Shown: positions 1 through 64,000 of the stretch, piece after piece
How positions within the stretch are numbered: the stretch's first letter is position 1
Layout of the letters: the number at the start of each line of letters is the position of its first letter
Source: Bacteroides helcogenes P 36-108
Lineage (GTDB): Bacteria; Bacteroidota; Bacteroidia; Bacteroidales; Bacteroidaceae
DNA: 64,000 nt
Direction of reading: 5' to 3'
Assembly (NCBI RefSeq): GCF_000186225.1
Contig: NC_014933.1
Location: 1,178,001-1,242,000, forward strand
Translations under genes and position numbers: made by a program
Notes under the pieces: model-generated
What the model was told of the DNA's origin: nothing
Databases searched by the model: none
What the model saw: only the letters and a program-made list of their open reading frames with translations

Positions 1-807
1 GTTGAAGACAGGGAAGGCAAGGATGCCGATTCGTTGCCCGCAGATTATGATGCCTTGAAGAACGGCACTGCCGTGCAGACCCGGCTCACAGGTGCAGCCT
101 TTGACTATACCTTTGCTCCGGCCACGGACTATTACTTGAAAGCCCATCTTTTTGGTGACATCTTTGCACGAAACAATCTTACTTTTGCTGATCGTGAACT
201 GGTTACAGTCAGTGCATTGTCCGGGCTCAGGGGAGTGGAGCCTCAGTTGAAGGCACATATACACGGCGCTAAAAACATGGGGATGACGGATGCGGAGATA
301 CATTCCATCCCTGCCGCATTGAGGCAGAAGGTAGGCGAGGCAGAGGCCTACCGGGCCGAAAAAGCCATTGCCGAGGTGTATGGTGAGGAACTGTCCGGAG
401 GTGAGCCCATAGAGCCCGTATTTCCGAGAGGTGAGCCGAATGCAGCTTATGCCAAGTATTTCATAGGGAACAGCTATCTGGCTACTCTGGCAACGGGCGA
501 AGGCAGACTGCCGGTAGCCAATGTGACCTTTGAGCCCCGTTGCCGCAACAACTGGCACATCCATCATGGAGGCGGGCAAATCCTTGTCTGCGTGGCGGGC
601 AGAGGATGGTATCAGGAGTGGGGGAAGCCTGCCCGTAAGTTGCGTCCCGGTGATGTGGTGGATATTCCGGCCGAAGTGAAGCACTGGCACGGCGCGGCTG
701 CCGACAGTTGGTTTCAGCACATAGCCATCGGCGTTCCGGCTGAGGGAGCAAGTGCAGAGTGGCTTGAAGCGGTGACGGACGAGGAATATGACGGATTGCA
801 AGGTTAG
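1..807 (+). CDS. carboxymuconolactone decarboxylase-like / cupin fusion protein (5' end outside window)
   Basis: The frame is open to base 1, so the true start lies upstream of the window. At least 268 residues are visible. The first half has the helical carboxymuconolactone decarboxylase (CMD) pattern, with ELVTVSALSGLRGVEPQLKA followed by HIHGAKNMGMT. The second half is a cupin: WHIHHGGGQILVCVAGRGW, then LRPGDVVDIPAEVKHWHG, giving the usual His-rich metal site. CMD-cupin fusions are common in Bacteroides, and their substrates are unknown. The CxxC pair of AhpD-type CMD peroxidase partners is absent from the visible part, so a thiol peroxidase role is not supported. The gene converges on rpsO. 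The family call is good; the reaction is unknown. Confidence 0.85.
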   Translation, partial: VEDREGKDADSLPADYDALKNGTAVQTRLTGAAFDYTFAPATDYYLKAHLFGDIFARNNLTFADRELVTVSALSGLRGVEPQLKAHIHGAKNMGMTDAEIHSIPAALRQKVGEAEAYRAEKAIAEVYGEELSGGEPIEPVFPRGEPNAAYAKYFIGNSYLATLATGEGRLPVANVTFEPRCRNNWHIHHGGGQILVCVAGRGWYQEWGKPARKLRPGDVVDIPAEVKHWHGAAADSWFQHIAIGVPAEGASAEWLEAVTDEEYDGLQG

Positions 808-934
808 GCTTTTCGCATCAGGAAGAGGTAAGCCTTAAAGTTATGCGGTGTGCGGATATATATATATCCGTGTGCGGCGTACAAACGTCTGCAAGCCGTG
901 AACGGACTTTGCCTTATATGTCTGGTGCGATGGA

Positions 935-977
935 AATAAAAAAGGAAGCTCTTCCCGCGCGGGATGAACTTCCTTTT
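935..977 (-). terminator. rpsO terminator
   Basis: AAAAGGAAG at 940-948 pairs with CTTCCTTTT at 969-977, around an inner CCCGCGCGGG. Read on the minus strand, the hairpin is followed by a run of T. It lies 23 bases past the rpsO stop and may also serve the converging plus-strand gene. Confidence 0.8.
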
Positions 978-999
978 CAATGTTTTTGCCGCAAGTAGA

Positions 1000-1269
1000 T
1001 TACTTACGCAGGCCGAGTTCCTTAATGATGTTACGGTAGCGGTTGATGTCGCGGTTGTACAAGTAAGTCAACAGCGAACGGCGTTTGCCTACCAACATGG
1101 TCAGGGCTCTTTCAGTACTATAATCCTTTCTGTTGAGCTTCATGTGCTCAGTCAGACGGGCAATACGGTAGGAAAACAAAGCTATCTGAGACTCAGCCGA
1201 GCCAGTATCAGAGTTAGACTTCCCGTGTTTGCCGAAGATTTCTTGCTTTTTAGCAGCGTCTAAATACAT
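1000..1269 (-). CDS. rpsO: 30S ribosomal protein S15
   Basis: This 89-residue protein has the normal S15 length. It begins MYLDAAKKQEIFGKHG and carries the conserved GSAESQIALFSYRI and LNRKDYSTERALTMLVGKR segments. S15 binds the central domain of 16S rRNA and helps nucleate the platform of the small subunit; in E. coli it also represses its own translation, but no such leader structure is evident here. The gene stands alone. A TATCTTTG promoter box lies about 45 bases upstream and a strong terminator follows. It is divergent from typA. Confidence 0.97.
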   Translation of the reverse strand: MYLDAAKKQEIFGKHGKSNSDTGSAESQIALFSYRIARLTEHMKLNRKDYSTERALTMLVGKRRSLLTYLYNRDINRYRNIIKELGLRK

Positions 1270-1314
1270 AATGTTGAATTAAAAAGTTGTTATAAATATT
1301 CCCTTTCGGGGCTG

Positions 1315-1322
1315 CAAAGATA
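1315..1322 (-). promoter_or_regulatory. rpsO promoter, -7 box
   Basis: TATCTTTG is read on the minus strand and matches the Bacteroides -7 consensus TAnnTTTG. It implies a leader of about 40 bases before rpsO. No clear -33 TTTG was found. Confidence 0.65.
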
Positions 1323-1396
1323 GAGATTATCTTTTATATCACAATGATATTCAGCAAAAAAATCCTGTCTATACCATATATCTAATCCAAAATGAC

Positions 1397-1404
1397 TAAC
1401 TTTG
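1397..1404 (+). promoter_or_regulatory. typA promoter, -7 box
   Basis: TAACTTTG matches TAnnTTTG. The TTG at 1402 that would open the longest typA frame is the last three bases of this box. Initiation must therefore be downstream, at the ATG at 1426. Confidence 0.65.
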
Positions 1405-1425
1405 CGCCCAAATAATAGGTATTAT

Positions 1426-3225
1426 ATGCAAAATATTAGAAACATTGCAATTATTGCCCATGTCGATCATGGGAAAACGACGCTCGTTGACAAGATGCTT
1501 CTGGCCGGAAACCTTTTCCGCAGCAACCAGAGTACAGGTGAATTAATGTTGGATAACAATGATTTGGAGCGTGAACGAGGTATAACGATTCTTTCAAAGA
1601 ACGTTTCAATCAATTACAAAGACACTAAGATTAACATTATTGATACTCCGGGACACAGTGACTTCGGGGGCGAAGTAGAACGTGTGCTGAACATGGCAGA
1701 TGGATGCATCCTGCTGGTAGATGCCTTTGAGGGACCCATGCCGCAGACGCGTTTTGTGTTGCAGAAAGCTTTGCAGATAGGCCTGAAGCCCATCGTTGTG
1801 GTGAATAAGGTGGACAAGCCGAACTGTCGCCCCGAAGAAGTGTATGAGATGGTGTTCGACCTGATGTTCAGCCTTAATGCCACGGAAGATCAACTGGACT
1901 TCCCCGTGATTTACGGGTCGGCAAAGAATGGCTGGATGAGCACGGACTGGCAGAAGCCTACCGACAACATCTACGCGCTGCTGGACTGCATTATAGAGAA
2001 CATCCCTGCACCCGAGCAGTTGGAGGGTACGCCTCAGATGCTGATCACGTCATTGGATTACTCCTCTTATACAGGCCGTATCGCCGTGGGACGTGTACAC
2101 CGCGGTACGCTCAAAGAAGGCATGAATGTCTCTTTGGCGAAGCGTGACGGAAGCATCACGAAAAATAGAATCAAGGAAGTACATACTTTTGAAGGCATGG
2201 GCCGCGTCAAGGTGACGGAAGTTTCCTCCGGAGACATCTGCGCATTGGTAGGCATCGACGGCTTTGAAATCGGCGACACTGTCTGCGATTTCGAGAACCC
2301 CGAAGCATTGCCGCCCATCGCCATCGACGAACCGACGATGAGTATGCTGTTCACCATCAACGACTCTCCCTTTTATGGCAAGGAAGGCAAGTTTGTGACA
2401 TCACGCCACATACACGACCGTCTGATGAAGGAACTGGACAAGAATCTGGCGTTGCGTGTGCGCAAGAGTGAGGACGATGGCAAATGGATCGTTTCCGGCC
2501 GTGGCGTGTTGCACTTGTCTGTGTTGATAGAGACGATGCGCCGCGAGGGATACGAGCTGCAAGTAGGTCAGCCTCAGGTGATCTATAAGGAGATAGACGG
2601 GGTGAAGAACGAGCCTATCGAGGAGTTGACGATCAACGTCCCTGAAGAATTCTCCAGCAAGATGATTGATATGGTGACCCGTCGCAAGGGAGACTTGGTG
2701 AAGATGGAAAGTGCGGGCGAGCGTGTGAACCTTGAGTTCGACATGCCGTCACGAGGCATCATCGGTCTGCGCACCAACGTGCTGACTGCTTCGGGTGGCG
2801 AGGCCATTATGGCACACCGCTTCAAGGAATACCAGCCGTTCAAGGGTGCGATAGAACGCCGTACCAACGGTTCCATTATCGCTATGGCAAGCGGAACGGC
2901 TTTCGCGTATGCCATCGACAAGTTGCAGGATCGCGGCAAGTTCTTCATCTTCCCGCAGGAAGAAGTCTATGCCGGTCAGGTGGTGGGCGAACACAGTCAC
3001 GACAAAGACTTGGTGGTGAACGTCACCAAATCGAAGCAGTTGACCAATACCCGTGCTTCGGGCACTGACGACAAGGCCCGTCTGATACCGCCCGTACAGT
3101 TCTCTCTGGAAGAGGCTTTGGAGTACATCAAGGAAGACGAGTATGTGGAAGTGACTCCGAAATCCATGCGTATGCGCAAGGTGATTCTCGATGAGAACGA
3201 ACGCAAGCGCGCGAATAAGAATTAA
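1426..3225 (+). CDS. typA: translational GTPase TypA/BipA
   Basis: This is a 599-residue ribosome-binding GTPase of the elongation factor family, used in ribosome assembly and stress adaptation. The G domain is complete: AHVDHGKTT (G1), [14 protein letters not shown] (G3), NKVDKP (G4) and GSAKNG (G5). The EF-G-like domains follow, and then the BipA C-terminal domain ([24 protein letters not shown]). The length is normal for the family. The start at 1426 gives [10 protein letters not shown], the usual N-terminus; the longer frame from 1402 begins inside the promoter box. The gene is monocistronic, with its own promoter and a strong terminator. Confidence 0.97.
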
Positions 3226-3261
3226 AGAATAGATCCGGTCGGATTATCTTTTATATATAAG

Positions 3262-3321
3262 AACAAAGTCCATTGCATTTCATCCCTTGAAGGGATATGT
3301 ATGCAATGGACTTCGTTTTTT
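3262..3321 (+). terminator. typA terminator
   Basis: A long stem (GTCCATTGCAT at 3268-3278 against ATGCAATGGAC at 3301-3311) encloses a second stem ATCCC/GGGAT and is followed by CGTTTTTT. It lies about 40 bases past the typA stop. Confidence 0.85.
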
Positions 3322-3346
3322 ATAAATTCGGAAAGGATGTGGAACG

Positions 3347-3545
3347 TCATTGAATAGTGATTCCAATACCTTTTATGACGCTTATTTTGATGGACGGAGC
3401 TGTTGCCAGTTTTTTGCGTAATTTGTAGAGGAGGGTATCATGGTTTCTCGTTTTACAATTTCACCTTTGTTTTCACACAGCATTTGCATGACTTTCGCTT
3501 CCGGTCCGGTTAATCTGATACTTTCTCCTTTTTTATCGCATTATA
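3347..3545 (-). pseudogene. relic of an OmpR/PhoB-type response regulator DNA-binding domain
   Basis: Minus-strand translation gives IRLTGPEAKVMQMLCENKGE and then IVKRETMI. After a frame change near 3430 it gives LYKLRKKLATAPSIKISVIK and GIGITI, ending in TGA at 3347-3349. These are the first and last thirds of the winged-helix domain of Bacteroides response regulators, brought together by an internal deletion of roughly 25 codons with a frameshift. The receiver domain is missing. No start codon or promoter is evident. It is a dead fragment, not a gene. Confidence 0.6.
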
Positions 3546-3581
3546 TTTCATTATTTACATTCATACATTAACAGTCCAACA

Positions 3582-3836
3582 ATGAATAGGATTAAGGAAG
3601 TACTTGAGGCTTGCCAATCAAATGGCTGAATTGTTTGAAAGAGACGCAAAAACAATAAGAAAGCACATTAATAATGTGTTTTCAGAGGAAGAGTTGCTTA
3701 TTCTCTTGATGTTATCATATCCGTCGGCTATTGTGTGAAAAGCAAACGAGGTACTCAATTTCGCATTTGGGCAAATCGTATCTTAAAGGAATATCTTGTA
3801 AAAGGGTATGCCGTGAATAATCTTATTGACATCCTC
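3582..3836 (+). pseudogene. relic of a RhuM-family protein
   Basis: Two frames together give a RhuM-like protein. The first, near 3622-3700, reads MAELFERDAKTIRKHINNVF and SEEELL. The second, from 3705, reads LDVIISVGYCVKSKRGTQFR and IWANRILKEYLVKGYAVN. In intact RhuM proteins these blocks are separated by about 25-30 residues, so an internal deletion plus a frameshift has occurred. An upstream ATG at 3582 gives MNRIKEVLEAC, like the start of Bacteroidales XRE-type regulators, then a stop. RhuM genes are often carried on mobile DNA. The short open frame from 3735 is only the tail of this relic. Confidence 0.6.
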
Positions 3837-3857
3837 CGGATTTCTTTTTTAATATTT

Positions 3858-3956
3858 GGGGCCGGCTTAAAAGAAAAAGAAAACCGTTTCAACCTTTACT
3901 GCAAATATCCGCAGGAAAGAAATCGGTAAAAGACTCCTTTCTTTTAAGCCGGCCCC
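3858..3956. repeat. 99-bp segment bounded by a perfect 19-bp inverted repeat
   Basis: GGGGCCGGCTTAAAAGAAA at 3858-3876 is repeated in inverse at 3938-3956, with 61 bases between. No T-run follows on either strand, so a simple terminator is unlikely. It sits between the RhuM relic and the end of the M60 gene. It could be a MITE-like element, the ends of a decayed insertion, or a transcript-end structure. No target-site duplication was recognised. Confidence 0.6.
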
Positions 3957-3971
3957 GATTGTCTGTCCGGG

Positions 3972-6794
3972 TTATTCTGCTATGGCTTGTTTGCGCTTGC
4001 CATCAGCTTGTACGGCGTAAATGTCACAACCTTCCAGTTTTATGGAGGAGGGCACTTCAAAGGACAAGAAGTTGGAGAAGAACAGGAGCTTGTCTCCCTT
4101 CATCACTTCGAAGGCAACCGCTTCTTCACCGTTGCTGATGGAGATGTGTTGCCCCGAACGGCTGTATTTGGGAGTCTTACTGATTTTCTGATTGTTTTTG
4201 AACTGCGAATAGTGCCCTACATCACCCACCTTATAGTTGTCTATTCCTACATCTCCGTTCTTGCGGTCTTCCAAGTAATAGAAAGCATGCCGGGGTGCAG
4301 GAAAACGGGACATAAAGGCTTTGGTGTCAGCGATCATGGCGGGGGTCACATTGTAGTTCCAATTGCCGTACTGCTCTATTGTAACGTTGTTTACCGGTTC
4401 AAAGAAGCCCCAGCGTCCGAAGAATTCGGTCAGGTTCTCGTTGGCAGCCTGGCAGGCCATTCTGGCAAACAACAGTTGTCCGGCTCCGGGATTGCTCTCT
4501 GAGATCCGATTCTCGCGTAGGAGCTTGAACAGTTTCTGCCAGAAATCTGGTTTGTAGCCGCATCGGTGATAGTAGTTCCACAATTGCCAGTTCATGCGCA
4601 TGTGAAGCTCGGTGTCTTCATTCTGATGGGTGGAATTCCCCATATTGTACCAGGCGTTTCCATTGATGCAGCGGGCGGTGGCGAGTGCGCTCAGTTCAGA
4701 GCCGCGCGAGCAATACTTCCCCAGCTTGTAGAGAATGTAGTTGGAGAACAGGTTGTTTGAGGATTCGGTAGAGCTCGGCCAGTTGATGGCACGCTGGTGG
4801 ATATGCCCGATTTCATGCGCAGGCCCCCAGGCATTGTCTTTGGCGGCCATCACGTTGTCGTAAAGAAGGATATTATTCAGATAGGTATATACGAATGCTA
4901 TTCGATAATCAGAAGCCCACATATAGCCCTCTTCGGGTGAGATGGCGAAAATGTGGTTGTTTACCTGTGAAGGGCGCACATCGTCAATGCCCATAAGTTC
5001 TTGCTGCCAGCCTATGATATTATCCCAAAGATGGATGGCGGACAGAATATTGTTGGGCAGATATTCTCGCATTTTGTTCAAGTGAAAATAGAACATGATT
5101 TTTTCACCGCGTACACAGAAGTATTTGTAGGTTGCTTTTTTTAGCAGTTCGGCATAAGTCTCGTCGGTCTTGTCTTCTTTAAGATCGAAGAAGCCGTTGA
5201 CTGTTCCATTCTGCAGGGGGATATGGATGCGTACGGGCTGGGCCGAGGGGGAAAGTAAGTCGGTGTTGTACATGACGAACAGCATGCCCTTTCTCCGGAT
5301 GCCGATTTTGTTTACTCCTTCATGCAGGAAGTAGGTGTCACCTCCGGCCTCTACATCGGGAATGAGCTGTATGGATATGGATTGTCCGTGAGTGTCGCCT
5401 ACCAGTACAAGAATGGAATCGCCTGCTTCGGCATAGATGCCGGTGGGGTTGTCAAGGTTGCTGTATCGCTTGGTCATGAGCTTTTCCGCCCATATTTCTA
5501 CGTCACTGTAAGGCTGATAACTCTGAATGCGGAATTTCTTTTCCCACGCGTCATACTTGTCATTTTTCAGATAGCTTCCTATCTGGGCAAAATAAGGAGG
5601 AAGACTGTTGATTTGCTCGTCTGTGATTCCCTCTTTCAGTTCGGAACAGGAAGCGTCCGTGAATATGCCAAGGAGCTGTTTCTTCAGTTTGTCGTCAACG
5701 TTGTTTTTAAAGAACTGCATTTCATCGCAACTCACAAAGTCACCTGCTCCACTCTTTACCGAGAATTTTATTTTAGTGGCGTTCTTCAAAGGAGTATTGA
5801 AGATGACCTTGGAAGGTGCATTCTGTTTCTTGAAATCGAAAGAACCGTACAGTTTGTATTCAGGCTCTGCTTCGGTAGCGGTGAAAACGTCCACTTCGCC
5901 GAAGTTGCCGTTCCCAGCACGGGTATGATAGATGAAGTAGTCTATTTCTTCCTTACCGTCGAAAGTGAATTCCAACGTGACAGGGAATTGGGCTGGCTTT
6001 CCCCAGATAGAATGGTAGGGAGTACCGCCGAATATGCCGTCAAAGCAATGCTCTATTCCCTGGCCGGGCTGGTTTTCGCTGGCGGTTCCTCCGGTGGGCT
6101 TTATCAGAATATCACCTGTGGCCTCTACATCGTCTGTACCGATGCTCAGAGCAGCTTGTACAATTGTACAGATAGCTTTGACTTCGGGGTCTTGTTTGGC
6201 TATGAAGCTGATTTGAGCCGTTCGACTCTCAAAAGTTTTATTGGGCGATATGCGAAATGCATGATCATAATCTACCAGAGCCTTTGTAGCAGCTTCCTGA
6301 GTTATCCATTCCTGATCTTTGGGCATCTGTATGTCGTATTCCACGTTGGCTGTGACCGTAACGGTCAATTGTCCGCCTCCGGCGTCCATTTGGGATGCGG
6401 ATTTTTTTAGCAGAACGGCTTTTCCATATCCCAGTTGGTTTATCCGTATCGTATAATCTCCTGTGGGAGTTTTTACAGTCACGTCGGCGCTTCTGACATC
6501 GGGTTCTTCATTTGCTTTTACCACGATGGTGATGGAGGACTGTGAAGTGGTCTGGGATGTGGTGGCAAGACACCAGTTACTGCTGCTTTCTACGCTCCAT
6601 TCACCGGAGTTCAGATTGGTCTTCACAGGGATTGAAATGTTGGCTTGCTCTTTCTGGAAATCGTGCACTAAATCACTTTCCGCAATGAGGAATTCCGGTT
6701 TTATAGCCGGATCCTTTTCTTCGGAGCACGAGAACCAACAAGATAGGGATAACAGGAATAGAAGATAAGAAAGTATTTGAGTCATAGTTTTCAT
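3972..6794 (-). CDS. M60-family (enhancin/mucin-type) metallopeptidase lipoprotein with BACON and F5/8C-like domains
   Basis: This is a 940-residue surface-type lipoprotein. Residues 1-22 form a signal sequence with a likely lipid-attached Cys23 (WFSC). Two BACON-like domains span about 45-120 and 125-215, followed by a discoidin (F5/8 type C)-like domain at about 240-365. The peptidase domain carries HEIGH at 660-664, with a plausible third zinc ligand Glu677; this fits the gluzincin pattern HExxH-X(8-28)-E of M60 peptidases. M60 enzymes from gut Bacteroides cleave mucin-type O-glycoproteins, so host glycoprotein cleavage at the cell surface is the likely role; the exact substrate is inferred. 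It follows the nitroreductase gene on the same strand after 104 bases. No clear TAnnTTTG box lies in that gap, so cotranscription is possible. Confidence 0.9.
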   Translation of the reverse strand: MKTMTQILSYLLFLLSLSCWFSCSEEKDPAIKPEFLIAESDLVHDFQKEQANISIPVKTNLNSGEWSVESSSNWCLATTSQTTSQSSITIVVKANEEPDVRSADVTVKTPTGDYTIRINQLGYGKAVLLKKSASQMDAGGGQLTVTVTANVEYDIQMPKDQEWITQEAATKALVDYDHAFRISPNKTFESRTAQISFIAKQDPEVKAICTIVQAALSIGTDDVEATGDILIKPTGGTASENQPGQGIEHCFDGIFGGTPYHSIWGKPAQFPVTLEFTFDGKEEIDYFIYHTRAGNGNFGEVDVFTATEAEPEYKLYGSFDFKKQNAPSKVIFNTPLKNATKIKFSVKSGAGDFVSCDEMQFFKNNVDDKLKKQLLGIFTDASCSELKEGITDEQINSLPPYFAQIGSYLKNDKYDAWEKKFRIQSYQPYSDVEIWAEKLMTKRYSNLDNPTGIYAEAGDSILVLVGDTHGQSISIQLIPDVEAGGDTYFLHEGVNKIGIRRKGMLFVMYNTDLLSPSAQPVRIHIPLQNGTVNGFFDLKEDKTDETYAELLKKATYKYFCVRGEKIMFYFHLNKMREYLPNNILSAIHLWDNIIGWQQELMGIDDVRPSQVNNHIFAISPEEGYMWASDYRIAFVYTYLNNILLYDNVMAAKDNAWGPAHEIGHIHQRAINWPSSTESSNNLFSNYILYKLGKYCSRGSELSALATARCINGNAWYNMGNSTHQNEDTELHMRMNWQLWNYYHRCGYKPDFWQKLFKLLRENRISESNPGAGQLLFARMACQAANENLTEFFGRWGFFEPVNNVTIEQYGNWNYNVTPAMIADTKAFMSRFPAPRHAFYYLEDRKNGDVGIDNYKVGDVGHYSQFKNNQKISKTPKYSRSGQHISISNGEEAVAFEVMKGDKLLFFSNFLSFEVPSSIKLEGCDIYAVQADGKRKQAIAE

Positions 6795-6898
6795 GGTATT
6801 GAAAGTGTAAAATAAGAGAGAGATATAAGGTGCTGAAATTCTTGAAAGAAAACTTCCAATTATTTACGATTTTTCTGGTGTGTTAGTTGGCATATTTA

Positions 6899-7564
6899 CT
6901 ATTCTATGAACTGCACTTTCTCTTTGATTCTTGGTTTGGCGGCAGGCGCTTCGTCAGGATAGCCGAAGGCGATGCAGTAAAGCAGGTTGTATCCTTCCGG
7001 GAAATCCAGCTTCTTCAGGTACTCTGCGGCTTCGGGTGTGTCGGTCATGAAGCGTGTGGGGCTTGCCAAGCAGCAAGAGCCGATGCCCATAGACCAGGCG
7101 GACAGCACCATGTTCTCGCCCAACAGTCCGCAGTCTATTTGCGAACAGTCATAAGAGGTGTCGTTGCCGATGAATACCACCGTGGGCGCATTGCGGAACA
7201 TGTTCCTGAAGCCGGGGGCTTCTGCCGCTTTCGGATTCTTTTGTTTGAACACCTCGCTCACTCCGTTCAAGAAATCAGGATTGTCCACCACACGCACGGC
7301 CCAAGATTGTTTGTTTTGTCCGTTGGGGGCATTGATGCCACATTCCAGAATGATTTGCATCGTGTCGCGGTTCACCGCTTGTGGTTTGTACTGGCGGATG
7401 CTGCGGCGCGTCATGATGGTTTCAATGACTGCATTCTTGCTGTCTGCCGTACAGTCGTCAGTTACCTTTTGGGCTGCCGGGGTGCAGGCGGTTGCCACAA
7501 AAATCGTGATGCCGATGAGGCTACATAGGCCGATGCCGCAGATGGTTTCTCTTAATGTTTTCAT
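6899..7564 (-). CDS. nitroreductase-family lipoprotein
   Basis: This 221-residue protein has a lipoprotein-type N-terminus (hydrophobic stretch ending VATACTP, likely lipid-attached Cys27). A nitroreductase fold follows: MTRRSIRQYKPQAVNRDTM for FMN binding, GINAPNGQNKQSWAV, and NMVLSAWSMGIGSCCLASPT. The family uses FMN and NAD(P)H to reduce quinones, nitro compounds or flavins. A membrane-anchored form outside the cytoplasm is unusual but recurs in Bacteroides; the natural substrate is unknown. A TATCTTTG box lies 24 bases upstream of the start. The M60 gene follows downstream. Confidence 0.9.
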   Translation of the reverse strand: MKTLRETICGIGLCSLIGITIFVATACTPAAQKVTDDCTADSKNAVIETIMTRRSIRQYKPQAVNRDTMQIILECGINAPNGQNKQSWAVRVVDNPDFLNGVSEVFKQKNPKAAEAPGFRNMFRNAPTVVFIGNDTSYDCSQIDCGLLGENMVLSAWSMGIGSCCLASPTRFMTDTPEAAEYLKKLDFPEGYNLLYCIAFGYPDEAPAAKPRIKEKVQFIE

Positions 7565-7587
7565 ACTTTTTCTTTTATGTTTCGTGG

Positions 7588-7595
7588 CAAAGATA
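7588..7595 (-). promoter_or_regulatory. nitroreductase promoter, -7 box
   Basis: TATCTTTG on the minus strand matches TAnnTTTG and lies 24 bases upstream of the ATG. It probably drives the nitroreductase and perhaps the M60 gene. Confidence 0.6.
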
Positions 7596-7740
7596 ATCTA
7601 TTTTTTTCTTAGATGTCTGATGTCCTAACTAAATCTATGTTAGGGACGGACGAAAATTGTGATCTTGCATACTCTATCATGAGGTAGGGACAAAGGCGGT
7701 CTGGACTGCTTACTAAAGAGTTCTTACCTATGCTTTAAAC

Positions 7741-7827
7741 TATATCTCCGCAGTGGAAATGTATATCTTGGTATTGGAGATTACAGTCTTAGATTTTGAG
7801 ATGTATATCTCGGTGGCCGAGATATAG
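7741..7827. repeat. three related TATATCT units, the last a perfect hairpin
   Basis: The 450-base gap between the nitroreductase and pckA has no supported gene. Inside it the motif TATATCT(C/T)(C/G)G recurs at 7741, 7762 and 7804. The third copy is a perfect inverted repeat, TATATCTCGG-TGG-CCGAGATATA (7804-7826). The second is a weaker version (TATATCTTGG...GGAGAT). The role is unknown; it may be a small dispersed intergenic repeat. Confidence 0.45.
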
Positions 7828-7961
7828 ATTATTCCATATATGAGCAGGCTTTTCTCTTAAGGGGTGGATGTATTGTACCGGGAGTGTGGGTGCTTCTTCC
7901 TTAATGGCTGATGGGGTGCGGTTGGATAGTGAGACTGTCATTGAATCTGCGTCCCTCCAAC

Positions 7962-7994
7962 AAAAAAAGCGGTTCCAAAGATTGGAACCGCTTT
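7962..7994 (-). terminator. pckA terminator
   Basis: A perfect 13-bp stem (AAAGCGGTTCCAA / TTGGAACCGCTTT, loop AGA) is followed on the minus strand by a T-run. It lies 23 bases past the pckA stop. Confidence 0.9.
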
Positions 7995-8016
7995 AAGAAT
8001 ATGTAAACTGGTTTTA

Positions 8017-9624
8017 TTAGAGTTTCGGACCGGCAGCAACCAAAGCTTTACCGGCTTCGTTGCCTGTGAACTTAGCGAAGTTCTTGATGAAGCGGGCAGC
8101 CAGGTCTTTGGCTTTTTCTTCCCACTTGCAAGCACAGTCATAAGTGTCGCGAGGATCAAGGATCTTCGGATCAACACCCGGCAATGCAGTCGGAACAACG
8201 AAATCGAAGTAAGGGATAACCTTAGTCGGAGCCTTGTCGATAGAACCGTCAAGGATAGCGTCGATGATGCCACGAGTGTCGCGGATAGAGATACGCTTGC
8301 CTGTACCGTTCCAGCCTGTATTTACCAAGTATGCCTTAGCACCAACCTTGTTCATCTTCTTAACCAATTCTTCTGCGTATTTAGTAGGATGCAAGCTCAA
8401 GAAAGCTGCACCGAAGCAAGCGGAGAATGTAGGAGTCGGTTCAGTGATACCACGTTCTGTACCTGCCAACTTAGCGGTGAAACCGGACAGGAAGTAATAC
8501 TGAGCCTGTTCGGGGTTCAGGATAGATACCGGAGGCAATACACCGAAGGCATCAGCAGACAGGAAGATTACTTGGTGTGCGTGAGGGCCTTTGGATACAG
8601 GCTTAACGATGTTCTCGATGTGGTAGATAGGATAAGAAACACGAGTGTTTTCTGTAACGCTCTTGTCTGCGAAGTCAATCTTGCCGTCGGCAGCAACCGT
8701 TACGTTCTCCAACAGGGCGTCACGCTTGATGGCAGCGTAGATATCGGGTTCGCTTTCTTTATCCAGATTGATAACCTTGGCATAGCAACCACCTTCATAG
8801 TTGAATACGCCTTCGTCATCCCATCCGTGCTCGTCATCACCGATCAACTTACGTTTCGGGTCGGTTGACAAGGTAGTCTTACCTGTACCGGACAGACCGA
8901 AGAAGATTGCAGAGTCAGTACCTTCCATGTTGGTATTGGCAGAACAGTGCATGGAAGCGATGCCGCGAAGAGGGTTCTTGTAGTTCATGATAGAGAACAT
9001 ACCTTTCTTCATTTCACCACCATACCAAGTGTTCAGGATAACTTGTTCGTTGGTCTTCAGGTTGAATACAGTAGCTGTCTCAGAGTTCAGACCCAGTTCC
9101 TTGTAGTTGTCAACTTTTGCTTTGGAAGCGTTGAATGATACGAAATCGGGTTCTCCGTAGTTGGCAAGTTCTTCGGCAGTCGGGCGGATGAACATGTTAG
9201 TTACGAAGTGAGCCTGCCATGCTACTTCCATGATGAAACGTACTTTCATACGAGTTCCTTCGTTAGCACCGCAGAAAGTATCTACAACAAACAGGCGTTT
9301 GCCGCTCAATTCCTTAACGGCTTTAGCCTTCAGGTCGGCCCAAGCTGCTTCAGAGCAAGGCTTGTTGTCATTCTTGTATTCTTCAGAAGTCCACCATACA
9401 GAGTCTTTGCTGGCTTCATTCATAACGAAGAATTTATCTTTAGGAGAACGTCCGGTGTAGATACCTGTCATTACGTTCACAGCACCCAGTTCAGTTACTT
9501 GACCTTTTTCGAAGCCTTCCAGACCCGGTTTGGTCTCTTCGGCGAACAATACATCATAAGACGGGTTGTGGAAAATTTCCTTCACGTCTTTGATACCGTA
9601 CTTGCTTAAATCTAAATTTGCCAT
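8017..9624 (-). CDS. pckA: phosphoenolpyruvate carboxykinase (ATP)
   Basis: This 535-residue enzyme interconverts oxaloacetate and PEP with ATP/ADP. In Bacteroides the reaction runs mainly toward oxaloacetate, fixing CO2 on the way to succinate. Visible family marks are GRSPKDKF, the kinase loop [11 protein letters not shown], the metal-binding [18 protein letters not shown], and [17 protein letters not shown]. The length is normal. The gene is monocistronic: a TACTTTTG box sits 127 bases upstream and a perfect hairpin terminator follows. It is divergent from upp. Confidence 0.97.
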
Positions 9625-9750
9625 TTCTTTTTAAGATTTTAAAATTGGTATTTGGTTTATAATCTCTTTACCTTAAATAAAGTGCAAGGGGAACATGGGA
9701 AGAAATCTCTTTTTTAGTTGCTTTGCAGTACGCCCCTTGTTTTTCGCCTA

Positions 9751-9758
9751 CAAAAGTA
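9751..9758 (-). promoter_or_regulatory. pckA promoter, -7 box
   Basis: TACTTTTG on the minus strand implies a leader of about 120 bases before pckA. That is long for this genome and could hold control elements, though none was recognised. The whole 9625-9937 gap (313 bases) holds only this promoter, the upp promoter and AT-rich DNA. Confidence 0.6.
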
Positions 9759-9850
9759 ATACTTTCTTTTTAAAGAAATACCCTATTAGAGAAATTTTTC
9801 TTTAATGAGAAGTCTTTTATAAAACCATAACAATATCTGTAACATGAATG

Positions 9851-9880
9851 TTGCAAATTGGATGAAAATCGCTTACTTTG
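9851..9880 (+). promoter_or_regulatory. upp promoter
   Basis: TTG at 9851-9853 lies 19 bases before TTACTTTG at 9873-9880. That box differs from TAnnTTTG at one place. Spacing to the upp ATG is 57 bases. Confidence 0.5.
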
Positions 9881-9937
9881 CAGCCGTTTTTATTCAAAAA
9901 AGAACGATTAAGGATATATTAACCCGATAACAAAATA

Positions 9938-10597
9938 ATGAAGATTATTAATTTAGCTGAGACAACTTCTGTCTTGAACCAGTATGTGGCCGAGATTCGT
10001 GATGTGGCAGTACAAGGCGACCGGATGCGTTTCCGCCGTAATATTGAACGCATCGGAGAGATGATGGCGTATGAAATGAGCAAAGGATTGACCTATTCCG
10101 TCAAGCAAGTGCGAACTCCGCTGGGGATAGCCTCGGTCAATACTCCTGATGATGACATTGTGATAGCAACCGTTTTCCGTGCCGGATTACCCCTGCATAC
10201 GGGTTTCCTGAACGTGTTCGACCGTGCCGGCAATGCTTTTGTGTCTGCCTACCGTTATTATAAGGACAAAGAATGCCGCACGGTAGATGTACATATTGAA
10301 TATATAGCTACTCCGGATCTATCGAGGAAAACTTTATTGCTGGTGGATCCGATGCTTGCCACGGGCGAAAGTATGGAACTTGCCTGGAAAGCATTCCTCA
10401 CCAAAGGTACACCTGCCAAGTTGCAGATTGCCTGTGTTATTGCCAGCCGGCAAGGGGTGGAGCACTTGGAAAAATTGTTCCCCGGCGATGATGTGACTTT
10501 GTGGTGTGCTGCCATTGATCCGGAGATGAACGAACATTCCTATATTGTTCCTGGTTTGGGGGATGCGGGCGATCTGGCGTATGGGGATAAGATTTAA
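9938..10597 (+). CDS. upp: uracil phosphoribosyltransferase
   Basis: This 219-residue cytoplasmic salvage enzyme makes UMP from uracil and PRPP. The PRPP-binding loop is LLLVDPMLATGESM. The flexible-loop region VFRAGLPLHTGFLNVF and the uracil-binding C-terminus (YIVPGLGDAGDLAYG) are present. The length is typical. The gene is a single unit, divergent from pckA, and ends 21 bases before the converging SGNH-like gene. Confidence 0.95.
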   Translation: MKIINLAETTSVLNQYVAEIRDVAVQGDRMRFRRNIERIGEMMAYEMSKGLTYSVKQVRTPLGIASVNTPDDDIVIATVFRAGLPLHTGFLNVFDRAGNAFVSAYRYYKDKECRTVDVHIEYIATPDLSRKTLLLVDPMLATGESMELAWKAFLTKGTPAKLQIACVIASRQGVEHLEKLFPGDDVTLWCAAIDPEMNEHSYIVPGLGDAGDLAYGDKI

Positions 10598-10618
10598 ACA
10601 GCAGGTATGAGGGGATGT

Positions 10619-11656
10619 CTATGCACCCCCTTTGTAAATCTTTTCCATAATCTGTGCTCCAAGTATCGGACGATAATGTTCCTTTTCATAATAATTGTGG
10701 ATGTCGCCTGTATATTCATTAATACCGGTGAAGTCAAATATATTTTCGGAACCGAAGACGCTTTTCAGGATTTTTATATCTTCAGGGCTTATGCTGATCT
10801 GATGAAAATCCGGGCTTATGATAATTTTGACTGAGGTATTGTGTTTCCGGCAGATGCTCTCTATCCTCTTCAGTAGGTGAAGTTGGCTGTCTTGGATAGC
10901 CGGTTTGGCTTCTTTGTATTTTCCGTCTCTGTAATCGTTCTCTTTTTTCTTCCGGAATTCTTCGTTGCGATTCTCCCAATATTTTTCTCCTTCTTTTTTT
11001 ATCATCCTTTCTCTCGGATTTATGGCATCATTGGTTACCGGATCTCTGATGATGCCATAAGGGTTTATTATTCCTTGCATATAGGGGCGATATGTATGAA
11101 ACAGCTTGTAGTCAAGATAGGGAAAGAATACATTCGGAAAGAAAAAAGCCTGGCAAAACCTCTTATGAAACTCGAAATGGCTCATTCCTGATATGTCGGG
11201 TGGAAGAATATTGCAGTATTCCGTCAAGAGCTGGTCGCGATGCAGAGATTCTTTATCCAGAATAAGGAGCAGGTTCTTGATATTTGCACCGTTCTTATCC
11301 AAAGCCTGTAACTTCATACTGATGGCTATCAGGCTCTCACCATTTCCGAATAAGCGTATGGCGCGTCCTCCCCTGAGATATTTTTCCCATTCGCGGCATT
11401 GATAAGCCATCGTGCAAGAATTTCCCATGATATAGGAATCGAAAGGTATGGAATCTCGGTTGTTCATGTATATCTGCCATCCGGTATATCCCTCGTTCAG
11501 CAGAAACGGAGAACTGTCATAACGATCATAATGTCTCAGTACCATGAAAGGGTCGGTTATGAAATATATCACCAATATGCTTATGAAAGGGATGCAAAGC
11601 AATAACAGCTTGCTTGAAAAGCGTATGGCTGCATTTCGTTCACTGTTTTTCTCCAT
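10619..11656 (-). CDS. DltD/AlgX-like SGNH-type membrane-anchored acyltransferase partner
   Basis: This 345-residue protein has one N-terminal membrane helix (about 14-34) and an extracytoplasmic domain. It carries GNS with Ser80 (YIMGNSCTMAY) and a C-terminal EKEHYRPILG block (Glu324, His327). These fit the nucleophile and the Asp/Glu-x-x-His of SGNH hydrolase-like proteins such as DltD. It is the last gene of the ligase-carrier-MBOAT-SGNH unit, 16 bases after the MBOAT gene. By analogy with DltD it would place an acyl group brought out by the MBOAT protein onto an outside acceptor. The acceptor is unknown, since Bacteroides has no teichoic acid. Overall similarity to known families is weak; the call leans on the two motifs and the neighbours. 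Confidence 0.65.
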   Translation of the reverse strand: MEKNSERNAAIRFSSKLLLLCIPFISILVIYFITDPFMVLRHYDRYDSSPFLLNEGYTGWQIYMNNRDSIPFDSYIMGNSCTMAYQCREWEKYLRGGRAIRLFGNGESLIAISMKLQALDKNGANIKNLLLILDKESLHRDQLLTEYCNILPPDISGMSHFEFHKRFCQAFFFPNVFFPYLDYKLFHTYRPYMQGIINPYGIIRDPVTNDAINPRERMIKKEGEKYWENRNEEFRKKKENDYRDGKYKEAKPAIQDSQLHLLKRIESICRKHNTSVKIIISPDFHQISISPEDIKILKSVFGSENIFDFTGINEYTGDIHNYYEKEHYRPILGAQIMEKIYKGGA

Positions 11657-11672
11657 AATGCGGATTTTGTTA

Positions 11673-13061
11673 TTAGAATTGTAAATAGATGAAACTGTCC
11701 GAACTGAATTGCCCTAATGTGAAGAATAAGATAGCCATTAGAAAATAGATACTCCATCTGACTGTTACAGATTGCTTTTCCAAGGCAGTCAGCAGATCTT
11801 TTTGGCCCATGAAGTACTCATAGGTCAGAATAAGTATGAGGGCGCTTCCTGCTACGATGCAATTATGATCCGGTATTCCTATATTTATCTCTTTCCAACT
11901 TTTGTGGACATTGAATGAGATGTTCCCTATATAATAGAGTGCGTCTGAGACAGAATCTGCTCGGAAGAAAATCAGGGAGAAAGCGAAAAGAAGATAGGTT
12001 CTCAGTACGGACAATGTGGAAAATAGCGGATTTCCTATCCACCTTCTTATCTTATTACGGAAAGGCGTGGTTTTCGTCTCATAAAAGATGATTATTCCCT
12101 GAATTAGTCCATAGATGATGAAAGTCCATCCAGCGCCGTGCCATGCCCCCAATGCGGCAAATGTCAATGTAAGGCTCAGAAAAACTCCCCATTGCCCCCA
12201 ATTGCGGAGGGTGGCAGATAGGGGGAGGTACAAGTAGTCTCTTACCCAGAATGAAAGAGACATGTGCCATCTCCTCCAAAAGTCAGCGGTAGTCTGTGCT
12301 ATGAACGGTCGGTCGAAGTTGGGACTGAGCCTAAAGCCCAGCATGCGGGCGCCCCCCAAAGCAATGTCGGTATATCCGGAAAAATCGGCATATAATTCTA
12401 TAGGATAAAGGAGGGCAGCCATCAGTAATTGTATTCCCGATGCTGTGTGTATGGAACTGAATATTTCATCTATGTAAGAGCCGATATAGTCTGCAAGTAT
12501 CAGTTTTTTGACTAACCCCACTGCTATCAGTTTCATACCATAAACCATGGACTCATAATCAGTCTCTTTCTTTGATTTAAGTTGTGGAAGCATGTCACCA
12601 GCCCTTTCGATAGGCCCTGACAGAAACTTCATGAAAAAGAGCATATATATCAGAAAATCGATTAGGCTGTTTTCCGGTTTTTCTTCTTGCCAATAGATTT
12701 CCGTCAGATAGGAGATGGCTTGAAAGGTGTAGAATGAAATACCTAAAGGAAACAAAAAGTGATGGTCGATAAGCTGACCGGCATATCGGAATGCCAGCCA
12801 GCTTACAACTAAAAAACACACACCTGAAAAATAAATACTTTTTGTTCTCTTTTCATCTTTAGTCAGATCTATCCATCTGCCGAGCAAGAAAGTGGCGAAT
12901 GAGATAAAAAGGGCTGTAAACAGGAAAACAATGTGATGGAACCCTATAAAAATAAAACTGGCAGCCAGCAGTATTGCTTTCTTGTATTTGGGTACAACCG
13001 TGTGGTACAGGATGAAAGTGAATGAGAATAGTAAGACAAAGTCCAGAGAAATGAATGACAT
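11673..13061 (-). CDS. MBOAT-family O-acyltransferase (DltB/AlgI-like)
   Basis: This 462-residue polytopic membrane protein has about eleven hydrophobic segments. MBOAT marks are present: DFWRRWHMSLSFWVRDYLY (His266) and the catalytic His308 in ALGAWHGAGWTF. MBOAT proteins such as DltB and AlgI pass an activated acyl group across the membrane for O-acylation. It lies four bases after the carrier-protein gene and 16 before the SGNH-like gene, so it is part of one operon. The donor is probably the phosphopantetheine-bound acyl group on that carrier, as in Dlt. What is transferred is inferred, not seen. Confidence 0.88.
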   Translation of the reverse strand: MSFISLDFVLLFSFTFILYHTVVPKYKKAILLAASFIFIGFHHIVFLFTALFISFATFLLGRWIDLTKDEKRTKSIYFSGVCFLVVSWLAFRYAGQLIDHHFLFPLGISFYTFQAISYLTEIYWQEEKPENSLIDFLIYMLFFMKFLSGPIERAGDMLPQLKSKKETDYESMVYGMKLIAVGLVKKLILADYIGSYIDEIFSSIHTASGIQLLMAALLYPIELYADFSGYTDIALGGARMLGFRLSPNFDRPFIAQTTADFWRRWHMSLSFWVRDYLYLPLSATLRNWGQWGVFLSLTLTFAALGAWHGAGWTFIIYGLIQGIIIFYETKTTPFRNKIRRWIGNPLFSTLSVLRTYLLFAFSLIFFRADSVSDALYYIGNISFNVHKSWKEINIGIPDHNCIVAGSALILILTYEYFMGQKDLLTALEKQSVTVRWSIYFLMAILFFTLGQFSSDSFIYLQF

Positions 13062-13065
13062 TGTG

Positions 13066-13311
13066 TTATTGAACTTTTATTGAGATTGAATTACATATAT
13101 CCCCTACATTTTTGAGCCGGACGATATCTCTGAAAGTAAAGCGTACATTGAATTGTTTCTCTATCTTGTTTATCAGTTGCATATTGGTCAAAGAATCCCA
13201 TCCTTCCACATCTTGGGCAGTAGTTTCATTGGTGAGTGAAATATCTTCCCTTTTTAAAACCTCCTGAAAAATCAAGTTTAGTTCATCTAAAATAATCTTC
13301 TGCATGTTCAT
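13066..13311 (-). CDS. acyl/aminoacyl carrier protein (DltC-like)
   Basis: This 81-residue small acidic protein has the phosphopantetheine attachment motif GWDSLTNMQL, with Ser40 as the attachment site. It lies six bases after the adenylating ligase gene and four before the MBOAT gene. By family it would hold the activated acyl or aminoacyl group as a thioester in the cytoplasm. The placement argues that it serves this pathway rather than fatty acid synthesis. No 4'-phosphopantetheinyl transferase gene is nearby; a housekeeping one would be needed. Confidence 0.85.
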   Translation of the reverse strand: MNMQKIILDELNLIFQEVLKREDISLTNETTAQDVEGWDSLTNMQLINKIEKQFNVRFTFRDIVRLKNVGDICNSISIKVQ

Positions 13312-13317
13312 ATAACT

Positions 13318-14811
13318 TTAAATTAATTCTTTTATCTTCTTTATATCTGTTTTGCTGTTGGTATTCAAAGGAAATTGTTCCAGGCAATGTATCTGTTTTG
13401 GAATCATATAGAAAGGTAATCTGCTGCTCATGTATTCCTCCAACTGTTGTTTGTTATAATGCACTCTTTCTATAATCAAATGCAGTTCGCAATGAGAATT
13501 TTCAGTATATTTTGGAATGACAACTGCTTTGCATTCACCTTTGAAGAAGTTTTTCACTACATGTTCTATCTCGCTCAGTTCGACGCGGAATCCTTGGATT
13601 TTTATTTGAGAATCTTTACGTCCGCAATAGATAATATCTCCATCGGAATCCATGCGGCAGAGATCGCCGGTTTTATAGTAGATTTTCCCATCGGCTGTTT
13701 CGACAAGAGATTCTTTGCTTTTTTGGGGAGAATTCCAGTAACTTTTCATCACTTGTTTGCCGCTGATCCATAGCTCTCCGGTTTCACCGGGAGAGAGAAG
13801 GTGCGAGTCATCACTCATAATCAGCGTGTTTACTCCATCAAAAGGCTTTCCGATGGCAATCATTCCATTGTGGTGCTTGCAGGAGACCATAGGTATTGGG
13901 TAGGCAGTACAATATATGGTTCCTTCCGTGGGACCGTATAAATTTACAAATGAGGCATTAGGGGCGCATTTTCGGAATGCTGACAGCAGTTCTACTTCTG
14001 ATGCCTCGGCGGTAACTACAAGATATTTAAGTTCGGGTAAATTTATTTCTGAGAAATAGGGGCGTAATAACCGGAGTAGTGAAGGTGCTACGGTTGCGAA
14101 GGTGAGGCTATACTTTTCCAAAACTTCGGCAACATTGATATATTTCACTCCATCCGGAGAGATGGTGTATATGCATGCTCCCAAAGTTAGCGGATATAGA
14201 TATGATACGATGGATACGTCGAAAGTAAGCTCGAACATTTGCAGCATTCGGTCATTTTCATTCAATATCCAGCCAAGACGACTGTATGCTGCATAGAAGG
14301 CATTCAGGTTACTGCGGGAAATAGGGACTCCTTTAGGCTCTCCTGTGCTGCCCGAAGTGAAGATGATGTATGCGTTTTCATTTTCTTCCGTATGGATATG
14401 CGGAAAGAAAGTGGGAGACGGCTGTGGCAAGTTTGAAGTACATATAAGTTCTACATCCCGAGTATCAAGATTCAGGATGTGTATATCTTCAGAGTATAGA
14501 ACCAGATGTATGTCAGCTACTTCAGCTATTTTCTTGTTTCTTTGTTTGGGATAGGCCGGATGCAGAATGACATAGGTTCTTCCGCTAATCAATACTGCCA
14601 GTATGGAGGCATACGTTTCCAGTTTGTTTTCTGCCACAATTCCTACGATTTTCTCTTTTTTGTCGTTTATCCGGGCAGCTATCCTGCAAACGGTTGCCGA
14701 CAATTGTTCGTAGGTGTAGGCGATATCGTCAATAACGAATGCATGCTTTGGGGCATACTTCCCAAAGGCTTTTGCAATGTCGTTTATCAAATCATTCTGA
14801 TTCTCTTTCAT
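13318..14811 (-). CDS. amino-acid-adenylation-type ligase (DltA-like)
   Basis: This 497-residue ANL-superfamily ligase has motifs in order: FTSGSTGEPKG (151-161, P-loop), FDVS (197-200), NLYGPTEG (290-297), KTGD (380-383), GRKDSQIKIQGFRVELSEIE (397-416) and the C-terminal lysine region NSKTD (Lys487). Asp198 is the residue that binds the alpha-amino group in adenylation domains, which favours an amino acid over a fatty acid; which amino acid cannot be read from the sequence. It is the first gene of the four-gene unit, six bases before the carrier gene. The order A-C-B-D differs from Gram-positive dltA-B-C-D. No convincing -7 box was found; CACTTTTG near 14949-14956 is the best near-match. Confidence 0.85.
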   Translation of the reverse strand: MKENQNDLINDIAKAFGKYAPKHAFVIDDIAYTYEQLSATVCRIAARINDKKEKIVGIVAENKLETYASILAVLISGRTYVILHPAYPKQRNKKIAEVADIHLVLYSEDIHILNLDTRDVELICTSNLPQPSPTFFPHIHTEENENAYIIFTSGSTGEPKGVPISRSNLNAFYAAYSRLGWILNENDRMLQMFELTFDVSIVSYLYPLTLGACIYTISPDGVKYINVAEVLEKYSLTFATVAPSLLRLLRPYFSEINLPELKYLVVTAEASEVELLSAFRKCAPNASFVNLYGPTEGTIYCTAYPIPMVSCKHHNGMIAIGKPFDGVNTLIMSDDSHLLSPGETGELWISGKQVMKSYWNSPQKSKESLVETADGKIYYKTGDLCRMDSDGDIIYCGRKDSQIKIQGFRVELSEIEHVVKNFFKGECKAVVIPKYTENSHCELHLIIERVHYNKQQLEEYMSSRLPFYMIPKQIHCLEQFPLNTNSKTDIKKIKELI

Positions 14812-14991
14812 TATGCCCCTTGAGCTTTATAGTTTAGTAATTTGTTAGTTGATAGCAGTTGGCTAATAGCAATAACTCTATTAGTTTTACTGTTTGATAA
14901 AGACAAGGGTATTTCGGTCTTTCCCTATCTGATGACCGTTAATGTATGCAAAAGTGATGGATTCCCCGGGATGTCTGTCCAGATAATAGCA

Positions 14992-15027
14992 AACCCGGAA
15001 ATACGCTATATAGTGTAAATCCGGGTA
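14992..15027. repeat. inverted repeat between korB and the dlt-like unit
   Basis: ACCCGG at the left pairs with CCGGGT at the right, extended by further partial pairing. It could end the kor transcript or form part of the dlt-like leader. No T-run follows. The rest of the 14812-15132 gap shows no gene and no dltX-like small open frame. Confidence 0.35.
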
Positions 15028-15132
15028 GGACGCATAAGAGTTGTTTTTATTCTGAATCCCTCTTCACCGATGTGTTGCTTATGAAAGGCAATGTGAAGGG
15101 AGAATAGAAACAGTCGTTATAAACGGGGTGGG

Positions 15133-16137
15133 CTATTTCACTTCCCACGTGTCATTGGTCATTAGTAATTCCTGGAAGTTGTGATATTTTTTCTTTCCGG
15201 AAATATCATTGATCTGCTCATGGACGGCATCGTTGTAAGTAGGAGCTTCCACGTCACGGATGACACCGAGGGCAACGGGGAAATCCGGGCCTTCCATCAG
15301 GGCAAGTTTCAGTTGTACGGTGTTATCTGTGCAATGTGCATCATGCACCAAGATGTCTTTTTCTGTGATGCCGTTTTCACCAAGCTTTACAACTTTCAGT
15401 CCGAAGCCTTCCTGCATTAGTCCGTATTCATTATTTTCACCGAACAGCATTGGTTTGCCATGCTGCAGATAGATGGCGTTTTTGGCACGGCCCTCTTTTT
15501 TATAAACATCTCCGTAGGTGTTGTCATTGAAGATGACGCAGTGTTGCAGAATCTCGCAGACAGTGGCTCCCTTATGGTTGGCGGCAGCTTTGAGGACATC
15601 AACTGTTCCTGTAGCATCTGTTGCCACGCAACGTGCAAAGAAGCGTCCGCGTGCGCCGAAACAAAGCTCTGCCGGACGGAACGGATCTTCAACTGTACCG
15701 TAGGGTGAGGATTTGCTGACAAAACCACGAGGAGATGTCGGAGAATACTGTCCCTTGGTCAGACCATAGATACGGTTGTTCAGCAACAGGATATTTATGT
15801 CGATATTGCGGCGTATGGCGTGGATGAAATGATTGCCACCGATGGCCATACCGTCACCGTCACCGGATATCTGCCATACCATCAAATCGGGATTAGCTAC
15901 TTTACAACCGGTGGAGATGGCGGCAGCACGTCCGTGAATGGTCTGCATCGCATATGTATTCATATAATAAGGCAGACGGCTGGAGCAACCGATGCCGGAG
16001 ATTACTGCTGTTTCGCTGGGAGCAATGCCGATCTCGGCCATCGCTTTGTGCAGTGAAGCCAGGAAGAAGTGGTCACCGCAACCCGGACACCAACGGGGCT
16101 GTCCTTTTTTGAAGTCTTTCGCTGTATATTCGCTCAT
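15133..16137 (-). CDS. korB: 2-oxoacid:ferredoxin oxidoreductase, beta subunit (2-oxoglutarate type)
   Basis: This 334-residue subunit carries thiamine pyrophosphate. It has CPGCGDHFF near the N-terminus (iron-sulfur and TPP region), GIGCSSRLPYYMNTYAMQTI, and the TPP/Mg motif GDGDGMAIGGNHFIHAIRRN with downstream LLLNNRIYGLTKGQYSPTS. With the alpha subunit encoded 24 bases upstream it cleaves 2-oxoglutarate (or a related 2-oxoacid) to the acyl-CoA, reducing ferredoxin, in the cytoplasm. In Bacteroides the pair is usually annotated KorAB; the substrate choice is from family knowledge. Confidence 0.93.
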   Translation of the reverse strand: MSEYTAKDFKKGQPRWCPGCGDHFFLASLHKAMAEIGIAPSETAVISGIGCSSRLPYYMNTYAMQTIHGRAAAISTGCKVANPDLMVWQISGDGDGMAIGGNHFIHAIRRNIDINILLLNNRIYGLTKGQYSPTSPRGFVSKSSPYGTVEDPFRPAELCFGARGRFFARCVATDATGTVDVLKAAANHKGATVCEILQHCVIFNDNTYGDVYKKEGRAKNAIYLQHGKPMLFGENNEYGLMQEGFGLKVVKLGENGITEKDILVHDAHCTDNTVQLKLALMEGPDFPVALGVIRDVEAPTYNDAVHEQINDISGKKKYHNFQELLMTNDTWEVK

Positions 16138-16161
16138 AATGTTTCTTTCTTTACAGGGTTA

Positions 16162-18009
16162 TTACTTGTTTAGAATCTCGGTGAAGGCGGCAACTAACTC
16201 GGCTACGACAAATGGTTGTCCTTTGACTTCATTGAATTGATACGGCGTGAAGTTGTCGATCTTCATGCGCAGGTATCCGGCAAATTGTCCCAGATTCTGT
16301 TCGGCAACTACTACTTTTTTGTATTTCTTCAGAACGGTTTCTGTGTTTTGAGGTAGCGGGTTGATGTAGCTGAAGTGAGCAAGCGCCACTTTCTTTCCAG
16401 ATTTGTTCATTTCTTCTACTGCCGAATACAAGTGGCCGTAAGTGCCTCCGAAACCGACAACTAACAGGTCGGCGTCATTTGCGCAGCCTTGTACTTCCAC
16501 ATCAGGAACTTCTATCTTGGCGACTTTCTCGGCACGCAAGTGGCACATCAGGTTGTGATTATCGGGATCGGTAGAGATGGCGCCTGTATTGCTGTCTTTT
16601 TCCAGACCACCTAAAATATGGGTATAACCTTCTTGTCCCGGGATGGCCCAATAGCGCACGCCGGTTTTTGGATTACGTTTGTATGGGGTATAATTGTCCT
16701 TCATCTCCGGAGTTACGTACGGAGGGTGAATGGCAGGACATTCATTTAGGTTTGGCAGCTTCCATGCACCTGAACCGTTGGCGACAAAAGCATCGGTCAG
16801 TAATACGACCGGAGTCATGTGTTCCAAAGCTATCTTACAGGCATTGAAGGCTGCATTAAAACAGTTAGTTGGAGAAGTTGCGGCAATAACCGGCATAGGA
16901 CTTTCCCCATTGCGTCCGAAAAGGGCTTGCAATAGGTCGGTCTGTTCCGATTTTGTGGGCAGACCGGTAGAAGGACCACCTCGCTGAACATCAAGAATCA
17001 CTAACGGAAGTTCTGTAATGACAGCCAGATTCATGGCTTCCGACTTCAGGCAGACACCGGGACCGGAAGTGGTGGTGACGGCAAGTGAGCCTGCAAAAGA
17101 AGCACCTACTGCTGTGGCACAACCGGAGATTTCATCTTCGCATTGAACGGTCATTACTCCTAATGATTTGTGTTTGGCAAGTTCGTGCAGTACATCAGTT
17201 GCCGGAGTGATAGGATAGGAACCGAGGAATAGCTTCAGACCGGCTTTTTCGGCAGCGGCTATAAAGCCGTAAGCAGTTGCTTTGTTGCCTGTGATATCCA
17301 TGTAGCGACCGGGAGAGGTAGTCTTGCTTTCAATCTTGTAAGTATTGGCTACAGAAGCATGAGTATTATGTCCATAGTTATATCCTGCATGTATAACTTT
17401 AATGTTGGCTTCTGCTATTTCAGGCTTTTTGGAGAATTTCTCACGGATGAAACTTTCGGCAAGCTTCAGGTCGCGATTGAATAACCAACAAACCAAGCCT
17501 ACTGTGAACATATTACGACATTTCATCATGGATTTATTGTCCATTCCTGTGTCTGAAAGGCAATCTTTTACCATTTGTGAGATGGGAGCGGCAATAACAT
17601 CTTGCTTGATGTCCATTTCTTCAATCGGGTTGTCGGTCTTATAGGCTGCCTTTTCCAAATCTGATTTCTGGAAGGCATCTGTGTCAATGATGATACAAGC
17701 GGTGGACTTGGCAAACTTATACTGTGTTTTCAATGCAGCAGCGTTCATTGCTACCAATACGTCGCATTTGTCGCCCGGAGTATAAACTTTATCTGCACCG
17801 ATGTGCACCTGAAAGCCTGATACACCGGTCAGTGAACCTTGCGGAGCACGAATATCTGCCGGGTAATCGGGGAATGTACTGATGTCATTGCCTACCGTAG
17901 CCGAAACTGTTGAAAAGATGTTGCCGGCGAGTTGCATACCATCACCGGAGTCTCCGGAGAAGCGGACTACCACTTGCTCCAGTTCTTTGACCATCATGTC
18001 ATTTGCCAT
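16162..18009 (-). CDS. korA: 2-oxoacid:ferredoxin oxidoreductase, fused gamma-alpha subunit
   Basis: This 615-residue subunit has an N-terminal gamma domain (VVRFSGDSGDGMQLAGNIFS; about 1-200) fused to the alpha domain from about 235 (KATAYGFIAAAEKAGLKLFL, then GSYPITPATDVLHELAKH). CDEISGCATAVGASFAG and TTSGPGVCLKSEAMNLAV are typical alpha-subunit blocks. It pairs with the beta subunit gene 24 bases downstream. The unit starts behind a TAACTTTG box 66 bases upstream and is divergent from tRNA-Arg. No ferredoxin gene is next to it. Confidence 0.93.
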   Translation of the reverse strand: MANDMMVKELEQVVVRFSGDSGDGMQLAGNIFSTVSATVGNDISTFPDYPADIRAPQGSLTGVSGFQVHIGADKVYTPGDKCDVLVAMNAAALKTQYKFAKSTACIIIDTDAFQKSDLEKAAYKTDNPIEEMDIKQDVIAAPISQMVKDCLSDTGMDNKSMMKCRNMFTVGLVCWLFNRDLKLAESFIREKFSKKPEIAEANIKVIHAGYNYGHNTHASVANTYKIESKTTSPGRYMDITGNKATAYGFIAAAEKAGLKLFLGSYPITPATDVLHELAKHKSLGVMTVQCEDEISGCATAVGASFAGSLAVTTTSGPGVCLKSEAMNLAVITELPLVILDVQRGGPSTGLPTKSEQTDLLQALFGRNGESPMPVIAATSPTNCFNAAFNACKIALEHMTPVVLLTDAFVANGSGAWKLPNLNECPAIHPPYVTPEMKDNYTPYKRNPKTGVRYWAIPGQEGYTHILGGLEKDSNTGAISTDPDNHNLMCHLRAEKVAKIEVPDVEVQGCANDADLLVVGFGGTYGHLYSAVEEMNKSGKKVALAHFSYINPLPQNTETVLKKYKKVVVAEQNLGQFAGYLRMKIDNFTPYQFNEVKGQPFVVAELVAAFTEILNK

Positions 18010-18074
18010 AACTTACGATTTTCTATAGATTAATTTTTAGGGATTGCTATTCACTTACATAGCCACAAATTTCG

Positions 18075-18082
18075 CAAAGTTA
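18075..18082 (-). promoter_or_regulatory. korAB promoter, -7 box
   Basis: TAACTTTG on the minus strand matches TAnnTTTG, 66 bases before the korA ATG. Confidence 0.6.
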
Positions 18083-18125
18083 ATTGGATTAACAAAACTT
18101 TTTTCGGAAAATCGGCAGAATACAT

Positions 18126-18133
18126 TATCTTTG
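18126..18133 (+). promoter_or_regulatory. tRNA-Arg promoter, -7 box
   Basis: TATCTTTG on the plus strand matches TAnnTTTG and lies 85 bases before the tRNA. It is back to back with the korAB promoter. Confidence 0.6.
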
Positions 18134-18217
18134 CATCCACAAATGAATAAGTGTGGCGTTAGAAGGCTTATAGATATTCTACAAATATTCTGCAGAAGCC
18201 TATAATCATGTTTATAA

Positions 18218-18290
18218 GGTCTTGTAGTTCAACGGATAGAATAGAAGTTTCCTAAACTTTAGATCCGGGTTCGATTCCCGGCGAGACTAC
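18218..18290 (+). tRNA. tRNA-Arg (anticodon CCU)
   Basis: The cloverleaf can be drawn. The acceptor GGTCTTG pairs with CGAGACT with G-U ends. The anticodon stem GAAGT/ACTTT encloses TTCCTAA, and the T arm is CCGGG-TTCGATT-CCCGG. The anticodon CCT reads the AGG codon. CCA is not encoded. A bidirectional hairpin follows directly. It lies between korA and secDF. Confidence 0.95.
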
Positions 18291-18292
18291 AT

Positions 18293-18333
18293 AAAAAAAG
18301 AGGGAAGTCCAGTAATTGGGCTTCCCTCTTTCT
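18293..18333. terminator. bidirectional terminator between tRNA-Arg and secDF
   Basis: AAAGAGGGAAG-CC pairs with GG-GCTTCCCTCTTT, with A-rich and T-rich flanks on the two sides. It can end both the tRNA (+) and secDF (-) transcripts. Confidence 0.85.
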
Positions 18334-18353
18334 TTATACTTTAATGATTGTTC

Positions 18354-21300
18354 TTATTTGGTTGTTTCTGCCACAGGCTCGGCTACTTTTTTATTCTTCA
18401 TAAACATGTAGGCGATAGGGGATGCAACGAACAAGGAAGACAGTGTACCAACTACGACACCCAGAATCATAGCGAATGCAAAACTGCGGATAGAATCACC
18501 TCCGAGGATGAAAATGCACAGCAATACAATCAAGGTGCTCAGTGAAGTATTTATGGTACGGGCCAGAGTTGTGTTCAGTGAATCATTGAACAACAAGAAC
18601 TTGTCACGCTTCGGATAAAGGCCGAAGAACTCACGCACACGGTCGAAGATTACCACTTTATCATTGATAGAGTAACCGATAGCTGTCAGGATAGCACCGA
18701 TAAATGTCTGGTCAATTTCCAGTGAAAACGGCATCCAGCCCCAGCAGATGGAGTAAGCACCCAGGATAACGATGGTGTCGCAAGCTAATGCAGAAACAGA
18801 ACCGATACTGTAAGCAATGTTGCGGAAACGAATCAGAATATAGATACCGATAGCAATCAATGCAAGTACAACAGACCAGATTGCAGATACTTTGATGTCG
18901 TCTGCGATGCTCGGACCTACCTTCTGAGAACTGATGATACTGCCACCCGTGTGATTTTCACGGTCAATGAAGGTTTCCAGAGTAATGTTCTGAGTCAGCA
19001 ATGGTTTCAGAGTATCATACAAGTATGCTTCGATTTCAGAGTCAACATTGTTTCCTTCTTCTACAATGCGGTAGTTTGTACTGATACGTACAGTCTTGCC
19101 GTCCGTACCGATGGCGATAACACTTACGTTGGCATCACCGAACTTGCTGGAGATCAATTCACGTACTTGTTCCGGTTCTACTTTGTTTTCAAACTGCACC
19201 TTGAAGTTCCGTCCGCCGGTGAAATCGATGCTCTGACTTAAACCTCGTGTCATAAGGAATCCGAGGCAAACTACGACTGCGATACCTGTAATAGTCATCC
19301 ATAATTTGTTTCTTCCCATGAAGTCGAAGTGTACGTTCGCCATCAGGTTTTTGGAAATCTTGGAGGAGAATGTCAGGTTCAGCAACTTGTCCTTACCCAT
19401 GAAGTGTTCATAGAACAAACGTGTCATGAATACGGCTGTAAAGAATGAAATCAAGATACCGATGATCAACGTAGTTGCAAAACCACGGATAGGACCTGTA
19501 CCGAAGTTGAACAGGATGATACCGGTGATGATAGACGTCAGGTTGGAGTCGAAGATAGCGGAGAAGGCGTTTGCATAACCATCGGACAATGCTTTCTTAA
19601 CTCCCTTGCCCGCACGCAGTTCTTCTTTTGTACGTTCGTAGATCAATACGTTGGCATCCACGGCCATACCTAATGCCAATACCATACCGGCAATACCGGA
19701 CATAGTCAGTGCAGCTTGGAAAGACGAAAGAATACCTAATGTGAAGAATAAGTTCAGTACGAGTGCACCGTTGGCAACCATACCCGGAATGAAACCGTAC
19801 ATGGAGCACATGTACACCATTAACAGAATTAACGCCACGACAAATGACATGATACCGGCATTGATAGAAGCCTGACCCAAAGAAGGACCTACGATATCTT
19901 CCTGTACGATGTGGGCAGGAGCCGGCATCTTACCTGATTTCAATACGTTAGCTAAGTCCTTTGCCTGTTCGGGCGTAAAGTGACCGGTAATTTGTGAGTT
20001 ACCACCGGTGATTTCCTGATTTACATTAGGTGCAGAATAAACATAACCGTCCAACACGATGGCGATGCTTTTTCCGATATTCTGCTTGGTGAGTTGAGCC
20101 CAACGGCGTGCACCGTCCGTATTCATGGACATACTTACAGCAGGCTTACCATAGTGGTCGTATTCATCTTTAGCATTTACCACTACATCTCCTTCCAACG
20201 GAGCCTTTCCGTTACGTTCGGTTGACTTGATGGCATAAAGTTCAAAAGTCTGTGCTTTCGGATCATATTCATAAGGAGAAACACCCCATTTCAGATTTAA
20301 ATCCTTCGGCATTTCGGCTCTGACTTCCGGCATGGAGAGGTATTTGTTGATTTCAGCGGTGTCTTTATAATTTGCATAAGCCACAACCGGGCCTTGTCCG
20401 CTGGGATTTACCTGTAACATAGCCAACAAAGGATGTTCTTTCTTAATCTGTGCAAGGTCGGCTGTTTGCGCTTTGCTTTCGCCCTTCAAGGCGGCGGCAA
20501 GGCTATCGGCGGTACTGGTAGTTTGTGCTACGGCAGGGGTCGTCACTGTAGTGCTGTCTGTAACGGTGCTGTCGGCAGGAGCTTCGTTTGACAGGACGGC
20601 ACGCAATTTAGCATCAGCAGATTGTAGATAGGGAGCGATGTCTTTAGCATTGTATGTTTCCCAGAATTCCAGATTGGCAGATCCTTGTAATAACTTTCTT
20701 ACACGCTCCGGCTCTTTGATACCGGGAAGCTCTACCATGATACGTCCCATTTTGTCTTCCAAACTTTGGATGTTGGGCTGAACCACGCCAAAACGGTCGA
20801 TACGGGTACGGAGTACGTTGTATGAGTTGTCCACAGCAGCTTTAACTTCTTCGCGCAATACTTTTTCAACCTGAGCATCCGTAGATTTCTGATTTACTTT
20901 GTCTTTTAACTGTTGGGTTGCGAACAACTCTGAGAGAGTGGCGCCAGGAGCGAGTTTGTGATATTCTCTGACGAACAAGGTAATGACGTCATCCTGGCTT
21001 GTAGTAGCCTGTTTGGCTGCGTTTGCCAACGCTTGGTTGAATGTTTCGTCTGGTTTGTTGTCCGCCAATGCTTTGATGACATCGGGTACGGAAACTTCAA
21101 GGATGACGTTCATACCGCCCTTCAAGTCCAAACCTAAACTGATTTCCATTTCACGACATTGTTTCAGTGTCCAATTGCCAAAATACACTTTCTCGTTTGA
21201 CAGAGAATCAAGATAGTCCTGTTCCACCTTCACATCGCCTTTTGCGAATTCTTTCGCCTTATTTGTATAGTGGCGAGTCACAAAAGAGAAAGAGAGATAG

Positions 21301-21359
21301 AACACACATACCAATGTAAGCAATATTGCAAAAATCCTTACAAGTCCTTTGTTTTGCAT
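18354..21359 (-). CDS. secDF: protein translocase subunit SecDF (fused)
   Basis: This 1001-residue inner-membrane protein drives late steps of Sec export with the proton motive force. SecD and SecF are joined in one chain, as is usual in Bacteroidetes. The N-terminal helix is followed by the SecD signature LGLDLKGGMNVILEVSVPDV. The large periplasmic P1 region has a Thr/Ala/Ser-rich insert near residues 265-300. Next come the SecD membrane block (GMVLALGMAVDANVLIYER), the SecF start (QSIDFTGGRNFKVQFE) and the SecF membrane block (AILTAIGYSINDKVVIFDRV). A TATATTTG box lies 59 bases upstream, in the short gap after the M3 peptidase gene. Confidence 0.97.
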   Translation of the reverse strand: MQNKGLVRIFAILLTLVCVFYLSFSFVTRHYTNKAKEFAKGDVKVEQDYLDSLSNEKVYFGNWTLKQCREMEISLGLDLKGGMNVILEVSVPDVIKALADNKPDETFNQALANAAKQATTSQDDVITLFVREYHKLAPGATLSELFATQQLKDKVNQKSTDAQVEKVLREEVKAAVDNSYNVLRTRIDRFGVVQPNIQSLEDKMGRIMVELPGIKEPERVRKLLQGSANLEFWETYNAKDIAPYLQSADAKLRAVLSNEAPADSTVTDSTTVTTPAVAQTTSTADSLAAALKGESKAQTADLAQIKKEHPLLAMLQVNPSGQGPVVAYANYKDTAEINKYLSMPEVRAEMPKDLNLKWGVSPYEYDPKAQTFELYAIKSTERNGKAPLEGDVVVNAKDEYDHYGKPAVSMSMNTDGARRWAQLTKQNIGKSIAIVLDGYVYSAPNVNQEITGGNSQITGHFTPEQAKDLANVLKSGKMPAPAHIVQEDIVGPSLGQASINAGIMSFVVALILLMVYMCSMYGFIPGMVANGALVLNLFFTLGILSSFQAALTMSGIAGMVLALGMAVDANVLIYERTKEELRAGKGVKKALSDGYANAFSAIFDSNLTSIITGIILFNFGTGPIRGFATTLIIGILISFFTAVFMTRLFYEHFMGKDKLLNLTFSSKISKNLMANVHFDFMGRNKLWMTITGIAVVVCLGFLMTRGLSQSIDFTGGRNFKVQFENKVEPEQVRELISSKFGDANVSVIAIGTDGKTVRISTNYRIVEEGNNVDSEIEAYLYDTLKPLLTQNITLETFIDRENHTGGSIISSQKVGPSIADDIKVSAIWSVVLALIAIGIYILIRFRNIAYSIGSVSALACDTIVILGAYSICWGWMPFSLEIDQTFIGAILTAIGYSINDKVVIFDRVREFFGLYPKRDKFLLFNDSLNTTLARTINTSLSTLIVLLCIFILGGDSIRSFAFAMILGVVVGTLSSLFVASPIAYMFMKNKKVAEPVAETTK

Positions 21360-21417
21360 GTTACTTTTAGTTTATTATGATTACTTTTTTAATTAATTTC
21401 TGTTGCATACAAGGCTG

Positions 21418-21425
21418 CAAATATA
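21418..21425 (-). promoter_or_regulatory. secDF promoter, -7 box
   Basis: TATATTTG on the minus strand separates secDF from the upstream peptidase operon and implies a leader of about 50 bases. Confidence 0.6.
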
Positions 21426-21443
21426 GCTTTTTTTTCACAAACC

Positions 21444-23528
21444 TTACTTCATACCGCGATTTTTTAACATCGGGTCTAATTGAGGTTCAGCACCTCTGAA
21501 GTTCTTATAGAGGGTCATCGGGTCTTCACTGTCTCCTTTTTCCAAGACATTCCGGCGGAAAAGTTCAGCGGTCTGCTGGTCAAAAATGCCATGTTCTTTG
21601 AAAGCTTCGAAAGCGTCGTTGTCCAAAACATTTGCCCAAAGGTAGCTGTAATAGCCTGCTGCATAGCCTCCAATGATATGATTGAAGTAGGTGGTGCGGT
21701 AGCGGGGAGCTATTTCGGATATCAGTCCGAGTTTGTCCATGGCCTCTTTTTCGTAGGCCACCACATCGAGGTCTTTGGTATCTGTGAGGTTATGCAGATT
21801 CATGTCGAGAATGGCTGCCGCAAGCAGTTCGGTGGTCATGAAACCTTGATTGAAAGTTTTCTGGTTCAGAATTTTTTCAATAAGACTGTCAGGAATGGTT
21901 TCTCCTGTTTTGTAATGCTTGGCATACATCTTCAAGACTTCGGGTTCGGTAGCCCAATGCTCGTTGATTTGGGAAGGTAATTCTACGAAGTCGCGTACTA
22001 CATTTGTTCCGGAAGTGCCTTTATACTGGCACTTGGTCAGCAGGCCGTGCAGTGCATGTCCGAATTCGTGGAACAGTGTTTCCACTTCATCCATTGTGAG
22101 CAAGGAAGGAGTGTCTCCCACGGGCTTTGTGAAGCTGCATACGTTGCATATCAATGGACGGATGTCTCCTTTCTGCTCGCGGTAGTTACTCATCCAAGCG
22201 CCTCCCCGCTTGCCGGCACGCGGGAAGTAATCCACGTAGAAGATGCCGAGCTGCGCACCATCTTTGTCTTTTACTTCGAATACTTCCACATCAGGATGAT
22301 AGACAGGGATGCCTTCCATTTTGGTCAGTGTGATGCCATACAGCTTGCCTGCAACGGCAAATGCGCCTTCGCGTACATTTTCCAGTTTGAAGTAAGGCTT
22401 GATGTCTTCTTCTTCGAGGCTGTATTTTTCTTTGCGCAGTTTTTCCGTATAGTACCACCAGTCCCATGCTTCCAACTTCTCACCTTTGCCTTCTTTGTCC
22501 ATCAATTGCTGGAGTTCGGCTGCTTCGGTTTTGGCTTTGGGCAGAGCGTAGCTCCACAGGTTGTTCAGAAAATTCATGACGGTGGTGGAGTTTTTCGCCA
22601 TGGTATTGTCCAGAACAAAGTTTGAGTAGCAGTCATAGCCTAATAGCTTGGCTTTTTCCAGGCGCAGACTTACGATTTCGGTAATGGCCTTTTTGTTGTC
22701 GTTTGAGTCACCGTTGTTGCCACGGTTGATATATGCTTTGTACATCTTTTCGCGTAGCGGGCGATTGGCTGAATATTGCAGGAAGGGCAGCCGGCTGGCA
22801 TTGTGCAGTGTGAAAAGCCATTTGCCCTCTTGTCCGTCTGCTTTGGCTTCTGCGGCTGCGCTTTGGCGGAACCATTCGGGCAGTCCGGTCAGATCTTCTT
22901 CTTTGTCCACATAGAGCTTGAAGGCATTGTTTTCGTTCAGGATATTATTGCCGAAGGTGATGCCGAGTGTGGAAAGCTGCTTGTTGATTTCACGTAGGCG
23001 AGCTTGTTTGTCAGCGGGGAGATTGGCTCCGGAACGGACAAAATCTTTATATACTTTTTCGAGAAGTCTTTGTTGTTCGGAGGTCAGCTTTAGAGAATTT
23101 TTTTGTTGGTAAACAGCGTCTATTTTCTTGAACAATTCTTGATTCAGTGAGATATTGTCGCTGTGTTCGGACAATACAGGCGCCAGTTTCATGTCAAGAG
23201 CCGACAGTTCGTCTGTGGTTTCGGCCTCCGTCAGATTAAAGAATACACCGCCTACACGATCCAGTATGGGTGAACTGTTGTCGAAAGCAGCGATTACGTT
23301 TTCAAAAGTCGGGGATTCGGTATTTCCGATGATTGCCTGAATGTTGGCATTTTGCTCTTCGATTCCTTTACGGAATGCGGGTTCGTAGTGCTCCGGCTTG
23401 ATTTTGTCAAACGGAGGTACGCCGTTCGGGGTCTGAAACTCGGTAAGGAACGGATTGTTTTCCGTTTGGGTGGCACAGGAGTACATCATACAACTTGCTG
23501 CTAAGATTAGGATACTTTTTTTGAACAT
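21444..23528 (-). CDS. M3-family metallopeptidase lipoprotein (Dcp/OpdA-like)
   Basis: This 694-residue zinc peptidase is of the thimet oligopeptidase family, which trims short peptides. The zinc site is HEFGH at 487-491 (TLFHEFGHALHGLL), with downstream residues typical of the family. The length matches Dcp/oligopeptidase A. The N-terminus is a lipoprotein signal with likely lipid-attached Cys18 (MMYSC), so it acts in the periplasm or on a membrane face, unlike cytoplasmic OpdA. It is the last gene of a four-gene run (two rhomboids, EEP-family protein, M3), with 34 bases separating it from the EEP gene. Confidence 0.93.
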   Translation of the reverse strand: MFKKSILILAASCMMYSCATQTENNPFLTEFQTPNGVPPFDKIKPEHYEPAFRKGIEEQNANIQAIIGNTESPTFENVIAAFDNSSPILDRVGGVFFNLTEAETTDELSALDMKLAPVLSEHSDNISLNQELFKKIDAVYQQKNSLKLTSEQQRLLEKVYKDFVRSGANLPADKQARLREINKQLSTLGITFGNNILNENNAFKLYVDKEEDLTGLPEWFRQSAAAEAKADGQEGKWLFTLHNASRLPFLQYSANRPLREKMYKAYINRGNNGDSNDNKKAITEIVSLRLEKAKLLGYDCYSNFVLDNTMAKNSTTVMNFLNNLWSYALPKAKTEAAELQQLMDKEGKGEKLEAWDWWYYTEKLRKEKYSLEEEDIKPYFKLENVREGAFAVAGKLYGITLTKMEGIPVYHPDVEVFEVKDKDGAQLGIFYVDYFPRAGKRGGAWMSNYREQKGDIRPLICNVCSFTKPVGDTPSLLTMDEVETLFHEFGHALHGLLTKCQYKGTSGTNVVRDFVELPSQINEHWATEPEVLKMYAKHYKTGETIPDSLIEKILNQKTFNQGFMTTELLAAAILDMNLHNLTDTKDLDVVAYEKEAMDKLGLISEIAPRYRTTYFNHIIGGYAAGYYSYLWANVLDNDAFEAFKEHGIFDQQTAELFRRNVLEKGDSEDPMTLYKNFRGAEPQLDPMLKNRGMK

Positions 23529-23562
23529 TGCTTTCTAAGGTATTAGATGTTTAATTGTTGGA

Positions 23563-24663
23563 TTATTTTTTTCTGGCGATGTAGCACCATATCGGGTAAT
23601 GGTCGGACTCTTTTATAGAACGATCTACGGTGCAGTTGTACGCCTTCAGGTTTTTACTTGTCAATATATTGTCTATTCGGAAATAGAACTTATTCTGGTT
23701 GTAGGAAATGCCCAAGCCGCGTCCGGATTGAGTAAAGGCATCATCCATATTTTGGGCAATGGTGCGGTGTGTATATGAAATGGGAGTGTCATTGAAGTCA
23801 CCGCATACTATGATATAGGGGTGTGCCGATGATGCAATCTCGTTGGCAATGGTGTCGGCTTGCGGAGCACGGATGGCGGAAGCCTCTGCCAGTTTGCGTA
23901 TCAGCAGGCGAATGCCGCTTTTCACTTTGTCCTTTTCGGGAGATTTCAACATGTCTTCATATACCACTTTATCGGCTTTTGTCAGTTTGTTCGATTCCAA
24001 ATGATTATTGATAAGCGTGACAGTGTCTTCTCCAATCTTCACCTCATAGATGACAGAGCCGTTATATTCACTTGAATAATTGAGCCTGCGTGCAGAAAGG
24101 ATGGGATATTTGGAATAGCAGGCTATCTGGTTGGTATATCCTTTTCCGCTGCCTACAATGTTGATACGATGATAAGGGTAGTCTCGCAGTTCATGGCTCA
24201 CATCCTTTTGTGAGAGGTGGCGGGAAGATTCTATGGTGACATACTCTTGCAGACAGAGAATGTCGGCTCCGCTTTCTTTCAGGTAGGTCAGGATAGGGTT
24301 CCCGCCGTCTTTCTTGGTGGCTCCGTCAAATCCCATAATGTTGTAGGACAGTAGTTTGAAGCTCTCTTCTGGCAGGTTGTCCGTATGGAAATTGATGGGT
24401 AGATAAGTACGTATCTGAGAGTAGCACAGCAAAAAACCGATTAATGGCAGCAATGCAGATTTGTAGCGCTGTATGATCAGCCAGAAAACGAGAAAGCATC
24501 CGTTTATCATCAGGAAAATAGGGAATGTGAGCCCCAGACACGATTGAACGGGATGTGTCACCGGCTGGATGTGCGGGCTATAAGCGGTGAAAAGCAACAA
24601 GCCTGTAAAGAGGGCGTTGACCGCTAATATCAAAAGAACGACAAAGTTTCCGAAATGCTTCAT
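23563..24663 (-). CDS. membrane-anchored endonuclease/exonuclease/phosphatase (EEP) family protein
   Basis: This 366-residue protein has two to three N-terminal hydrophobic segments (about 8-30, 45-65 and 70-85) and then an EEP domain. Catalytic blocks visible are LLSYNIMGF, DILCLQEYV (Glu ligand), NNHLES, VCGDFNDTP and the terminal SDHYPIW (Asp-His). EEP enzymes cut phosphodiesters in DNA, RNA, lipids or phosphoinositides; the target here is unknown. It starts 12 bases after the rhomboid gene and is followed by the M3 peptidase, so it is probably cotranscribed. Confidence 0.9.
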   Translation of the reverse strand: MKHFGNFVVLLILAVNALFTGLLLFTAYSPHIQPVTHPVQSCLGLTFPIFLMINGCFLVFWLIIQRYKSALLPLIGFLLCYSQIRTYLPINFHTDNLPEESFKLLSYNIMGFDGATKKDGGNPILTYLKESGADILCLQEYVTIESSRHLSQKDVSHELRDYPYHRINIVGSGKGYTNQIACYSKYPILSARRLNYSSEYNGSVIYEVKIGEDTVTLINNHLESNKLTKADKVVYEDMLKSPEKDKVKSGIRLLIRKLAEASAIRAPQADTIANEIASSAHPYIIVCGDFNDTPISYTHRTIAQNMDDAFTQSGRGLGISYNQNKFYFRIDNILTSKNLKAYNCTVDRSIKESDHYPIWCYIARKK

Positions 24664-24675
24664 TTTTCCATTAAT

Positions 24676-25566
24676 TCATCTTTTGCTTGCATCAAACAAG
24701 CTTTTCTTTTCGTCTGTTGTCAGACTTTCGTATCCCGATTTCTTTAATTTATCAAGAATACGGTCTATTTCTTCGGATTGAGTTTTCTTTCGGGCGTTAT
24801 AATCATAATCCTTCTGACGACTGCTTCCGTAATGTACTTTCATTTTCGGCTTGCGGGAAGTGAAACTGAAAAGAGAAGCCGTTGCGTCCAGAATTTTATT
24901 AATCCATGAAGTGAGATCTTTTCCCTTGCCGAGTCCGGCGGCAAACAAAAGTCCGGCGAGTGCACCTCCCAGATGGGCGATATGCCCTCCGGCATTGCTG
25001 GAAGTGATAAACAATAAATCCGTACCGATAACGATCAGCGCAAGATACTTCAGCCTGATAGTTCCGAAAAGAAACAGGCGTATCGGATAGTTGGGCTCAC
25101 GATAGGCTGTAGCGGCTACAACGGCAAGCACGGAAGCGGACGCTCCCAGCATGAAAGAGTCTTCTGTCATGGGACGGAAATATGGAAATACGTTGTAAGC
25201 GGCCATATAAAGCACACCTCCGCAAATGCCTCCCAGAATATATACGCCCCGCAGATGTCTGGACGAGAAGAACTGCAGGAATAATGCGCCGAACCAGTAG
25301 AGCCACAGCATATTGAAAAGTATGTGCATCAGGCCTGCGTGCATGAACATGTATGTCAGCAATGACCACGGTTGGTCGGTGAAGCGGGTGAGTGATGCGG
25401 GAAGCTCCAGCCATTCGAACACGTCACCTAAGCTGCGGTTGAAAAGCTGTAACATGACTTCCGGCAACGTAGTGAGGATAAATGCCCCTACATTGATATA
25501 AATAAGCTGGATGTAAATGTTCCCTTTGCGGAACGTCTCCTTCAGGTCAGTTATAATAGTAGCCAT
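24676..25566 (-). CDS. rhomboid-family intramembrane serine protease
   Basis: This 296-residue protein has a six-helix rhomboid core. The catalytic dyad is Ser143 (GASASVLA) and His198 (GGHIAHLGG); HAGLMHILFNMLWLYWFG supplies the oxyanion His/Asn. A soluble, charged C-terminal tail of about 75 residues follows and carries a short KKSGYESLTTDEKKSLFDAS motif seen in Bacteroidetes rhomboids. Its start overlaps the end of the upstream rhomboid gene by 20 bases, so the two are probably translationally coupled. Substrates are unknown. Confidence 0.93.
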   Translation of the reverse strand: MATIITDLKETFRKGNIYIQLIYINVGAFILTTLPEVMLQLFNRSLGDVFEWLELPASLTRFTDQPWSLLTYMFMHAGLMHILFNMLWLYWFGALFLQFFSSRHLRGVYILGGICGGVLYMAAYNVFPYFRPMTEDSFMLGASASVLAVVAATAYREPNYPIRLFLFGTIRLKYLALIVIGTDLLFITSSNAGGHIAHLGGALAGLLFAAGLGKGKDLTSWINKILDATASLFSFTSRKPKMKVHYGSSRQKDYDYNARKKTQSEEIDRILDKLKKSGYESLTTDEKKSLFDASKR

Positions 25567-26230
25567 TTCCTTTGTTCTTTTTTCTCCAGTACATAATCAG
25601 TATGAAGCCGAATACCATGCCTCCCAGATGTGCAAAGTGCGCCACGTTGTCACCGGGATTGTTGGCAAATCCGGAATACAACTCAATCAGGGCATATCCT
25701 ATTACGAAATACTTGGCTTTGATGGGGACAGGAAGCGGGAAGATAAACATCTGTTGGTTGGGAAAAAGCATGCCGAATGCCAGTAATATGGCATATACGG
25801 CTCCCGAAGCACCCACGGTGGTCATCATATTAAGATATTCTTTCATGGGAATGACAGAGTAACCTGTATTCACACTGTCGTAGGCGGAGAGCACCGTTTC
25901 GTAGTGGATATATTGCACCGATTCCTGTATAAGTCCGGCGCCTATGCCGCATGCCAGATAGTAAAACAGGAAACGCTTAGGCCCCCATACCTGTTCGAGA
26001 ATACGTCCGAACATCCAGACAGCAAACATATTGAAAAAAAGGTGGGTGAATCCGCCGTGCATAAACATGTATGTGATGAACTGTGCCACGTTGAAATTGT
26101 CGGCAAGAAAAAAATGCAAGCCTAAATATTCAGCGAGGTCAAAGCCATAGCTCTGAGCGACGATTGTGCCCAGAAACATCAATACGTTGATGATTAGAAG
26201 GTTTTTGGTTACTGTCGGTATGGTATTCAT
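25547..26230 (-). CDS. rhomboid-family intramembrane serine protease
   Basis: This 227-residue compact rhomboid lacks a long tail. The catalytic dyad is Ser142 (VGASGAVYAILL) and His201 (AHFAHLGGMVFGF); HGGFTHLFFNMFAVWMFG is the helix-2 signature. It is the first gene of the rhomboid-rhomboid-EEP-M3 run. A TATTTTTG box lies 27 bases before the start. Both rhomboids keep intact catalytic residues, so neither looks like a pseudoprotease. Confidence 0.94.
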   Translation of the reverse strand: MNTIPTVTKNLLIINVLMFLGTIVAQSYGFDLAEYLGLHFFLADNFNVAQFITYMFMHGGFTHLFFNMFAVWMFGRILEQVWGPKRFLFYYLACGIGAGLIQESVQYIHYETVLSAYDSVNTGYSVIPMKEYLNMMTTVGASGAVYAILLAFGMLFPNQQMFIFPLPVPIKAKYFVIGYALIELYSGFANNPGDNVAHFAHLGGMVFGFILIMYWRKKNKGNGYYYN

Positions 26231-26256
26231 AATCTGTTATTACATTCAATTCGTGG

Positions 26257-26264
26257 CAAAAATA
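26257..26264 (-). promoter_or_regulatory. rhomboid operon promoter, -7 box
   Basis: TATTTTTG on the minus strand, 27 bases before the ATG. Confidence 0.6.
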
Positions 26265-26346
26265 CTAATTATTTCTGTTCTATAACAGAAAACGCGGCTC
26301 GTATTCCTCTTTTTCTTTATTTTCCCTTCTTTTTTTAATGTTTTTA

Positions 26347-26377
26347 TTTGATATTCAGAAATATTGCTCTATTTTTG
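26347..26377 (+). promoter_or_regulatory. HU gene promoter
   Basis: TTTG at 26347-26350, 19 bases, then TATTTTTG at 26370-26377. This is one of the best matches in the window to the full Bacteroides consensus. The leader to the ATG is about 55 bases. Confidence 0.75.
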
Positions 26378-26439
26378 TGGAGGTTTGCGATGAAAATGAA
26401 GATATCTTTTGTGTAACATATTAATTAATTTTAAGTATT

Positions 26440-26706
26440 ATGAATAAGGCGGAACTTATTAGCGCTATGGCAGCAGAAGCAGGTTTGACCAAAGCGGATT
26501 CAAAAAAAGCATTGGATGCATTTGTTGTATCGGTAACCAAGGCTATGAAAGCCGGTGAAAAAGTGTCATTGGTAGGTTTTGGAACTTTTGCGGTGGCAGA
26601 AAGATCGGCTCGTATGGGAATCAATCCTTCTACTAAAAAACCGATTGAGATTGCTGCAAAGAAAGTTGTTAAATTCAAGCCGGGTGCAGAATTGACTGCT
26701 GAATAA
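26440..26706 (+). CDS. HU-family DNA-binding protein
   Basis: This 88-residue nucleoid protein begins MNKAELISAMAAEAGLTKAD. It carries the HU signature GFGTFAVAERSARMGINPST and a C-terminal KKVVKFKPGAEL. HU dimers bend DNA and help organise the chromosome. The gene stands alone, behind a strong promoter and before a clear terminator, and is divergent from the rhomboid operon. Confidence 0.96.
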   Translation: MNKAELISAMAAEAGLTKADSKKALDAFVVSVTKAMKAGEKVSLVGFGTFAVAERSARMGINPSTKKPIEIAAKKVVKFKPGAELTAE

Positions 26707-26721
26707 GCATAAGTATAATCA

Positions 26722-26757
26722 AAAGGAAGGAGGTGCAAGTAGTGCCTCCTTTTTTTT
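26722..26757 (+). terminator. HU gene terminator
   Basis: An AGGAGG/CCTCCT stem (AGGAGGTGC...GTGCCTCCT) is followed by eight T. It ends about 50 bases after the HU stop. Confidence 0.85.
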
Positions 26758-26839
26758 ATAAGTTTTTTATCATTACAAAATGCCCATGAAATCCGTCACC
26801 TTGCAGGGCGTTATTCATTGCACTCACTGATTGAACCTG

Positions 26840-26905
26840 ATTCAGTCAGGAACTGAAAGGCATTGAGTCAGGGACTGAAAGGCATTCAGTCAGGAACTCA
26901 ATGTA
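26840..26905. repeat. three tandem 22-bp hairpin repeats
   Basis: Units at 26840-26861, 26862-26883 and 26884-26905 follow ATTCAGTCAGGAACTGAA plus AGGC, with a few changes. In the first, TTCAGT and ACTGAA form an inverted repeat around CAGGA. A worn fourth copy may precede at 26816-26838. They fill part of the 361-base gap between HU and argS, which otherwise shows only the HU terminator and argS promoter. Confidence 0.7.
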
Positions 26906-27036
26906 CCCCCTCTCAGAAGGTGTTCTGAACCGCCTGTCCAAATGAGAGGAATCTTAGATAAGAAGTCTTAATAAATTCCTTACGTTTGCAAGAGAGAACA
27001 AGTTCTTTCTTTACTCGCTTAATCGGAATTTTGCAT

Positions 27037-27044
27037 TATCTTTG
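27037..27044 (+). promoter_or_regulatory. argS promoter, -7 box
   Basis: TATCTTTG, 24 bases before the argS ATG; the -33 region is not clear. Confidence 0.6.
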
Positions 27045-27067
27045 TACCCGGAAAATACTTTTGAATC

Positions 27068-28885
27068 ATGAATATAGAACAGAAACTGGTTACGTCCGTC
27101 ATCAGCGGACTGAAGGCACTGTACGGGCAAGATGTTCCTGCCGCACAAGTGCAGTTGCAGAAAACCAAAAAAGAATTTGAGGGACACCTCACGCTGGTTG
27201 TTTTTCCTTTCCTCCGCCTGTCAAGGAAGGGGCCTGAACAAACCGCACAGGAGATTGGTGAGTATCTGTTGGCAAACGAGCCTTCGGTAGCGGCATTCAA
27301 TGTCATCAAGGGCTTTCTGAACCTTACTGTCGCCTCTTCTGCCTGGATTGAACTGTTGAACGGCATACATGCGGAAAGTTCGTATGGAATTGTGCCCGTC
27401 ACCGACAAGTCGCCACTGGTGATGATTGAATACTCCTCTCCCAATACTAACAAACCGCTTCACCTGGGGCATGTCCGCAACAATTTGCTGGGCAATGCAC
27501 TGGCAAATATCGTTGCTGCAAACGGCAATAAGGTGGTAAAGACAAATATTGTCAACGATCGTGGTATCCATATCTGCAAGTCCATGCTGGCATGGCAGAA
27601 GTATGGAGGTGGCGAGACGCCCGAAACTTCCGGAAAGAAGGGAGATCATCTGATCGGAGACTACTATGTGGCCTTTGACAAGCATTACAAAGCCGAAGTG
27701 AAAGAATTGATGTCTGAATTCCGGGACGAAGGCATGAGCGAGGAAGAAGCCAAGGCCAAAGCCGAAGCTGAATCTCCCTTGATGAAAGAAGCTCGCGAGA
27801 TGCTCGTGAGATGGGAGGCCAACGATCCCGAAGTGCGTGCCCTCTGGAAGAAGATGAACGATTGGGTGTATGCCGGCTTTGATGAGACGTACAAGATGAT
27901 GGGAGTGACTTTTGATAAAATTTATTATGAGTCAAATACTTATCTCGAAGGAAAAGAAAAAGTGATGGAAGGTTTGGAGAAAGGATTTTTCTATCGGAAA
28001 GAAGACGGTTCCGTATGGGCAGACCTTACCGGCGAGGGACTGGATCACAAGCTGCTTCTCCGTGCCGACGGTACTTCTGTCTATATGACCCAGGATATCG
28101 GTACTGCCAAATTGCGTTTTGCCGACTATCCCATCGACAAGATGATTTATGTGGTGGGCAACGAGCAGAACTATCACTTCCAGGTGCTCTCTATCCTGCT
28201 TGACAAGTTGGGCTTTGAATGGGGTAAAGGCTTGGTGCACTTCTCCTACGGTATGGTAGAGCTTCCCGAAGGTAAGATGAAAAGCCGTGAAGGTACAGTA
28301 GTGGATGCCGATGACTTGATGGCGGAAATGATTGAGACAGCCAAAGAGACCTCCGATGAACTGGGCAAGCTGGATGGCCTGACAAAAGAGGAGGCCGACA
28401 ATATCGCCCGTATTGTAGGTTTGGGAGCTTTGAAGTATTTCATCCTGAAGGTGGATGCCCGCAAGAACATGACTTTCAATCCGAAAGAGTCCATTGACTT
28501 CAATGGTAATACAGGTCCGTTTATCCAATACACGTATGCCCGCATTCAGTCTGTATTGCGCAAGGCGAAAGAGGCCGGCATAGAGATTCCTGCCCGGTTG
28601 CCTGACGGCATAGAGCTGAGCGAGAAAGAAGAAGGGCTGATCCAGATGATTGCCGATTTCGCTTCTGTTGTAAAGCAGGCCGGTGAAGATTACAGCCCGT
28701 CTGTCATAGCCAACTATACGTATGATTTGGTGAAAGAATACAATCAATTCTATCATGATTTCAGTATTCTGCGCGAAGAAAACGAGGCTTTGAAGGTATT
28801 CCGCCTTGCTTTGTCTGAGAATGTGGCAAAAGTGGTTCGCCTTGGCATGGGATTGCTTGGCATTGAAGTGCCTGACAGGATGTAG
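27068..28885 (+). CDS. argS: arginine--tRNA ligase
   Basis: This 605-residue class I synthetase charges tRNA-Arg with arginine using ATP. It has the N-terminal Add-1 tRNA-binding domain. The HIGH-type motif HLGH is at 132-135 in PNTNKPLHLGHVRNN, and the region equivalent to KMSKS is MKSREGTVV, the usual ArgRS variant. A C-terminal DALR anticodon-binding domain ends in VRLGMGLLGIEVPDRM. The length is typical. The gene is monocistronic, preceded by its own promoter and the hairpin repeat array, and converges on topA. Confidence 0.97.
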   Translation: MNIEQKLVTSVISGLKALYGQDVPAAQVQLQKTKKEFEGHLTLVVFPFLRLSRKGPEQTAQEIGEYLLANEPSVAAFNVIKGFLNLTVASSAWIELLNGIHAESSYGIVPVTDKSPLVMIEYSSPNTNKPLHLGHVRNNLLGNALANIVAANGNKVVKTNIVNDRGIHICKSMLAWQKYGGGETPETSGKKGDHLIGDYYVAFDKHYKAEVKELMSEFRDEGMSEEEAKAKAEAESPLMKEAREMLVRWEANDPEVRALWKKMNDWVYAGFDETYKMMGVTFDKIYYESNTYLEGKEKVMEGLEKGFFYRKEDGSVWADLTGEGLDHKLLLRADGTSVYMTQDIGTAKLRFADYPIDKMIYVVGNEQNYHFQVLSILLDKLGFEWGKGLVHFSYGMVELPEGKMKSREGTVVDADDLMAEMIETAKETSDELGKLDGLTKEEADNIARIVGLGALKYFILKVDARKNMTFNPKESIDFNGNTGPFIQYTYARIQSVLRKAKEAGIEIPARLPDGIELSEKEEGLIQMIADFASVVKQAGEDYSPSVIANYTYDLVKEYNQFYHDFSILREENEALKVFRLALSENVAKVVRLGMGLLGIEVPDRM

Positions 28886-28900
28886 AAACGTTCCGGATAA

Positions 28901-28954
28901 TATAAATCATCCTCCTCTGTTGGGCCTTTGCCCGATAGAGGAGGATGATTTATA
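28901..28954. terminator. bidirectional hairpin between argS and topA
   Basis: A perfect 18-bp stem (TATAAATCATCCTCCTCT and its complement) has an inner GGGC/GCCC stem in the loop. It lies between two converging genes. T-runs are weak on both sides, so the stem alone must do most of the work. Confidence 0.7.
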
Positions 28955-28968
28955 TGGAGAGGTCTCTT

Positions 28969-31395
28969 TTATTTCTTTTCGGCTGTCTTGGTAGCGGTAG
29001 CTTTCGTTTTCTTGACCGTCGTTTTGGATGTTGTTGCCTTGGCCGTTTTGGTCGCTGCCTTTGCACCTCTCTTGGATTTGCTGCTTGGCGTTTTTTCGCT
29101 TTGCAGTTTCACAATCTCCAGACATGCCGTCAAACTCAGATCTTGCGGAACAATATCCTTGGGAATCTTATAATTGCTGCCCTTATAAGCAACATACGGG
29201 CCATAACGTCCGTTCATGATTTCCAGTTCGGGCTCTTCCTCAAACTTCTTGATATGTCTTTGGGCTTCGGCTTGCTGTTTTTCTTGTATCAGTTCTATGG
29301 CTTCTTCCAGAGTAACAGTCATTGGGTCTGCTGTTTTGGGCAAAGAAACATATACACGGTTGTGCTGGATATAGGGGCCGAAACGTCCGGTTCCTACCGT
29401 GACTGTTTTATCCTCATACTCACCGAGGGTACGGGGGAGTTTGAACAGGTCCAGAGCTTCTTCCAATGTTACAGTTTCAATGGACATATCTTTATTCAAT
29501 TGGGCAAAGCGCGGTTTTTCCTCATCTTCGGCCGTACCTATTTGGACGACCGGCCCGAAGCGCCCTATTTTCACAGATACTTGTTTGCCTGTGGAGGGAT
29601 CTGTACCCAGAATGCGTTCGCCTGCCTTGTGGGCGCTCTTGGTTGCAAGGGTGCTTTCTACCGATGGATGGAAGTTCTTATAGAATGTATTCAGGATGGC
29701 CGTCCATTGCTTGTCGCCTTCGGCGATTTCATCGAATTGCTTTTCAACGTTGGCAGTGAAGTTAAAATCAAGGATGTTCGGAAAGTATTCTATCAAGAAA
29801 TCATTGACCACTATTCCGGTATCGGTAGGCAGTAATTTGGCTTTTTCCGCCCCGGTTATTTCAGTGCGTGTGGTGTCTGCTATCTGTCCGTTCTGCAGGC
29901 TCAATACATTATAGGCACGTTCTTCGCCCGGCTTCTCACCTTTCACTACATATTCGCGCTGTTGAATGGTGGAAATGGTGGGAGCGTATGTAGAAGGCCG
30001 TCCGATGCCCAATTCTTCCAGCTTGCGCACAAGGCTTGCTTCCGTGTAGCGGGCGGGATGCTGGGTGAAACGCTCAGTGGCAGTGATGTCCTCATACTGC
30101 AACTTCTGTCCTTTTTTTAAGGGAGGAAGCAGGCGGGCTTCGTCTTCCGACGTCTCGGAATCATCGTCGTATGATTCGCGGTAAACGCGAAGAAAACCAT
30201 CGAACTTCACAATTTCTCCGGTGGCCGTGAATGTGTCTGCTTCATTGCCGATGCTGATGTTTACAGTGGTCTTTTCCAGTTCAGCGTCTGCCATCTGTGA
30301 AGCGATAGTACGCTTCCAGATCAGTTCGTACAACTTCCTTTCCTGGGGGCTTCCTTCTATCTTGGTATTCTCCATATAGGTGGGGCGGATGGCTTCGTGG
30401 GCCTCTTGTGCGCCTTTCGTCTTGGTGGCAAAATGGCGCGGGAATACGTAACGCTCACCCATCAGGTGCATTACGGCCTCTTTGCTGCTGTTCACGGCAT
30501 ATTCGGAGAGATTGACGGAGTCGGTACGCATGTAGGTGATGTTTCCTGATTCGTACAGGCGTTGCGCCACCATCATGGTCTGTGCCACGGTGAATCCCAA
30601 TTTGCGGGCCGCTTCCTGTTGTAAGGTAGAGGTGGTGAATGGGGCGGCAGGAGTCCGTTTCACCGGGCGGGTTGTGATATCATTGATGATGAATGCGGCA
30701 GACTTACAACTTTCAAGAAGCTTCTGTGCTTCAGCTTTTGTCTTGATGCGACGTGCCAATTCTGCCTTCATCTCCACTTGTTTTCCGTCTGCGTCGGGAA
30801 CCAGAAATATGGCGGTGACCCGGTAGGAAGCTTCTGTTCGGAAGGCATGTATTTCTCGTTCGCGTTCCACAATGAGGCGGACGGCTACCGATTGTACGCG
30901 GCCTGCGGAAAGTGCAGGCTTTACTTTCTTCCACAATACGGGTGAAAGTTCAAAGCCTACAATGCGATCCAGAATGCGGCGCGCCTGCTGGGCATCGACC
31001 AAGTTGATGTCAATATTACGGGGATTCTCAATCGCTTTCAGGATGGCTCCTTTAGTAATTTCATGGAATACGATGCGCTTGGTGTTCTCCGGTTTCAGTT
31101 TCAGGACTTCATATAAATGCCATGCAATGGCTTCTCCTTCACGGTCCTCATCGGAAGCTAACCATACGGTTTCAGCTTTTTCGGCTTCCTCTTTCAGTTG
31201 GGCCACGACTTTCTTTTTATCTGTGGGGATTTCATAATGCGGTTCAAAGTCTTTCTCAACATCAATGCTGAATTCTTTCTTCTTCAAATCGCGTATATGA
31301 CCATAGCTGGAAAGAACTTTAAAATCCTTTCCCAAGAATTTTTCTATCGTTTTTGCTTTTGCCGGTGACTCGACAATGACAAGGTTTTTCTGCAT
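28969..31395 (-). CDS. topA: DNA topoisomerase I (type IA)
   Basis: This 808-residue enzyme relaxes negative supercoils. The TOPRIM domain starts at NLVIVESPAKAKTIEKFLG, with the acidic motif SDEDREGE at 81-88. The active-site tyrosine is Tyr288 in GNITYMRTDS. The C-terminus has GRFGPYVQIG, GRFGPYIQH and GRYGPYVAYK repeats in place of classic zinc fingers, and a Lys/Thr/Ala-rich tail of about 40 residues likely to bind nucleic acid. The start at 31395 (MQKNLVIVE) is preferred: the longer frame from 31440 would begin inside the TACTTTTG promoter box. Confidence 0.96.
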   Translation of the reverse strand: MQKNLVIVESPAKAKTIEKFLGKDFKVLSSYGHIRDLKKKEFSIDVEKDFEPHYEIPTDKKKVVAQLKEEAEKAETVWLASDEDREGEAIAWHLYEVLKLKPENTKRIVFHEITKGAILKAIENPRNIDINLVDAQQARRILDRIVGFELSPVLWKKVKPALSAGRVQSVAVRLIVEREREIHAFRTEASYRVTAIFLVPDADGKQVEMKAELARRIKTKAEAQKLLESCKSAAFIINDITTRPVKRTPAAPFTTSTLQQEAARKLGFTVAQTMMVAQRLYESGNITYMRTDSVNLSEYAVNSSKEAVMHLMGERYVFPRHFATKTKGAQEAHEAIRPTYMENTKIEGSPQERKLYELIWKRTIASQMADAELEKTTVNISIGNEADTFTATGEIVKFDGFLRVYRESYDDDSETSEDEARLLPPLKKGQKLQYEDITATERFTQHPARYTEASLVRKLEELGIGRPSTYAPTISTIQQREYVVKGEKPGEERAYNVLSLQNGQIADTTRTEITGAEKAKLLPTDTGIVVNDFLIEYFPNILDFNFTANVEKQFDEIAEGDKQWTAILNTFYKNFHPSVESTLATKSAHKAGERILGTDPSTGKQVSVKIGRFGPVVQIGTAEDEEKPRFAQLNKDMSIETVTLEEALDLFKLPRTLGEYEDKTVTVGTGRFGPYIQHNRVYVSLPKTADPMTVTLEEAIELIQEKQQAEAQRHIKKFEEEPELEIMNGRYGPYVAYKGSNYKIPKDIVPQDLSLTACLEIVKLQSEKTPSSKSKRGAKAATKTAKATTSKTTVKKTKATATKTAEKK

Positions 31396-31437
31396 AAATT
31401 TCTGTTTAATAGTGACTCCTGCCACTGAATTCGACCG

Positions 31438-31445
31438 CAAAAGTA
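31438..31445 (-). promoter_or_regulatory. topA promoter, -7 box
   Basis: TACTTTTG on the minus strand, 43 bases before the chosen ATG. It overlaps the start of the longest frame and so rules that start out. Confidence 0.7.
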
Positions 31446-31540
31446 GAAAAAAAAGATTCTTTCCACCTTATAATATAAGGAGAATTTAGCAAAAATGACC
31501 TTTTTTGTTCAAATTAGTTCTATGGCTTCTTACAATTCTA

Positions 31541-33187
31541 TTAAAATAGGAAGCTCACTCCACCTGTGAAGTTGATGCCTTCTGACGGATATCCCCAATG
31601 CAACTGGTACTTTTTGTTCAACAGGTTGCTGAGGCGTGCATATACCGATATTCCATTGAAAATCTCGTAATTGCCGTTCAAATAGAGATTGCTGACGGGG
31701 GTTGCCTTTTCGCCTTCTGTCTTTTCGCGCGAAACATTCTGATAGCCAAGGCTGATCTGTACGGAGGAAGCAGGACGCAAGTCAATGCGGAGGTTACCCT
31801 CGAAGGCGGGTTGGAGATACAACATGGACTTTTGTGTGTCATTGATGCTCCAATCGCGGTAAAGACCCGACATCATGAATGAAACGATGCCTTTGTAGCT
31901 GTAACGCACTTCAGCCCCGGCATAAATGTTTCGTGTATTGGCAGAATGCAAGAGGAGTGCATTGATATAGGGACCGTCTGCTATATGTGCAGTAGGTGCT
32001 TGCGCTTGCAACAAATCATTTTTCAGGTCTTGCCATCCTCCGTACAAGTTAAACCATAAGCCGTTGACAGGGCTTGCCTTGAAGCCTATGGCTGCATTCA
32101 ATTGTTCGTAAGTGGCATCGGGCTGCTCCGCAATCTCTCCATAGAGGCTGATGGCTTCCAGACGACGGAAGTCATTTTGTATTTTCCCTCCTTTGGCTTG
32201 AGCGTAAAGAATATAGCTGTCAGAGAAAGTGTATTGTGCGGTCACGTCAGGAGAAATTCTTAGCTGTTTGCCTAACCCGAAAGCCAAGTCAACATGTGCT
32301 CCAAGGCGGACTTTCCAGTCATCATTCAGGAAAAGATAATACGGATTCAGGTTGAGCATGGTGTGATTATCAAACCCGTTGCTGTTATAAAAGAAGTTAT
32401 CCATGTCAAAGGCCACTCCCACGGACTGTTCCTCGCTGATGGAACCGGCAACATCGACTTTGGTGCGCACGATACCTTCTTTGGAGTTTGACAGGATAAT
32501 GTCGTGCAGGCGTTCGTAAAACAATAAATTGGTTTCTGCACAGAAGCGGAGTGGCATATCCTTGTCTGTGGACTTTATACCGAAATGGATATTTCCCGAT
32601 GTAAACTTCTGCCTGTCGTTGATTGAACCGGGCAGGAAGTTGAAATTGCTCAGACCGAATTTTCCGGCCACATTCAATTCTGATTTCTTGAAAGAATGTA
32701 CATAGTCCATACCGGCATAGGTGTGGTAGTAGTAAGATATCCAGTCTTCCTTGTTTTCCGGTAGGTTCAGCTTGCCGTCCATGCCGTTCATGTGGAATGT
32801 CAGGTTAAGGCGGTCTCTGTTGGGCAAGGTAAACAGATAATTGGCACGTGCGTCCAGATTACCGTAGTTACCGTATCCTAATCGGACGTAGCCGGGCAAA
32901 GCTTTCTGTTGCGTTTCCTTGCCTGTGTAGGCTTGCATGGTGATAGCCGGGATTTCTCTTGCAGGCATCAGTGTGACGTCATATTCCACCTCTTTCTTGC
33001 TTATGGCGGGTGGTTCCACGTCGGGCAGCACGTTGACTTTTGAGGCATCCATGATGTCCGGATTATATTCCTGCTCTACAACAACCGTACGATTTACGGT
33101 AGAGTCTTTAACTTGCTTCTGTGCCTGTCCCTCTAAGGGGAAGGCTGTCAATGCCGTTCCTATGAGGATATATTGTAACTTTTTCAT
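31541..33187 (-). CDS. outer-membrane beta-barrel protein, TonB-receptor-like but plugless
   Basis: This 548-residue protein has a signal peptide ending near QAQ (residues 1-22) and a short periplasmic lead-in rich in Pro/Val/Glu (about 25-85). From LPGYVRLGYGNYGN onward, amphipathic strands alternate with turns to the C-terminus INFTGGVSFLF, which ends in Phe as outer-membrane barrels do. C-terminal strands resemble those of TonB-dependent receptors (YNLNGNYEIFNGISVYARLS), but no plug domain or TonB box is seen. It lies 13 bases after the TPR gene, so the two probably work together. The cargo or role is unknown. Confidence 0.75.
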   Translation of the reverse strand: MKKLQYILIGTALTAFPLEGQAQKQVKDSTVNRTVVVEQEYNPDIMDASKVNVLPDVEPPAISKKEVEYDVTLMPAREIPAITMQAYTGKETQQKALPGYVRLGYGNYGNLDARANYLFTLPNRDRLNLTFHMNGMDGKLNLPENKEDWISYYYHTYAGMDYVHSFKKSELNVAGKFGLSNFNFLPGSINDRQKFTSGNIHFGIKSTDKDMPLRFCAETNLLFYERLHDIILSNSKEGIVRTKVDVAGSISEEQSVGVAFDMDNFFYNSNGFDNHTMLNLNPYYLFLNDDWKVRLGAHVDLAFGLGKQLRISPDVTAQYTFSDSYILYAQAKGGKIQNDFRRLEAISLYGEIAEQPDATYEQLNAAIGFKASPVNGLWFNLYGGWQDLKNDLLQAQAPTAHIADGPYINALLLHSANTRNIYAGAEVRYSYKGIVSFMMSGLYRDWSINDTQKSMLYLQPAFEGNLRIDLRPASSVQISLGYQNVSREKTEGEKATPVSNLYLNGNYEIFNGISVYARLSNLLNKKYQLHWGYPSEGINFTGGVSFLF

Positions 33188-33200
33188 ATAGCGCTATGGT

Positions 33201-36200
33201 TTATTTCAGTTTTTCCAGTCTCTCGTTAATCATGCTTTCGATATCGTCATCTGCCTGATAATTCTGTTGCAAGCTCAATAGATATTGGCGTGCGTCAAGT
33301 TTCTTGTTCATTGCGGCATATACGTCGGACAGAAGAATGAAACTGCGTGCCAGCCAATAGGTATGCGGAGTGCTCTGATCGATAAAATTAAGGATCTCTT
33401 TTTCGGCGGCGGTATATTCGTGTGCGTTGTAAAGTTGCTGTGCCACTAAATATTTTGCTTCTGCTCCGTGCAGGGTGCGTGTATCTTTGGCCAGAAGTTT
33501 GAGGTCGTCCATGGCTTTTTTGTTCGCTTTCTGGTTCAGGTAGGATTTGGCACGGTAGTATAAAGCTTCGCTATGGAGTTCGGGGGGTAACTTCGCTTCA
33601 CCGAGAAGGGCTGTGGCGGCCTGTATGACTTCCGTGTCATTATTCATTGAGGCTGCACAGCGCAGTATGCCTGTCGAACCGAACCGGCGGTGTTCGGTGG
33701 TGGTGGCTTTGGTTTGTAGCTTTTTGTAGTCTGCAATTGCTTCGGCGTATTGCTTGCGGTTGAACAGGATTTCTCCATGCATCAGCAGAGCTTCTTCCGA
33801 ATAAGTGTTATCCGGATATTCCAGTAATTTGCCTGCATGTTCCAGTACAGCTTCATCATCTTTTTGCTCCTTACCGATTATACAGAGATAATAATGTGCA
33901 TTCAGACTGAATGAACCGTTCGGAAAGTTTTGCAGATAACGGGTGAGGCTGTTCTTGGCCGATGAGGCTTCGCCTTTCATGTAAATCTTTTCGGCTGCCA
34001 TATAGGTCAGTGAGTCCTGCTCACTGGGGTCAAACCGGATTTCGCCCGGCATTTGTGAGGCAAGGGCGGCAAATTCATCTATACGGTTGGCATCTACATA
34101 AATGGACTTTAAATCGCGCATGGCAAGACGTGCTTCTTCACTGCCCGGGTATTGGGTGATGACGTGCTTGTAAGCTTCGATGGCACGGTCATAATCATTG
34201 TTTTGGTAGTAAAGCAAGCCGATTTCCGCAGCAGCTTTGCGACTGGCAGGGCTTTCGGGATATTTGCTCAGCAGCTCACGGAATGCGGCAATGGCCTGAT
34301 GACTGTTGTTGCTTTGCACATAGGAACGGCCTTTCTCGTAAAGAGCGTTGACGGCATACGGAGAGCTTGGGTATTTGTTTGCCAAACGGTTCAGCAGGGA
34401 AATTTTTCCGTTATAGTCTTTCTGTAATCCTGCCACCAATGCCAGTTGATAAAAAGAATAATCTCCGGCAGGAGTTCCCAAGCTTTCAGCTTTTGTATAA
34501 TATCGTTTGGCTTCGTCAAAACGGCGGACATGCAGGTTACAGTCACCGATACGGTTGCAGGCATCTGCCAAGGCGGTGGGATTCTTGCCTTTTTCCAATT
34601 GGATAAAGCTGCGGAAGTATCCTTCTGCCGTAGAGTAGTCTTTTTGATTGAAAGCGATGTAGGCAAGGTTATAGTATGCCAAAGCAAACATTTCTGTATT
34701 TCTTTCTCCGGTAAGGGTCAGATATTCGTTGAAATAACGTGCGGCTTCCCGCATCCGGTTCAGTCGATAGCAGGATTCGCCAAGCCAGTAAAGTGCATCT
34801 GCTTTTGTTTGCAAATTGTATTGTCCTAAGGCTATGCTTTGTCCGAAGTAGCCGATGGCTTGTTCAAATCCTGCGTTGGCAAAAGATTGTGTGCCGAGTT
34901 GGAATAGAATCTTCTGTTTGGCTTCCAGGATGGCTTTGCCGGGATGTGTGATGCGTTCGATGGATTTGAGGGCGGCATCATAACTACGGGTGTTCATATA
35001 AACCTCTACCAGATAACTGCCTACTTTGTCGGCGTATGGAGAATTGGGAAATTCGTTCAGGAATTTCTCAAATACAGTCACAGATTCGCCGAAAGCGGAA
35101 TAAGCTGTTTCATGAATGCATAATGCGTAGTTGTAGGATGCTTGTTCCTTGATTTTCAAGTCGGAATTGCTGGCAGCCGCTTGTTCAAAGGCCATACGGG
35201 CTTTGGCTTTGTCCGCCAGTTGCAAATAGGCCAATCCCATGTGCAGATAGGCATTCTGCGAAAGTGCATCTTTCTCGGAGGTTACTTCACCGAGGATGGC
35301 AGGGACTTTGGAATATACGCCGCATTGGTAACAAGATATTCCCGACATATACAAAGCGTCTCTGCGGTGAATGGCTTCTGTACCATATTCCAGATATTTA
35401 TCAAAAGAGGTCATAGCTTCGTGGAACTTTCCGGAATGGTATTCTGCCGTACCGAGTACACGGTACATCTCTGCCGTATAGGTTTGGCCGGGATGGGCGG
35501 ACAGATAGTTTTGGGCAACGATTTCCGCTTTGTCATAATTCTTTTTTATCAGATAGATTTCTGCGATATAGTAGGGAACCAGTGCTTTGTATTTGTTATT
35601 GTCTTGCAAAGGCAGAAAGCCACTGAGAGCTTCTTCATGTCGTCCTTGGATATAGCGGATATAAGAGATATAATAATTGCAGTCTGCTGTGTATTTCCGG
35701 CCGGTGCTGCGCAGGGTTTCAAACCAGATGGCGGCTTCTTTGGCATTGCCGGTTTTCAAATAGCAGGTTGCCAGCCGGTAGGTCATGTCGTCTCGTTCTT
35801 CGGAGTCTAACAAGTCGAGACGGGAGGAGTTGAACATGGCAAGTGCGTCATCATATTTTGCTTCAAAAAAATATATGGATGCTATCAGCGCATAGATGCG
35901 GTTGGCATGAGGAGTGTCGGGATATTCTTCCAGAAAAGTCCTGAGTCGTTCCATGCTTTGAGGATTTCTGAGTTCATAGGAGGTACAGGCTAACATGTAT
36001 TCAGCCTCCTGACGCTCTCCGGTGGCGGGCAAAGGCTTTCCTTTTGCATCTGTTTGTCGTATATAAGTTTGTAACGGAGAGATGGCTGCTGAATAAGCCT
36101 TTTGTTGGAACAAGGATTGTCCTTCCTGATAAAGTCTCTGGGCAGAGGTGTTTTTCTCGCTTGTTTGCGCAGTGGCGAGCAAAGGTGCGCAGCAAATTGC

Positions 36201-36233
36201 TGTGCAGAGTATTCGGGATATCTTATGTCTCAT
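33201..36233 (-). CDS. large secreted tetratricopeptide-repeat protein
   Basis: This 1010-residue protein has a cleavable signal peptide (cut after LLATAQ, about residue 22). Almost the whole chain is TPR and TPR-like repeats, such as ALADACNRIGDCNLHVRRFD and PYAVNALYEKGRSYVQSNNS. Such super-helices bind protein partners. It is expected in the periplasm or bound to the outer membrane. The barrel gene follows after 13 bases. A TATGTTTG box lies 23 bases upstream, so the pair forms an operon. The conserved pairing suggests assembly or gating at the outer membrane, but this is inference. Confidence 0.85.
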   Translation of the reverse strand: MRHKISRILCTAICCAPLLATAQTSEKNTSAQRLYQEGQSLFQQKAYSAAISPLQTYIRQTDAKGKPLPATGERQEAEYMLACTSYELRNPQSMERLRTFLEEYPDTPHANRIYALIASIYFFEAKYDDALAMFNSSRLDLLDSEERDDMTYRLATCYLKTGNAKEAAIWFETLRSTGRKYTADCNYYISYIRYIQGRHEEALSGFLPLQDNNKYKALVPYYIAEIYLIKKNYDKAEIVAQNYLSAHPGQTYTAEMYRVLGTAEYHSGKFHEAMTSFDKYLEYGTEAIHRRDALYMSGISCYQCGVYSKVPAILGEVTSEKDALSQNAYLHMGLAYLQLADKAKARMAFEQAAASNSDLKIKEQASYNYALCIHETAYSAFGESVTVFEKFLNEFPNSPYADKVGSYLVEVYMNTRSYDAALKSIERITHPGKAILEAKQKILFQLGTQSFANAGFEQAIGYFGQSIALGQYNLQTKADALYWLGESCYRLNRMREAARYFNEYLTLTGERNTEMFALAYYNLAYIAFNQKDYSTAEGYFRSFIQLEKGKNPTALADACNRIGDCNLHVRRFDEAKRYYTKAESLGTPAGDYSFYQLALVAGLQKDYNGKISLLNRLANKYPSSPYAVNALYEKGRSYVQSNNSHQAIAAFRELLSKYPESPASRKAAAEIGLLYYQNNDYDRAIEAYKHVITQYPGSEEARLAMRDLKSIYVDANRIDEFAALASQMPGEIRFDPSEQDSLTYMAAEKIYMKGEASSAKNSLTRYLQNFPNGSFSLNAHYYLCIIGKEQKDDEAVLEHAGKLLEYPDNTYSEEALLMHGEILFNRKQYAEAIADYKKLQTKATTTEHRRFGSTGILRCAASMNNDTEVIQAATALLGEAKLPPELHSEALYYRAKSYLNQKANKKAMDDLKLLAKDTRTLHGAEAKYLVAQQLYNAHEYTAAEKEILNFIDQSTPHTYWLARSFILLSDVYAAMNKKLDARQYLLSLQQNYQADDDIESMINERLEKLK

Positions 36234-36255
36234 TTTCTTTAGAATAGGTGTTTTG

Positions 36256-36263
36256 CAAACATA
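36256..36263 (-). promoter_or_regulatory. TPR/barrel operon promoter, -7 box
   Basis: TATGTTTG on the minus strand, 23 bases before the ATG. Confidence 0.6.
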
Positions 36264-36302
36264 CGGGTTTTACCTTGGATTTGTTACACTTGTTTGGCTT
36301 TT

Positions 36303-36839
36303 TTAGGGAATCGGAGCTTTAATTTCCAAGAATTTTTCAAGTCCCTTGCGTATGGATCTCAGCCCGAACTCTTCTGCCCGGATTTCTTTTAGTGGCAGAA
36401 AGAATGCCTCGGCCGCATCGTCCATTGCCTTGAAGTGCACAGTATCGGTCACGGTGCAACGGAAAAACATATCCAATGTTTGTACCGGAAATCCGGAATA
36501 AATATAGGTATTAGGCAGAGAGAACAGGTATTCTGCTTTGGTTACTTCCATGCCTGTTTCTTCCTTTACTTCACGGCTGACACCCTCTTCACCGGTTTCT
36601 GCTATGTCGATAAAGCCTCCGGGGAGGTCGAGTGTACCTTGGGCCGGCTCTTTGGCGCGTCGGCACACCAGCAGTTCATTCTGTTCGTTCAGAATCAGAG
36701 CTACGGTAGCCGAGGAGGGATTGAAGTAATAGACAAAACCGCAGTCGGCACATTGTTTGGACTTGCAGTTGTTAACCCCGAAATGTGCGGAACCGCATTT
36801 TGGACAGTATTTGAATTGGGAAAGAGGATGTTCCATCAT
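36303..36839 (-). CDS. NUDIX hydrolase with N-terminal zinc ribbon
   Basis: This 178-residue cytoplasmic protein has a four-cysteine zinc ribbon at the N-terminus (CPKCGSAHFG and CADCGFVYYF) before the NUDIX fold. The NUDIX box GGFIDIAETGEEGVSREVKE plus ETGM is complete, so it should hydrolyse a nucleoside diphosphate linked to another group. A zinc ribbon before NUDIX is shared with NudC-type NADH pyrophosphatases, but this protein is shorter and the substrate is open. The start at 36839 (or the next codon, 36836) is chosen because the GTG at 36860 overlaps the TATCTTTG promoter. The leader is then only about 15 bases. Confidence 0.9.
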   Translation of the reverse strand: MMEHPLSQFKYCPKCGSAHFGVNNCKSKQCADCGFVYYFNPSSATVALILNEQNELLVCRRAKEPAQGTLDLPGGFIDIAETGEEGVSREVKEETGMEVTKAEYLFSLPNTYIYSGFPVQTLDMFFRCTVTDTVHFKAMDDAAEAFFLPLKEIRAEEFGLRSIRKGLEKFLEIKAPIP

Positions 36840-36859
36840 TGAAATGTTTTTGTTGACCA

Positions 36860-36867
36860 CAAAGATA
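36860..36867 (-). promoter_or_regulatory. NUDIX promoter, -7 box
   Basis: TATCTTTG on the minus strand, only 20 bases before the chosen ATG. Confidence 0.65.
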
Positions 36868-36921
36868 ATGCAAAATTCATTTTCCGCAAACAGGGAGAAG
36901 TGAGGATGTGGCAGGGCAAAG

Positions 36922-36953
36922 TTTGGTAAATATTGTGGAAAGTTTTATATTTG
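36922..36953 (+). promoter_or_regulatory. Gfo/Idh/MocA gene promoter
   Basis: TTTG at 36922-36925, 20 bases, then TATATTTG at 36946-36953. It is divergent from the NUDIX promoter 55 bases away. The leader is about 65 bases. Confidence 0.7.
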
Positions 36954-37023
36954 GCAGCCTTTTCAACAAGGGCAGGAATTCCGGATATAATGTAGTGAAA
37001 TGTGTCGGATTTATGAGAGAAAT

Positions 37024-38154
37024 ATGATAAAAGTAGCTTTTATAGGTGTAGGCTATCGTGGCAGGCAACTGTTGCGTTTGTTGCAGTGTCTTCCCGCTTT
37101 CCGGGTAGTGGCACTTGCCGATCCTGGGATAGAGCCTTCTGATTTTCAGGGTATCCCTTGTTATAACCGGGGAAAAGATGATTATTTGAATATGCTTGAA
37201 GAACATGCTCCTGAACTGGTGTTTGTTGCTTCTCCCTGGCAATGCCACGTGCAGCATGCTTTGCAGTGTGCAGGTCGTGGATGTCACGTTGCTCTGGAAA
37301 TTAAAGGAGGACTTTATATAGATGAATATGAGCCTTTGGTTCAGCAGGCAGAATCCCGTGGATGCCGTGTGTATCCCTTGGAAAATACACTCTTCATGCG
37401 TGAGAACCTCTCTGTCTGTAATCTGGTGGGGGCAGGTTTACTGGGGGAGATTGTTTATATGCGTGGAGGTTATCGGCACGATTTGCGCCGCTTGTTGCTG
37501 GATGACGCAGGAAATATAGGCAACCGGGGGAAGACGGAAAGCGTTTGGCGCAGCAAGTTTTATCAAGAGGAGAATGGTGACCTTTATCCCACGCATGGAC
37601 TGGCTCCTCTTTGTATGATTGCGGGTATTAACCGGAAAGACAAGATCAAATGTCTGACTTCATTTGCTTCCAAACCGGCAGGTTTGATGCAACGTATCAG
37701 GGATTTGGGAGGGAATACCTCTGTAGATATACGAACGGGGGATGTTGTGGTCACCCAGTTGGAGACAGAGAAAGGGATACTTATCTCGTTGACGCATGAT
37801 ACTACATTGCCTCGTCCGCGCAGCCTGGATTTTGAGATACAAGGAACAAAAGGAATATGGCAGGGAGATGGGCGGAGAATATATGTAGAGGGTCGGAGTC
37901 CTGATGAGGCTTGGGAACCGGATGCGGTATATATAGACCGTTATGAGCATGACTATTGGCGATGGTGGGGACACGAAGCTTTGGAGCAGGATACCCATCA
38001 TCAGGGTATGGACTATATCATGCTGAAAGCCTTGGAGGCGGATTTGAAAGATGAAGTTCCTTATCCGGCGACGCTTGATGACTTGGCATTGTGGACTTCC
38101 GTTACTCCGTGGTCTGAACAATCTATTGCGGAAAGAAAAACAGTGAGATTGTAA
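37024..38154 (+). CDS. Gfo/Idh/MocA-family oxidoreductase
   Basis: This 376-residue protein has an N-terminal Rossmann fold for NAD(P), IKVAFIGVGYRGRQLLRLL, followed by the C-terminal alpha/beta domain of the family (DLYPTHGLAPLCMIAGINRK). Members oxidise or reduce sugars and sugar acids, or open glycosides by redox. The family's usual EKP catalytic lysine motif is not evident; the matching place reads VALEIKGGLYIDEYEPL, so chemistry may differ or Lys shifts by one residue. The start at 37024 gives MIKVAF directly before the Rossmann strand. The gene is monocistronic with its own promoter and terminator. The substrate is unknown. Confidence 0.88.
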   Translation: MIKVAFIGVGYRGRQLLRLLQCLPAFRVVALADPGIEPSDFQGIPCYNRGKDDYLNMLEEHAPELVFVASPWQCHVQHALQCAGRGCHVALEIKGGLYIDEYEPLVQQAESRGCRVYPLENTLFMRENLSVCNLVGAGLLGEIVYMRGGYRHDLRRLLLDDAGNIGNRGKTESVWRSKFYQEENGDLYPTHGLAPLCMIAGINRKDKIKCLTSFASKPAGLMQRIRDLGGNTSVDIRTGDVVVTQLETEKGILISLTHDTTLPRPRSLDFEIQGTKGIWQGDGRRIYVEGRSPDEAWEPDAVYIDRYEHDYWRWWGHEALEQDTHHQGMDYIMLKALEADLKDEVPYPATLDDLALWTSVTPWSEQSIAERKTVRL

Positions 38155-38169
38155 GGCGGGGGATAATGA

Positions 38170-38211
38170 AATAAAAGAAGGAGGGTGTGTAGAAACTCTC
38201 CTTCTTTTATT
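38170..38211. terminator. bidirectional terminator between the Gfo/Idh/MocA and LruC genes
   Basis: AATAAAAGAAGGAG at 38170-38183 pairs perfectly with CTCCTTCTTTTATT at 38198-38211, giving an A-rich and a T-rich side for the two converging genes. Confidence 0.85.
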
Positions 38212-38227
38212 CGTGGAAGCCAGACAT

Positions 38228-40237
38228 TTACTTCTTTTTGTGGATGTACCAGTCCGTGGCTTTTGTTCCTTTGCTTTCCGCCCAAGTTCTGAACAGAGGA
38301 TATTGGGTGTCATCGTCAATGCGCTTCATTTCATCGGCTACCTTGAAGCCGAGGATGGGGAGTTCGACTGCAAACGGATATTTCCCGTCTTTTTTGATGA
38401 AGTATGCGTCATCTTGGGTATAATTTTCCGATTTGTCGGCATAAGAAGTACTTTCACGTTTCGGCAGATGTATTTCCGTGCGCGATGTAGCTCCTGCTAC
38501 ATAGTTTGAGATGATAAAAGGATTGTAATCTTTCAGGTCGGCTTTGTCGAACGGAGTACTGAACTCTCTGGTGATGACATACTCTTTGCCAACCGCTTCT
38601 TTGCAGTTTTCAAAGACTATGATGCTGTTAGTGGCTGTCTCTATTATGCCATCGCCGCTTACGCTTCCTAATTGTCCTGCTCCCACTTGATAGGCGAAGG
38701 CATCGGTTATTTGTGCACCGCAGTGTATGGCACGGAAAGTATCCACTATCTTCTTTACCATGTTGTCCTTGTCGAAAGTTACGGCACGATTGTATTCCAC
38801 TACTACGTCGTTCATGTCATAGTCTCCCCCTTTGGGCCATATATCTTCGAAAGCCAGTGTGCCAGTCTTGTTTTCTGTAACGTCGGGCACTTCTACCTCT
38901 CCGCCTTCATCGATGGAAGGACGTCCGGGATTTTCTGGGTTAACGATGGCTTCCATCGGATTGGCTTCTACATAGAACAGCAGGTCCTTGTAATTCGTAT
39001 CGCCGCCGTCTTCCACGCCAATGATGAGTTTTCCGCTTTTTTTGTCATACACCGTGATGAACTGCTGTTCTTCATCATTGGAAGATAGTATGGGGCGATT
39101 GGCGTTGATCTCATAATTATTGGTGTCGCGTTGGTCGTTATGTCTCCATTTGTCACTGTTGTACTCATCGTAATATCTGCCGTTGAAGCCGTCACTTACC
39201 ATGAACCAGCCTATGGTATATCCTGCGGGGAATTGCTCGCTGGCAGATTGGTTTCCGTCTTCTCCGAAGTATTTCAGGCGGACTTTGTCTCCACTTTTGA
39301 GGATTGTCTTTGAAGTAATCTGTTTCATCCATGGGGTAAGATGGTCTGTCTTTGCCACATTCGGGAAGATGATATATTTCTTCACTTGCGACATATCCGT
39401 GGGAGGAGTGGTTCCTTTATAATAATAGTAACCGAAAGAATTACGATACGCTCCGCTTTGCTCAAGGAATATAAAATCAATGGTGGCGCTTTCTACATCT
39501 TTGCCGGCTGCGGTTTTGGGGCTGATGTAGATATTGGTCTTTTCGGCATTTGCTAAAAGATGCGCATTGCTTCCATTGTTGTTTTTGCATGATGATTCCA
39601 GATTCTTATCTATACGGTCGGCCAAAGAACCGATTTTTTCACTGTTTACATTTGTGACTGTTTTTGTATAGTTGTAGTACAATTGTCCGTATGTTTTCCA
39701 TTTGCAGAGGGAATACAGGCTTTTACCGGCATTCAGTGTGTAGGGAGCTTGACCTCTAAATTGATAAGCGCGTGTTTCCGGTTCTGTTTCACGGTTTATT
39801 GTGCCGTCAAAGGATGCAATGCCGTTTTCAATGCCCAGTTCCAGGCATCTTGGTACTCCGGCGGCATCGGTATAAAGGAATATTTTGTCAAACATGGCAG
39901 GCACGGTCATGATACCATTATATTTACCGTCTTCATCGGTATAAGCTTTGAATATAGGTTCCACATCGGCTTTCTTCTTCAGTTCGGCGGTACTTCCGTC
40001 GATGGGGTTCTCGGTATATACTTCAAGCAGAGCCTTGCATCCCGGTAAATCATAGTTTACATTCAGTTTCACTTCACTTGTCGTTTTGAAGCCGAAGTAA
40101 GTATCCATGGCAGGTAACTGATCCTTTCTGTGATTGGGATCGTAAACTTCATTTTGGTTCATACATCCACCGGATATACCAACTAATAGGGAGATACATC
40201 CGATTGCAGCAATTTTGTTAATATACTCTTTTCTCAT
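38228..40237 (-). CDS. LruC-domain lipoprotein
   Basis: This 669-residue lipoprotein has signal and lipobox GISGGC, with Cys25 as the likely lipid site. The middle region is beta-rich with a DUF4114-like stretch. The C-terminal LruC domain starts near GTLAFEDIWPKGGDYDMNDV and includes the acidic DYDMND loop, which may bind calcium. LruC proteins were first described in Leptospira and are common in Bacteroides; they are probably surface exposed, with no known reaction. The gene stands alone behind TAATTTTG, with TTG 20 bases before that box. Confidence 0.85.
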   Translation of the reverse strand: MRKEYINKIAAIGCISLLVGISGGCMNQNEVYDPNHRKDQLPAMDTYFGFKTTSEVKLNVNYDLPGCKALLEVYTENPIDGSTAELKKKADVEPIFKAYTDEDGKYNGIMTVPAMFDKIFLYTDAAGVPRCLELGIENGIASFDGTINRETEPETRAYQFRGQAPYTLNAGKSLYSLCKWKTYGQLYYNYTKTVTNVNSEKIGSLADRIDKNLESSCKNNNGSNAHLLANAEKTNIYISPKTAAGKDVESATIDFIFLEQSGAYRNSFGYYYYKGTTPPTDMSQVKKYIIFPNVAKTDHLTPWMKQITSKTILKSGDKVRLKYFGEDGNQSASEQFPAGYTIGWFMVSDGFNGRYYDEYNSDKWRHNDQRDTNNYEINANRPILSSNDEEQQFITVYDKKSGKLIIGVEDGGDTNYKDLLFYVEANPMEAIVNPENPGRPSIDEGGEVEVPDVTENKTGTLAFEDIWPKGGDYDMNDVVVEYNRAVTFDKDNMVKKIVDTFRAIHCGAQITDAFAYQVGAGQLGSVSGDGIIETATNSIIVFENCKEAVGKEYVITREFSTPFDKADLKDYNPFIISNYVAGATSRTEIHLPKRESTSYADKSENYTQDDAYFIKKDGKYPFAVELPILGFKVADEMKRIDDDTQYPLFRTWAESKGTKATDWYIHKKK

Positions 40238-40290
40238 GTTTAATAGATGATTTTACTGTAATTCTTTTGTATATAGGAGTTTATCCGCTG

Positions 40291-40321
40291 CAAAATTATG
40301 AATAAGTTGTTATATATACAA
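40291..40321 (-). promoter_or_regulatory. LruC gene promoter
   Basis: TTG (minus strand, 40319-40321), 20 bases, then TAATTTTG (40291-40298). The leader is about 50 bases. Confidence 0.65.
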
Positions 40322-40374
40322 GTTTTATGATGAAAATATACAATTATTGGCAAGCATAGTCAATAAATGTTCTG

Positions 40375-40493
40375 TCTCAGAGTCTGTCGTTTATGTCTCT
40401 GAGATGCAATTTTGCCAATGGATTGGTGCTTGTTTTATAGATAAATTTATGTGAATAGGTATGCGGGCTTATATCCAAATTCTCAAATTTGGA
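40375..40493. repeat. two inverted repeats upstream of the LruC gene
   Basis: TCTCAGAG/CTCTGAGA at 40375-40404 (loop 14) and TCCAAATT-CTCA-AATTTGGA at 40474-40493. They lie in the 358-base gap 40238-40595, which has no supported gene. Either may be a protein-binding site or a transcript structure; nothing else ties them to a function. Confidence 0.35.
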
Positions 40494-40595
40494 TTATTTG
40501 ACATATAACTCGGATTATAATGCTAAATATATGGGTTAAATGGAATATTTTTTCTCTATATAGATACGTTTTCCGGGGGTATTTATTGTTCGTTC

Positions 40596-42401
40596 TTAAA
40601 AATTGCTTAGATCTATCAGTCCGAAGTCAGGATCCTTTTCGGGTTGCCAAGTACGTACATGTATGATAGGTTCTTTCGGGTTGTTGAGATCCACCATGAG
40701 GAACAGATAGCCGGTGTCTCCATAACTGGAAGAGAAGTAGTCCTGTTTTATCTGGATGCCGTAAATCTCACCGCCCACACCCGACTTGCGGACTTGGTTG
40801 TCGGCAAACCGTAGGTTCACGAATTCGCTGCTGTTGAAGATGTGTTTCAGTTTCTTCATGTATTCTTGCTTGGTCTGCTTGGTATATACCACCATGTTCC
40901 GGTCCATGGGCTGGCGCTCGCCGGCTCCGGCCGACTTCACGATGGAGCCGGTGATGATCAGTGCGTCGTCCGAGAAAATGCTGTTGATGTAGTCATACCG
41001 TTTCAGGGCATAGGCTGTCTTGTAGTTTTCCAGAAAGTTTATCAGCACGTTGCGCACTGTGTCTCCCCAAGAGGTGTGGTTCATGATGTCGTCCACGGCG
41101 GGCTTGTTCAGGCCGAAGGACAGTCCGTCCACCTTGCCGTCTTTGGTGAGGCTGAATACGACGTCTTCCACGAAGGTGCGGCGGTTGTCCGCAAAGTTGA
41201 AGCTCATGGGCAGGCTGCGGCAGATGATTTCGCCTTCGCATTCCAGGTATTGATAGGCGGGCTGGCGTATGATGCGGGCGTTGCCGAACTTGATGAGGCG
41301 GTTGAACATCTCATATCCGTTTGCGGTGCACAGAGATTGCACGCCGGCATAGTTGCGCGAACGGATGGCGTCTTCTATTTTTTCTAAGGTGGCACGATAG
41401 ACGGCTGCGCTGTCGGCGCTGAGGAAGTGCATGCCTTTGTCGCTTGCTTTGGGAGCGTTTCCACCGGCAAGATCTGCACCTGTGGCTGTTTCTTCGCCAT
41501 TCAGCTTCAGGTAGGCATTGCGCATGGCTACGGGACTGACGGTTTCTATCACTTCGGCAAGTTCACTGTCTATGTTGGCTTCGCCTTCAAACATATATTC
41601 TGTCTTGACGGAAAGCCCTTTGGCGCTTGCCATGGCAGGCAGTTCGATGACTCCCCTGCCGTCTTTGGCGGAGAAGATGTTGGACCAGTCCCGGCCGTCG
41701 AAGTAGGTGTAATCATAGTTTCGCGCCGGCTTTCCTTTGTAGGTCACTTTGACGTTGACGTTTTTCAGCGAGGCATCGGTTTGCACGTCTTCAATGTCAA
41801 GCTGGATGTGCGAGAAGATGTCGTTCATCTGTTTGGGAATCCATGTCGAGAGCAGTTGGTCATTGCCGTCTTCATCTTTCATGGTGAGGAAGTTGCCGTC
41901 GGGATAGCTTTGCAGCAGAATGGTGGCCCAATAATAGTAGCGCAGGGCGTCGGCCACTTGTGCTTTCTTTTCCGCCTGTATGGCTTCTTGGGTGAAGTTC
42001 AGTATCTTGTTCTTTCTTCCTTCGAAGATGCGCTGTATCTCACTTACTTTGATATAGCGCATGACGGCGGCATCCGGTTCGTTCTGTATGACGATGCGGC
42101 GGGTGTTGTTCAGCGTTGCGCGCGAGTAGGTGTTGATGACGGACTTGAACGATTCGCTGGCTGTGGCCTGTTCCCCGTTCTGTCCGCCTACGGTCTGCTG
42201 GTCGAAGCTGGCCGATACTTTGGTGGATATTTGGCTGATGAGTGCTGCTAAGGCGCTGTTGTCGGCTTGCTTCAGGGTGGTTGCGTTTCCTGTTCCCCAA
42301 AGGTAGTCGGGGTTGTTCTGGATTTCTTCGACGGACTGGGCGCCGATGCTTGCCGGGATGGATAGAAGTGCAATGAGAAGAAAGAGAAAGCTATTTTTCA
42401 T
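40596..42401 (-). CDS. LPP20-like secreted protein
   Basis: This 601-residue protein has a signal peptide (MKNSFLFLLIALLSIPASIG, cut near GAQ). An LPP20-like region near residues 30-130 follows (NNPDYLWGTGNATTLKQADN, then SALAALISQIS). The remainder is a long beta-rich region without a family I recognise. The start at 42401 is preferred: the longest frame begins at 42518, upstream of the TACTTTTG box and across the neighbour's promoter. It is probably periplasmic or outer-membrane associated. It is divergent from the PEGA-like gene with back-to-back promoters, so the two may share control. Confidence 0.8.
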   Translation of the reverse strand: MKNSFLFLLIALLSIPASIGAQSVEEIQNNPDYLWGTGNATTLKQADNSALAALISQISTKVSASFDQQTVGGQNGEQATASESFKSVINTYSRATLNNTRRIVIQNEPDAAVMRYIKVSEIQRIFEGRKNKILNFTQEAIQAEKKAQVADALRYYYWATILLQSYPDGNFLTMKDEDGNDQLLSTWIPKQMNDIFSHIQLDIEDVQTDASLKNVNVKVTYKGKPARNYDYTYFDGRDWSNIFSAKDGRGVIELPAMASAKGLSVKTEYMFEGEANIDSELAEVIETVSPVAMRNAYLKLNGEETATGADLAGGNAPKASDKGMHFLSADSAAVYRATLEKIEDAIRSRNYAGVQSLCTANGYEMFNRLIKFGNARIIRQPAYQYLECEGEIICRSLPMSFNFADNRRTFVEDVVFSLTKDGKVDGLSFGLNKPAVDDIMNHTSWGDTVRNVLINFLENYKTAYALKRYDYINSIFSDDALIITGSIVKSAGAGERQPMDRNMVVYTKQTKQEYMKKLKHIFNSSEFVNLRFADNQVRKSGVGGEIYGIQIKQDYFSSSYGDTGYLFLMVDLNNPKEPIIHVRTWQPEKDPDFGLIDLSNF

Positions 42402-42432
42402 GTCAAAAAAGTGTGTTTTGTTTAATCGAGGG

Positions 42433-42440
42433 CAAAAGTA
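42433..42440 (-). promoter_or_regulatory. LPP20-like gene promoter, -7 box
   Basis: TACTTTTG on the minus strand, 32 bases before the chosen ATG. Confidence 0.65.
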
Positions 42441-42507
42441 GAAAGTTTTTCTTACAGGACAATGATAAATATTTGTTTTTTTTAATATGATTAAAAGAAA
42501 AATGCTA

Positions 42508-42515
42508 TACATTTG
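42508..42515 (+). promoter_or_regulatory. PEGA-like gene promoter, -7 box
   Basis: TACATTTG on the plus strand, 44 bases before the ATG and about 70 bases from the opposing LPP20-like promoter. Confidence 0.6.
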
Positions 42516-42558
42516 CAACAGTTTTTAATGATTAGTCATAGGAATAATAGACAAAACA

Positions 42559-43989
42559 ATGAAGAAAATGATTCTTTCTGTGGGTCTATGTTGCGGGCTG
42601 GGCTTGCAGTACGGATTTGCCCAAAACATCGCAGCGACCGACAGTATTCAGCCACAAACGGCGACAGACTCTATCATGCCACAACAGACTTCTCCTCAGG
42701 AAGAAATCTCCGTGACGCGTTTCAAACGCTTGGCCAACGACCTGACGGCGCGTGTCACTGCTCCCAAGCGTGACCAGAACAACGAACCTTGCGCCATCAT
42801 CAAGGTAGTGACGAAGGACAAAGGCTTGTTCTTTGAGCCGGACGCTCTGGGCATCACCGCCCGCGAGGATCAGCCGGGTGAGATCTGGCTTTATGTGCCG
42901 CACGGCGCCAAGCGCATCACCATCAAACACGAGCGCTTCGGCATTATCCGCAACTACTTTTACGGCGAGCCCATAGACAAGGCTACGGTTTATGAACTGA
43001 TACTCCATGTACCGGAGGTGAAAGGCGATAAGATCATTCTCCGTCAGGAGGTGACGGAGCAGGCGCTGATGATGAACTACGCACCTTCACAGGCAAGGCT
43101 GTATATAGATGATGTGTTGCAGAAGACCAATGGGAACGGTGCTTTCACGGCTGTGCTTCCTTTGGGAACACACAATTATCGTGTGGAAGCGGAACATTAT
43201 ACTGAAGAAAAGGGCTCTTTCGATATTGTGCCCGAACGTCCTACGGCGTTGAACGCCAGTCTTCCGCCCATCTTCGGATTCATGAGTGTGGCTTCAAACA
43301 TGGATAAGACGGATGTTACGGTGAATGGAAGCCATGTGGGTGAATTGCCATACGCTTCGGACACCATCAGTATCGGCACTTATAAGGTGGCTGCCAAGCG
43401 TGCTTGGTACATTCCGCAGGAAAAGGATGTGGAAGTGCGGCCTACGGAGACGAGTGTGGTGGAGTTCAATCTGGTGCGCCAGAAGCCGAACCTCTTCCTG
43501 ATGGCGCAATTGGGTAATGCGCTGCAAGACAATAATCAGACTTCTTTCGGATTGATGGTGGGCTATTGCCGCAGACTCGGAGGATATATCAGTGGGCGTA
43601 CCGATGGAAATCCTACTTTGGACTGGAGGGATATGTCGAACGAAACGGGCGTTTATTCCGGAAAAACGAAGAAACATCATTTATCCCTCTCTGTCGGTTT
43701 CATGGCGCGTTACTTCAACTGTTTGTATCTATATGCCGGTGCTGGCTGTCTGTGGCGTCAGCTCGATTGGGAAACGGGCACTGTCGCCAAGCCGGGCGAT
43801 TATCAAACCGTGGTGAACAACAATGGCCCGATGGTGGAACTTGGCCTTATAGGGCGATACAAATGCTTTGCCCTTTCGGCAGGTGCGGTTTATGGATTCG
43901 GTATGGAAAAGATTGTAGACACAAATCTGAAAGGCAATGACAAATATCTGGAGTTTATCGTAGGTATTGGTTATGTGTTCGGCAGATAA
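42559..43989 (+). CDS. PEGA-domain-like outer-membrane-associated protein
   Basis: This 476-residue protein has a signal peptide cut near FAQ (residue 22). Two PEGA-like beta repeats are visible, one near ARLYIDDVLQKTNGNGAFTA and one near VASNMDKTDVTVNGSHVGEL with DTISIGTYKV. The last 150 residues (QLGNALQDNNQTSFGLMVGY onward) show alternating strands ending in VGIGYVFGR, as in a small outer-membrane barrel. PEGA domains are common in surface proteins and have no enzymatic role known. A lipoprotein gene follows after 32 bases. Confidence 0.75.
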   Translation: MKKMILSVGLCCGLGLQYGFAQNIAATDSIQPQTATDSIMPQQTSPQEEISVTRFKRLANDLTARVTAPKRDQNNEPCAIIKVVTKDKGLFFEPDALGITAREDQPGEIWLYVPHGAKRITIKHERFGIIRNYFYGEPIDKATVYELILHVPEVKGDKIILRQEVTEQALMMNYAPSQARLYIDDVLQKTNGNGAFTAVLPLGTHNYRVEAEHYTEEKGSFDIVPERPTALNASLPPIFGFMSVASNMDKTDVTVNGSHVGELPYASDTISIGTYKVAAKRAWYIPQEKDVEVRPTETSVVEFNLVRQKPNLFLMAQLGNALQDNNQTSFGLMVGYCRRLGGYISGRTDGNPTLDWRDMSNETGVYSGKTKKHHLSLSVGFMARYFNCLYLYAGAGCLWRQLDWETGTVAKPGDYQTVVNNNGPMVELGLIGRYKCFALSAGAVYGFGMEKIVDTNLKGNDKYLEFIVGIGYVFGR

Positions 43990-44021
43990 TGAAGTACATT
44001 AATAATTTATAGAATAAGATT

Positions 44022-45359
44022 ATGAAACGAAATATATTTTATGGCGGTCTGCTGATGTTTGCCACAACACTGCTTTGTGCCTGTGGAACAGATCCGGAGA
44101 TACCGCAGTTTGAGTCCAGGACGATTGGGACGGACAAAGTGAGGAAAGTGGCAACGACGGAACTGACGGATGCGGGACTCACTGAGGGGAGTGATTTACG
44201 TTATAACTATATGTATAGTATAGGTAGCGATATGTACTTCAGGGGAAAGGCATATCGTGGAGACGTGTATGGTAACTATTCAATCTACAAATACAATCCG
44301 GAAGCAGGTAAGGTCACTGTAGCGTGGTATGTGTCGGACACGAATATACCTATTGAATATGCGGGAATGGAAAGCCCCTTGTCAGCGCTTACTGCACTGG
44401 TCACGCAAATGCAGGATTTGCAGGGCCAGATGGATGCTAAAGATGCAGAGATGCAGAAAATACAGAATGAAAGGGAGACATTACGTGATGAGTTGTATCA
44501 GTTGGATTATAGCTCTGATGAGTATAAACGCATTGAAGCCGCTATCGCTAAATATGATGAAGATTATAACACCTTGTACAATGACCGTGATGCGTTGAAG
44601 CAACAGTATGATGAAAAGGATTCCGAACGTTCTAACCTGTACCAATCAGTCAGAGAAATAATAGATGCTGTAAGTAATGGCATGTCTTCTTTTTCTAATG
44701 ATAAGAACCGCATGTGTACGTATAATGGCAAGGGCTATTCTTATATAGAAACAGGCTATTCTTCTGTTTTCAATAATAAGCCTGTATTGCTTGAATTTGA
44801 CCCTGCAACGGGAAAAATTAAAGTGAATGTACTCGAAGCATCAGATGATTCATATCTCGAATTTATCTTCTCTACGAGTCAGGGGATTTTTGCAATGAAA
44901 AATTCGCAAATTTATCAGTATTCTTTCACTAATAACAATTGGGAGCTTAAAGGTGATCTGGATGGAAGCGCCTCTTATGACCCTTCTGCTCTCCGCATGT
45001 TTTCACAAAGCGATAAGCTATACAGCACGACTTACGAAGGCGGAACAATGATATTGCGGACATTGAATGCGCCTTATACCTCGGTGTCGAGCACTGCGTC
45101 TCTGGTTTATCCCCATGATTATGGCTATAAGGATTATAATTCTTATAATTCTTATTATGGTTATGAAAATTATCCGTTTGCGGCGGACGGCAAACTGTAC
45201 ATCCCTAATGGCCGTAATTTCTATGAATGTGACTTGTCCTCCAACAAAGTCTCTTCGGTAACCTTGCCTGACGAAACAAATATGGAATATATGCTTTGCG
45301 TGATAGGCAGTAAGCTCTATTATGTATCAAGCTCAACTCTTTATGAGATAACTTTCTAA
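44022..45359 (+). CDS. lipoprotein with central coiled coil, function unknown
   Basis: This 445-residue protein has a lipoprotein signal with the lipobox LLCAC (Cys21). A short N-terminal domain is followed by a coiled coil at about 125-215, with heptad-spaced Leu/Met/Ile and many Glu/Lys/Gln (for example QMQDLQGQMDAKDAEMQKIQ). The C-terminal half is beta-rich, with repeated Tyr/Asn and propeller-like blades (LLEFDPATGKIKVNVLEAS, KLYIPNGRNFYECDLSSNKV). It is probably cotranscribed with the PEGA-like gene. I do not recognise the family. A scaffold or sensor at the outer membrane would fit, but this is a guess. Confidence 0.75.
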   Translation: MKRNIFYGGLLMFATTLLCACGTDPEIPQFESRTIGTDKVRKVATTELTDAGLTEGSDLRYNYMYSIGSDMYFRGKAYRGDVYGNYSIYKYNPEAGKVTVAWYVSDTNIPIEYAGMESPLSALTALVTQMQDLQGQMDAKDAEMQKIQNERETLRDELYQLDYSSDEYKRIEAAIAKYDEDYNTLYNDRDALKQQYDEKDSERSNLYQSVREIIDAVSNGMSSFSNDKNRMCTYNGKGYSYIETGYSSVFNNKPVLLEFDPATGKIKVNVLEASDDSYLEFIFSTSQGIFAMKNSQIYQYSFTNNNWELKGDLDGSASYDPSALRMFSQSDKLYSTTYEGGTMILRTLNAPYTSVSSTASLVYPHDYGYKDYNSYNSYYGYENYPFAADGKLYIPNGRNFYECDLSSNKVSSVTLPDETNMEYMLCVIGSKLYYVSSSTLYEITF

Positions 45360-45393
45360 GCTTCTCTCTTTCCGGAGCAGCTTTTTAGCATTC

Positions 45394-45470
45394 GCTGCCT
45401 TCACCCTGTATCCTGCCGCCACAACGTGCGGGGAGTTTTGCGGGTGAAGGCAGCACTGTTTTGGTGCTGC
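45394..45470. repeat. two overlapping, mutually exclusive hairpins
   Basis: GCTGCCTTCACCC at 45394-45406 pairs with GGGTGAAGGCAGC at 45442-45454 (loop 35). The tail of that right arm, GCAGCAC at 45450-45456, also pairs with GTGCTGC at 45464-45470. Only one can form at a time, as in an attenuator. The element lies in the 311-base gap 45360-45670, after the lipoprotein gene and before the exonuclease promoter. It may instead be a dispersed repeat. Confidence 0.55.
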
Positions 45471-45638
45471 CCGCACAAGAGGCGCGCCTTGTCACACTGT
45501 TGTCAATGCTTTGCCAATACGGATGTAAACGTTGGCAGAATAAGTGGCAGTGAATCAATACATGAGGCAGAAGGTGGGCAAGACACATGCGGTGAAACTT
45601 TTTTCTCCTTTCTTCTTTCTTCTGAAATATATTCTCCT

Positions 45639-45646
45639 TACTTTTG
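45639..45646 (+). promoter_or_regulatory. exonuclease operon promoter, -7 box
   Basis: TACTTTTG on the plus strand, 25 bases before the ATG at 45671. The TTG at 45644 that opens the longer frame lies inside this box. Confidence 0.65.
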
Positions 45647-45670
45647 GCATATCCAAACAGAAACGATGCG

Positions 45671-46168
45671 ATGGAGAACTTTGCCGCAATTGATTTTGAG
45701 ACAGCCAATGAGCAGCGATGCAGCGTGTGCAGTGTCGGTGTGGTGGTGGTGAAAGATGGAGAGATGACCGACAATTATTACAGCCTTATCCGCCCCGAAC
45801 CGGAATACTATACCTACTGGACTACCCGCGTGCACGGTCTGACGCTGGCAGATACGGCGCAGGCTCCCGTCTTTCCCGACGTGTGGCGTGAAATATCTCC
45901 GCGTATCGAAGGCCTGCCTTTGGTTGCCCACAACAAGGCTTTTGATGAGAGTTGTCTGAAGGCCGTTTTCCGGACTTATGGCATGGACTATCCCGACTAT
46001 GATTTTTATTGCACCTTGCAGGCCTCCCGCCGGGTCATCAAGGGGCTTCCCGACTATCAGCTTCATACCGTAGCCTCCCGTTGCGGCTACCGGCTGGAGC
46101 AGCACCATCATGCCTTGGCCGATGCGGAAGCCTGTGCATGGATAGCCCGAATGGTATTTGACGTATAG
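45671..46168 (+). CDS. DEDDh-type 3'-5' exonuclease
   Basis: This 165-residue protein is of the DnaQ/RNase T fold. Acidic residues are visible: AAIDFETA (Asp and Glu of motif I), AHNKAFDESCL (motif II) and HHALADAEACAWI (His and Asp of motif III). The size fits a stand-alone exonuclease rather than a polymerase subunit. The start at 45671 (MENFAAIDF) is set by the promoter box just upstream. It heads a run of three plus-strand genes (exonuclease, IMPase, ComF). The substrate is open. Confidence 0.9.
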   Translation: MENFAAIDFETANEQRCSVCSVGVVVVKDGEMTDNYYSLIRPEPEYYTYWTTRVHGLTLADTAQAPVFPDVWREISPRIEGLPLVAHNKAFDESCLKAVFRTYGMDYPDYDFYCTLQASRRVIKGLPDYQLHTVASRCGYRLEQHHHALADAEACAWIARMVFDV

Positions 46169-46191
46169 ACGTGAATGGCAGAAAAAGGAAA

Positions 46192-47025
46192 ATGTATGTA
46201 TTGATTTATGATATAACTCATGAAATGATGGAGGAACTGAAAACACTGGCGGATAAAGTCTGCCGCATAGCCCGTGATGCGGGATGTTTCTTGAAAGAAG
46301 AACGTAAAAAGTTCCGTCTGGAGGCGGTGCGGAAAAAGCATACGCACGACTATGTCTCTTATGTGGACAAGGAGTCGGAAAGGCGGATTGTGGTAGCTCT
46401 CAGAGAACTGCTGCCCGAAGCCGGGTTCATTGCCGAAGAAGGGTCAGCCGTCTATCGTGACGAGCCTTATTGCTGGGTGGTGGATCCGCTGGACGGAACC
46501 ACGAATTACATTCACGACAATGCCCCTTACTGCGTCAGCATTGCGCTGCGCAGCAAGCGCGAATTGTTGCTGGGCGTGGTCTATGATCCTTGCCGTGGCG
46601 AGTGCTTCTGTGCCTGGAAAGGCGGCGGCGCTTATGTGAACGGTGTGGAGATGGCAGTATCTTCCGTGCAGGATTTGGAAGAAGCCTTTGTGGTGGCCGA
46701 GCTGCCCTATAATTCGGAGCAGTACGCCCGTACGGGCGAACATCTGATACATGAGCTTTATGGCCGCGTGGCAGGTATCCGTATGAATGGCTCGGCAGCC
46801 CTTGCCCTCTGCTATGTGGCTGCCGGGCGTTTTGATGCCTGGTTGGAGGCTTTCATCGGCAAGTGGGACTTCTCCGCCGCCGCGCTCATGGTGCAAGAGG
46901 CCGGCGGCAAGGTGACGGACTTTTATGGAAACGACGATTTCATGGAAGGCCATCACATCATAGCCACCAATGGAGCACTGCATCCGTTGTTCGTAAGGTT
47001 GGCGCAGGAAGTGCCGCCATTCTGA
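46192..47025 (+). CDS. inositol monophosphatase-family phosphatase
   Basis: This protein has about 277 residues from 46192. Li+-sensitive phosphatase motifs are clear: EEGS (metal Glu), VVDPLDGTTNYIHD (motif A) and GKWDFSAAALMVQEAGGKV (motif B). The family removes phosphate from inositol phosphates, 3'-phosphoadenosine or related compounds; which one cannot be told here. The start is not settled. Candidates are the ATG at 46192 (A-rich before it) and ATGs at 46225 and 46228, the last giving MEELKTLADKVC, which looks closest to family N-termini. It follows the exonuclease and ends seven bases before ComF. Confidence 0.9.
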   Translation: MYVLIYDITHEMMEELKTLADKVCRIARDAGCFLKEERKKFRLEAVRKKHTHDYVSYVDKESERRIVVALRELLPEAGFIAEEGSAVYRDEPYCWVVDPLDGTTNYIHDNAPYCVSIALRSKRELLLGVVYDPCRGECFCAWKGGGAYVNGVEMAVSSVQDLEEAFVVAELPYNSEQYARTGEHLIHELYGRVAGIRMNGSAALALCYVAAGRFDAWLEAFIGKWDFSAAALMVQEAGGKVTDFYGNDDFMEGHHIIATNGALHPLFVRLAQEVPPF

Positions 47026-47032
47026 AGGACCG

Positions 47033-47737
47033 ATGGAAAGCGTTCTCAAAACCTGGCTTTTGCCCTTCGTCCGTCTTTTCTTCCCGTGCCGGTGCGCAGT
47101 GTGCGGTTCCGTCTTGCGGGAAGGAGAAGAATGTGTCTGCATGAAGTGCAACATGGATATGCCCCGCACGGACTATCATCTGCGTACGGACAATCCGGTG
47201 GAATGCATGTTCTGGGGAAAACTGCCTTTGGAACGCGCCACTTCTTGCTTCTTTTACCATAAGGGCAGTGATTTTCGGCACGTCCTGCATCTACTGAAGT
47301 ACGGCGGAAGGAAAGACATAGGAGAGGTTATGGGGCGGTTTATGGCTGCGGAACTGATGGAGGCAGGCTTCTTTGAAGGTATCGACCTGATTCTGCCTGT
47401 CCCTCTGCACCCTCGCAAGCAGAAGGTGCGGGGCTATAATCAGAGCGAGTGCATCGCCCGCGGTATATCTGCCGTGACGGGCATTCCAATGGATGTGTCT
47501 TCCGTTGTCCGGCAGAGACATACCGACACACAGACCCGCAAATCGGCTTATGAACGCTGGGAGAATGTGGATGGCATCTTCTGCCTTCTTTCTCCCGGAT
47601 GTTTCAGGCGGAAGCATGTGCTTATAGTGGATGACGTACTGACTACCGGAGCCACCGTCACGGCTTGTGCCGATGCATTCAGGGGAGTGGAGGGGATTCG
47701 TATCAGTATTCTGACGTTGGCTGTAGCAGGATCGTGA
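47033..47737 (+). CDS. ComF-family phosphoribosyltransferase-like protein
   Basis: This 234-residue protein has an N-terminal zinc-binding Cys cluster (CRCAVCGSVL and CVCMKCNMDM) and a C-terminal type I PRTase domain with the PRPP loop VLIVDDVLTTGATV. LPVPLHPRKQKVRGYNQSE is a ComF signature. ComF/GntX proteins take part in DNA uptake or linked metabolism in other bacteria; no competence genes are near here. It starts seven bases after the IMPase gene, so it is probably translated from the same transcript. Confidence 0.93.
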   Translation: MESVLKTWLLPFVRLFFPCRCAVCGSVLREGEECVCMKCNMDMPRTDYHLRTDNPVECMFWGKLPLERATSCFFYHKGSDFRHVLHLLKYGGRKDIGEVMGRFMAAELMEAGFFEGIDLILPVPLHPRKQKVRGYNQSECIARGISAVTGIPMDVSSVVRQRHTDTQTRKSAYERWENVDGIFCLLSPGCFRRKHVLIVDDVLTTGATVTACADAFRGVEGIRISILTLAVAGS

Positions 47738-47784
47738 CAGGGAACGGAAAACAAAAAAGGCTCGCCGTATGACGAACCTTTTTG

Positions 47785-47858
47785 CTCTTCCTCTTGGACT
47801 TGAACCAAGGACCCTCTGATTAACAGTCAGATGCTCTAACCGACTGAGCTAAGGAAGA
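47785..47858 (-). tRNA. tRNA-Asn (anticodon GUU), copy 2
   Basis: On the minus strand the acceptor TCTTCCT pairs with AGGAAGA, with discriminator G. The anticodon loop CTGTTAA carries GTT, and the T arm is CTTGG/CCAAG. CCA is not encoded. It is identical to the copy 95 bases upstream, and the two probably come from one transcript. Confidence 0.96.
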
Positions 47859-47879
47859 ATTTGCATTTAAGGATCTTTG

Positions 47880-47953
47880 CTCTTCCTCTTGGACTTGAAC
47901 CAAGGACCCTCTGATTAACAGTCAGATGCTCTAACCGACTGAGCTAAGGAAGA
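47880..47953 (-). tRNA. tRNA-Asn (anticodon GUU), copy 1
   Basis: The 74 bases are the same as in copy 2. A TACTTTTG promoter box lies 26 bases upstream. The 21-base spacer between copies resembles the DNA just before this copy (TTGCATTTAAGG), which points to a tandem duplication. Confidence 0.96.
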
Positions 47954-47978
47954 ATGTTGCTTTTCCTTAAATGCGGTG

Positions 47979-48009
47979 CAAAAGTAATAGGATATTTTGA
48001 AATATGCAA
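47979..48009 (-). promoter_or_regulatory. tRNA-Asn promoter
   Basis: TTG (minus strand, 48007-48009), 20 bases, then TACTTTTG (47979-47986). The -33 element abuts the -7 box of the opposing PfkB promoter. Confidence 0.7.
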
Positions 48010-48017
48010 TATCTTTG
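48010..48017 (+). promoter_or_regulatory. PfkB kinase promoter, -7 box
   Basis: TATCTTTG on the plus strand, 18 bases before the ATG at 48035. It abuts the -33 element of the tRNA-Asn promoter on the other strand. Confidence 0.65.
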
Positions 48018-48034
48018 CAAAAAAAATATCGGAA

Positions 48035-49015
48035 ATGGATAAAATAATAGGTTTAGGCAACGCTTTGGTCGATGTGCTGGTAACCCTTGAGAACGACGAA
48101 ATATTAGAGAAAATGCAACTTCCCAAAGGAAGCATGACCCTTATAGATGAATGTAAGCTGTTGAAAATCAATGAATACTTTGGCCAAATGGAAACTCATC
48201 TGGCTACGGGAGGCTCTGCCGGAAACACCATCCGGGGACTGGCATGCCTTGGGGCTGCTACCGGATTCATCGGAAAAGTGAGCAATGATTTTTATGGAAA
48301 CTTTTTCCGGGACAGCTTGCTGAACCGGGGGACAGAGGCCCGGCTGTTGTTTTCTTCTTCCCTGCCTTCAGGTGTGGCTTCTACTTTTATTTCGCCCGAC
48401 GGAGAACGTACATTCGGCACTTATTTGGGGGCGGCGGCCACATTGAAGGCGGAGGAGCTTTCTCTGGAAATGTTCAAAGGCTATACGTACTTGTTCGTCG
48501 AAGGATACTTGGTGCAAGACCATGATATGATTCTCCGTGCCATCGAACTGGCCAAGGAGGCGGGGCTGCAAGTCTGTCTGGATATGGCAAGCTATAATGT
48601 GGTGGGTGAGGATCATGTTTTTTTCTCCATGCTGGTCAATAAGTATGTGGATATTGTATTTGCCAATGAAGAAGAAGCCAGAGCTTTTACCGGAAAAGAG
48701 CCTGAAGAGGCTCTGGGAATCATTGCGAAAATGTGCAGCGTGGCTGTTGTGAAGATGGGAGCGCGCGGCTCTTTGCTCCGAAAGGGGACGGAGGAAATAC
48801 GTGTGCAGGCGCTTCCGGTAGCGAAAGTGGCGGACACCACGGGAGCCGGAGACTATTTTGCCGCCGGCTTTTTATATGGGCTTACCTGCGGCTATTCATT
48901 GGAAAAATGTGCCGGAATAGGCTCCATCCTTTCCGGGGATGTAATTCAGGTCATAGGCACGGAATTGCCGGAAGCGCAGTGGGAGAGGATAAAGAAAGAA
49001 ATCAGTGAGTTGTAA
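48035..49015 (+). CDS. PfkB-family carbohydrate/nucleoside kinase
   Basis: This 326-residue kinase is of the ribokinase fold. The N-terminal signature ATGGSAGNTIRGLACLGAAT and the C-terminal ATP/anion-hole motif DTTGAGDYFAAGFLYGL, with the catalytic Asp, are intact. It resembles the adenosine kinase branch in Bacteroides annotation, but substrate specificity cannot be read. The start at 48035 (MDKIIGLGNALVD) replaces a longer frame that runs back through the promoter. The S41 protease gene follows after 20 bases. Confidence 0.93.
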   Translation: MDKIIGLGNALVDVLVTLENDEILEKMQLPKGSMTLIDECKLLKINEYFGQMETHLATGGSAGNTIRGLACLGAATGFIGKVSNDFYGNFFRDSLLNRGTEARLLFSSSLPSGVASTFISPDGERTFGTYLGAAATLKAEELSLEMFKGYTYLFVEGYLVQDHDMILRAIELAKEAGLQVCLDMASYNVVGEDHVFFSMLVNKYVDIVFANEEEARAFTGKEPEEALGIIAKMCSVAVVKMGARGSLLRKGTEEIRVQALPVAKVADTTGAGDYFAAGFLYGLTCGYSLEKCAGIGSILSGDVIQVIGTELPEAQWERIKKEISEL

Positions 49016-49035
49016 GACTATAATAATTGATCAAT

Positions 49036-50721
49036 ATGAAAAGATTTTTAAAGATGCGCTGGATGGTTGTTCTGCTGGTTGTGGCGGGTGCTGTCTGCTT
49101 TCTGAGTTTCAAGAGTGGCGACAGCCGCAGTTTTCGGATAGCCAAGAATCTGGATATATTCAATTCCATTGTGAAAGAACTGGATATGTTCTACGTGGAT
49201 ACGATTGATCCTGACAAGACCATCCGCGAGGGTATAGATGCCATGCTTTATTCGCTCGACCCTTATACCAATTACTTTCCGGAAGAAGACCAGAGCGAAC
49301 TGGAACAGATGCTGAAGAACTCTTACGGTGGTATCGGTTCGATCATTACATGGAGTACGAAGCTGAAACGCTCCATGATAGCTGAACCGTATGAGAATAT
49401 GCCTGCTGCCAATGTGGGATTGAAAGCCGGTGACATCCTGATGGAAATTGACGGGAAAGACCTTGCGGGAAAGAACAACCAGGAAGTCAGCGAGATGCTT
49501 CGCGGACAAGTGGGAACCAGCTTTAAGCTGAAAGTGCAGCGTCCCGGTACGGAGAAACCGTTGGTGTTCGATATTGTGCGCCGTTCCATCCAGTTGCCTC
49601 TTATCCCTTATAGCACGGTGCTGGACGGTAAAATCGGATATATCAACCTCAGTACTTTCTCCGGTAATCCCTCAAAGGAATTCAAGCAGGTTTTTCTGGA
49701 CTTGAAGAAAAAAGGCATTACTTCTTTGGTGATAGACCTGCGCAACAACGGCGGAGGATTGCTGGATGAAGCTGTGGAAATAGCGAATTTCTTCCTTCCC
49801 CGTGGCAAAACCCTTGTGACTACAAAAGGAAAAATCAAGCAGGCCAGCAGTTCATACAAGACTCTGCGAGAGCCTCTGGATTTGGAAATTCCTTTGGCAG
49901 TGCTGGTAAACAGTGGAACGGCTTCTTCTTCGGAGATTCTGGCCGGTTCTTTGCAGGATCTTGACCGTGCCGTAATAATCGGTAGCCGGACTTTTGGCAA
50001 GGGATTGGTGCAAACTCCACGCCCATTGCCTTATGGGGGGACGATGAAAATCACCACGTCCAAATATTATATTCCAAGCGGGCGCTGCGTGCAGGCCATA
50101 GATTACAAACACCGTAATGAGGACGGCAGTGTGGGACGTATTCCCGACAGTCTGACTACCGTATTCCATACCGCAGCCGGGCGTGAAGTGCGCGATGGCG
50201 GGGGAGTCAGTCCTGATATTGCCGTGAAACAGGAGAAATTGCCTAATATCCTGTTCTATCTGGTGAATGATAATTTGATTTTTGATTATGCAACCCGGTA
50301 CTGCCTGAAACATCCTACGGTTCCGGCTCCTGAGAAATTTGAAATAACCGACGCTGATTATGCGACTTTCAAGGAAATGGTGAAGAATGCGGACTTCAAG
50401 TACGACCAGCAGACAGAAAAGATTTTGAAGAACCTGAAGGAGATGGCTGAGTTTGAAGGCTATCTGGCCGATGCTTCCGGGGAATTCAAGGCTCTGGAGA
50501 AGAAACTGACGCATAATCTTGACCGTGACCTTGATCATTTCTCCAAAGAGATAAAAGGCATGATTGCAGTGGAAATCATCAAGCGTTATTATTATCAACG
50601 TGGAAGCATTATCGAACAACTGAAGGATGATGATGATCTGAAGGAAGCGGTGAAGATTCTGGAAAGCCCGGTAGAGTATAAGAAAATGCTAAGCGCACCG
50701 GAAATGCCTGCCGCAAAATAG
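49036..50721 (+). CDS. S41-family C-terminal processing peptidase
   Basis: This 561-residue serine protease of the CtpA/tail-specific type has an N-terminal membrane anchor or signal (MVVLLVVAGAVCFL). A PDZ domain at about 85-175 (ENMPAANVGLKAGDILMEID) is followed by the protease domain. The catalytic Ser is in VNSGTASSSEILAG and the Lys in GSRTFGKGLVQTP. A helical C-terminal extension of about 180 residues follows. It acts in the periplasm, trimming or degrading envelope proteins. The start at 49036 is an ATG; the frame could open at a TTG nine bases earlier. A strong terminator follows. Confidence 0.94.
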   Translation: MKRFLKMRWMVVLLVVAGAVCFLSFKSGDSRSFRIAKNLDIFNSIVKELDMFYVDTIDPDKTIREGIDAMLYSLDPYTNYFPEEDQSELEQMLKNSYGGIGSIITWSTKLKRSMIAEPYENMPAANVGLKAGDILMEIDGKDLAGKNNQEVSEMLRGQVGTSFKLKVQRPGTEKPLVFDIVRRSIQLPLIPYSTVLDGKIGYINLSTFSGNPSKEFKQVFLDLKKKGITSLVIDLRNNGGGLLDEAVEIANFFLPRGKTLVTTKGKIKQASSSYKTLREPLDLEIPLAVLVNSGTASSSEILAGSLQDLDRAVIIGSRTFGKGLVQTPRPLPYGGTMKITTSKYYIPSGRCVQAIDYKHRNEDGSVGRIPDSLTTVFHTAAGREVRDGGGVSPDIAVKQEKLPNILFYLVNDNLIFDYATRYCLKHPTVPAPEKFEITDADYATFKEMVKNADFKYDQQTEKILKNLKEMAEFEGYLADASGEFKALEKKLTHNLDRDLDHFSKEIKGMIAVEIIKRYYYQRGSIIEQLKDDDDLKEAVKILESPVEYKKMLSAPEMPAAK

Positions 50722-50785
50722 TGAGCTCAATTTTAAAGAAAGAGAATTTTCAATCTGAAGCTTGAAAGTCTTTATCTGTCATAAT

Positions 50786-50837
50786 AAAGAGTCATATTAT
50801 AACCATAAATAAGGTTTAATATGACTCTTTCGTTTTT
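50786..50837 (+). terminator. terminator of the PfkB-S41 unit
   Basis: AAAGAGTCATATTA at 50786-50799 pairs with TAATATGACTCTTT at 50817-50830, followed by CGTTTTT. It also sits at the end of the converging ispG operon. Confidence 0.9.
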
Positions 50838-50889
50838 ATCGGTTATAATCTATAACTTTTTTGATACGCATTTTTTTTTCCCCTGCGGG

Positions 50890-52764
50890 CTATTCCGTGT
50901 AATCTCCGTTTGCCTTTATCAGTTCGATCAGCTTCTCTACTGCTTCTTCTTCGGGGATATTCTTTTCAATGCATTCTTTCTTTTTGTAAAGGCTAATCTT
51001 GCCTCGGCCGGCGCCTACATAGCCATAGTCGGCATCTGCCATTTCACCCGGCCCGTTGACGATGCATCCCATGATACCTATTTTCAGTCCTTTCAGATGG
51101 CCGGTTGCCGATTTGATGCGGGCAATGGTGCTTTCCAAATCATAGAGAGTGCGTCCGCAACCGGGGCAGGAGATATATTCGGTCTTGCTGGTGCGCACTC
51201 GTCCGGCCTGCAGGATGCCGAAGGCGGTGGCATCTATTGTTTCATCGCTTATCGCTTTGTCGCTCTTGCCGCCTTGGTTGTACAGCAAGATGCCGTCACA
51301 AAGACCGTCGAAGATGAGGGCTCCTATATCGGCGGCAGATTTGATTTGCAGATTCTCTGCCTCTTCTTCCGAATAATGTTCAAAGAAGACTATCGGGTTC
51401 TTCAGCCTTTCCTGCATCATCTGATGCACCAACGCACGCTGTTCTCCCAGACGGTTGGGGTGGATGCTTTGTGAAACCAGTACGACTTCAGGATGATATT
51501 TCAGGCAGGCGATGGCTTCGTCATTCAGCCCGATATAAGTGATGAACAGAAATTTCAGTGATGCGTTACAGTTACTGAGGAAAGGTAACTGGTCACCCTT
51601 GAAAGCGGGCCAGACATTGTTTGGCTTCGTTTCTCCCCCATTAAGGTCCATCCATACATCGGCGTCAATAATGCAGTGCATGCCTTCTGGACGCTGTTCG
51701 GGAACGGAACGTCCTGTATAGACATAATCAGGCATGAATTGGGGAGTGAACTTCATGTTGCCGTCCGGACGTGCGGCAATAACCACCGGCAGATTCTTCC
51801 CGCCGATGTTGTGTACGGCCGTTGTTTCGCGACGTACGGGAGAAAGATAGTCAAATTCCGGAACATTTGCTCCGGGGATATAAGGATGGTTCCGGCGTTG
51901 CATGATGTAATCCACCAGTTTGCGTGCTACGGGAATTTCGGCTTCGGGAGCTTCACTCAAAGAGACACGGATGGTATCACCCAAGCCGTCGGCCAGCAAA
52001 GCGCCGATGCCCAAAGCCGATTTGATGCGCCCGTCTTCCCCGTCTCCTGCTTCCGTTACACCAAGATGCAACGGAAAGTGCATGCCTTCTTTTTCCATGA
52101 CGGCTGCCAACAGACGTACGGTCTTTACCATTACTACCGTGTTGGAAGCTTTGATGGAAATCACTACGTCCTTGAAATCCTGTTCCACACAAATGCGCAG
52201 GAACTCCATACATGACTCTACCATTCCCTCCGGTGTGTCTCCGTAACGGGACATGATGCGGTCTGACAGTGAGCCGTGGTTCACACCGATGCGGACTGCG
52301 GTATGGTTTTCCTTGCAGATATAGAGGAAAGGGATAAACCGGTCACGTATTTTCTGGAGCTCTTGGGTGTATTCCTCATCTGTGTATTCCAGATGTTTGA
52401 AGGTACGTGCCGCATCTACATAATTTCCCGGGTTGATGCGAACCTTTTCTGCATAAAGTGCTGCCACATCCGCTACCTTGGGATTGAAGTGGATGTCGGC
52501 TATGAGAGGAACCATGTAACCGTCCTTCCGGAGAGCCGCGTTGATGTTCATCAGGTTCTCGGCTTCCTTGATGCCCTGTGCCGTGAGGCGCACATATTCG
52601 CCCCCTGCATCTGCGATGCGTTTTGCCTGTGCCACACAGGCTTCCGTATCTTGTGTGGCCGTGTTGGTCATACTCTGTATGCGGATAGGATTGAAGCCGC
52701 CCATAGGGGTGGCTCCAATATTTACTTCTGATGTTTCCCTACGGGAATAGTTGAATAAATCCAT
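50890..52764 (-). CDS. ispG: 4-hydroxy-3-methylbut-2-enyl-diphosphate synthase (long form)
   Basis: This 624-residue iron-sulfur enzyme catalyses the next-to-last step of the MEP isoprenoid pathway (MEcPP to HMBPP). The TIM barrel starts VNIGATPMGGFNPIRIQSMT. The 4Fe-4S cysteines are in ISCPGCGRTL and GIMGCIVNGPGEMADADYGY. The chain carries the central insert domain found in plants, Chlamydia and Bacteroidetes, which accounts for the extra length over the roughly 370-residue E. coli form. It is the last gene of the rpoN-PAP2-gcvH-purE-ispG run, 17 bases after purE. Confidence 0.96.
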   Translation of the reverse strand: MDLFNYSRRETSEVNIGATPMGGFNPIRIQSMTNTATQDTEACVAQAKRIADAGGEYVRLTAQGIKEAENLMNINAALRKDGYMVPLIADIHFNPKVADVAALYAEKVRINPGNYVDAARTFKHLEYTDEEYTQELQKIRDRFIPFLYICKENHTAVRIGVNHGSLSDRIMSRYGDTPEGMVESCMEFLRICVEQDFKDVVISIKASNTVVMVKTVRLLAAVMEKEGMHFPLHLGVTEAGDGEDGRIKSALGIGALLADGLGDTIRVSLSEAPEAEIPVARKLVDYIMQRRNHPYIPGANVPEFDYLSPVRRETTAVHNIGGKNLPVVIAARPDGNMKFTPQFMPDYVYTGRSVPEQRPEGMHCIIDADVWMDLNGGETKPNNVWPAFKGDQLPFLSNCNASLKFLFITYIGLNDEAIACLKYHPEVVLVSQSIHPNRLGEQRALVHQMMQERLKNPIVFFEHYSEEEAENLQIKSAADIGALIFDGLCDGILLYNQGGKSDKAISDETIDATAFGILQAGRVRTSKTEYISCPGCGRTLYDLESTIARIKSATGHLKGLKIGIMGCIVNGPGEMADADYGYVGAGRGKISLYKKKECIEKNIPEEEAVEKLIELIKANGDYTE

Positions 52765-52781
52765 GAGCGATTAATTACCGT

Positions 52782-53291
52782 CTAATTGACTTTGTATTCG
52801 TACTTCACCTCTTTCAGATCCTCATTTGCCTTGACGATTTTCTTTTTTAGTCCTTCTTTATAGGCTGTAAATGCTTTTGCCAGTGTGTCGTCGCTCAATG
52901 ACAGTATCTGGACGGCAAGAATGGCGGCATTCATAGCTCCATTGATGGCAACAGTGGCCACCGGTATGCCCGGAGGCATCTGAATGATGGAATATAGTGC
53001 ATCCACACCGTCGAGTACAGCGCCTTTTATGGGAACACCGATGACTGGTAAGGTGGTGTTGGCAGCAATGACGCCCGGCAAGGCGGCAGCCATGCCTGCC
53101 GCAGCAATGATTACTTTAATGCCACGTTGACGGGCATTTTTTGCAAATTCCTCTACAGCTTCCGGGGTGCGGTGGGCCGAGAGAGCATTCATTTCGAATG
53201 GTACATGCAGGTCATTGAGCAACTGTGCGGCTTTCTCCATTACAGGAAGGTCTGAGGTGCTGCCCATGATGATGCTAACAATTGGAGACAT
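52782..53291 (-). CDS. purE: N5-carboxyaminoimidazole ribonucleotide mutase
   Basis: This 169-residue class I PurE moves the carboxyl group of N5-CAIR to C4 in purine synthesis. IIMGSTSDLPVMEKAAQLL and the catalytic LSAHRTPE are present, with AAAGMAAALPGVIA in the nucleotide site. No purK lies next to it; it sits between gcvH (95 bases upstream) and ispG (17 bases downstream). The length is typical. Confidence 0.95.
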   Translation of the reverse strand: MSPIVSIIMGSTSDLPVMEKAAQLLNDLHVPFEMNALSAHRTPEAVEEFAKNARQRGIKVIIAAAGMAAALPGVIAANTTLPVIGVPIKGAVLDGVDALYSIIQMPPGIPVATVAINGAMNAAILAVQILSLSDDTLAKAFTAYKEGLKKKIVKANEDLKEVKYEYKVN

Positions 53292-53386
53292 ATTATTGGG
53301 TTATTAGTGTTTAGAGATGAATGTTTGGTGACGGGTGACCGGCTATTGGGTTTCTCTGCCCCGCTGATCACCCGCCGCCTGCTTTC

Positions 53387-53767
53387 TTATCCGTTAATCA
53401 AAGCTTTGTATGCTTCCGCATCCAGCAGACTGTCAAAGTCTGCATCGCCTGCAGGTTTAATCTTGACAAGCCAGCCTTCTCCATACGGATCTTTGTTTAC
53501 CAGCTCAGGCTGGTCGGCAAGAGCTTCGTTTTGTTCCAGAACTTCTCCGCTGACAGGCAAGAAAAGGTCAGAAATGGTTTTCACTACTTCAATTGTGCCG
53601 AATACTTCATCGGCTGCCAGCGTTTCACCTTCTGTCTGGATATCCACGAATACAATGTCACCCAGTTGCTCTTGTGCGTAATCAGTGATACCTACGTAAG
53701 CTACATCGCCTTCCTGACGAATCCATTCATGTTCTTTGGTGTACTTTACATTTGTTGGAAAATTCAT
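53387..53767 (-). CDS. gcvH: glycine cleavage system H protein
   Basis: This 126-residue protein is the lipoyl carrier of the glycine cleavage complex, moving the aminomethyl group between the P, T and L proteins. Lys63 in [16 protein letters not shown] is the lipoylation site. The start [15 protein letters not shown] is typical. The partners gcvP/gcvT are not in the window. It lies between the PAP2 gene and purE on the same strand, and no TAnnTTTG box was seen directly upstream. Confidence 0.96.
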
Positions 53768-53846
53768 AATTGTTAGTTTTAAGGGGTTAATACTATGTTC
53801 AATTTGTTTTCTTTATTGTTTTATGATAATAGGCTCCTTCTTTCCT

Positions 53847-54512
53847 TTAAAACAGGAAGATGCGGAATAATAAATTGCTCACAGGATGAAGCACAAGCAG
53901 GGAACAAACCAGACCTACGGCAAATCCTCCCATGACTTCACCCAATGTATGATGTTGCAGAATGATGCGGGCACTGCCTAATACGCCTGCCACTAAAATG
54001 AAAAGGCATAACCACCACACGGGGTTATATCCAAACAGGGCGCTGAAGGCTACCAGTCCTCCCACTACGGCTCCGGCTCCCGCCATGTGTTCACTGAGTT
54101 TCCATTTCAGATTGACTATGACGCAGATAATCATCATTACCAATGCGGAGAGAATGATGCCGGTCATATACCAGGGAATATTCAGACGGTGCATCATGAG
54201 TAGGCAGAATACATAAGAAGTAATGGTGAGGATGAAAGGAATGTACCTCCGTTTTCTTTCTATCAGGTCTGCCGGACTGAAACCGTTGATCTTGCGGAAA
54301 ATGAAAATTGTCAATGTAGGCATCAGGATAGTGAAACAATAGACCACCCCTAATACAATTAGTTTGTACTTTAAGGGCATGATACGCAGATATGAAAACA
54401 GAAACAGAATCAGGAATGCCAGAAATGGGATGGAAAAGGGTGTGAATATGGCCGAAATTACTTTCGCTGACCTGATCAGGGTTTTATCTGCTATAATATG
54501 TTCTTCCACCAT
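53847..54512 (-). CDS. PAP2-family membrane phosphatase
   Basis: This 221-residue protein has about six membrane helices. PAP2 motifs lie near KWKLSEHMAGAGAVVGG (motif 2) and SARIILQHHTLGEVMGGFAV (motif 3, with Glu where Asp is usual); motif 1 is weak (DLIERKRRYIP). Family members remove phosphate from lipid phosphates such as undecaprenyl pyrophosphate or phosphatidic acid. It lies 70 bases after rpoN and 79 before gcvH. The substrate is unknown. Confidence 0.85.
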   Translation of the reverse strand: MVEEHIIADKTLIRSAKVISAIFTPFSIPFLAFLILFLFSYLRIMPLKYKLIVLGVVYCFTILMPTLTIFIFRKINGFSPADLIERKRRYIPFILTITSYVFCLLMMHRLNIPWYMTGIILSALVMMIICVIVNLKWKLSEHMAGAGAVVGGLVAFSALFGYNPVWWLCLFILVAGVLGSARIILQHHTLGEVMGGFAVGLVCSLLVLHPVSNLLFRIFLF

Positions 54513-54582
54513 TTTTATTTGTTGTTTAACGGTTTACGATTGATATAATTCCTTTTTGCCATGCAGCTATCTCGCCATTTTT

Positions 54583-56073
54583 TCACTTTCTGAGTCTTGC
54601 GACAGGGATATTCATCTGTTGCCGGTATTTAGCTACCGTGCGGCGGGCTATCGGATATCCTTTTTCTTTTAGTATTTCGGTGAGTTCATCGTCGGTATAG
54701 GGCTTTTTCTTATCCTCATTATCAATGCATTCTTTCAATATTCTGCGGATTTCGCGTACGGACATTTCTTCACCGTCTTCGGTGGTGTAGCCATCACTGA
54801 AGAAGAATTTCAACGGGTAGATGCCATAGTTGGTCTGCACATATTTGCTGTTGCTCACACGTGAGATGGTGGATATGTCCAATCCCGTCCGTTCGGCAAC
54901 GTCCTTCAGAATCATGGGGCGAAGCAGCGATTCGTCCCCTTCGAGGAAGAACGGACGTTGCAGATCGATGATGGCTTGCATGGTGGTCATCAGCGTATTC
55001 TGGCGCTGTTTTATGGCGTCGATGAATCCTTGGGCCGCATCCATTTTCTGTTTCAGAAACATCATGGCTTCTTTGGATTCTTTGGACTGGTTTGCCCTGT
55101 TCTTAGTATGTTCCTCCACCATTTCCGTGAAATCCCGGCTCATACGCAGTTCAGGAACGTTCCGGTTGTTCAGCGTTACGTTGATGGTACTGTCATCATA
55201 AGTATCTACAATGAAGTCAGGTACTATCTGCTGCATATTTTTGCCGATGGCTTCACCCAATGATGCTCCCGGACGGGGATTCAGCTTGCATATTTCTTTG
55301 ATGGCCTGTTCAAAAGCATCTTCTTCCAAATCGAGCTTCTGCTGAATCTTGTCCCAATGTTTGCGGGTGAATTCTTCATAACATTCAGAAATGATAGCTT
55401 CTTCAATATAAAGCAACGGATTCGGAGTGAAATGTTGCTGCTCTATCTTGCGCCGGATTTGGATAAGAAGGCATTCTTGGAGGTCGCGGGCCCCCAATCC
55501 GGCCGGATCAAAGTCTTGGATAATTTTCAATGCTTCTTCCAATTCCTGAGGGGTAGCTTCGATTCCGGCGTAAATGGCAAGTTCATCGCTGACGCTGTCC
55601 AATGATTTGCGCAGCAGGCCGTCATCGTCCAGTGAACCGATGAGGTACTCCGCCAATTCACGTTGATGTTCGGTGAGATCACGCTCACCTAATTGCTCTC
55701 TCAAAGTTTCGTAAAAGGAAGTGGTGTCGGAGAAAGGAATTTCTTCGGCTTGCTCGCCTTTGCTTCGGTTGTTCTCCTGTAATTTATAGTCGGGAATGTC
55801 ATCTTCTGTCAGGTAGTCGCTTAAAGAATCATAATCGGTGTTTCCACCATCTTCTGCGGCGGTTTCAGCATCGGGAGCATCGGTGTATTCATCGTTGGCC
55901 GATTCTTCTTTTCCCTCTTCCAATGCCGGATTCTCCAGAAGTTCGGCATGCACACGGTCTTCCAGCTCCACAGCGGGAAGTTCTAATAGCTTTACTACCA
56001 GAATCTGTTGCGGAGACAACGTCTGAATCTGCTGTTGCGCCTGCGTCTGTACCTGTCGGGAACCTTGTGCCAT
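54583..56073 (-). CDS. rpoN: RNA polymerase sigma-54 factor
   Basis: This 496-residue sigma factor recognises -24/-12 promoters and needs an AAA+ activator. Region I is Gln/Leu-rich (QTLSPQQILVVKLLELPAVE), then comes an acidic region II with many Asp/Glu (about 55-110). The C-terminal RpoN box is complete: ARRTVAKYRQQ. It starts MAQGSRQVQTQAQQQ. The gene heads the rpoN-PAP2-gcvH-purE-ispG run, with a TATTTTTG box 60 bases upstream, and is divergent from the sulfatase gene. Confidence 0.96.
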   Translation of the reverse strand: MAQGSRQVQTQAQQQIQTLSPQQILVVKLLELPAVELEDRVHAELLENPALEEGKEESANDEYTDAPDAETAAEDGGNTDYDSLSDYLTEDDIPDYKLQENNRSKGEQAEEIPFSDTTSFYETLREQLGERDLTEHQRELAEYLIGSLDDDGLLRKSLDSVSDELAIYAGIEATPQELEEALKIIQDFDPAGLGARDLQECLLIQIRRKIEQQHFTPNPLLYIEEAIISECYEEFTRKHWDKIQQKLDLEEDAFEQAIKEICKLNPRPGASLGEAIGKNMQQIVPDFIVDTYDDSTINVTLNNRNVPELRMSRDFTEMVEEHTKNRANQSKESKEAMMFLKQKMDAAQGFIDAIKQRQNTLMTTMQAIIDLQRPFFLEGDESLLRPMILKDVAERTGLDISTISRVSNSKYVQTNYGIYPLKFFFSDGYTTEDGEEMSVREIRRILKECIDNEDKKKPYTDDELTEILKEKGYPIARRTVAKYRQQMNIPVARLRK

Positions 56074-56132
56074 ATTTAGAATTATGAATAATGAGTTTTG
56101 AACTATAAAATGCCTATTCTAAAATTCTACCG

Positions 56133-56140
56133 CAAAAATA
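56133..56140 (-). promoter_or_regulatory. rpoN promoter, -7 box
   Basis: TATTTTTG on the minus strand, 60 bases before the ATG. Confidence 0.6.
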
Positions 56141-56267
56141 GCGAATAGTTCGGGAATGCGAAACCTTCTCTTACTATATTTAACAAGAAAGAGGCTCCCC
56201 GGTCATTTTGAGGTATTATCTTTCAGGCAAATGGCAACCCTATATCGGAAAATTAATTAAAATATAT

Positions 56268-56275
56268 TATATTTG
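56268..56275 (+). promoter_or_regulatory. sulfatase promoter, -7 box
   Basis: TATATTTG on the plus strand, 45 bases before the ATG. Confidence 0.6.
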
Positions 56276-56319
56276 CAATGTCTATCCCGAATGGGTGACA
56301 ATAACCAATATTATATAAT

Positions 56320-57849
56320 ATGAAAAAACGGAATCTTTTTTTTCTGAGTAGCGGACTTCTTTTTTCTTCGTTGGGAGCCTACGCACAGAAAGCATCCAAA
56401 CCCAATATCATCTACATTATGTGCGATGACATGGGGTATGGTGACTTGGGTTGCTATGGGCAGCCTTATATCAATACACCCAACATTGATAAAATGGCTG
56501 ACGAAGGCATGCGTTTTACTCAGGCTTATGCCGGAAGTCCGGTGAGCGCACCTTCACGTGCTTCATTCATGACCGGGCAGCATTCCGGGCATTGTGAAGT
56601 GCGCGGTAATAAGGAATACTGGCGTAATGCCCCTGCCGTGATGTATGGAGATAACAGGGAATATGCTGTGGTGGGGCAGCATCCGTATGATCCGGATCAT
56701 GTAATCATACCTGAAATAATGAAAGATAATGGGTATGTAACCGGTATGTTCGGCAAATGGGCAGGTGGCTATGAGGGCTCTGTCTCTACACCGGATAAGC
56801 GTGGAATTGATGAGTATTACGGCTATATCTGCCAGTTTCAGGCGCATCTTTATTATCCGAACTTCCTGAACCGTTATAGCAAGTCTTTGGGTGATACGGC
56901 AGTGGTCCGTGTCGTGATGGATGAGAATATAAAGTATCCGATGTTTGGCAAGGATTATTTTAAACGTCCGCAATATTCTGCGGATATGATTCATAAAGAG
57001 GCGATGAAATGGCTGGATTCACAGAATGCACAACAACCTTTCTTCGGTATTTTTACCTATACACTTCCTCATGCCGAATTGGCACAGCCTGAAGATTCCA
57101 TATTGTTGGGTTATGAGAAAAAGTTCTTTACAGACAGAACTTGGGGCGGACAGGAAGGCTCACGTTATAATCCTTCTATCCATACCCATGCCCAGTTTGC
57201 TGGGATGATTACCCGTTTGGACCATTACGTCGGTGAAGTGCTGAAGAAACTGAAGGACAAAGGATTGGATGAGAACACTATTGTGATTTTTACCAGTGAC
57301 AACGGCCCTCATGAAGAAGGAGGGGCAGATCCAGCCTTTTTCGGCCGTGATGGAAAACTCCGGGGATTGAAACGCCAATGCTATGAGGGTGGCATCCGCG
57401 TTCCTTTTATAGTCCGCTGGCCGGGTAAAGTAGCGGCAGGGGCAGTGAATGACCATCAATGTGCATTTTATGACCTAATGCCTACTTTTTGTGATATTGC
57501 AGGTATAAAGAATTATACCAAGCGGTATGCCAATAAAAAGAAAAAGGAAATAGATTATTTTGACGGAATATCTTTTGCTCCGACTTTGTTAGGGCGGGAA
57601 GCACAGAAAGCACATGATTTCCTATATTGGGAATTTGATGAAACCGATCAGATCGGTGTCCGCATGGGTGACTGGAAGATGGTGGTAAAGAAGGGAAAAC
57701 CATTTCTGTATAATCTTGCTACGGATATACACGAGGATTATGATGTGGCTGCCGAACATCCTGATATAGTGAAACGGATGAAAGAAATAATCAGAATGCA
57801 GCATACTCCGAATTCTAATTTTTCAGTGACTCTGCCATCTTGGGATTAG
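56320..57849 (+). CDS. arylsulfatase-like S1-family sulfatase (Ser type)
   Basis: This 509-residue secreted protein has a signal peptide cut near AYAQ (residue 23). The S1 fold starts NIIYIMCDDMGYGDLGCYG, where Asp36 and Asp37 bind calcium. The modified residue is Ser76 in VSAPSRASFMTG, the S-x-P-S-R form that an anaerobic sulfatase maturase (anSME) turns into formylglycine; no maturase gene is in the window. FTSDNGPHEEG supplies further metal ligands. It probably removes sulfate from host or plant glycans in the periplasm; the exact substrate is open. It stands alone, not inside a polysaccharide utilisation locus. Confidence 0.93.
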   Translation: MKKRNLFFLSSGLLFSSLGAYAQKASKPNIIYIMCDDMGYGDLGCYGQPYINTPNIDKMADEGMRFTQAYAGSPVSAPSRASFMTGQHSGHCEVRGNKEYWRNAPAVMYGDNREYAVVGQHPYDPDHVIIPEIMKDNGYVTGMFGKWAGGYEGSVSTPDKRGIDEYYGYICQFQAHLYYPNFLNRYSKSLGDTAVVRVVMDENIKYPMFGKDYFKRPQYSADMIHKEAMKWLDSQNAQQPFFGIFTYTLPHAELAQPEDSILLGYEKKFFTDRTWGGQEGSRYNPSIHTHAQFAGMITRLDHYVGEVLKKLKDKGLDENTIVIFTSDNGPHEEGGADPAFFGRDGKLRGLKRQCYEGGIRVPFIVRWPGKVAAGAVNDHQCAFYDLMPTFCDIAGIKNYTKRYANKKKKEIDYFDGISFAPTLLGREAQKAHDFLYWEFDETDQIGVRMGDWKMVVKKGKPFLYNLATDIHEDYDVAAEHPDIVKRMKEIIRMQHTPNSNFSVTLPSWD

Positions 57850-57923
57850 AAAATCAGAATAAATGACGGACTGCTATCTGTATTTCTGTAACAGTTCGTA
57901 CCCTGTCTTTCGGATTTTCTGTT

Positions 57924-57931
57924 TATCTTTG
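57924..57931 (+). promoter_or_regulatory. aminopeptidase P promoter, -7 box
   Basis: TATCTTTG, 27 bases before the ATG. Confidence 0.6.
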
Positions 57932-57958
57932 CGTAAAATCAATTAAAAATGCAGCGTC

Positions 57959-59332
57959 ATGTTTGCTAAAGAAACGTATGTGCAGCGCAGAGCCCTGCTT
58001 AAAAAAAATATAGGCTCAGGAGTGTTACTGTTTTTAGGTAACGATGAACAAGGATTGAACTATGAAGACAATACCTTTCGTTATCGTCAGGATTCTACTT
58101 TCCTTTATTATTTTGGTCTGTCATTTGCCGGTTTGTCGGCCGTTATCGACATTGATGAGGACAAGGAAATCATTTTCGGTGATGAACTGACCATTGATCA
58201 TATTGTCTGGATGGGAACCCAACCTACCCTGAAAGAGAAAAGTGAACGGGTAGGCATTTCGGAAACTCGTCCTTATGCAGATATTGTAGGTTATCTGCAT
58301 AAGGCTGTGCAGAAGGGACAGAGCATACATTACCTTCCTCCCTACCGTGCCGAGCATAAGTTGAAACTGATGGACTGGCTGGGTATTCCACCTGCACATC
58401 AGGAAGGATCAGTGCCGTTTATCCGTGCGGTAGTGGCACAGCGCAACCATAAGTCGGCAGAAGAAATAGCCGAGATTGAAAAGGCCTGCGACGTGACGGC
58501 CGACATGCATATCACAGCTACGAAAGTCCTCTGTCCGGGTATGTACGAATATGAAGTGGTGGCAGAGATGAACCGTGTGGCAGAGGCTAATAATTGTGAC
58601 CTTTCTTTTGCAACGATTGCTACGGTGAACGGGCAAACGTTACACAATCATTATCATGGCAACAAGGTAAAGCCGGGAGATCTTTTCCTTATTGATGCAG
58701 GTGCTGAACTTCCTTCCGGCTATTGTGGAGATATGTCCTCCACCGTCCCTGCCGACAAGACTTTCACTTCCCGCCAGCGTGCGGTTTATGAAATTCAGAA
58801 TGCTATGCATCTGGAATCTGTAAAAGCACTCCGTCCGGGCATTCCTTATATGGAGGTATATGAACTCTCTGCCCGTGTCATGGTAGAAGGGCTGAAGGAA
58901 CTGGGTCTGATGAAAGGAAATGCTGAAGATGCTGTGCGTGAAGGGGCGCATGCGCTGTTCTATCCTCACGGTCTGGGGCACATGATGGGGCTGGACGTAC
59001 ACGATATGGAAAATTTTGGTGAACTTTGGGTGGGTTACGACGGTCAGCCTAAGAGCACGCAGTTCGGCCGCAAGAGCCAGCGGCTTGCCATCCCTCTGGA
59101 ACCGGGTTTTGTGCACACCGTTGAACCGGGCATTTATTTCATCCCCGAGCTGATAGACCTTTGGAAAGGCGAAAAGAAATTTGCGGACTTCATCAATTAC
59201 GATAAGGTGGAAGCATACCGTGATTTCGGCGGAATCCGCAATGAAGAAGATTATCTGATAACCGAAGACGGTGCACGCCGCTTGGGCAAGAAGATTCCTT
59301 TGACGCCGGAAGAGGTGGAGGCGCTGCGCTGA
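57959..59332 (+). CDS. Xaa-Pro aminopeptidase (aminopeptidase P, M24B)
   Basis: This 457-residue cytoplasmic peptidase removes an N-terminal residue that precedes proline. The N-terminal creatinase-like domain includes GNDEQGLNYEDNTFRYRQDS. The M24 pita-bread domain has metal ligands in FLIDAGAELPSGYCGDMSST (two Asp), PHGLGHMMGLDVHD (His), VEPGIYFIP (Glu) and GGIRNEEDYL (Glu). The length fits PepP. It stands alone with its own promoter and a strong terminator. Confidence 0.94.
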   Translation: MFAKETYVQRRALLKKNIGSGVLLFLGNDEQGLNYEDNTFRYRQDSTFLYYFGLSFAGLSAVIDIDEDKEIIFGDELTIDHIVWMGTQPTLKEKSERVGISETRPYADIVGYLHKAVQKGQSIHYLPPYRAEHKLKLMDWLGIPPAHQEGSVPFIRAVVAQRNHKSAEEIAEIEKACDVTADMHITATKVLCPGMYEYEVVAEMNRVAEANNCDLSFATIATVNGQTLHNHYHGNKVKPGDLFLIDAGAELPSGYCGDMSSTVPADKTFTSRQRAVYEIQNAMHLESVKALRPGIPYMEVYELSARVMVEGLKELGLMKGNAEDAVREGAHALFYPHGLGHMMGLDVHDMENFGELWVGYDGQPKSTQFGRKSQRLAIPLEPGFVHTVEPGIYFIPELIDLWKGEKKFADFINYDKVEAYRDFGGIRNEEDYLITEDGARRLGKKIPLTPEEVEALR

Positions 59333-59354
59333 ATCCATCAAGATATATAATGAT

Positions 59355-59402
59355 AAAGCCTGCTGCATCTTGTGCGAGGATGCGGCAGGCTTTGTTGTTT
59401 TT
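59355..59402 (+). terminator. aminopeptidase P terminator
   Basis: AAAGCCTGC at 59355-59363 pairs with GCAGGCTTT at 59385-59393, continued by GCATC/GATGC inside, then a T-rich tail. Confidence 0.9.
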
Positions 59403-59489
59403 CTCTCCGATGAAATCTATTCTGTATAGTTCTGTATCTGATGAGGCTTTTCTGCATGAAAGGAATTATCTGTTCGATATAATTATACT

Positions 59490-59675
59490 TCAAATATATT
59501 TTTCCCATAGATAACGGAGTGGGCTGAGTAATCTCTCCGTTACACTCCGTTCGTCTGTCATCACCTCTGCCGTTCCGGATAGTTCCCCTTTGAAATCCAA
59601 CGTTTTGCCATACGAAGTGCACAAGTCCTGTGGAAGTTTTACGGTGATGGTATAAAATCCGGATATTCCTTTGAC
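59490..59675 (-). pseudogene. relic of a HlyD-family secretion protein (C-terminal 61 codons)
   Basis: Minus-strand translation gives FYTITVKLPQDLCTSYGK, then TLDFKGELSGTAEVMTDERS and VTERLLSPLRYLWEKYI before a stop. This is the usual C-terminus of Bacteroidetes HlyD-family adaptors that work with peptide-exporting ABC transporters (pattern YGK.L.FK..M.G.A.I.T...LLERL...LR). The frame stays open a little further back without clear homology and then meets a stop near 59750. No start codon, coiled coil or barrel-sandwich region is left. It lies downstream of the TlpA-like gene, in the same direction as the peptide locus. The rest of the 59333-59788 gap holds only the pepP terminator. Confidence 0.6.
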
Positions 59676-59788
59676 ATTACATATAATGCAGTAGAATATT
59701 TGCAGCCATAATATTTTGTGATAATCTTCAAAATGGTTCTTGCATTATCTTTTATTATTTTCTGATGTGCATTCATTCTGTTGCTTTA

Positions 59789-61267
59789 CTATTTTAAATA
59801 TTTGTCTATCGTTGTTGTCACTTGTTGGTCGCTCGGTCTTGGAGCATTCATTTCAACAATATTGCCCCGTTTATCGAAAATGATGTATCGGGGAATTAAT
59901 CCCAACTTTAGCTTTTCCAGTATTTTGCTATTCTTTGAATTGGTGATGAAGAAATTGTTGGGCACTTCTGATAAGCCCTCTTGCTCTACCGCCTTCTTCC
60001 AACTGCTTTCCTTGTCGTTGAGGGCCAGATAGACGAATACCACATTTTTTCCCTTGTACAATTCTCTCAACTTTGCCGAGGGAGGCATTTCTTCCCGGCA
60101 GGGCACACACCAGCTTGCCCAAAAGTCCACATAAATGACTTTTCCTCTGTTTTTTTTCAACAATATGTTTAGGTTGGTAGGCTTTCCGTGAATGTCCTTC
60201 AGCAATAGCTGGCTGGCGTCGGCAGACAAGTTGTATTGGTCTCTTATTTTGTTGAGTAGTAGTGTGTCTTGAGTGATATGGATATATTTATCAAGATAGC
60301 TGTTTACATCTTGTGCCGAAAAGTTTTCGCCGATTTCTTTGATGCAGCGTTCAAGCAAGATTTGTTTGGATTTTGGCTGAAATGGTTTCGGAGATAATTC
60401 ATCGAAGGTTTGACGCCAATCCTTGCTTCCTCCTTGGGATTTGCGTATTGTCGGAATATGCTGATTGAAAAACCAAAGGTAGTAGTCCAGAAATTCACGG
60501 TAGGAGGGATAACGGATATATTTGTCGGATATTTCGGGTTCCATCTGGCGATAGAAGGTGGTGTCTTCATTCAACATCCGCCGGGATTCATAGTCTTTCA
60601 GAGCAAGTAGGTATTGATAGTGATTGTATATCTTGTCCGAGATGATTTGCTGTTGTTTAAAGAGGTTGATGGTGTCCGTATAGGCTGTTTTATAGCTGCT
60701 GAACATGGATTGCAATGAGTCCAAAGGGCAATAGTTCATTAATAATGAAGTCCAGTTGTTGGCTCGTATCACGTCTATGTTTTGGGCAATCCGTACCCAG
60801 TCGCTTCCCAAACATGTTTTTGCTTCTAAGCCGGAGTGTGTCCTCCCTTTGCGCAATTCATAGTTCATATTATAGATTCTGTTGCGTTCCGGGTGATGTT
60901 TGCTGCTTAAAATAGGGTAGTCGAGGTTGTCCATAGAGATGGTAATAGTATCCCCTTGCATTAAAGGATAATAGATAAATTCAAAATCTCTATAATTCAG
61001 GGCTAATTCCTTGAAATGCTCGGGTGATTGTAAGATTATAGTATCGAAATCTGCTTCCGGCATATATTCCCTAAGTACTTCTGTATTGTCGGTATAGAGA
61101 ACTTTAGGCATGGGTATGTGTTTTGACCCTCCGGGAGTTTTGTATGGTTTAGGCTGGTAGTGGTCGAAACATACTACAATCTGTTCTTCACATTCTTTAT
61201 TGATGGATTGGCTCTGCTGGCAAGAATAGAGAAATATCGTCAGAAAGAAAATGGTATATCTAATCAT
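59789..61267 (-). CDS. TlpA-like thioredoxin-fold lipoprotein
   Basis: This 492-residue protein has a lipoprotein signal (FLYSC, Cys16). A long N-terminal region (about 20-350), mostly helical from 125 on, has no family I recognise. The C-terminal thioredoxin domain has DFWASWCVPCREEMP with the redox pair Cys387/Cys390, and a cis-proline loop LGLIPRYIIFDKRG. Such TlpA-type proteins reduce or exchange disulfides in the periplasm. It lies 124 bases after the six-cysteine peptide gene in the same direction, so handling of that peptide's disulfides is a natural guess. It may instead act in resistance or general thiol repair. Confidence 0.88.
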   Translation of the reverse strand: MIRYTIFFLTIFLYSCQQSQSINKECEEQIVVCFDHYQPKPYKTPGGSKHIPMPKVLYTDNTEVLREYMPEADFDTIILQSPEHFKELALNYRDFEFIYYPLMQGDTITISMDNLDYPILSSKHHPERNRIYNMNYELRKGRTHSGLEAKTCLGSDWVRIAQNIDVIRANNWTSLLMNYCPLDSLQSMFSSYKTAYTDTINLFKQQQIISDKIYNHYQYLLALKDYESRRMLNEDTTFYRQMEPEISDKYIRYPSYREFLDYYLWFFNQHIPTIRKSQGGSKDWRQTFDELSPKPFQPKSKQILLERCIKEIGENFSAQDVNSYLDKYIHITQDTLLLNKIRDQYNLSADASQLLLKDIHGKPTNLNILLKKNRGKVIYVDFWASWCVPCREEMPPSAKLRELYKGKNVVFVYLALNDKESSWKKAVEQEGLSEVPNNFFITNSKNSKILEKLKLGLIPRYIIFDKRGNIVEMNAPRPSDQQVTTTIDKYLK

Positions 61268-61391
61268 AACGAATAGGTTTGTATTTTAGGGAATAAAGAT
61301 GAATCAATGTGAATGACTGTTTTCAACCAAACAACGATGAGCAGGAGAACTGCCTCTTGAACAAATTCTCCTACTCCAGTTGTGAAGCTCG

Positions 61392-61592
61392 TTACCCACA
61401 ATAGCTGCTTGAAGCACAGCTATCACAGCACCAATTTCCTTCCGAGGTAGCCATGAATTGGGCCTGAATTTTGCTTACGTTACATTCTACGGTACCGCTT
61501 GGTGATTTGTAACCGCAAGTACCAGAACCACCTTTGATTGCTCTCATCTGAGTCTTGCTGAGAGCTTTTGATTTTAAATCATTGAAATTCAT
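61392..61592 (-). CDS. double-glycine-leader, six-cysteine secreted peptide precursor
   Basis: This is a 66-residue peptide. Residues 1-22 look like a Bacteroidales GG leader (LKSKALSKTQMRAIKGG), as in natural-product precursors cut by C39-type peptidases during ABC export. The predicted core of 44 residues has six cysteines: Cys26, 37, 55, 56, 59 and 65 (GNWCCDSCASSSYCG at the end). An even Cys count fits three disulfides; no radical SAM or lanthionine enzyme gene is visible. A weak -7 box (TAACTCTG, 61607-61614, minus strand) may drive it. It lies between the DUF3244 gene and the TlpA-like gene. Function is not known; bacteriocin, signal or structural peptide are all possible. Confidence 0.75.
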   Translation of the reverse strand: MNFNDLKSKALSKTQMRAIKGGSGTCGYKSPSGTVECNVSKIQAQFMATSEGNWCCDSCASSSYCG

Positions 61593-61667
61593 TTCTTTTG
61601 AATTTACAGAGTTAGTTCTACTCTATTAAAGCTTTTCGATTCCGCTTATATTTTAGCACACAAAATA

Positions 61668-62093
61668 TCATAAGTTAAAATTTCCTTCTAAACAAGTATT
61701 GTCCGCCTCTATCTCAATGAGATAGTTACCTGAGCTTTCGCCGTTCAGGTCTATACTGAGGGTAGCAGGATTGCTGTGTGTCTCTGAATTGACTGCTTCA
61801 CCGGTAGATTCATTGGTGATAGTGACACTGACAACTGCAATGCTTTCATTGAAGCTGATATCTACTACATCATTATAGAGATAAGCGTAGGCAGGCTGAA
61901 AAATGATGCTGCGTGGAGTCACGGGTCTATCTGGTTCTATATCATGTCCATGTTCTATGTGTCTCGTGTCATCTTTGGCCACAGTGAGTGTAATCTCTCC
62001 ATTGTTATTAGCAAGCTCTTTAGCGCTGGATGTTGTTGTACTCATTATTACAAGGAATACGGTTAAAATGCTCAGATACAAGATTCGTTTCAT
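61668..62093 (-). CDS. DUF3244-domain secreted protein
   Basis: This 141-residue protein has a signal peptide (MKRILYLSILTVFLVIMSTT, cut near SSAKE). A His/Asp-rich segment (HIEHGHDIEPDRP) precedes a small beta-sandwich, DUF3244 (AYLYNDVVDISFNESIAVVS, then SGNYLIEIEA). DUF3244 proteins occur widely in Bacteroidales beside TPR regulators and small peptides; none has a known role. The start at 62093 sits 25 bases after a TAACTTTG box; the longer frame from 62201 runs back through the promoter and operator region. Confidence 0.85.
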   Translation of the reverse strand: MKRILYLSILTVFLVIMSTTTSSAKELANNNGEITLTVAKDDTRHIEHGHDIEPDRPVTPRSIIFQPAYAYLYNDVVDISFNESIAVVSVTITNESTGEAVNSETHSNPATLSIDLNGESSGNYLIEIEADNTCLEGNFNL

Positions 62094-62117
62094 ACTTTTT
62101 TGTTTTTTTGTTTGTGA

Positions 62118-62150
62118 CAAAGTTAGCGTAATTCTCGTCTGTTGTGCAAA
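62118..62150 (-). promoter_or_regulatory. DUF3244/peptide locus promoter
   Basis: TTTG (minus strand, 62147-62150), 21 bases, then TAACTTTG (62118-62125). The leader is about 20-25 bases. Confidence 0.7.
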
Positions 62151-62155
62151 TAAAC

Positions 62156-62210
62156 CATGTCTCATTTTTGATGTGATTTGTCCCATTTCTACATGAGACA
62201 TGTCTCATGT
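62156..62210. promoter_or_regulatory. candidate operator: palindrome plus half-site
   Basis: ATGAGACATGTCTCAT at 62193-62208 is a perfect palindrome, extended to 20 bases at 62191-62210. Its half-site CATGTCTCAT recurs at 62156-62165, 43 bases away (about four helical turns), ending five bases upstream of the -33 element of the DUF3244 promoter. The palindrome overlaps the stop of the TPR regulator gene. The placement suits an activator that binds two sites. Confidence 0.6.
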
Positions 62211-63929
62211 ATCAGCAGAAGTAGTGCTTATTATGCTTCTTAGCAGTTTTTGTAATCCATTTGCCTGATAAGGGACATTCATCTTTTTGCAAATTCTCTG
62301 TTCAGTCCGGTAGAGGGTGGCGTGGGCAATTTTCAAGATTTGCATTTTTTCTTTGATAGAGAAGTCTGTAAATAGCAGATAGCAGTAATGGGTTTCGTTT
62401 TTACTGAATTTATGTTCAGCAGCCAGTTTTGAGAGAGTGCCTGTTTTCTCTGTTTCTGCCATAAATCTAATCCATTCATCGTCTGTCAATGTCACCTTGG
62501 AGATTCCGTGCTCTTTGCAATCTGCAATGATTTGCTTCATTTTATTGTATACATCCGAATAATCCAACACCTTTCTTAGTAGCATAATGTGTTGTTTATT
62601 CAATTTATCCAGTTCCTCCTGCATTTGTTCCTTTTGGGCTTCGTCAATGTACTGCTGTGTTATTTTTTGTTGCAGGGCGGCTATTTGTTCCTCTTTCTGT
62701 TTCGTTTCTTCTTTCACAAAAAAGTATTGTCGGCGCAGTTCTTTTTCTTTTAAGAGAGCTTTTTGTTTTTGCAGATAGAGTTTCTTGAGATAACGTTTTC
62801 GCAATAGATAAATGCTTCCAAAGCCTATGAGTACTGAGATGAGAATGTAGTAGCGATATTCTTTTAGATAAGATTCGTACAATGTCCGTTGCTGCAACAT
62901 TTCTATGGTTCGTTCTGCCTCGTTGATTTCGGTTCTCTGCAGAAACAAGTTCGCGCTGTCTTTATAAGCAGAATGGAACTGTTCCAAATTGAGAGATAGG
63001 GAAGTGTCGCCTTTTGCTTTTGCTATATCGGCCAAGCGCATATAGGCTGCTTCTTTGGTGCTATAGCTTGGCGATGCAAAGCTTTTCTTTATATATATGG
63101 TGGCAGAGTCGTATTGTTTCGTTTGGTAATACGCATCTCCCAATTCCAAAAAGGTACGGTAACAGTGTGTCGTATCTTTTTGCAGCTTGAAGCTTTGCTT
63201 GGCATATTGTAGTGCTTTTGTACTCTCTCCGGTTCTGACATACAGTGTGCTCAGTGCAGAAAGGACATTTGCTTTAATAGCATCTTCTTTGATATTTATT
63301 AAAAGGGATTGTGCTTGTAGCAGTTCCTTTTTCGCTTGTGGATAATGCTTTTGGTAGAGTTGTATGTTCCCTTGCATGGTGAGGATTGTAATCCTCAGGA
63401 AAGTGTCTTCCAATTGGATACTGATTTGCTCGGCTTTCCGATAAACGGTATCTGCTTTTTCATAGAAATTTTGCAGGTAATAAATGTATCCCATATTGGC
63501 GTATATTTGTCCGAGCAACACTTTGTTTCCTGCTTTTTGTGCAAAAGGAATTGCACAGAGAAATTTATCTGTAGCTTTGGCTTGCTCATTTCTGTCTCTG
63601 CAAACGCTGCCCCAATAATAATAGGCTTTCGCTTGCATTTTACTTTCTTTTATGGAGTTATAATAGCGCACGGCTGTTTGTATCAGCGAGTCATCAGTCT
63701 GCACTATGTAGTTTTTGTCCCGTGCCTGCGTCAACAGCAGCGCATAGTAGGCGCGGTCGGCTTCTGTCTTCAATCTGTTTGCTGGGATGTCTTGCAGCAG
63801 GTGCAGTGCACTGTCCGGGCATTCTTGCATCAGCGAGTCAGCTTGTGCCAGCAGATTTCCACTGTTCCTGCTGGTGCAGGCAGATAGGAATAGGACCAGC
63901 AGGGATATGAGTAAAGCAGTATTTCTCAT
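62205..63929 (-). CDS. membrane-anchored TPR transcriptional regulator
   Basis: This 574-residue protein has a lipoprotein-like start (LFLSAC, Cys18). TPR repeats span about 25-345 (such as GQIYANMGYIYYLQNFYEKA), followed by one membrane helix (360-377) and a coiled coil (about 380-455). The cytoplasmic C-terminal domain (about 475-574) contains a helix-turn-helix-like segment (KEKMQILKIAHATLYRTEQR). Bacteroides uses many such proteins to sense outside the inner membrane and bind DNA inside. It stands directly upstream of the DUF3244 gene and peptide and is the likely regulator of that locus. A TATCTTTG box lies 23 bases upstream. Confidence 0.85.
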   Translation of the reverse strand: MRNTALLISLLVLFLSACTSRNSGNLLAQADSLMQECPDSALHLLQDIPANRLKTEADRAYYALLLTQARDKNYIVQTDDSLIQTAVRYYNSIKESKMQAKAYYYWGSVCRDRNEQAKATDKFLCAIPFAQKAGNKVLLGQIYANMGYIYYLQNFYEKADTVYRKAEQISIQLEDTFLRITILTMQGNIQLYQKHYPQAKKELLQAQSLLINIKEDAIKANVLSALSTLYVRTGESTKALQYAKQSFKLQKDTTHCYRTFLELGDAYYQTKQYDSATIYIKKSFASPSYSTKEAAYMRLADIAKAKGDTSLSLNLEQFHSAYKDSANLFLQRTEINEAERTIEMLQQRTLYESYLKEYRYYILISVLIGFGSIYLLRKRYLKKLYLQKQKALLKEKELRRQYFFVKEETKQKEEQIAALQQKITQQYIDEAQKEQMQEELDKLNKQHIMLLRKVLDYSDVYNKMKQIIADCKEHGISKVTLTDDEWIRFMAETEKTGTLSKLAAEHKFSKNETHYCYLLFTDFSIKEKMQILKIAHATLYRTEQRICKKMNVPYQANGLQKLLRSIISTTSADT

Positions 63930-63951
63930 GCAGTCTATATGGTTTGTGCTG

Positions 63952-63959
63952 CAAAGATA
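63952..63959 (-). promoter_or_regulatory. TPR regulator promoter, -7 box
   Basis: TATCTTTG on the minus strand, 23 bases before the ATG. Confidence 0.6.
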
Positions 63960-64000
63960 GAGATTTTTTGTGTTTCTTAGATAAGGCTGTCTTTATTGCT

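What the first reader, a model, noticed from the sequence alone, without database searches (positions are those of the whole stretch)
59490..63929. Small secreted-peptide locus: membrane TPR regulator, DUF3244 protein, GG-leader six-Cys peptide and TlpA-like protein
Seen: four minus-strand genes in a row, with a 66-residue peptide whose leader ends KGG and whose core has six cysteines, next to a thioredoxin-fold lipoprotein. Known: GG leaders of this sort are cut by C39-type peptidases on export, and Bacteroidales make peptides of this sort, some antibacterial. Inference: the locus makes a disulfide-rich secreted peptide, the TlpA-like protein handles its disulfides, and the TPR protein senses the cue. 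The DUF3244 protein may be a partner or immunity factor. I know of no described function for this exact set.
Basis: partly seen in the sequence, partly recalled or inferred. Interest (0 to 1): 0.75.

Follow-up and report, generated by a model that had tools for sequence, protein, structure and literature searches.

The report
Secreted-peptide gene cluster missing its exporter
A gut bacterium keeps the gene for a small cysteine-rich peptide and that gene's neighbours, but a deletion has removed the machinery that relatives keep beside it, apparently to cut, export and cross-link the peptide.

Summary
The four genes are real. The window's genome matches Bacteroides helcogenes P 36-108 in length (3,998,906 bp, finished). 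The 66-residue peptide belongs to a conserved family: 52 database relatives, six cysteines invariant in 18 chosen rows. Here the first 41 codons of the oxidase gene are fused to the last ~54 of the adaptor gene, about 4.8 kb less than in B. rodentium. No C39 peptidase or VKOR domain was found in the genome; a second exporter locus is in pieces. So C39 export is supported for the family, not for this strain. The locus is a mosaic: 1 kb is 96-100% identical to B. rodentium where flanks are 80%. The six-Cys core also occurs behind an unrelated NVEALA leader. Best reading: a disulfide-peptide export operon that has lost its exporter. What the peptide does is untested; bacteriocin-like is my guess.

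The parts
62205..63929 (-). TPR protein: lipobox Cys18, TPR superhelix, one membrane-spanning stretch near 358-378 (by eye), long helix, C-terminal helical domain; probable membrane-bound transcription regulator
   Evidence: Cys18 invariant in 51 rows; model pLDDT 86.8; TPR fold matches about 19-331; DNA-binding fold of the C-terminal part inconclusive
62192..62209 (.). perfect 18-bp palindrome CATGAGACATGTCTCATG, candidate operator; overlaps the TPR stop codon
   Evidence: one of two perfect 18-bp palindromes in the window; 12-bp centre found at one place in the genome, reversed control 0
62157..62184 (-). further candidate half-sites GGGACA (62179-62184) and GAGACAT (62157-62163), spaced 22 and 21 bases from the palindrome's GAGACAT
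   Evidence: the exact-repeat test did not reach significance for this region
62118..62150 (-). promoter-like boxes: TTTG 62147-62150 and TAACTTTG 62118-62125 (Bacteroides consensus recalled)
61668..62093 (-). DUF3244 protein, 141 aa, N-terminal signal-like stretch (by eye)
   Evidence: PF11589 51.8 bits, cut-off 25
61392..61592 (-). 66-aa GG-leader precursor with six-Cys core
59789..61267 (-). TlpA-like lipoprotein, lipobox LYSC (by eye), WCVPC active site
   Evidence: Redoxin 61.1 bits
60603..61602 (-). recombinant tract, 96-100% identical to B. rodentium L004 in every 100-column block (flanks 80%)
59703..60602 (-). tract 84-97% identical to B. muris L006 per 100-column block (flanks 78.7%)
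59654..59776 (-). remnant: first 41 codons of the C39-like/VKOR gene
   Evidence: tblastn, DNA
59490..59654 (-). remnant: last ~54 codons of the HlyD-type adaptor gene; fused to the previous remnant at about 59654

Best explanation
The locus is what is left of a Bacteroides operon that makes and exports a small disulfide-bonded peptide. In intact relatives (gene content shown, function not) a membrane-bound TPR regulator precedes a promoter that drives DUF3244, the GG-leader six-Cys peptide, a TlpA lipoprotein, a C39-like/VKOR oxidase, a C39-peptidase ABC exporter and an HlyD-type adaptor. Inferred mechanism: the TPR protein switches the promoter through its own repeated site; the exporter cuts the leader after GG and moves the core out; VKOR and TlpA proteins form or sort its disulfides; the core acts outside the cell, most likely as a bacteriocin-like peptide. 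In this strain a deletion removed most of the oxidase gene, the exporter and most of the adaptor gene, and no other C39 or VKOR domain was found, so the peptide, if made, should stay unprocessed in the cytoplasm. The rest is either decaying or kept for a job other than secretion.
For: Operon with full-length exporter and adaptor in L005, L026, L027, L028 (L028 adaptor by tblastn only) and, with the exporter split by frameshifts in a draft assembly, L004. In the window the two ends of the missing block are fused in order, at the same chromosomal site as in B. rodentium: xaaP and rpoN on one side, kinase genes on the other. The genome paper calls the assembly finished (passages). Own genome: 0 PF03412 at 1e-3, 0 PF07884 at 0.01; exporter matches are pieces at L025 and matches confined to the ABC part elsewhere; adaptor matches only here and at L025. 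Bacteroidetocin loci pair a GG Cys peptide with a thiol oxidoreductase and a C39-type exporter; deleting the thiol gene attenuates activity, and the authors state that Bacteroides lacks the general disulfide machinery (PMC6671954, passages).
Against: The four remaining genes are intact frames, and TlpA shows no relaxed selection: window-derived changes 8 nonsynonymous to 14 synonymous against 41 to 76 in L005 (p = 1.0) and 24 to 31 in L006 (p = 0.62). So the deletion is recent or TlpA still works. Export by a non-C39 route is not excluded. The bacteriocin role rests on analogy. The strain name rests on genome length alone.
Confidence: 0.75

Rival explanations
1. Selected exporter loss: the strain keeps regulator, DUF3244 and TlpA to resist or respond to neighbours' peptide while no longer secreting its own, a non-producer of the kind discussed for BlpAB-minus pneumococci.
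For: Frames intact, TlpA not relaxed. In B. muris L006 exporter and adaptor are also broken, by other deletions, while TPR, DUF3244, peptide, TlpA and oxidase are intact. The peptide part was exchanged recently. In pneumococcus BlpAB loss is a maintained polymorphism (PMC12150690, passages).
Against: No immunity gene is identified. B. muris has 9 C39 matches, 2 of them in this locus (G087), so 7 elsewhere could serve in trans. BlpAB-minus pneumococci still export through ComAB; no such stand-in was found here. One strain only.
Confidence: 0.2
2. Still functional in trans: another peptidase and exporter of this genome mature the peptide.
For: Intact frames and constrained TlpA; many ABC proteins in the genome (36 matches).
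Against: No C39 domain, no adaptor of this family except remnants, no VKOR.
Confidence: 0.12
3. A radical-SAM-modified RiPP, as the TIGR04149 model name says.
For: Leader passes the TIGR04149 cut-off.
Against: No radical-SAM domain in the 20 neighbouring or locus proteins scanned from L005, L006, L026, L027, L028 and the window nor in the operon proteins; VKOR and thioredoxin-fold genes instead. L004 flanks were not scanned.
Confidence: 0.05
4. The deletion is an assembly error.
For: Not checked against reads.
Against: Finished genome, 56.3x Illumina plus 36.7x 454 (PMC3072090, passages); a second, independent exporter locus is broken as well.
Confidence: 0.04

Closest known systems
Bacteroidetocins (class IIf; Coyne et al. 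2019, PMC6671954, passages read)
   Same: Bacteroidales GG-leader Cys peptide beside a thiol oxidoreductase, a C39-type ABC exporter and a multi-span membrane protein
   Different: Leader 15-16 aa against 22; four Cys in bacteroidetocins A and B against six; cores not aligned here; TPR, DUF3244, HlyD adaptor and C39-like/VKOR fusion not in the passages read; exporter absent in this strain
Bacteroidales PCAT/GG-motif RiPP clusters (Fernandez-Cantos et al. 2023, PMC10352776, abstract and section 3.2 read)
   Same: GG-motif precursors with C39 exporters and MFPs; TPR genes in two of nine clusters; two clusters lack a PCAT
   Different: 8 of those 9 clusters have a radical SAM enzyme and the ninth LanM; no VKOR or thioredoxin and no DUF3244 found by text search of the paper
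NVEALA peptides (Pfam PF14055)
   Same: L030 and relatives carry the same six-Cys core
   Different: Unrelated leader, beta-propeller neighbour, no exporter hit in the L030 stretch
Pneumococcal blp locus with broken BlpAB (PMC12150690, passages read)
   Same: GG-peptide locus whose own exporter is inactivated
   Different: There ComAB exports in trans; here no C39 exporter was found; frameshift there, multi-gene deletion here

Membership tests
C39/PCAT-exported GG peptide system | GG-type leader on a small precursor | tested here: met
   IKGG at 19-22; TIGR04149 32.4 bits, cut-off 25
C39/PCAT-exported GG peptide system | C39-peptidase ABC exporter in the locus or genome | tested here: not met
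   0 PF03412 in the genome; exporter pieces only. Met in L005, L026, L027, L028
C39/PCAT-exported GG peptide system | cleavage and export of the peptide | not testable with these tools
   needs mass spectrometry
Bacteroidetocin | anti-Bacteroidales killing | not testable with these tools
   needs spot assays
Bacteroidetocin | sequence relation to bacteroidetocins | not tested
   sequences not fetched; none of the 18 names seen for or 56 hits says bacteroidetocin, but few hits are named
TIGR04149 radical-SAM-modified RiPP | leader model score | tested here: met
TIGR04149 radical-SAM-modified RiPP | radical-SAM maturase near the precursor | tested here: not met
   none among the proteins scanned (not every flank frame was scanned)
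NVEALA peptide | PF14055 leader | tested here: not met
   no PF14055 hit at E up to 1; core shared, leader not
Membrane-bound TPR/HTH transcription regulator | TPR sensor domain | tested here: met
Membrane-bound TPR/HTH transcription regulator | C-terminal DNA-binding domain | tested here: inconclusive
   two LuxR-type HTH proteins at E 0.45, behind an unrelated actin-binding protein at 0.2; of 8 members one hits an HTH model at 0.0032, the window's none

The most novel reading that the evidence does not exclude
The six-Cys core is a movable cargo domain that Bacteroidales send out by two unrelated routes: a GG/C39 exporter with its own oxidase, and an NVEALA leader with a beta-propeller partner. 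Its operons are reshuffled between species by recombination, each with its own TPR regulator and matching promoter repeat, and some lineages, B. helcogenes among them, have dropped the exporter while keeping the rest, living as non-producers that still sense or resist the peptide.
Probability: 0.25. Interest if true: 0.65.

Novelty: new variant of a known kind. Interest (0 to 1): 0.45.

Why it matters
It warns against reading secretion from a GG leader alone: this peptide gene looks ready for export but its exporter is gone. It points to a cargo family (one six-Cys core on two leaders) and to intact relatives (L005, L026, L027, L028) in which disulfide-peptide export by an anaerobe can be tested. 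Promoter repeats that differ with the regulator give a way to match TPR regulators to their targets.
Full report
What is there. Four minus-strand genes lie at 59789-63929 as described. Pfam and NCBIfam give TPR repeats, DUF3244 (51.8 bits, cut-off 25), a TIGR04149 GG leader (32.4 bits, cut-off 25) and a Redoxin/TlpA-type domain. The genome is one contig of 3,998,906 bases, exactly the length reported for the finished genome of Bacteroides helcogenes P 36-108T, one circular chromosome (PMC3072090, passages). The name rests on that match of length.

The peptide is real and conserved. A search of 5.8 billion proteins gave 52 relatives. In A2 (window plus 17 of the 52) all six Cys are invariant; in A1 (window plus 31 of the 52) 7 of 32 rows depart. 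dN/dS is 0.12 against L005 and 0.08 against L006. With the single sequence 1 of 61 genomes searched had it, the window's own; with the alignment 9 of 158 genus genomes did, the window's included.

The missing block. Named relatives B. rodentium (L004), a Bacteroides MAG (L005) and B. muris (L006), and unnamed L026, L027 and L028, show the operon beyond TlpA: a 531-534 aa protein with C39-like and VKOR domains (plus a thioredoxin match below its cut-off in L005), a 728-730 aa C39-ABC exporter and a 431-433 aa HlyD-type adaptor (the L028 adaptor by tblastn over residues 3-430 without stops). L005 has an extra TlpA-like gene between oxidase and exporter. In L004 the exporter is split by frameshifts, in a draft assembly. 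In the window the first 41 codons of the oxidase gene run into the last ~54 codons of the adaptor gene at about 59654, 4,827 bases less than L004 (coordinates). Judged from relatives the two ends share only TT. The site is the chromosomal one of B. rodentium, so this is a loss, not a partial gain.

No spare parts. The genome has no PF03412 match at 1e-3 and no VKOR match at 0.01. A full-length exporter query gives 36 matches: pieces at G000 1.071-1.078 Mb (L025), with a truncated adaptor beside them, and elsewhere matches confined to the ABC part. An adaptor query finds only L025 and the window remnant. So every C39-ABC sequence that I could recognise in this genome is in pieces. Lacking C39 is common in the genus (30 of 75 genomes at least 95% complete, the window's included); lacking it while keeping a GG peptide is the point here. 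Only one TIGR04149 match over cut-off exists in the genome, this one.

It happened more than once. In B. muris the exporter and adaptor carry three deletions and a frameshift; the first two breaks lie at short imperfect repeats (ATGCAGGAYG; TTYGACGAG). Of 7 GG-type loci long enough to judge (window, L004, L005, L006, L026, L027, L028), 2 have a deleted exporter. L029 ends inside TlpA and shows no TPR or DUF3244 upstream; L030 is of another kind. B. muris has 9 C39 matches, 2 in this locus, so 7 others could act in trans. The right-hand breaks in window and B. muris lie within about 10 bases of each other, judged by eye; I cannot explain this.

A mosaic locus. In 100-column blocks, window 61602 to 60603 is 96-100% identical to B. 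rodentium and 51-80% to B. muris; from about 60602 to 59703 it is 84-97% identical to B. muris and 70-83% to B. rodentium. Flanking genes are 80.0% (7,034 bases) and 78.7% (5,027 bases) identical respectively. Peptide dS between window and B. rodentium is 0.027. The TPR proteins are about 40% identical; apart from itself the window's TPR is closest to database proteins at 76-81%, one named B. fluxus. So at least three ancestries meet here.

Same core, second leader. The weakest of the nine genomes' best hits, L030, is a 101-aa protein with a Pfam NVEALA leader (44.4 bits, cut-off 27) and a core that aligns with the window's at all six Cys (as P0053; profile E 4.3e-11). A search from it gave 18 proteins; of the 10 that I read, 7 (P0053-P0059) carry this core, with NVEALA-like leaders by eye and the Pfam mark on 3 of the 7. 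The next gene in L030 is a 6-bladed beta-propeller. Four NVEALA peptides over cut-off exist in the window's genome, with other cores. No paper in the held library contains the word NVEALA.

What it does. By analogy with bacteroidetocins, whose thiol gene is needed for full activity (PMC6671954, passages), I think the intact operons export a disulfide-bonded, bacteriocin-like peptide. Gene content is shown; export, disulfides and killing are inferred. In B. helcogenes the peptide should not be matured. Whether the rest is decaying or kept for sensing or protection is open: TlpA shows no relaxed selection. The pneumococcal blp locus, where exporter loss is a maintained polymorphism (PMC12150690, passages), is the nearest parallel I found; there a second exporter remains.

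In print. Nothing I saw describes this gene set, this deletion or the shared core: passages of PMC3072090, PMC6671954, PMC10434189 and PMC12150690; abstract and section 3.2 of PMC10352776; otherwise listings. Two papers hold 'TIGR04149' and I saw only their listing. Subscription papers are not held, so this is no proof of absence.

Noticed in passing
L025 (G000:C1:1064000-1083000), 5813-13709: Second decayed peptide-export locus in the same genome: fragments of C39-ABC genes, truncated HlyD adaptor, intact TlpA-like gene, a gene with a weak PDZ match, and two similar lipoprotein genes, one with a sub-threshold beta-propeller match.
   Followed up: partly
L030 9869-10174: NVEALA-leader protein whose core is homologous to the window peptide's six-Cys core.
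   Followed up: partly
L033-L036 (own genome): Four NVEALA peptides over cut-off with diverse Cys-containing cores; in L033, L034 and L036 a lipoprotein gene follows that looks like a beta-propeller by eye.
   Followed up: no
L026 12535-16320 and L027 3147-6938: A second TPR-DUF3244 pair followed by a C39-like/VKOR protein directly upstream of the peptide operon: TPR-DUF3244 is a repeated module.
   Followed up: partly
window 59654; L006 about 15130: Right-hand deletion ends in the window and in B. muris lie within about 10 bases of each other in the adaptor gene; unexplained.
   Followed up: partly
L028 3710-3898 and 5909-6109: Two peptide genes in one operon; the first lacks two of the six Cys.
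   Followed up: no
window 56320-57849: Gene of a sulfatase-like protein (by eye) between rpoN and xaaP with no tblastn match in the 20-kb loci L004-L006.
   Followed up: no
window 853-870: The only other perfect 18-bp palindrome in the window.
   Followed up: no
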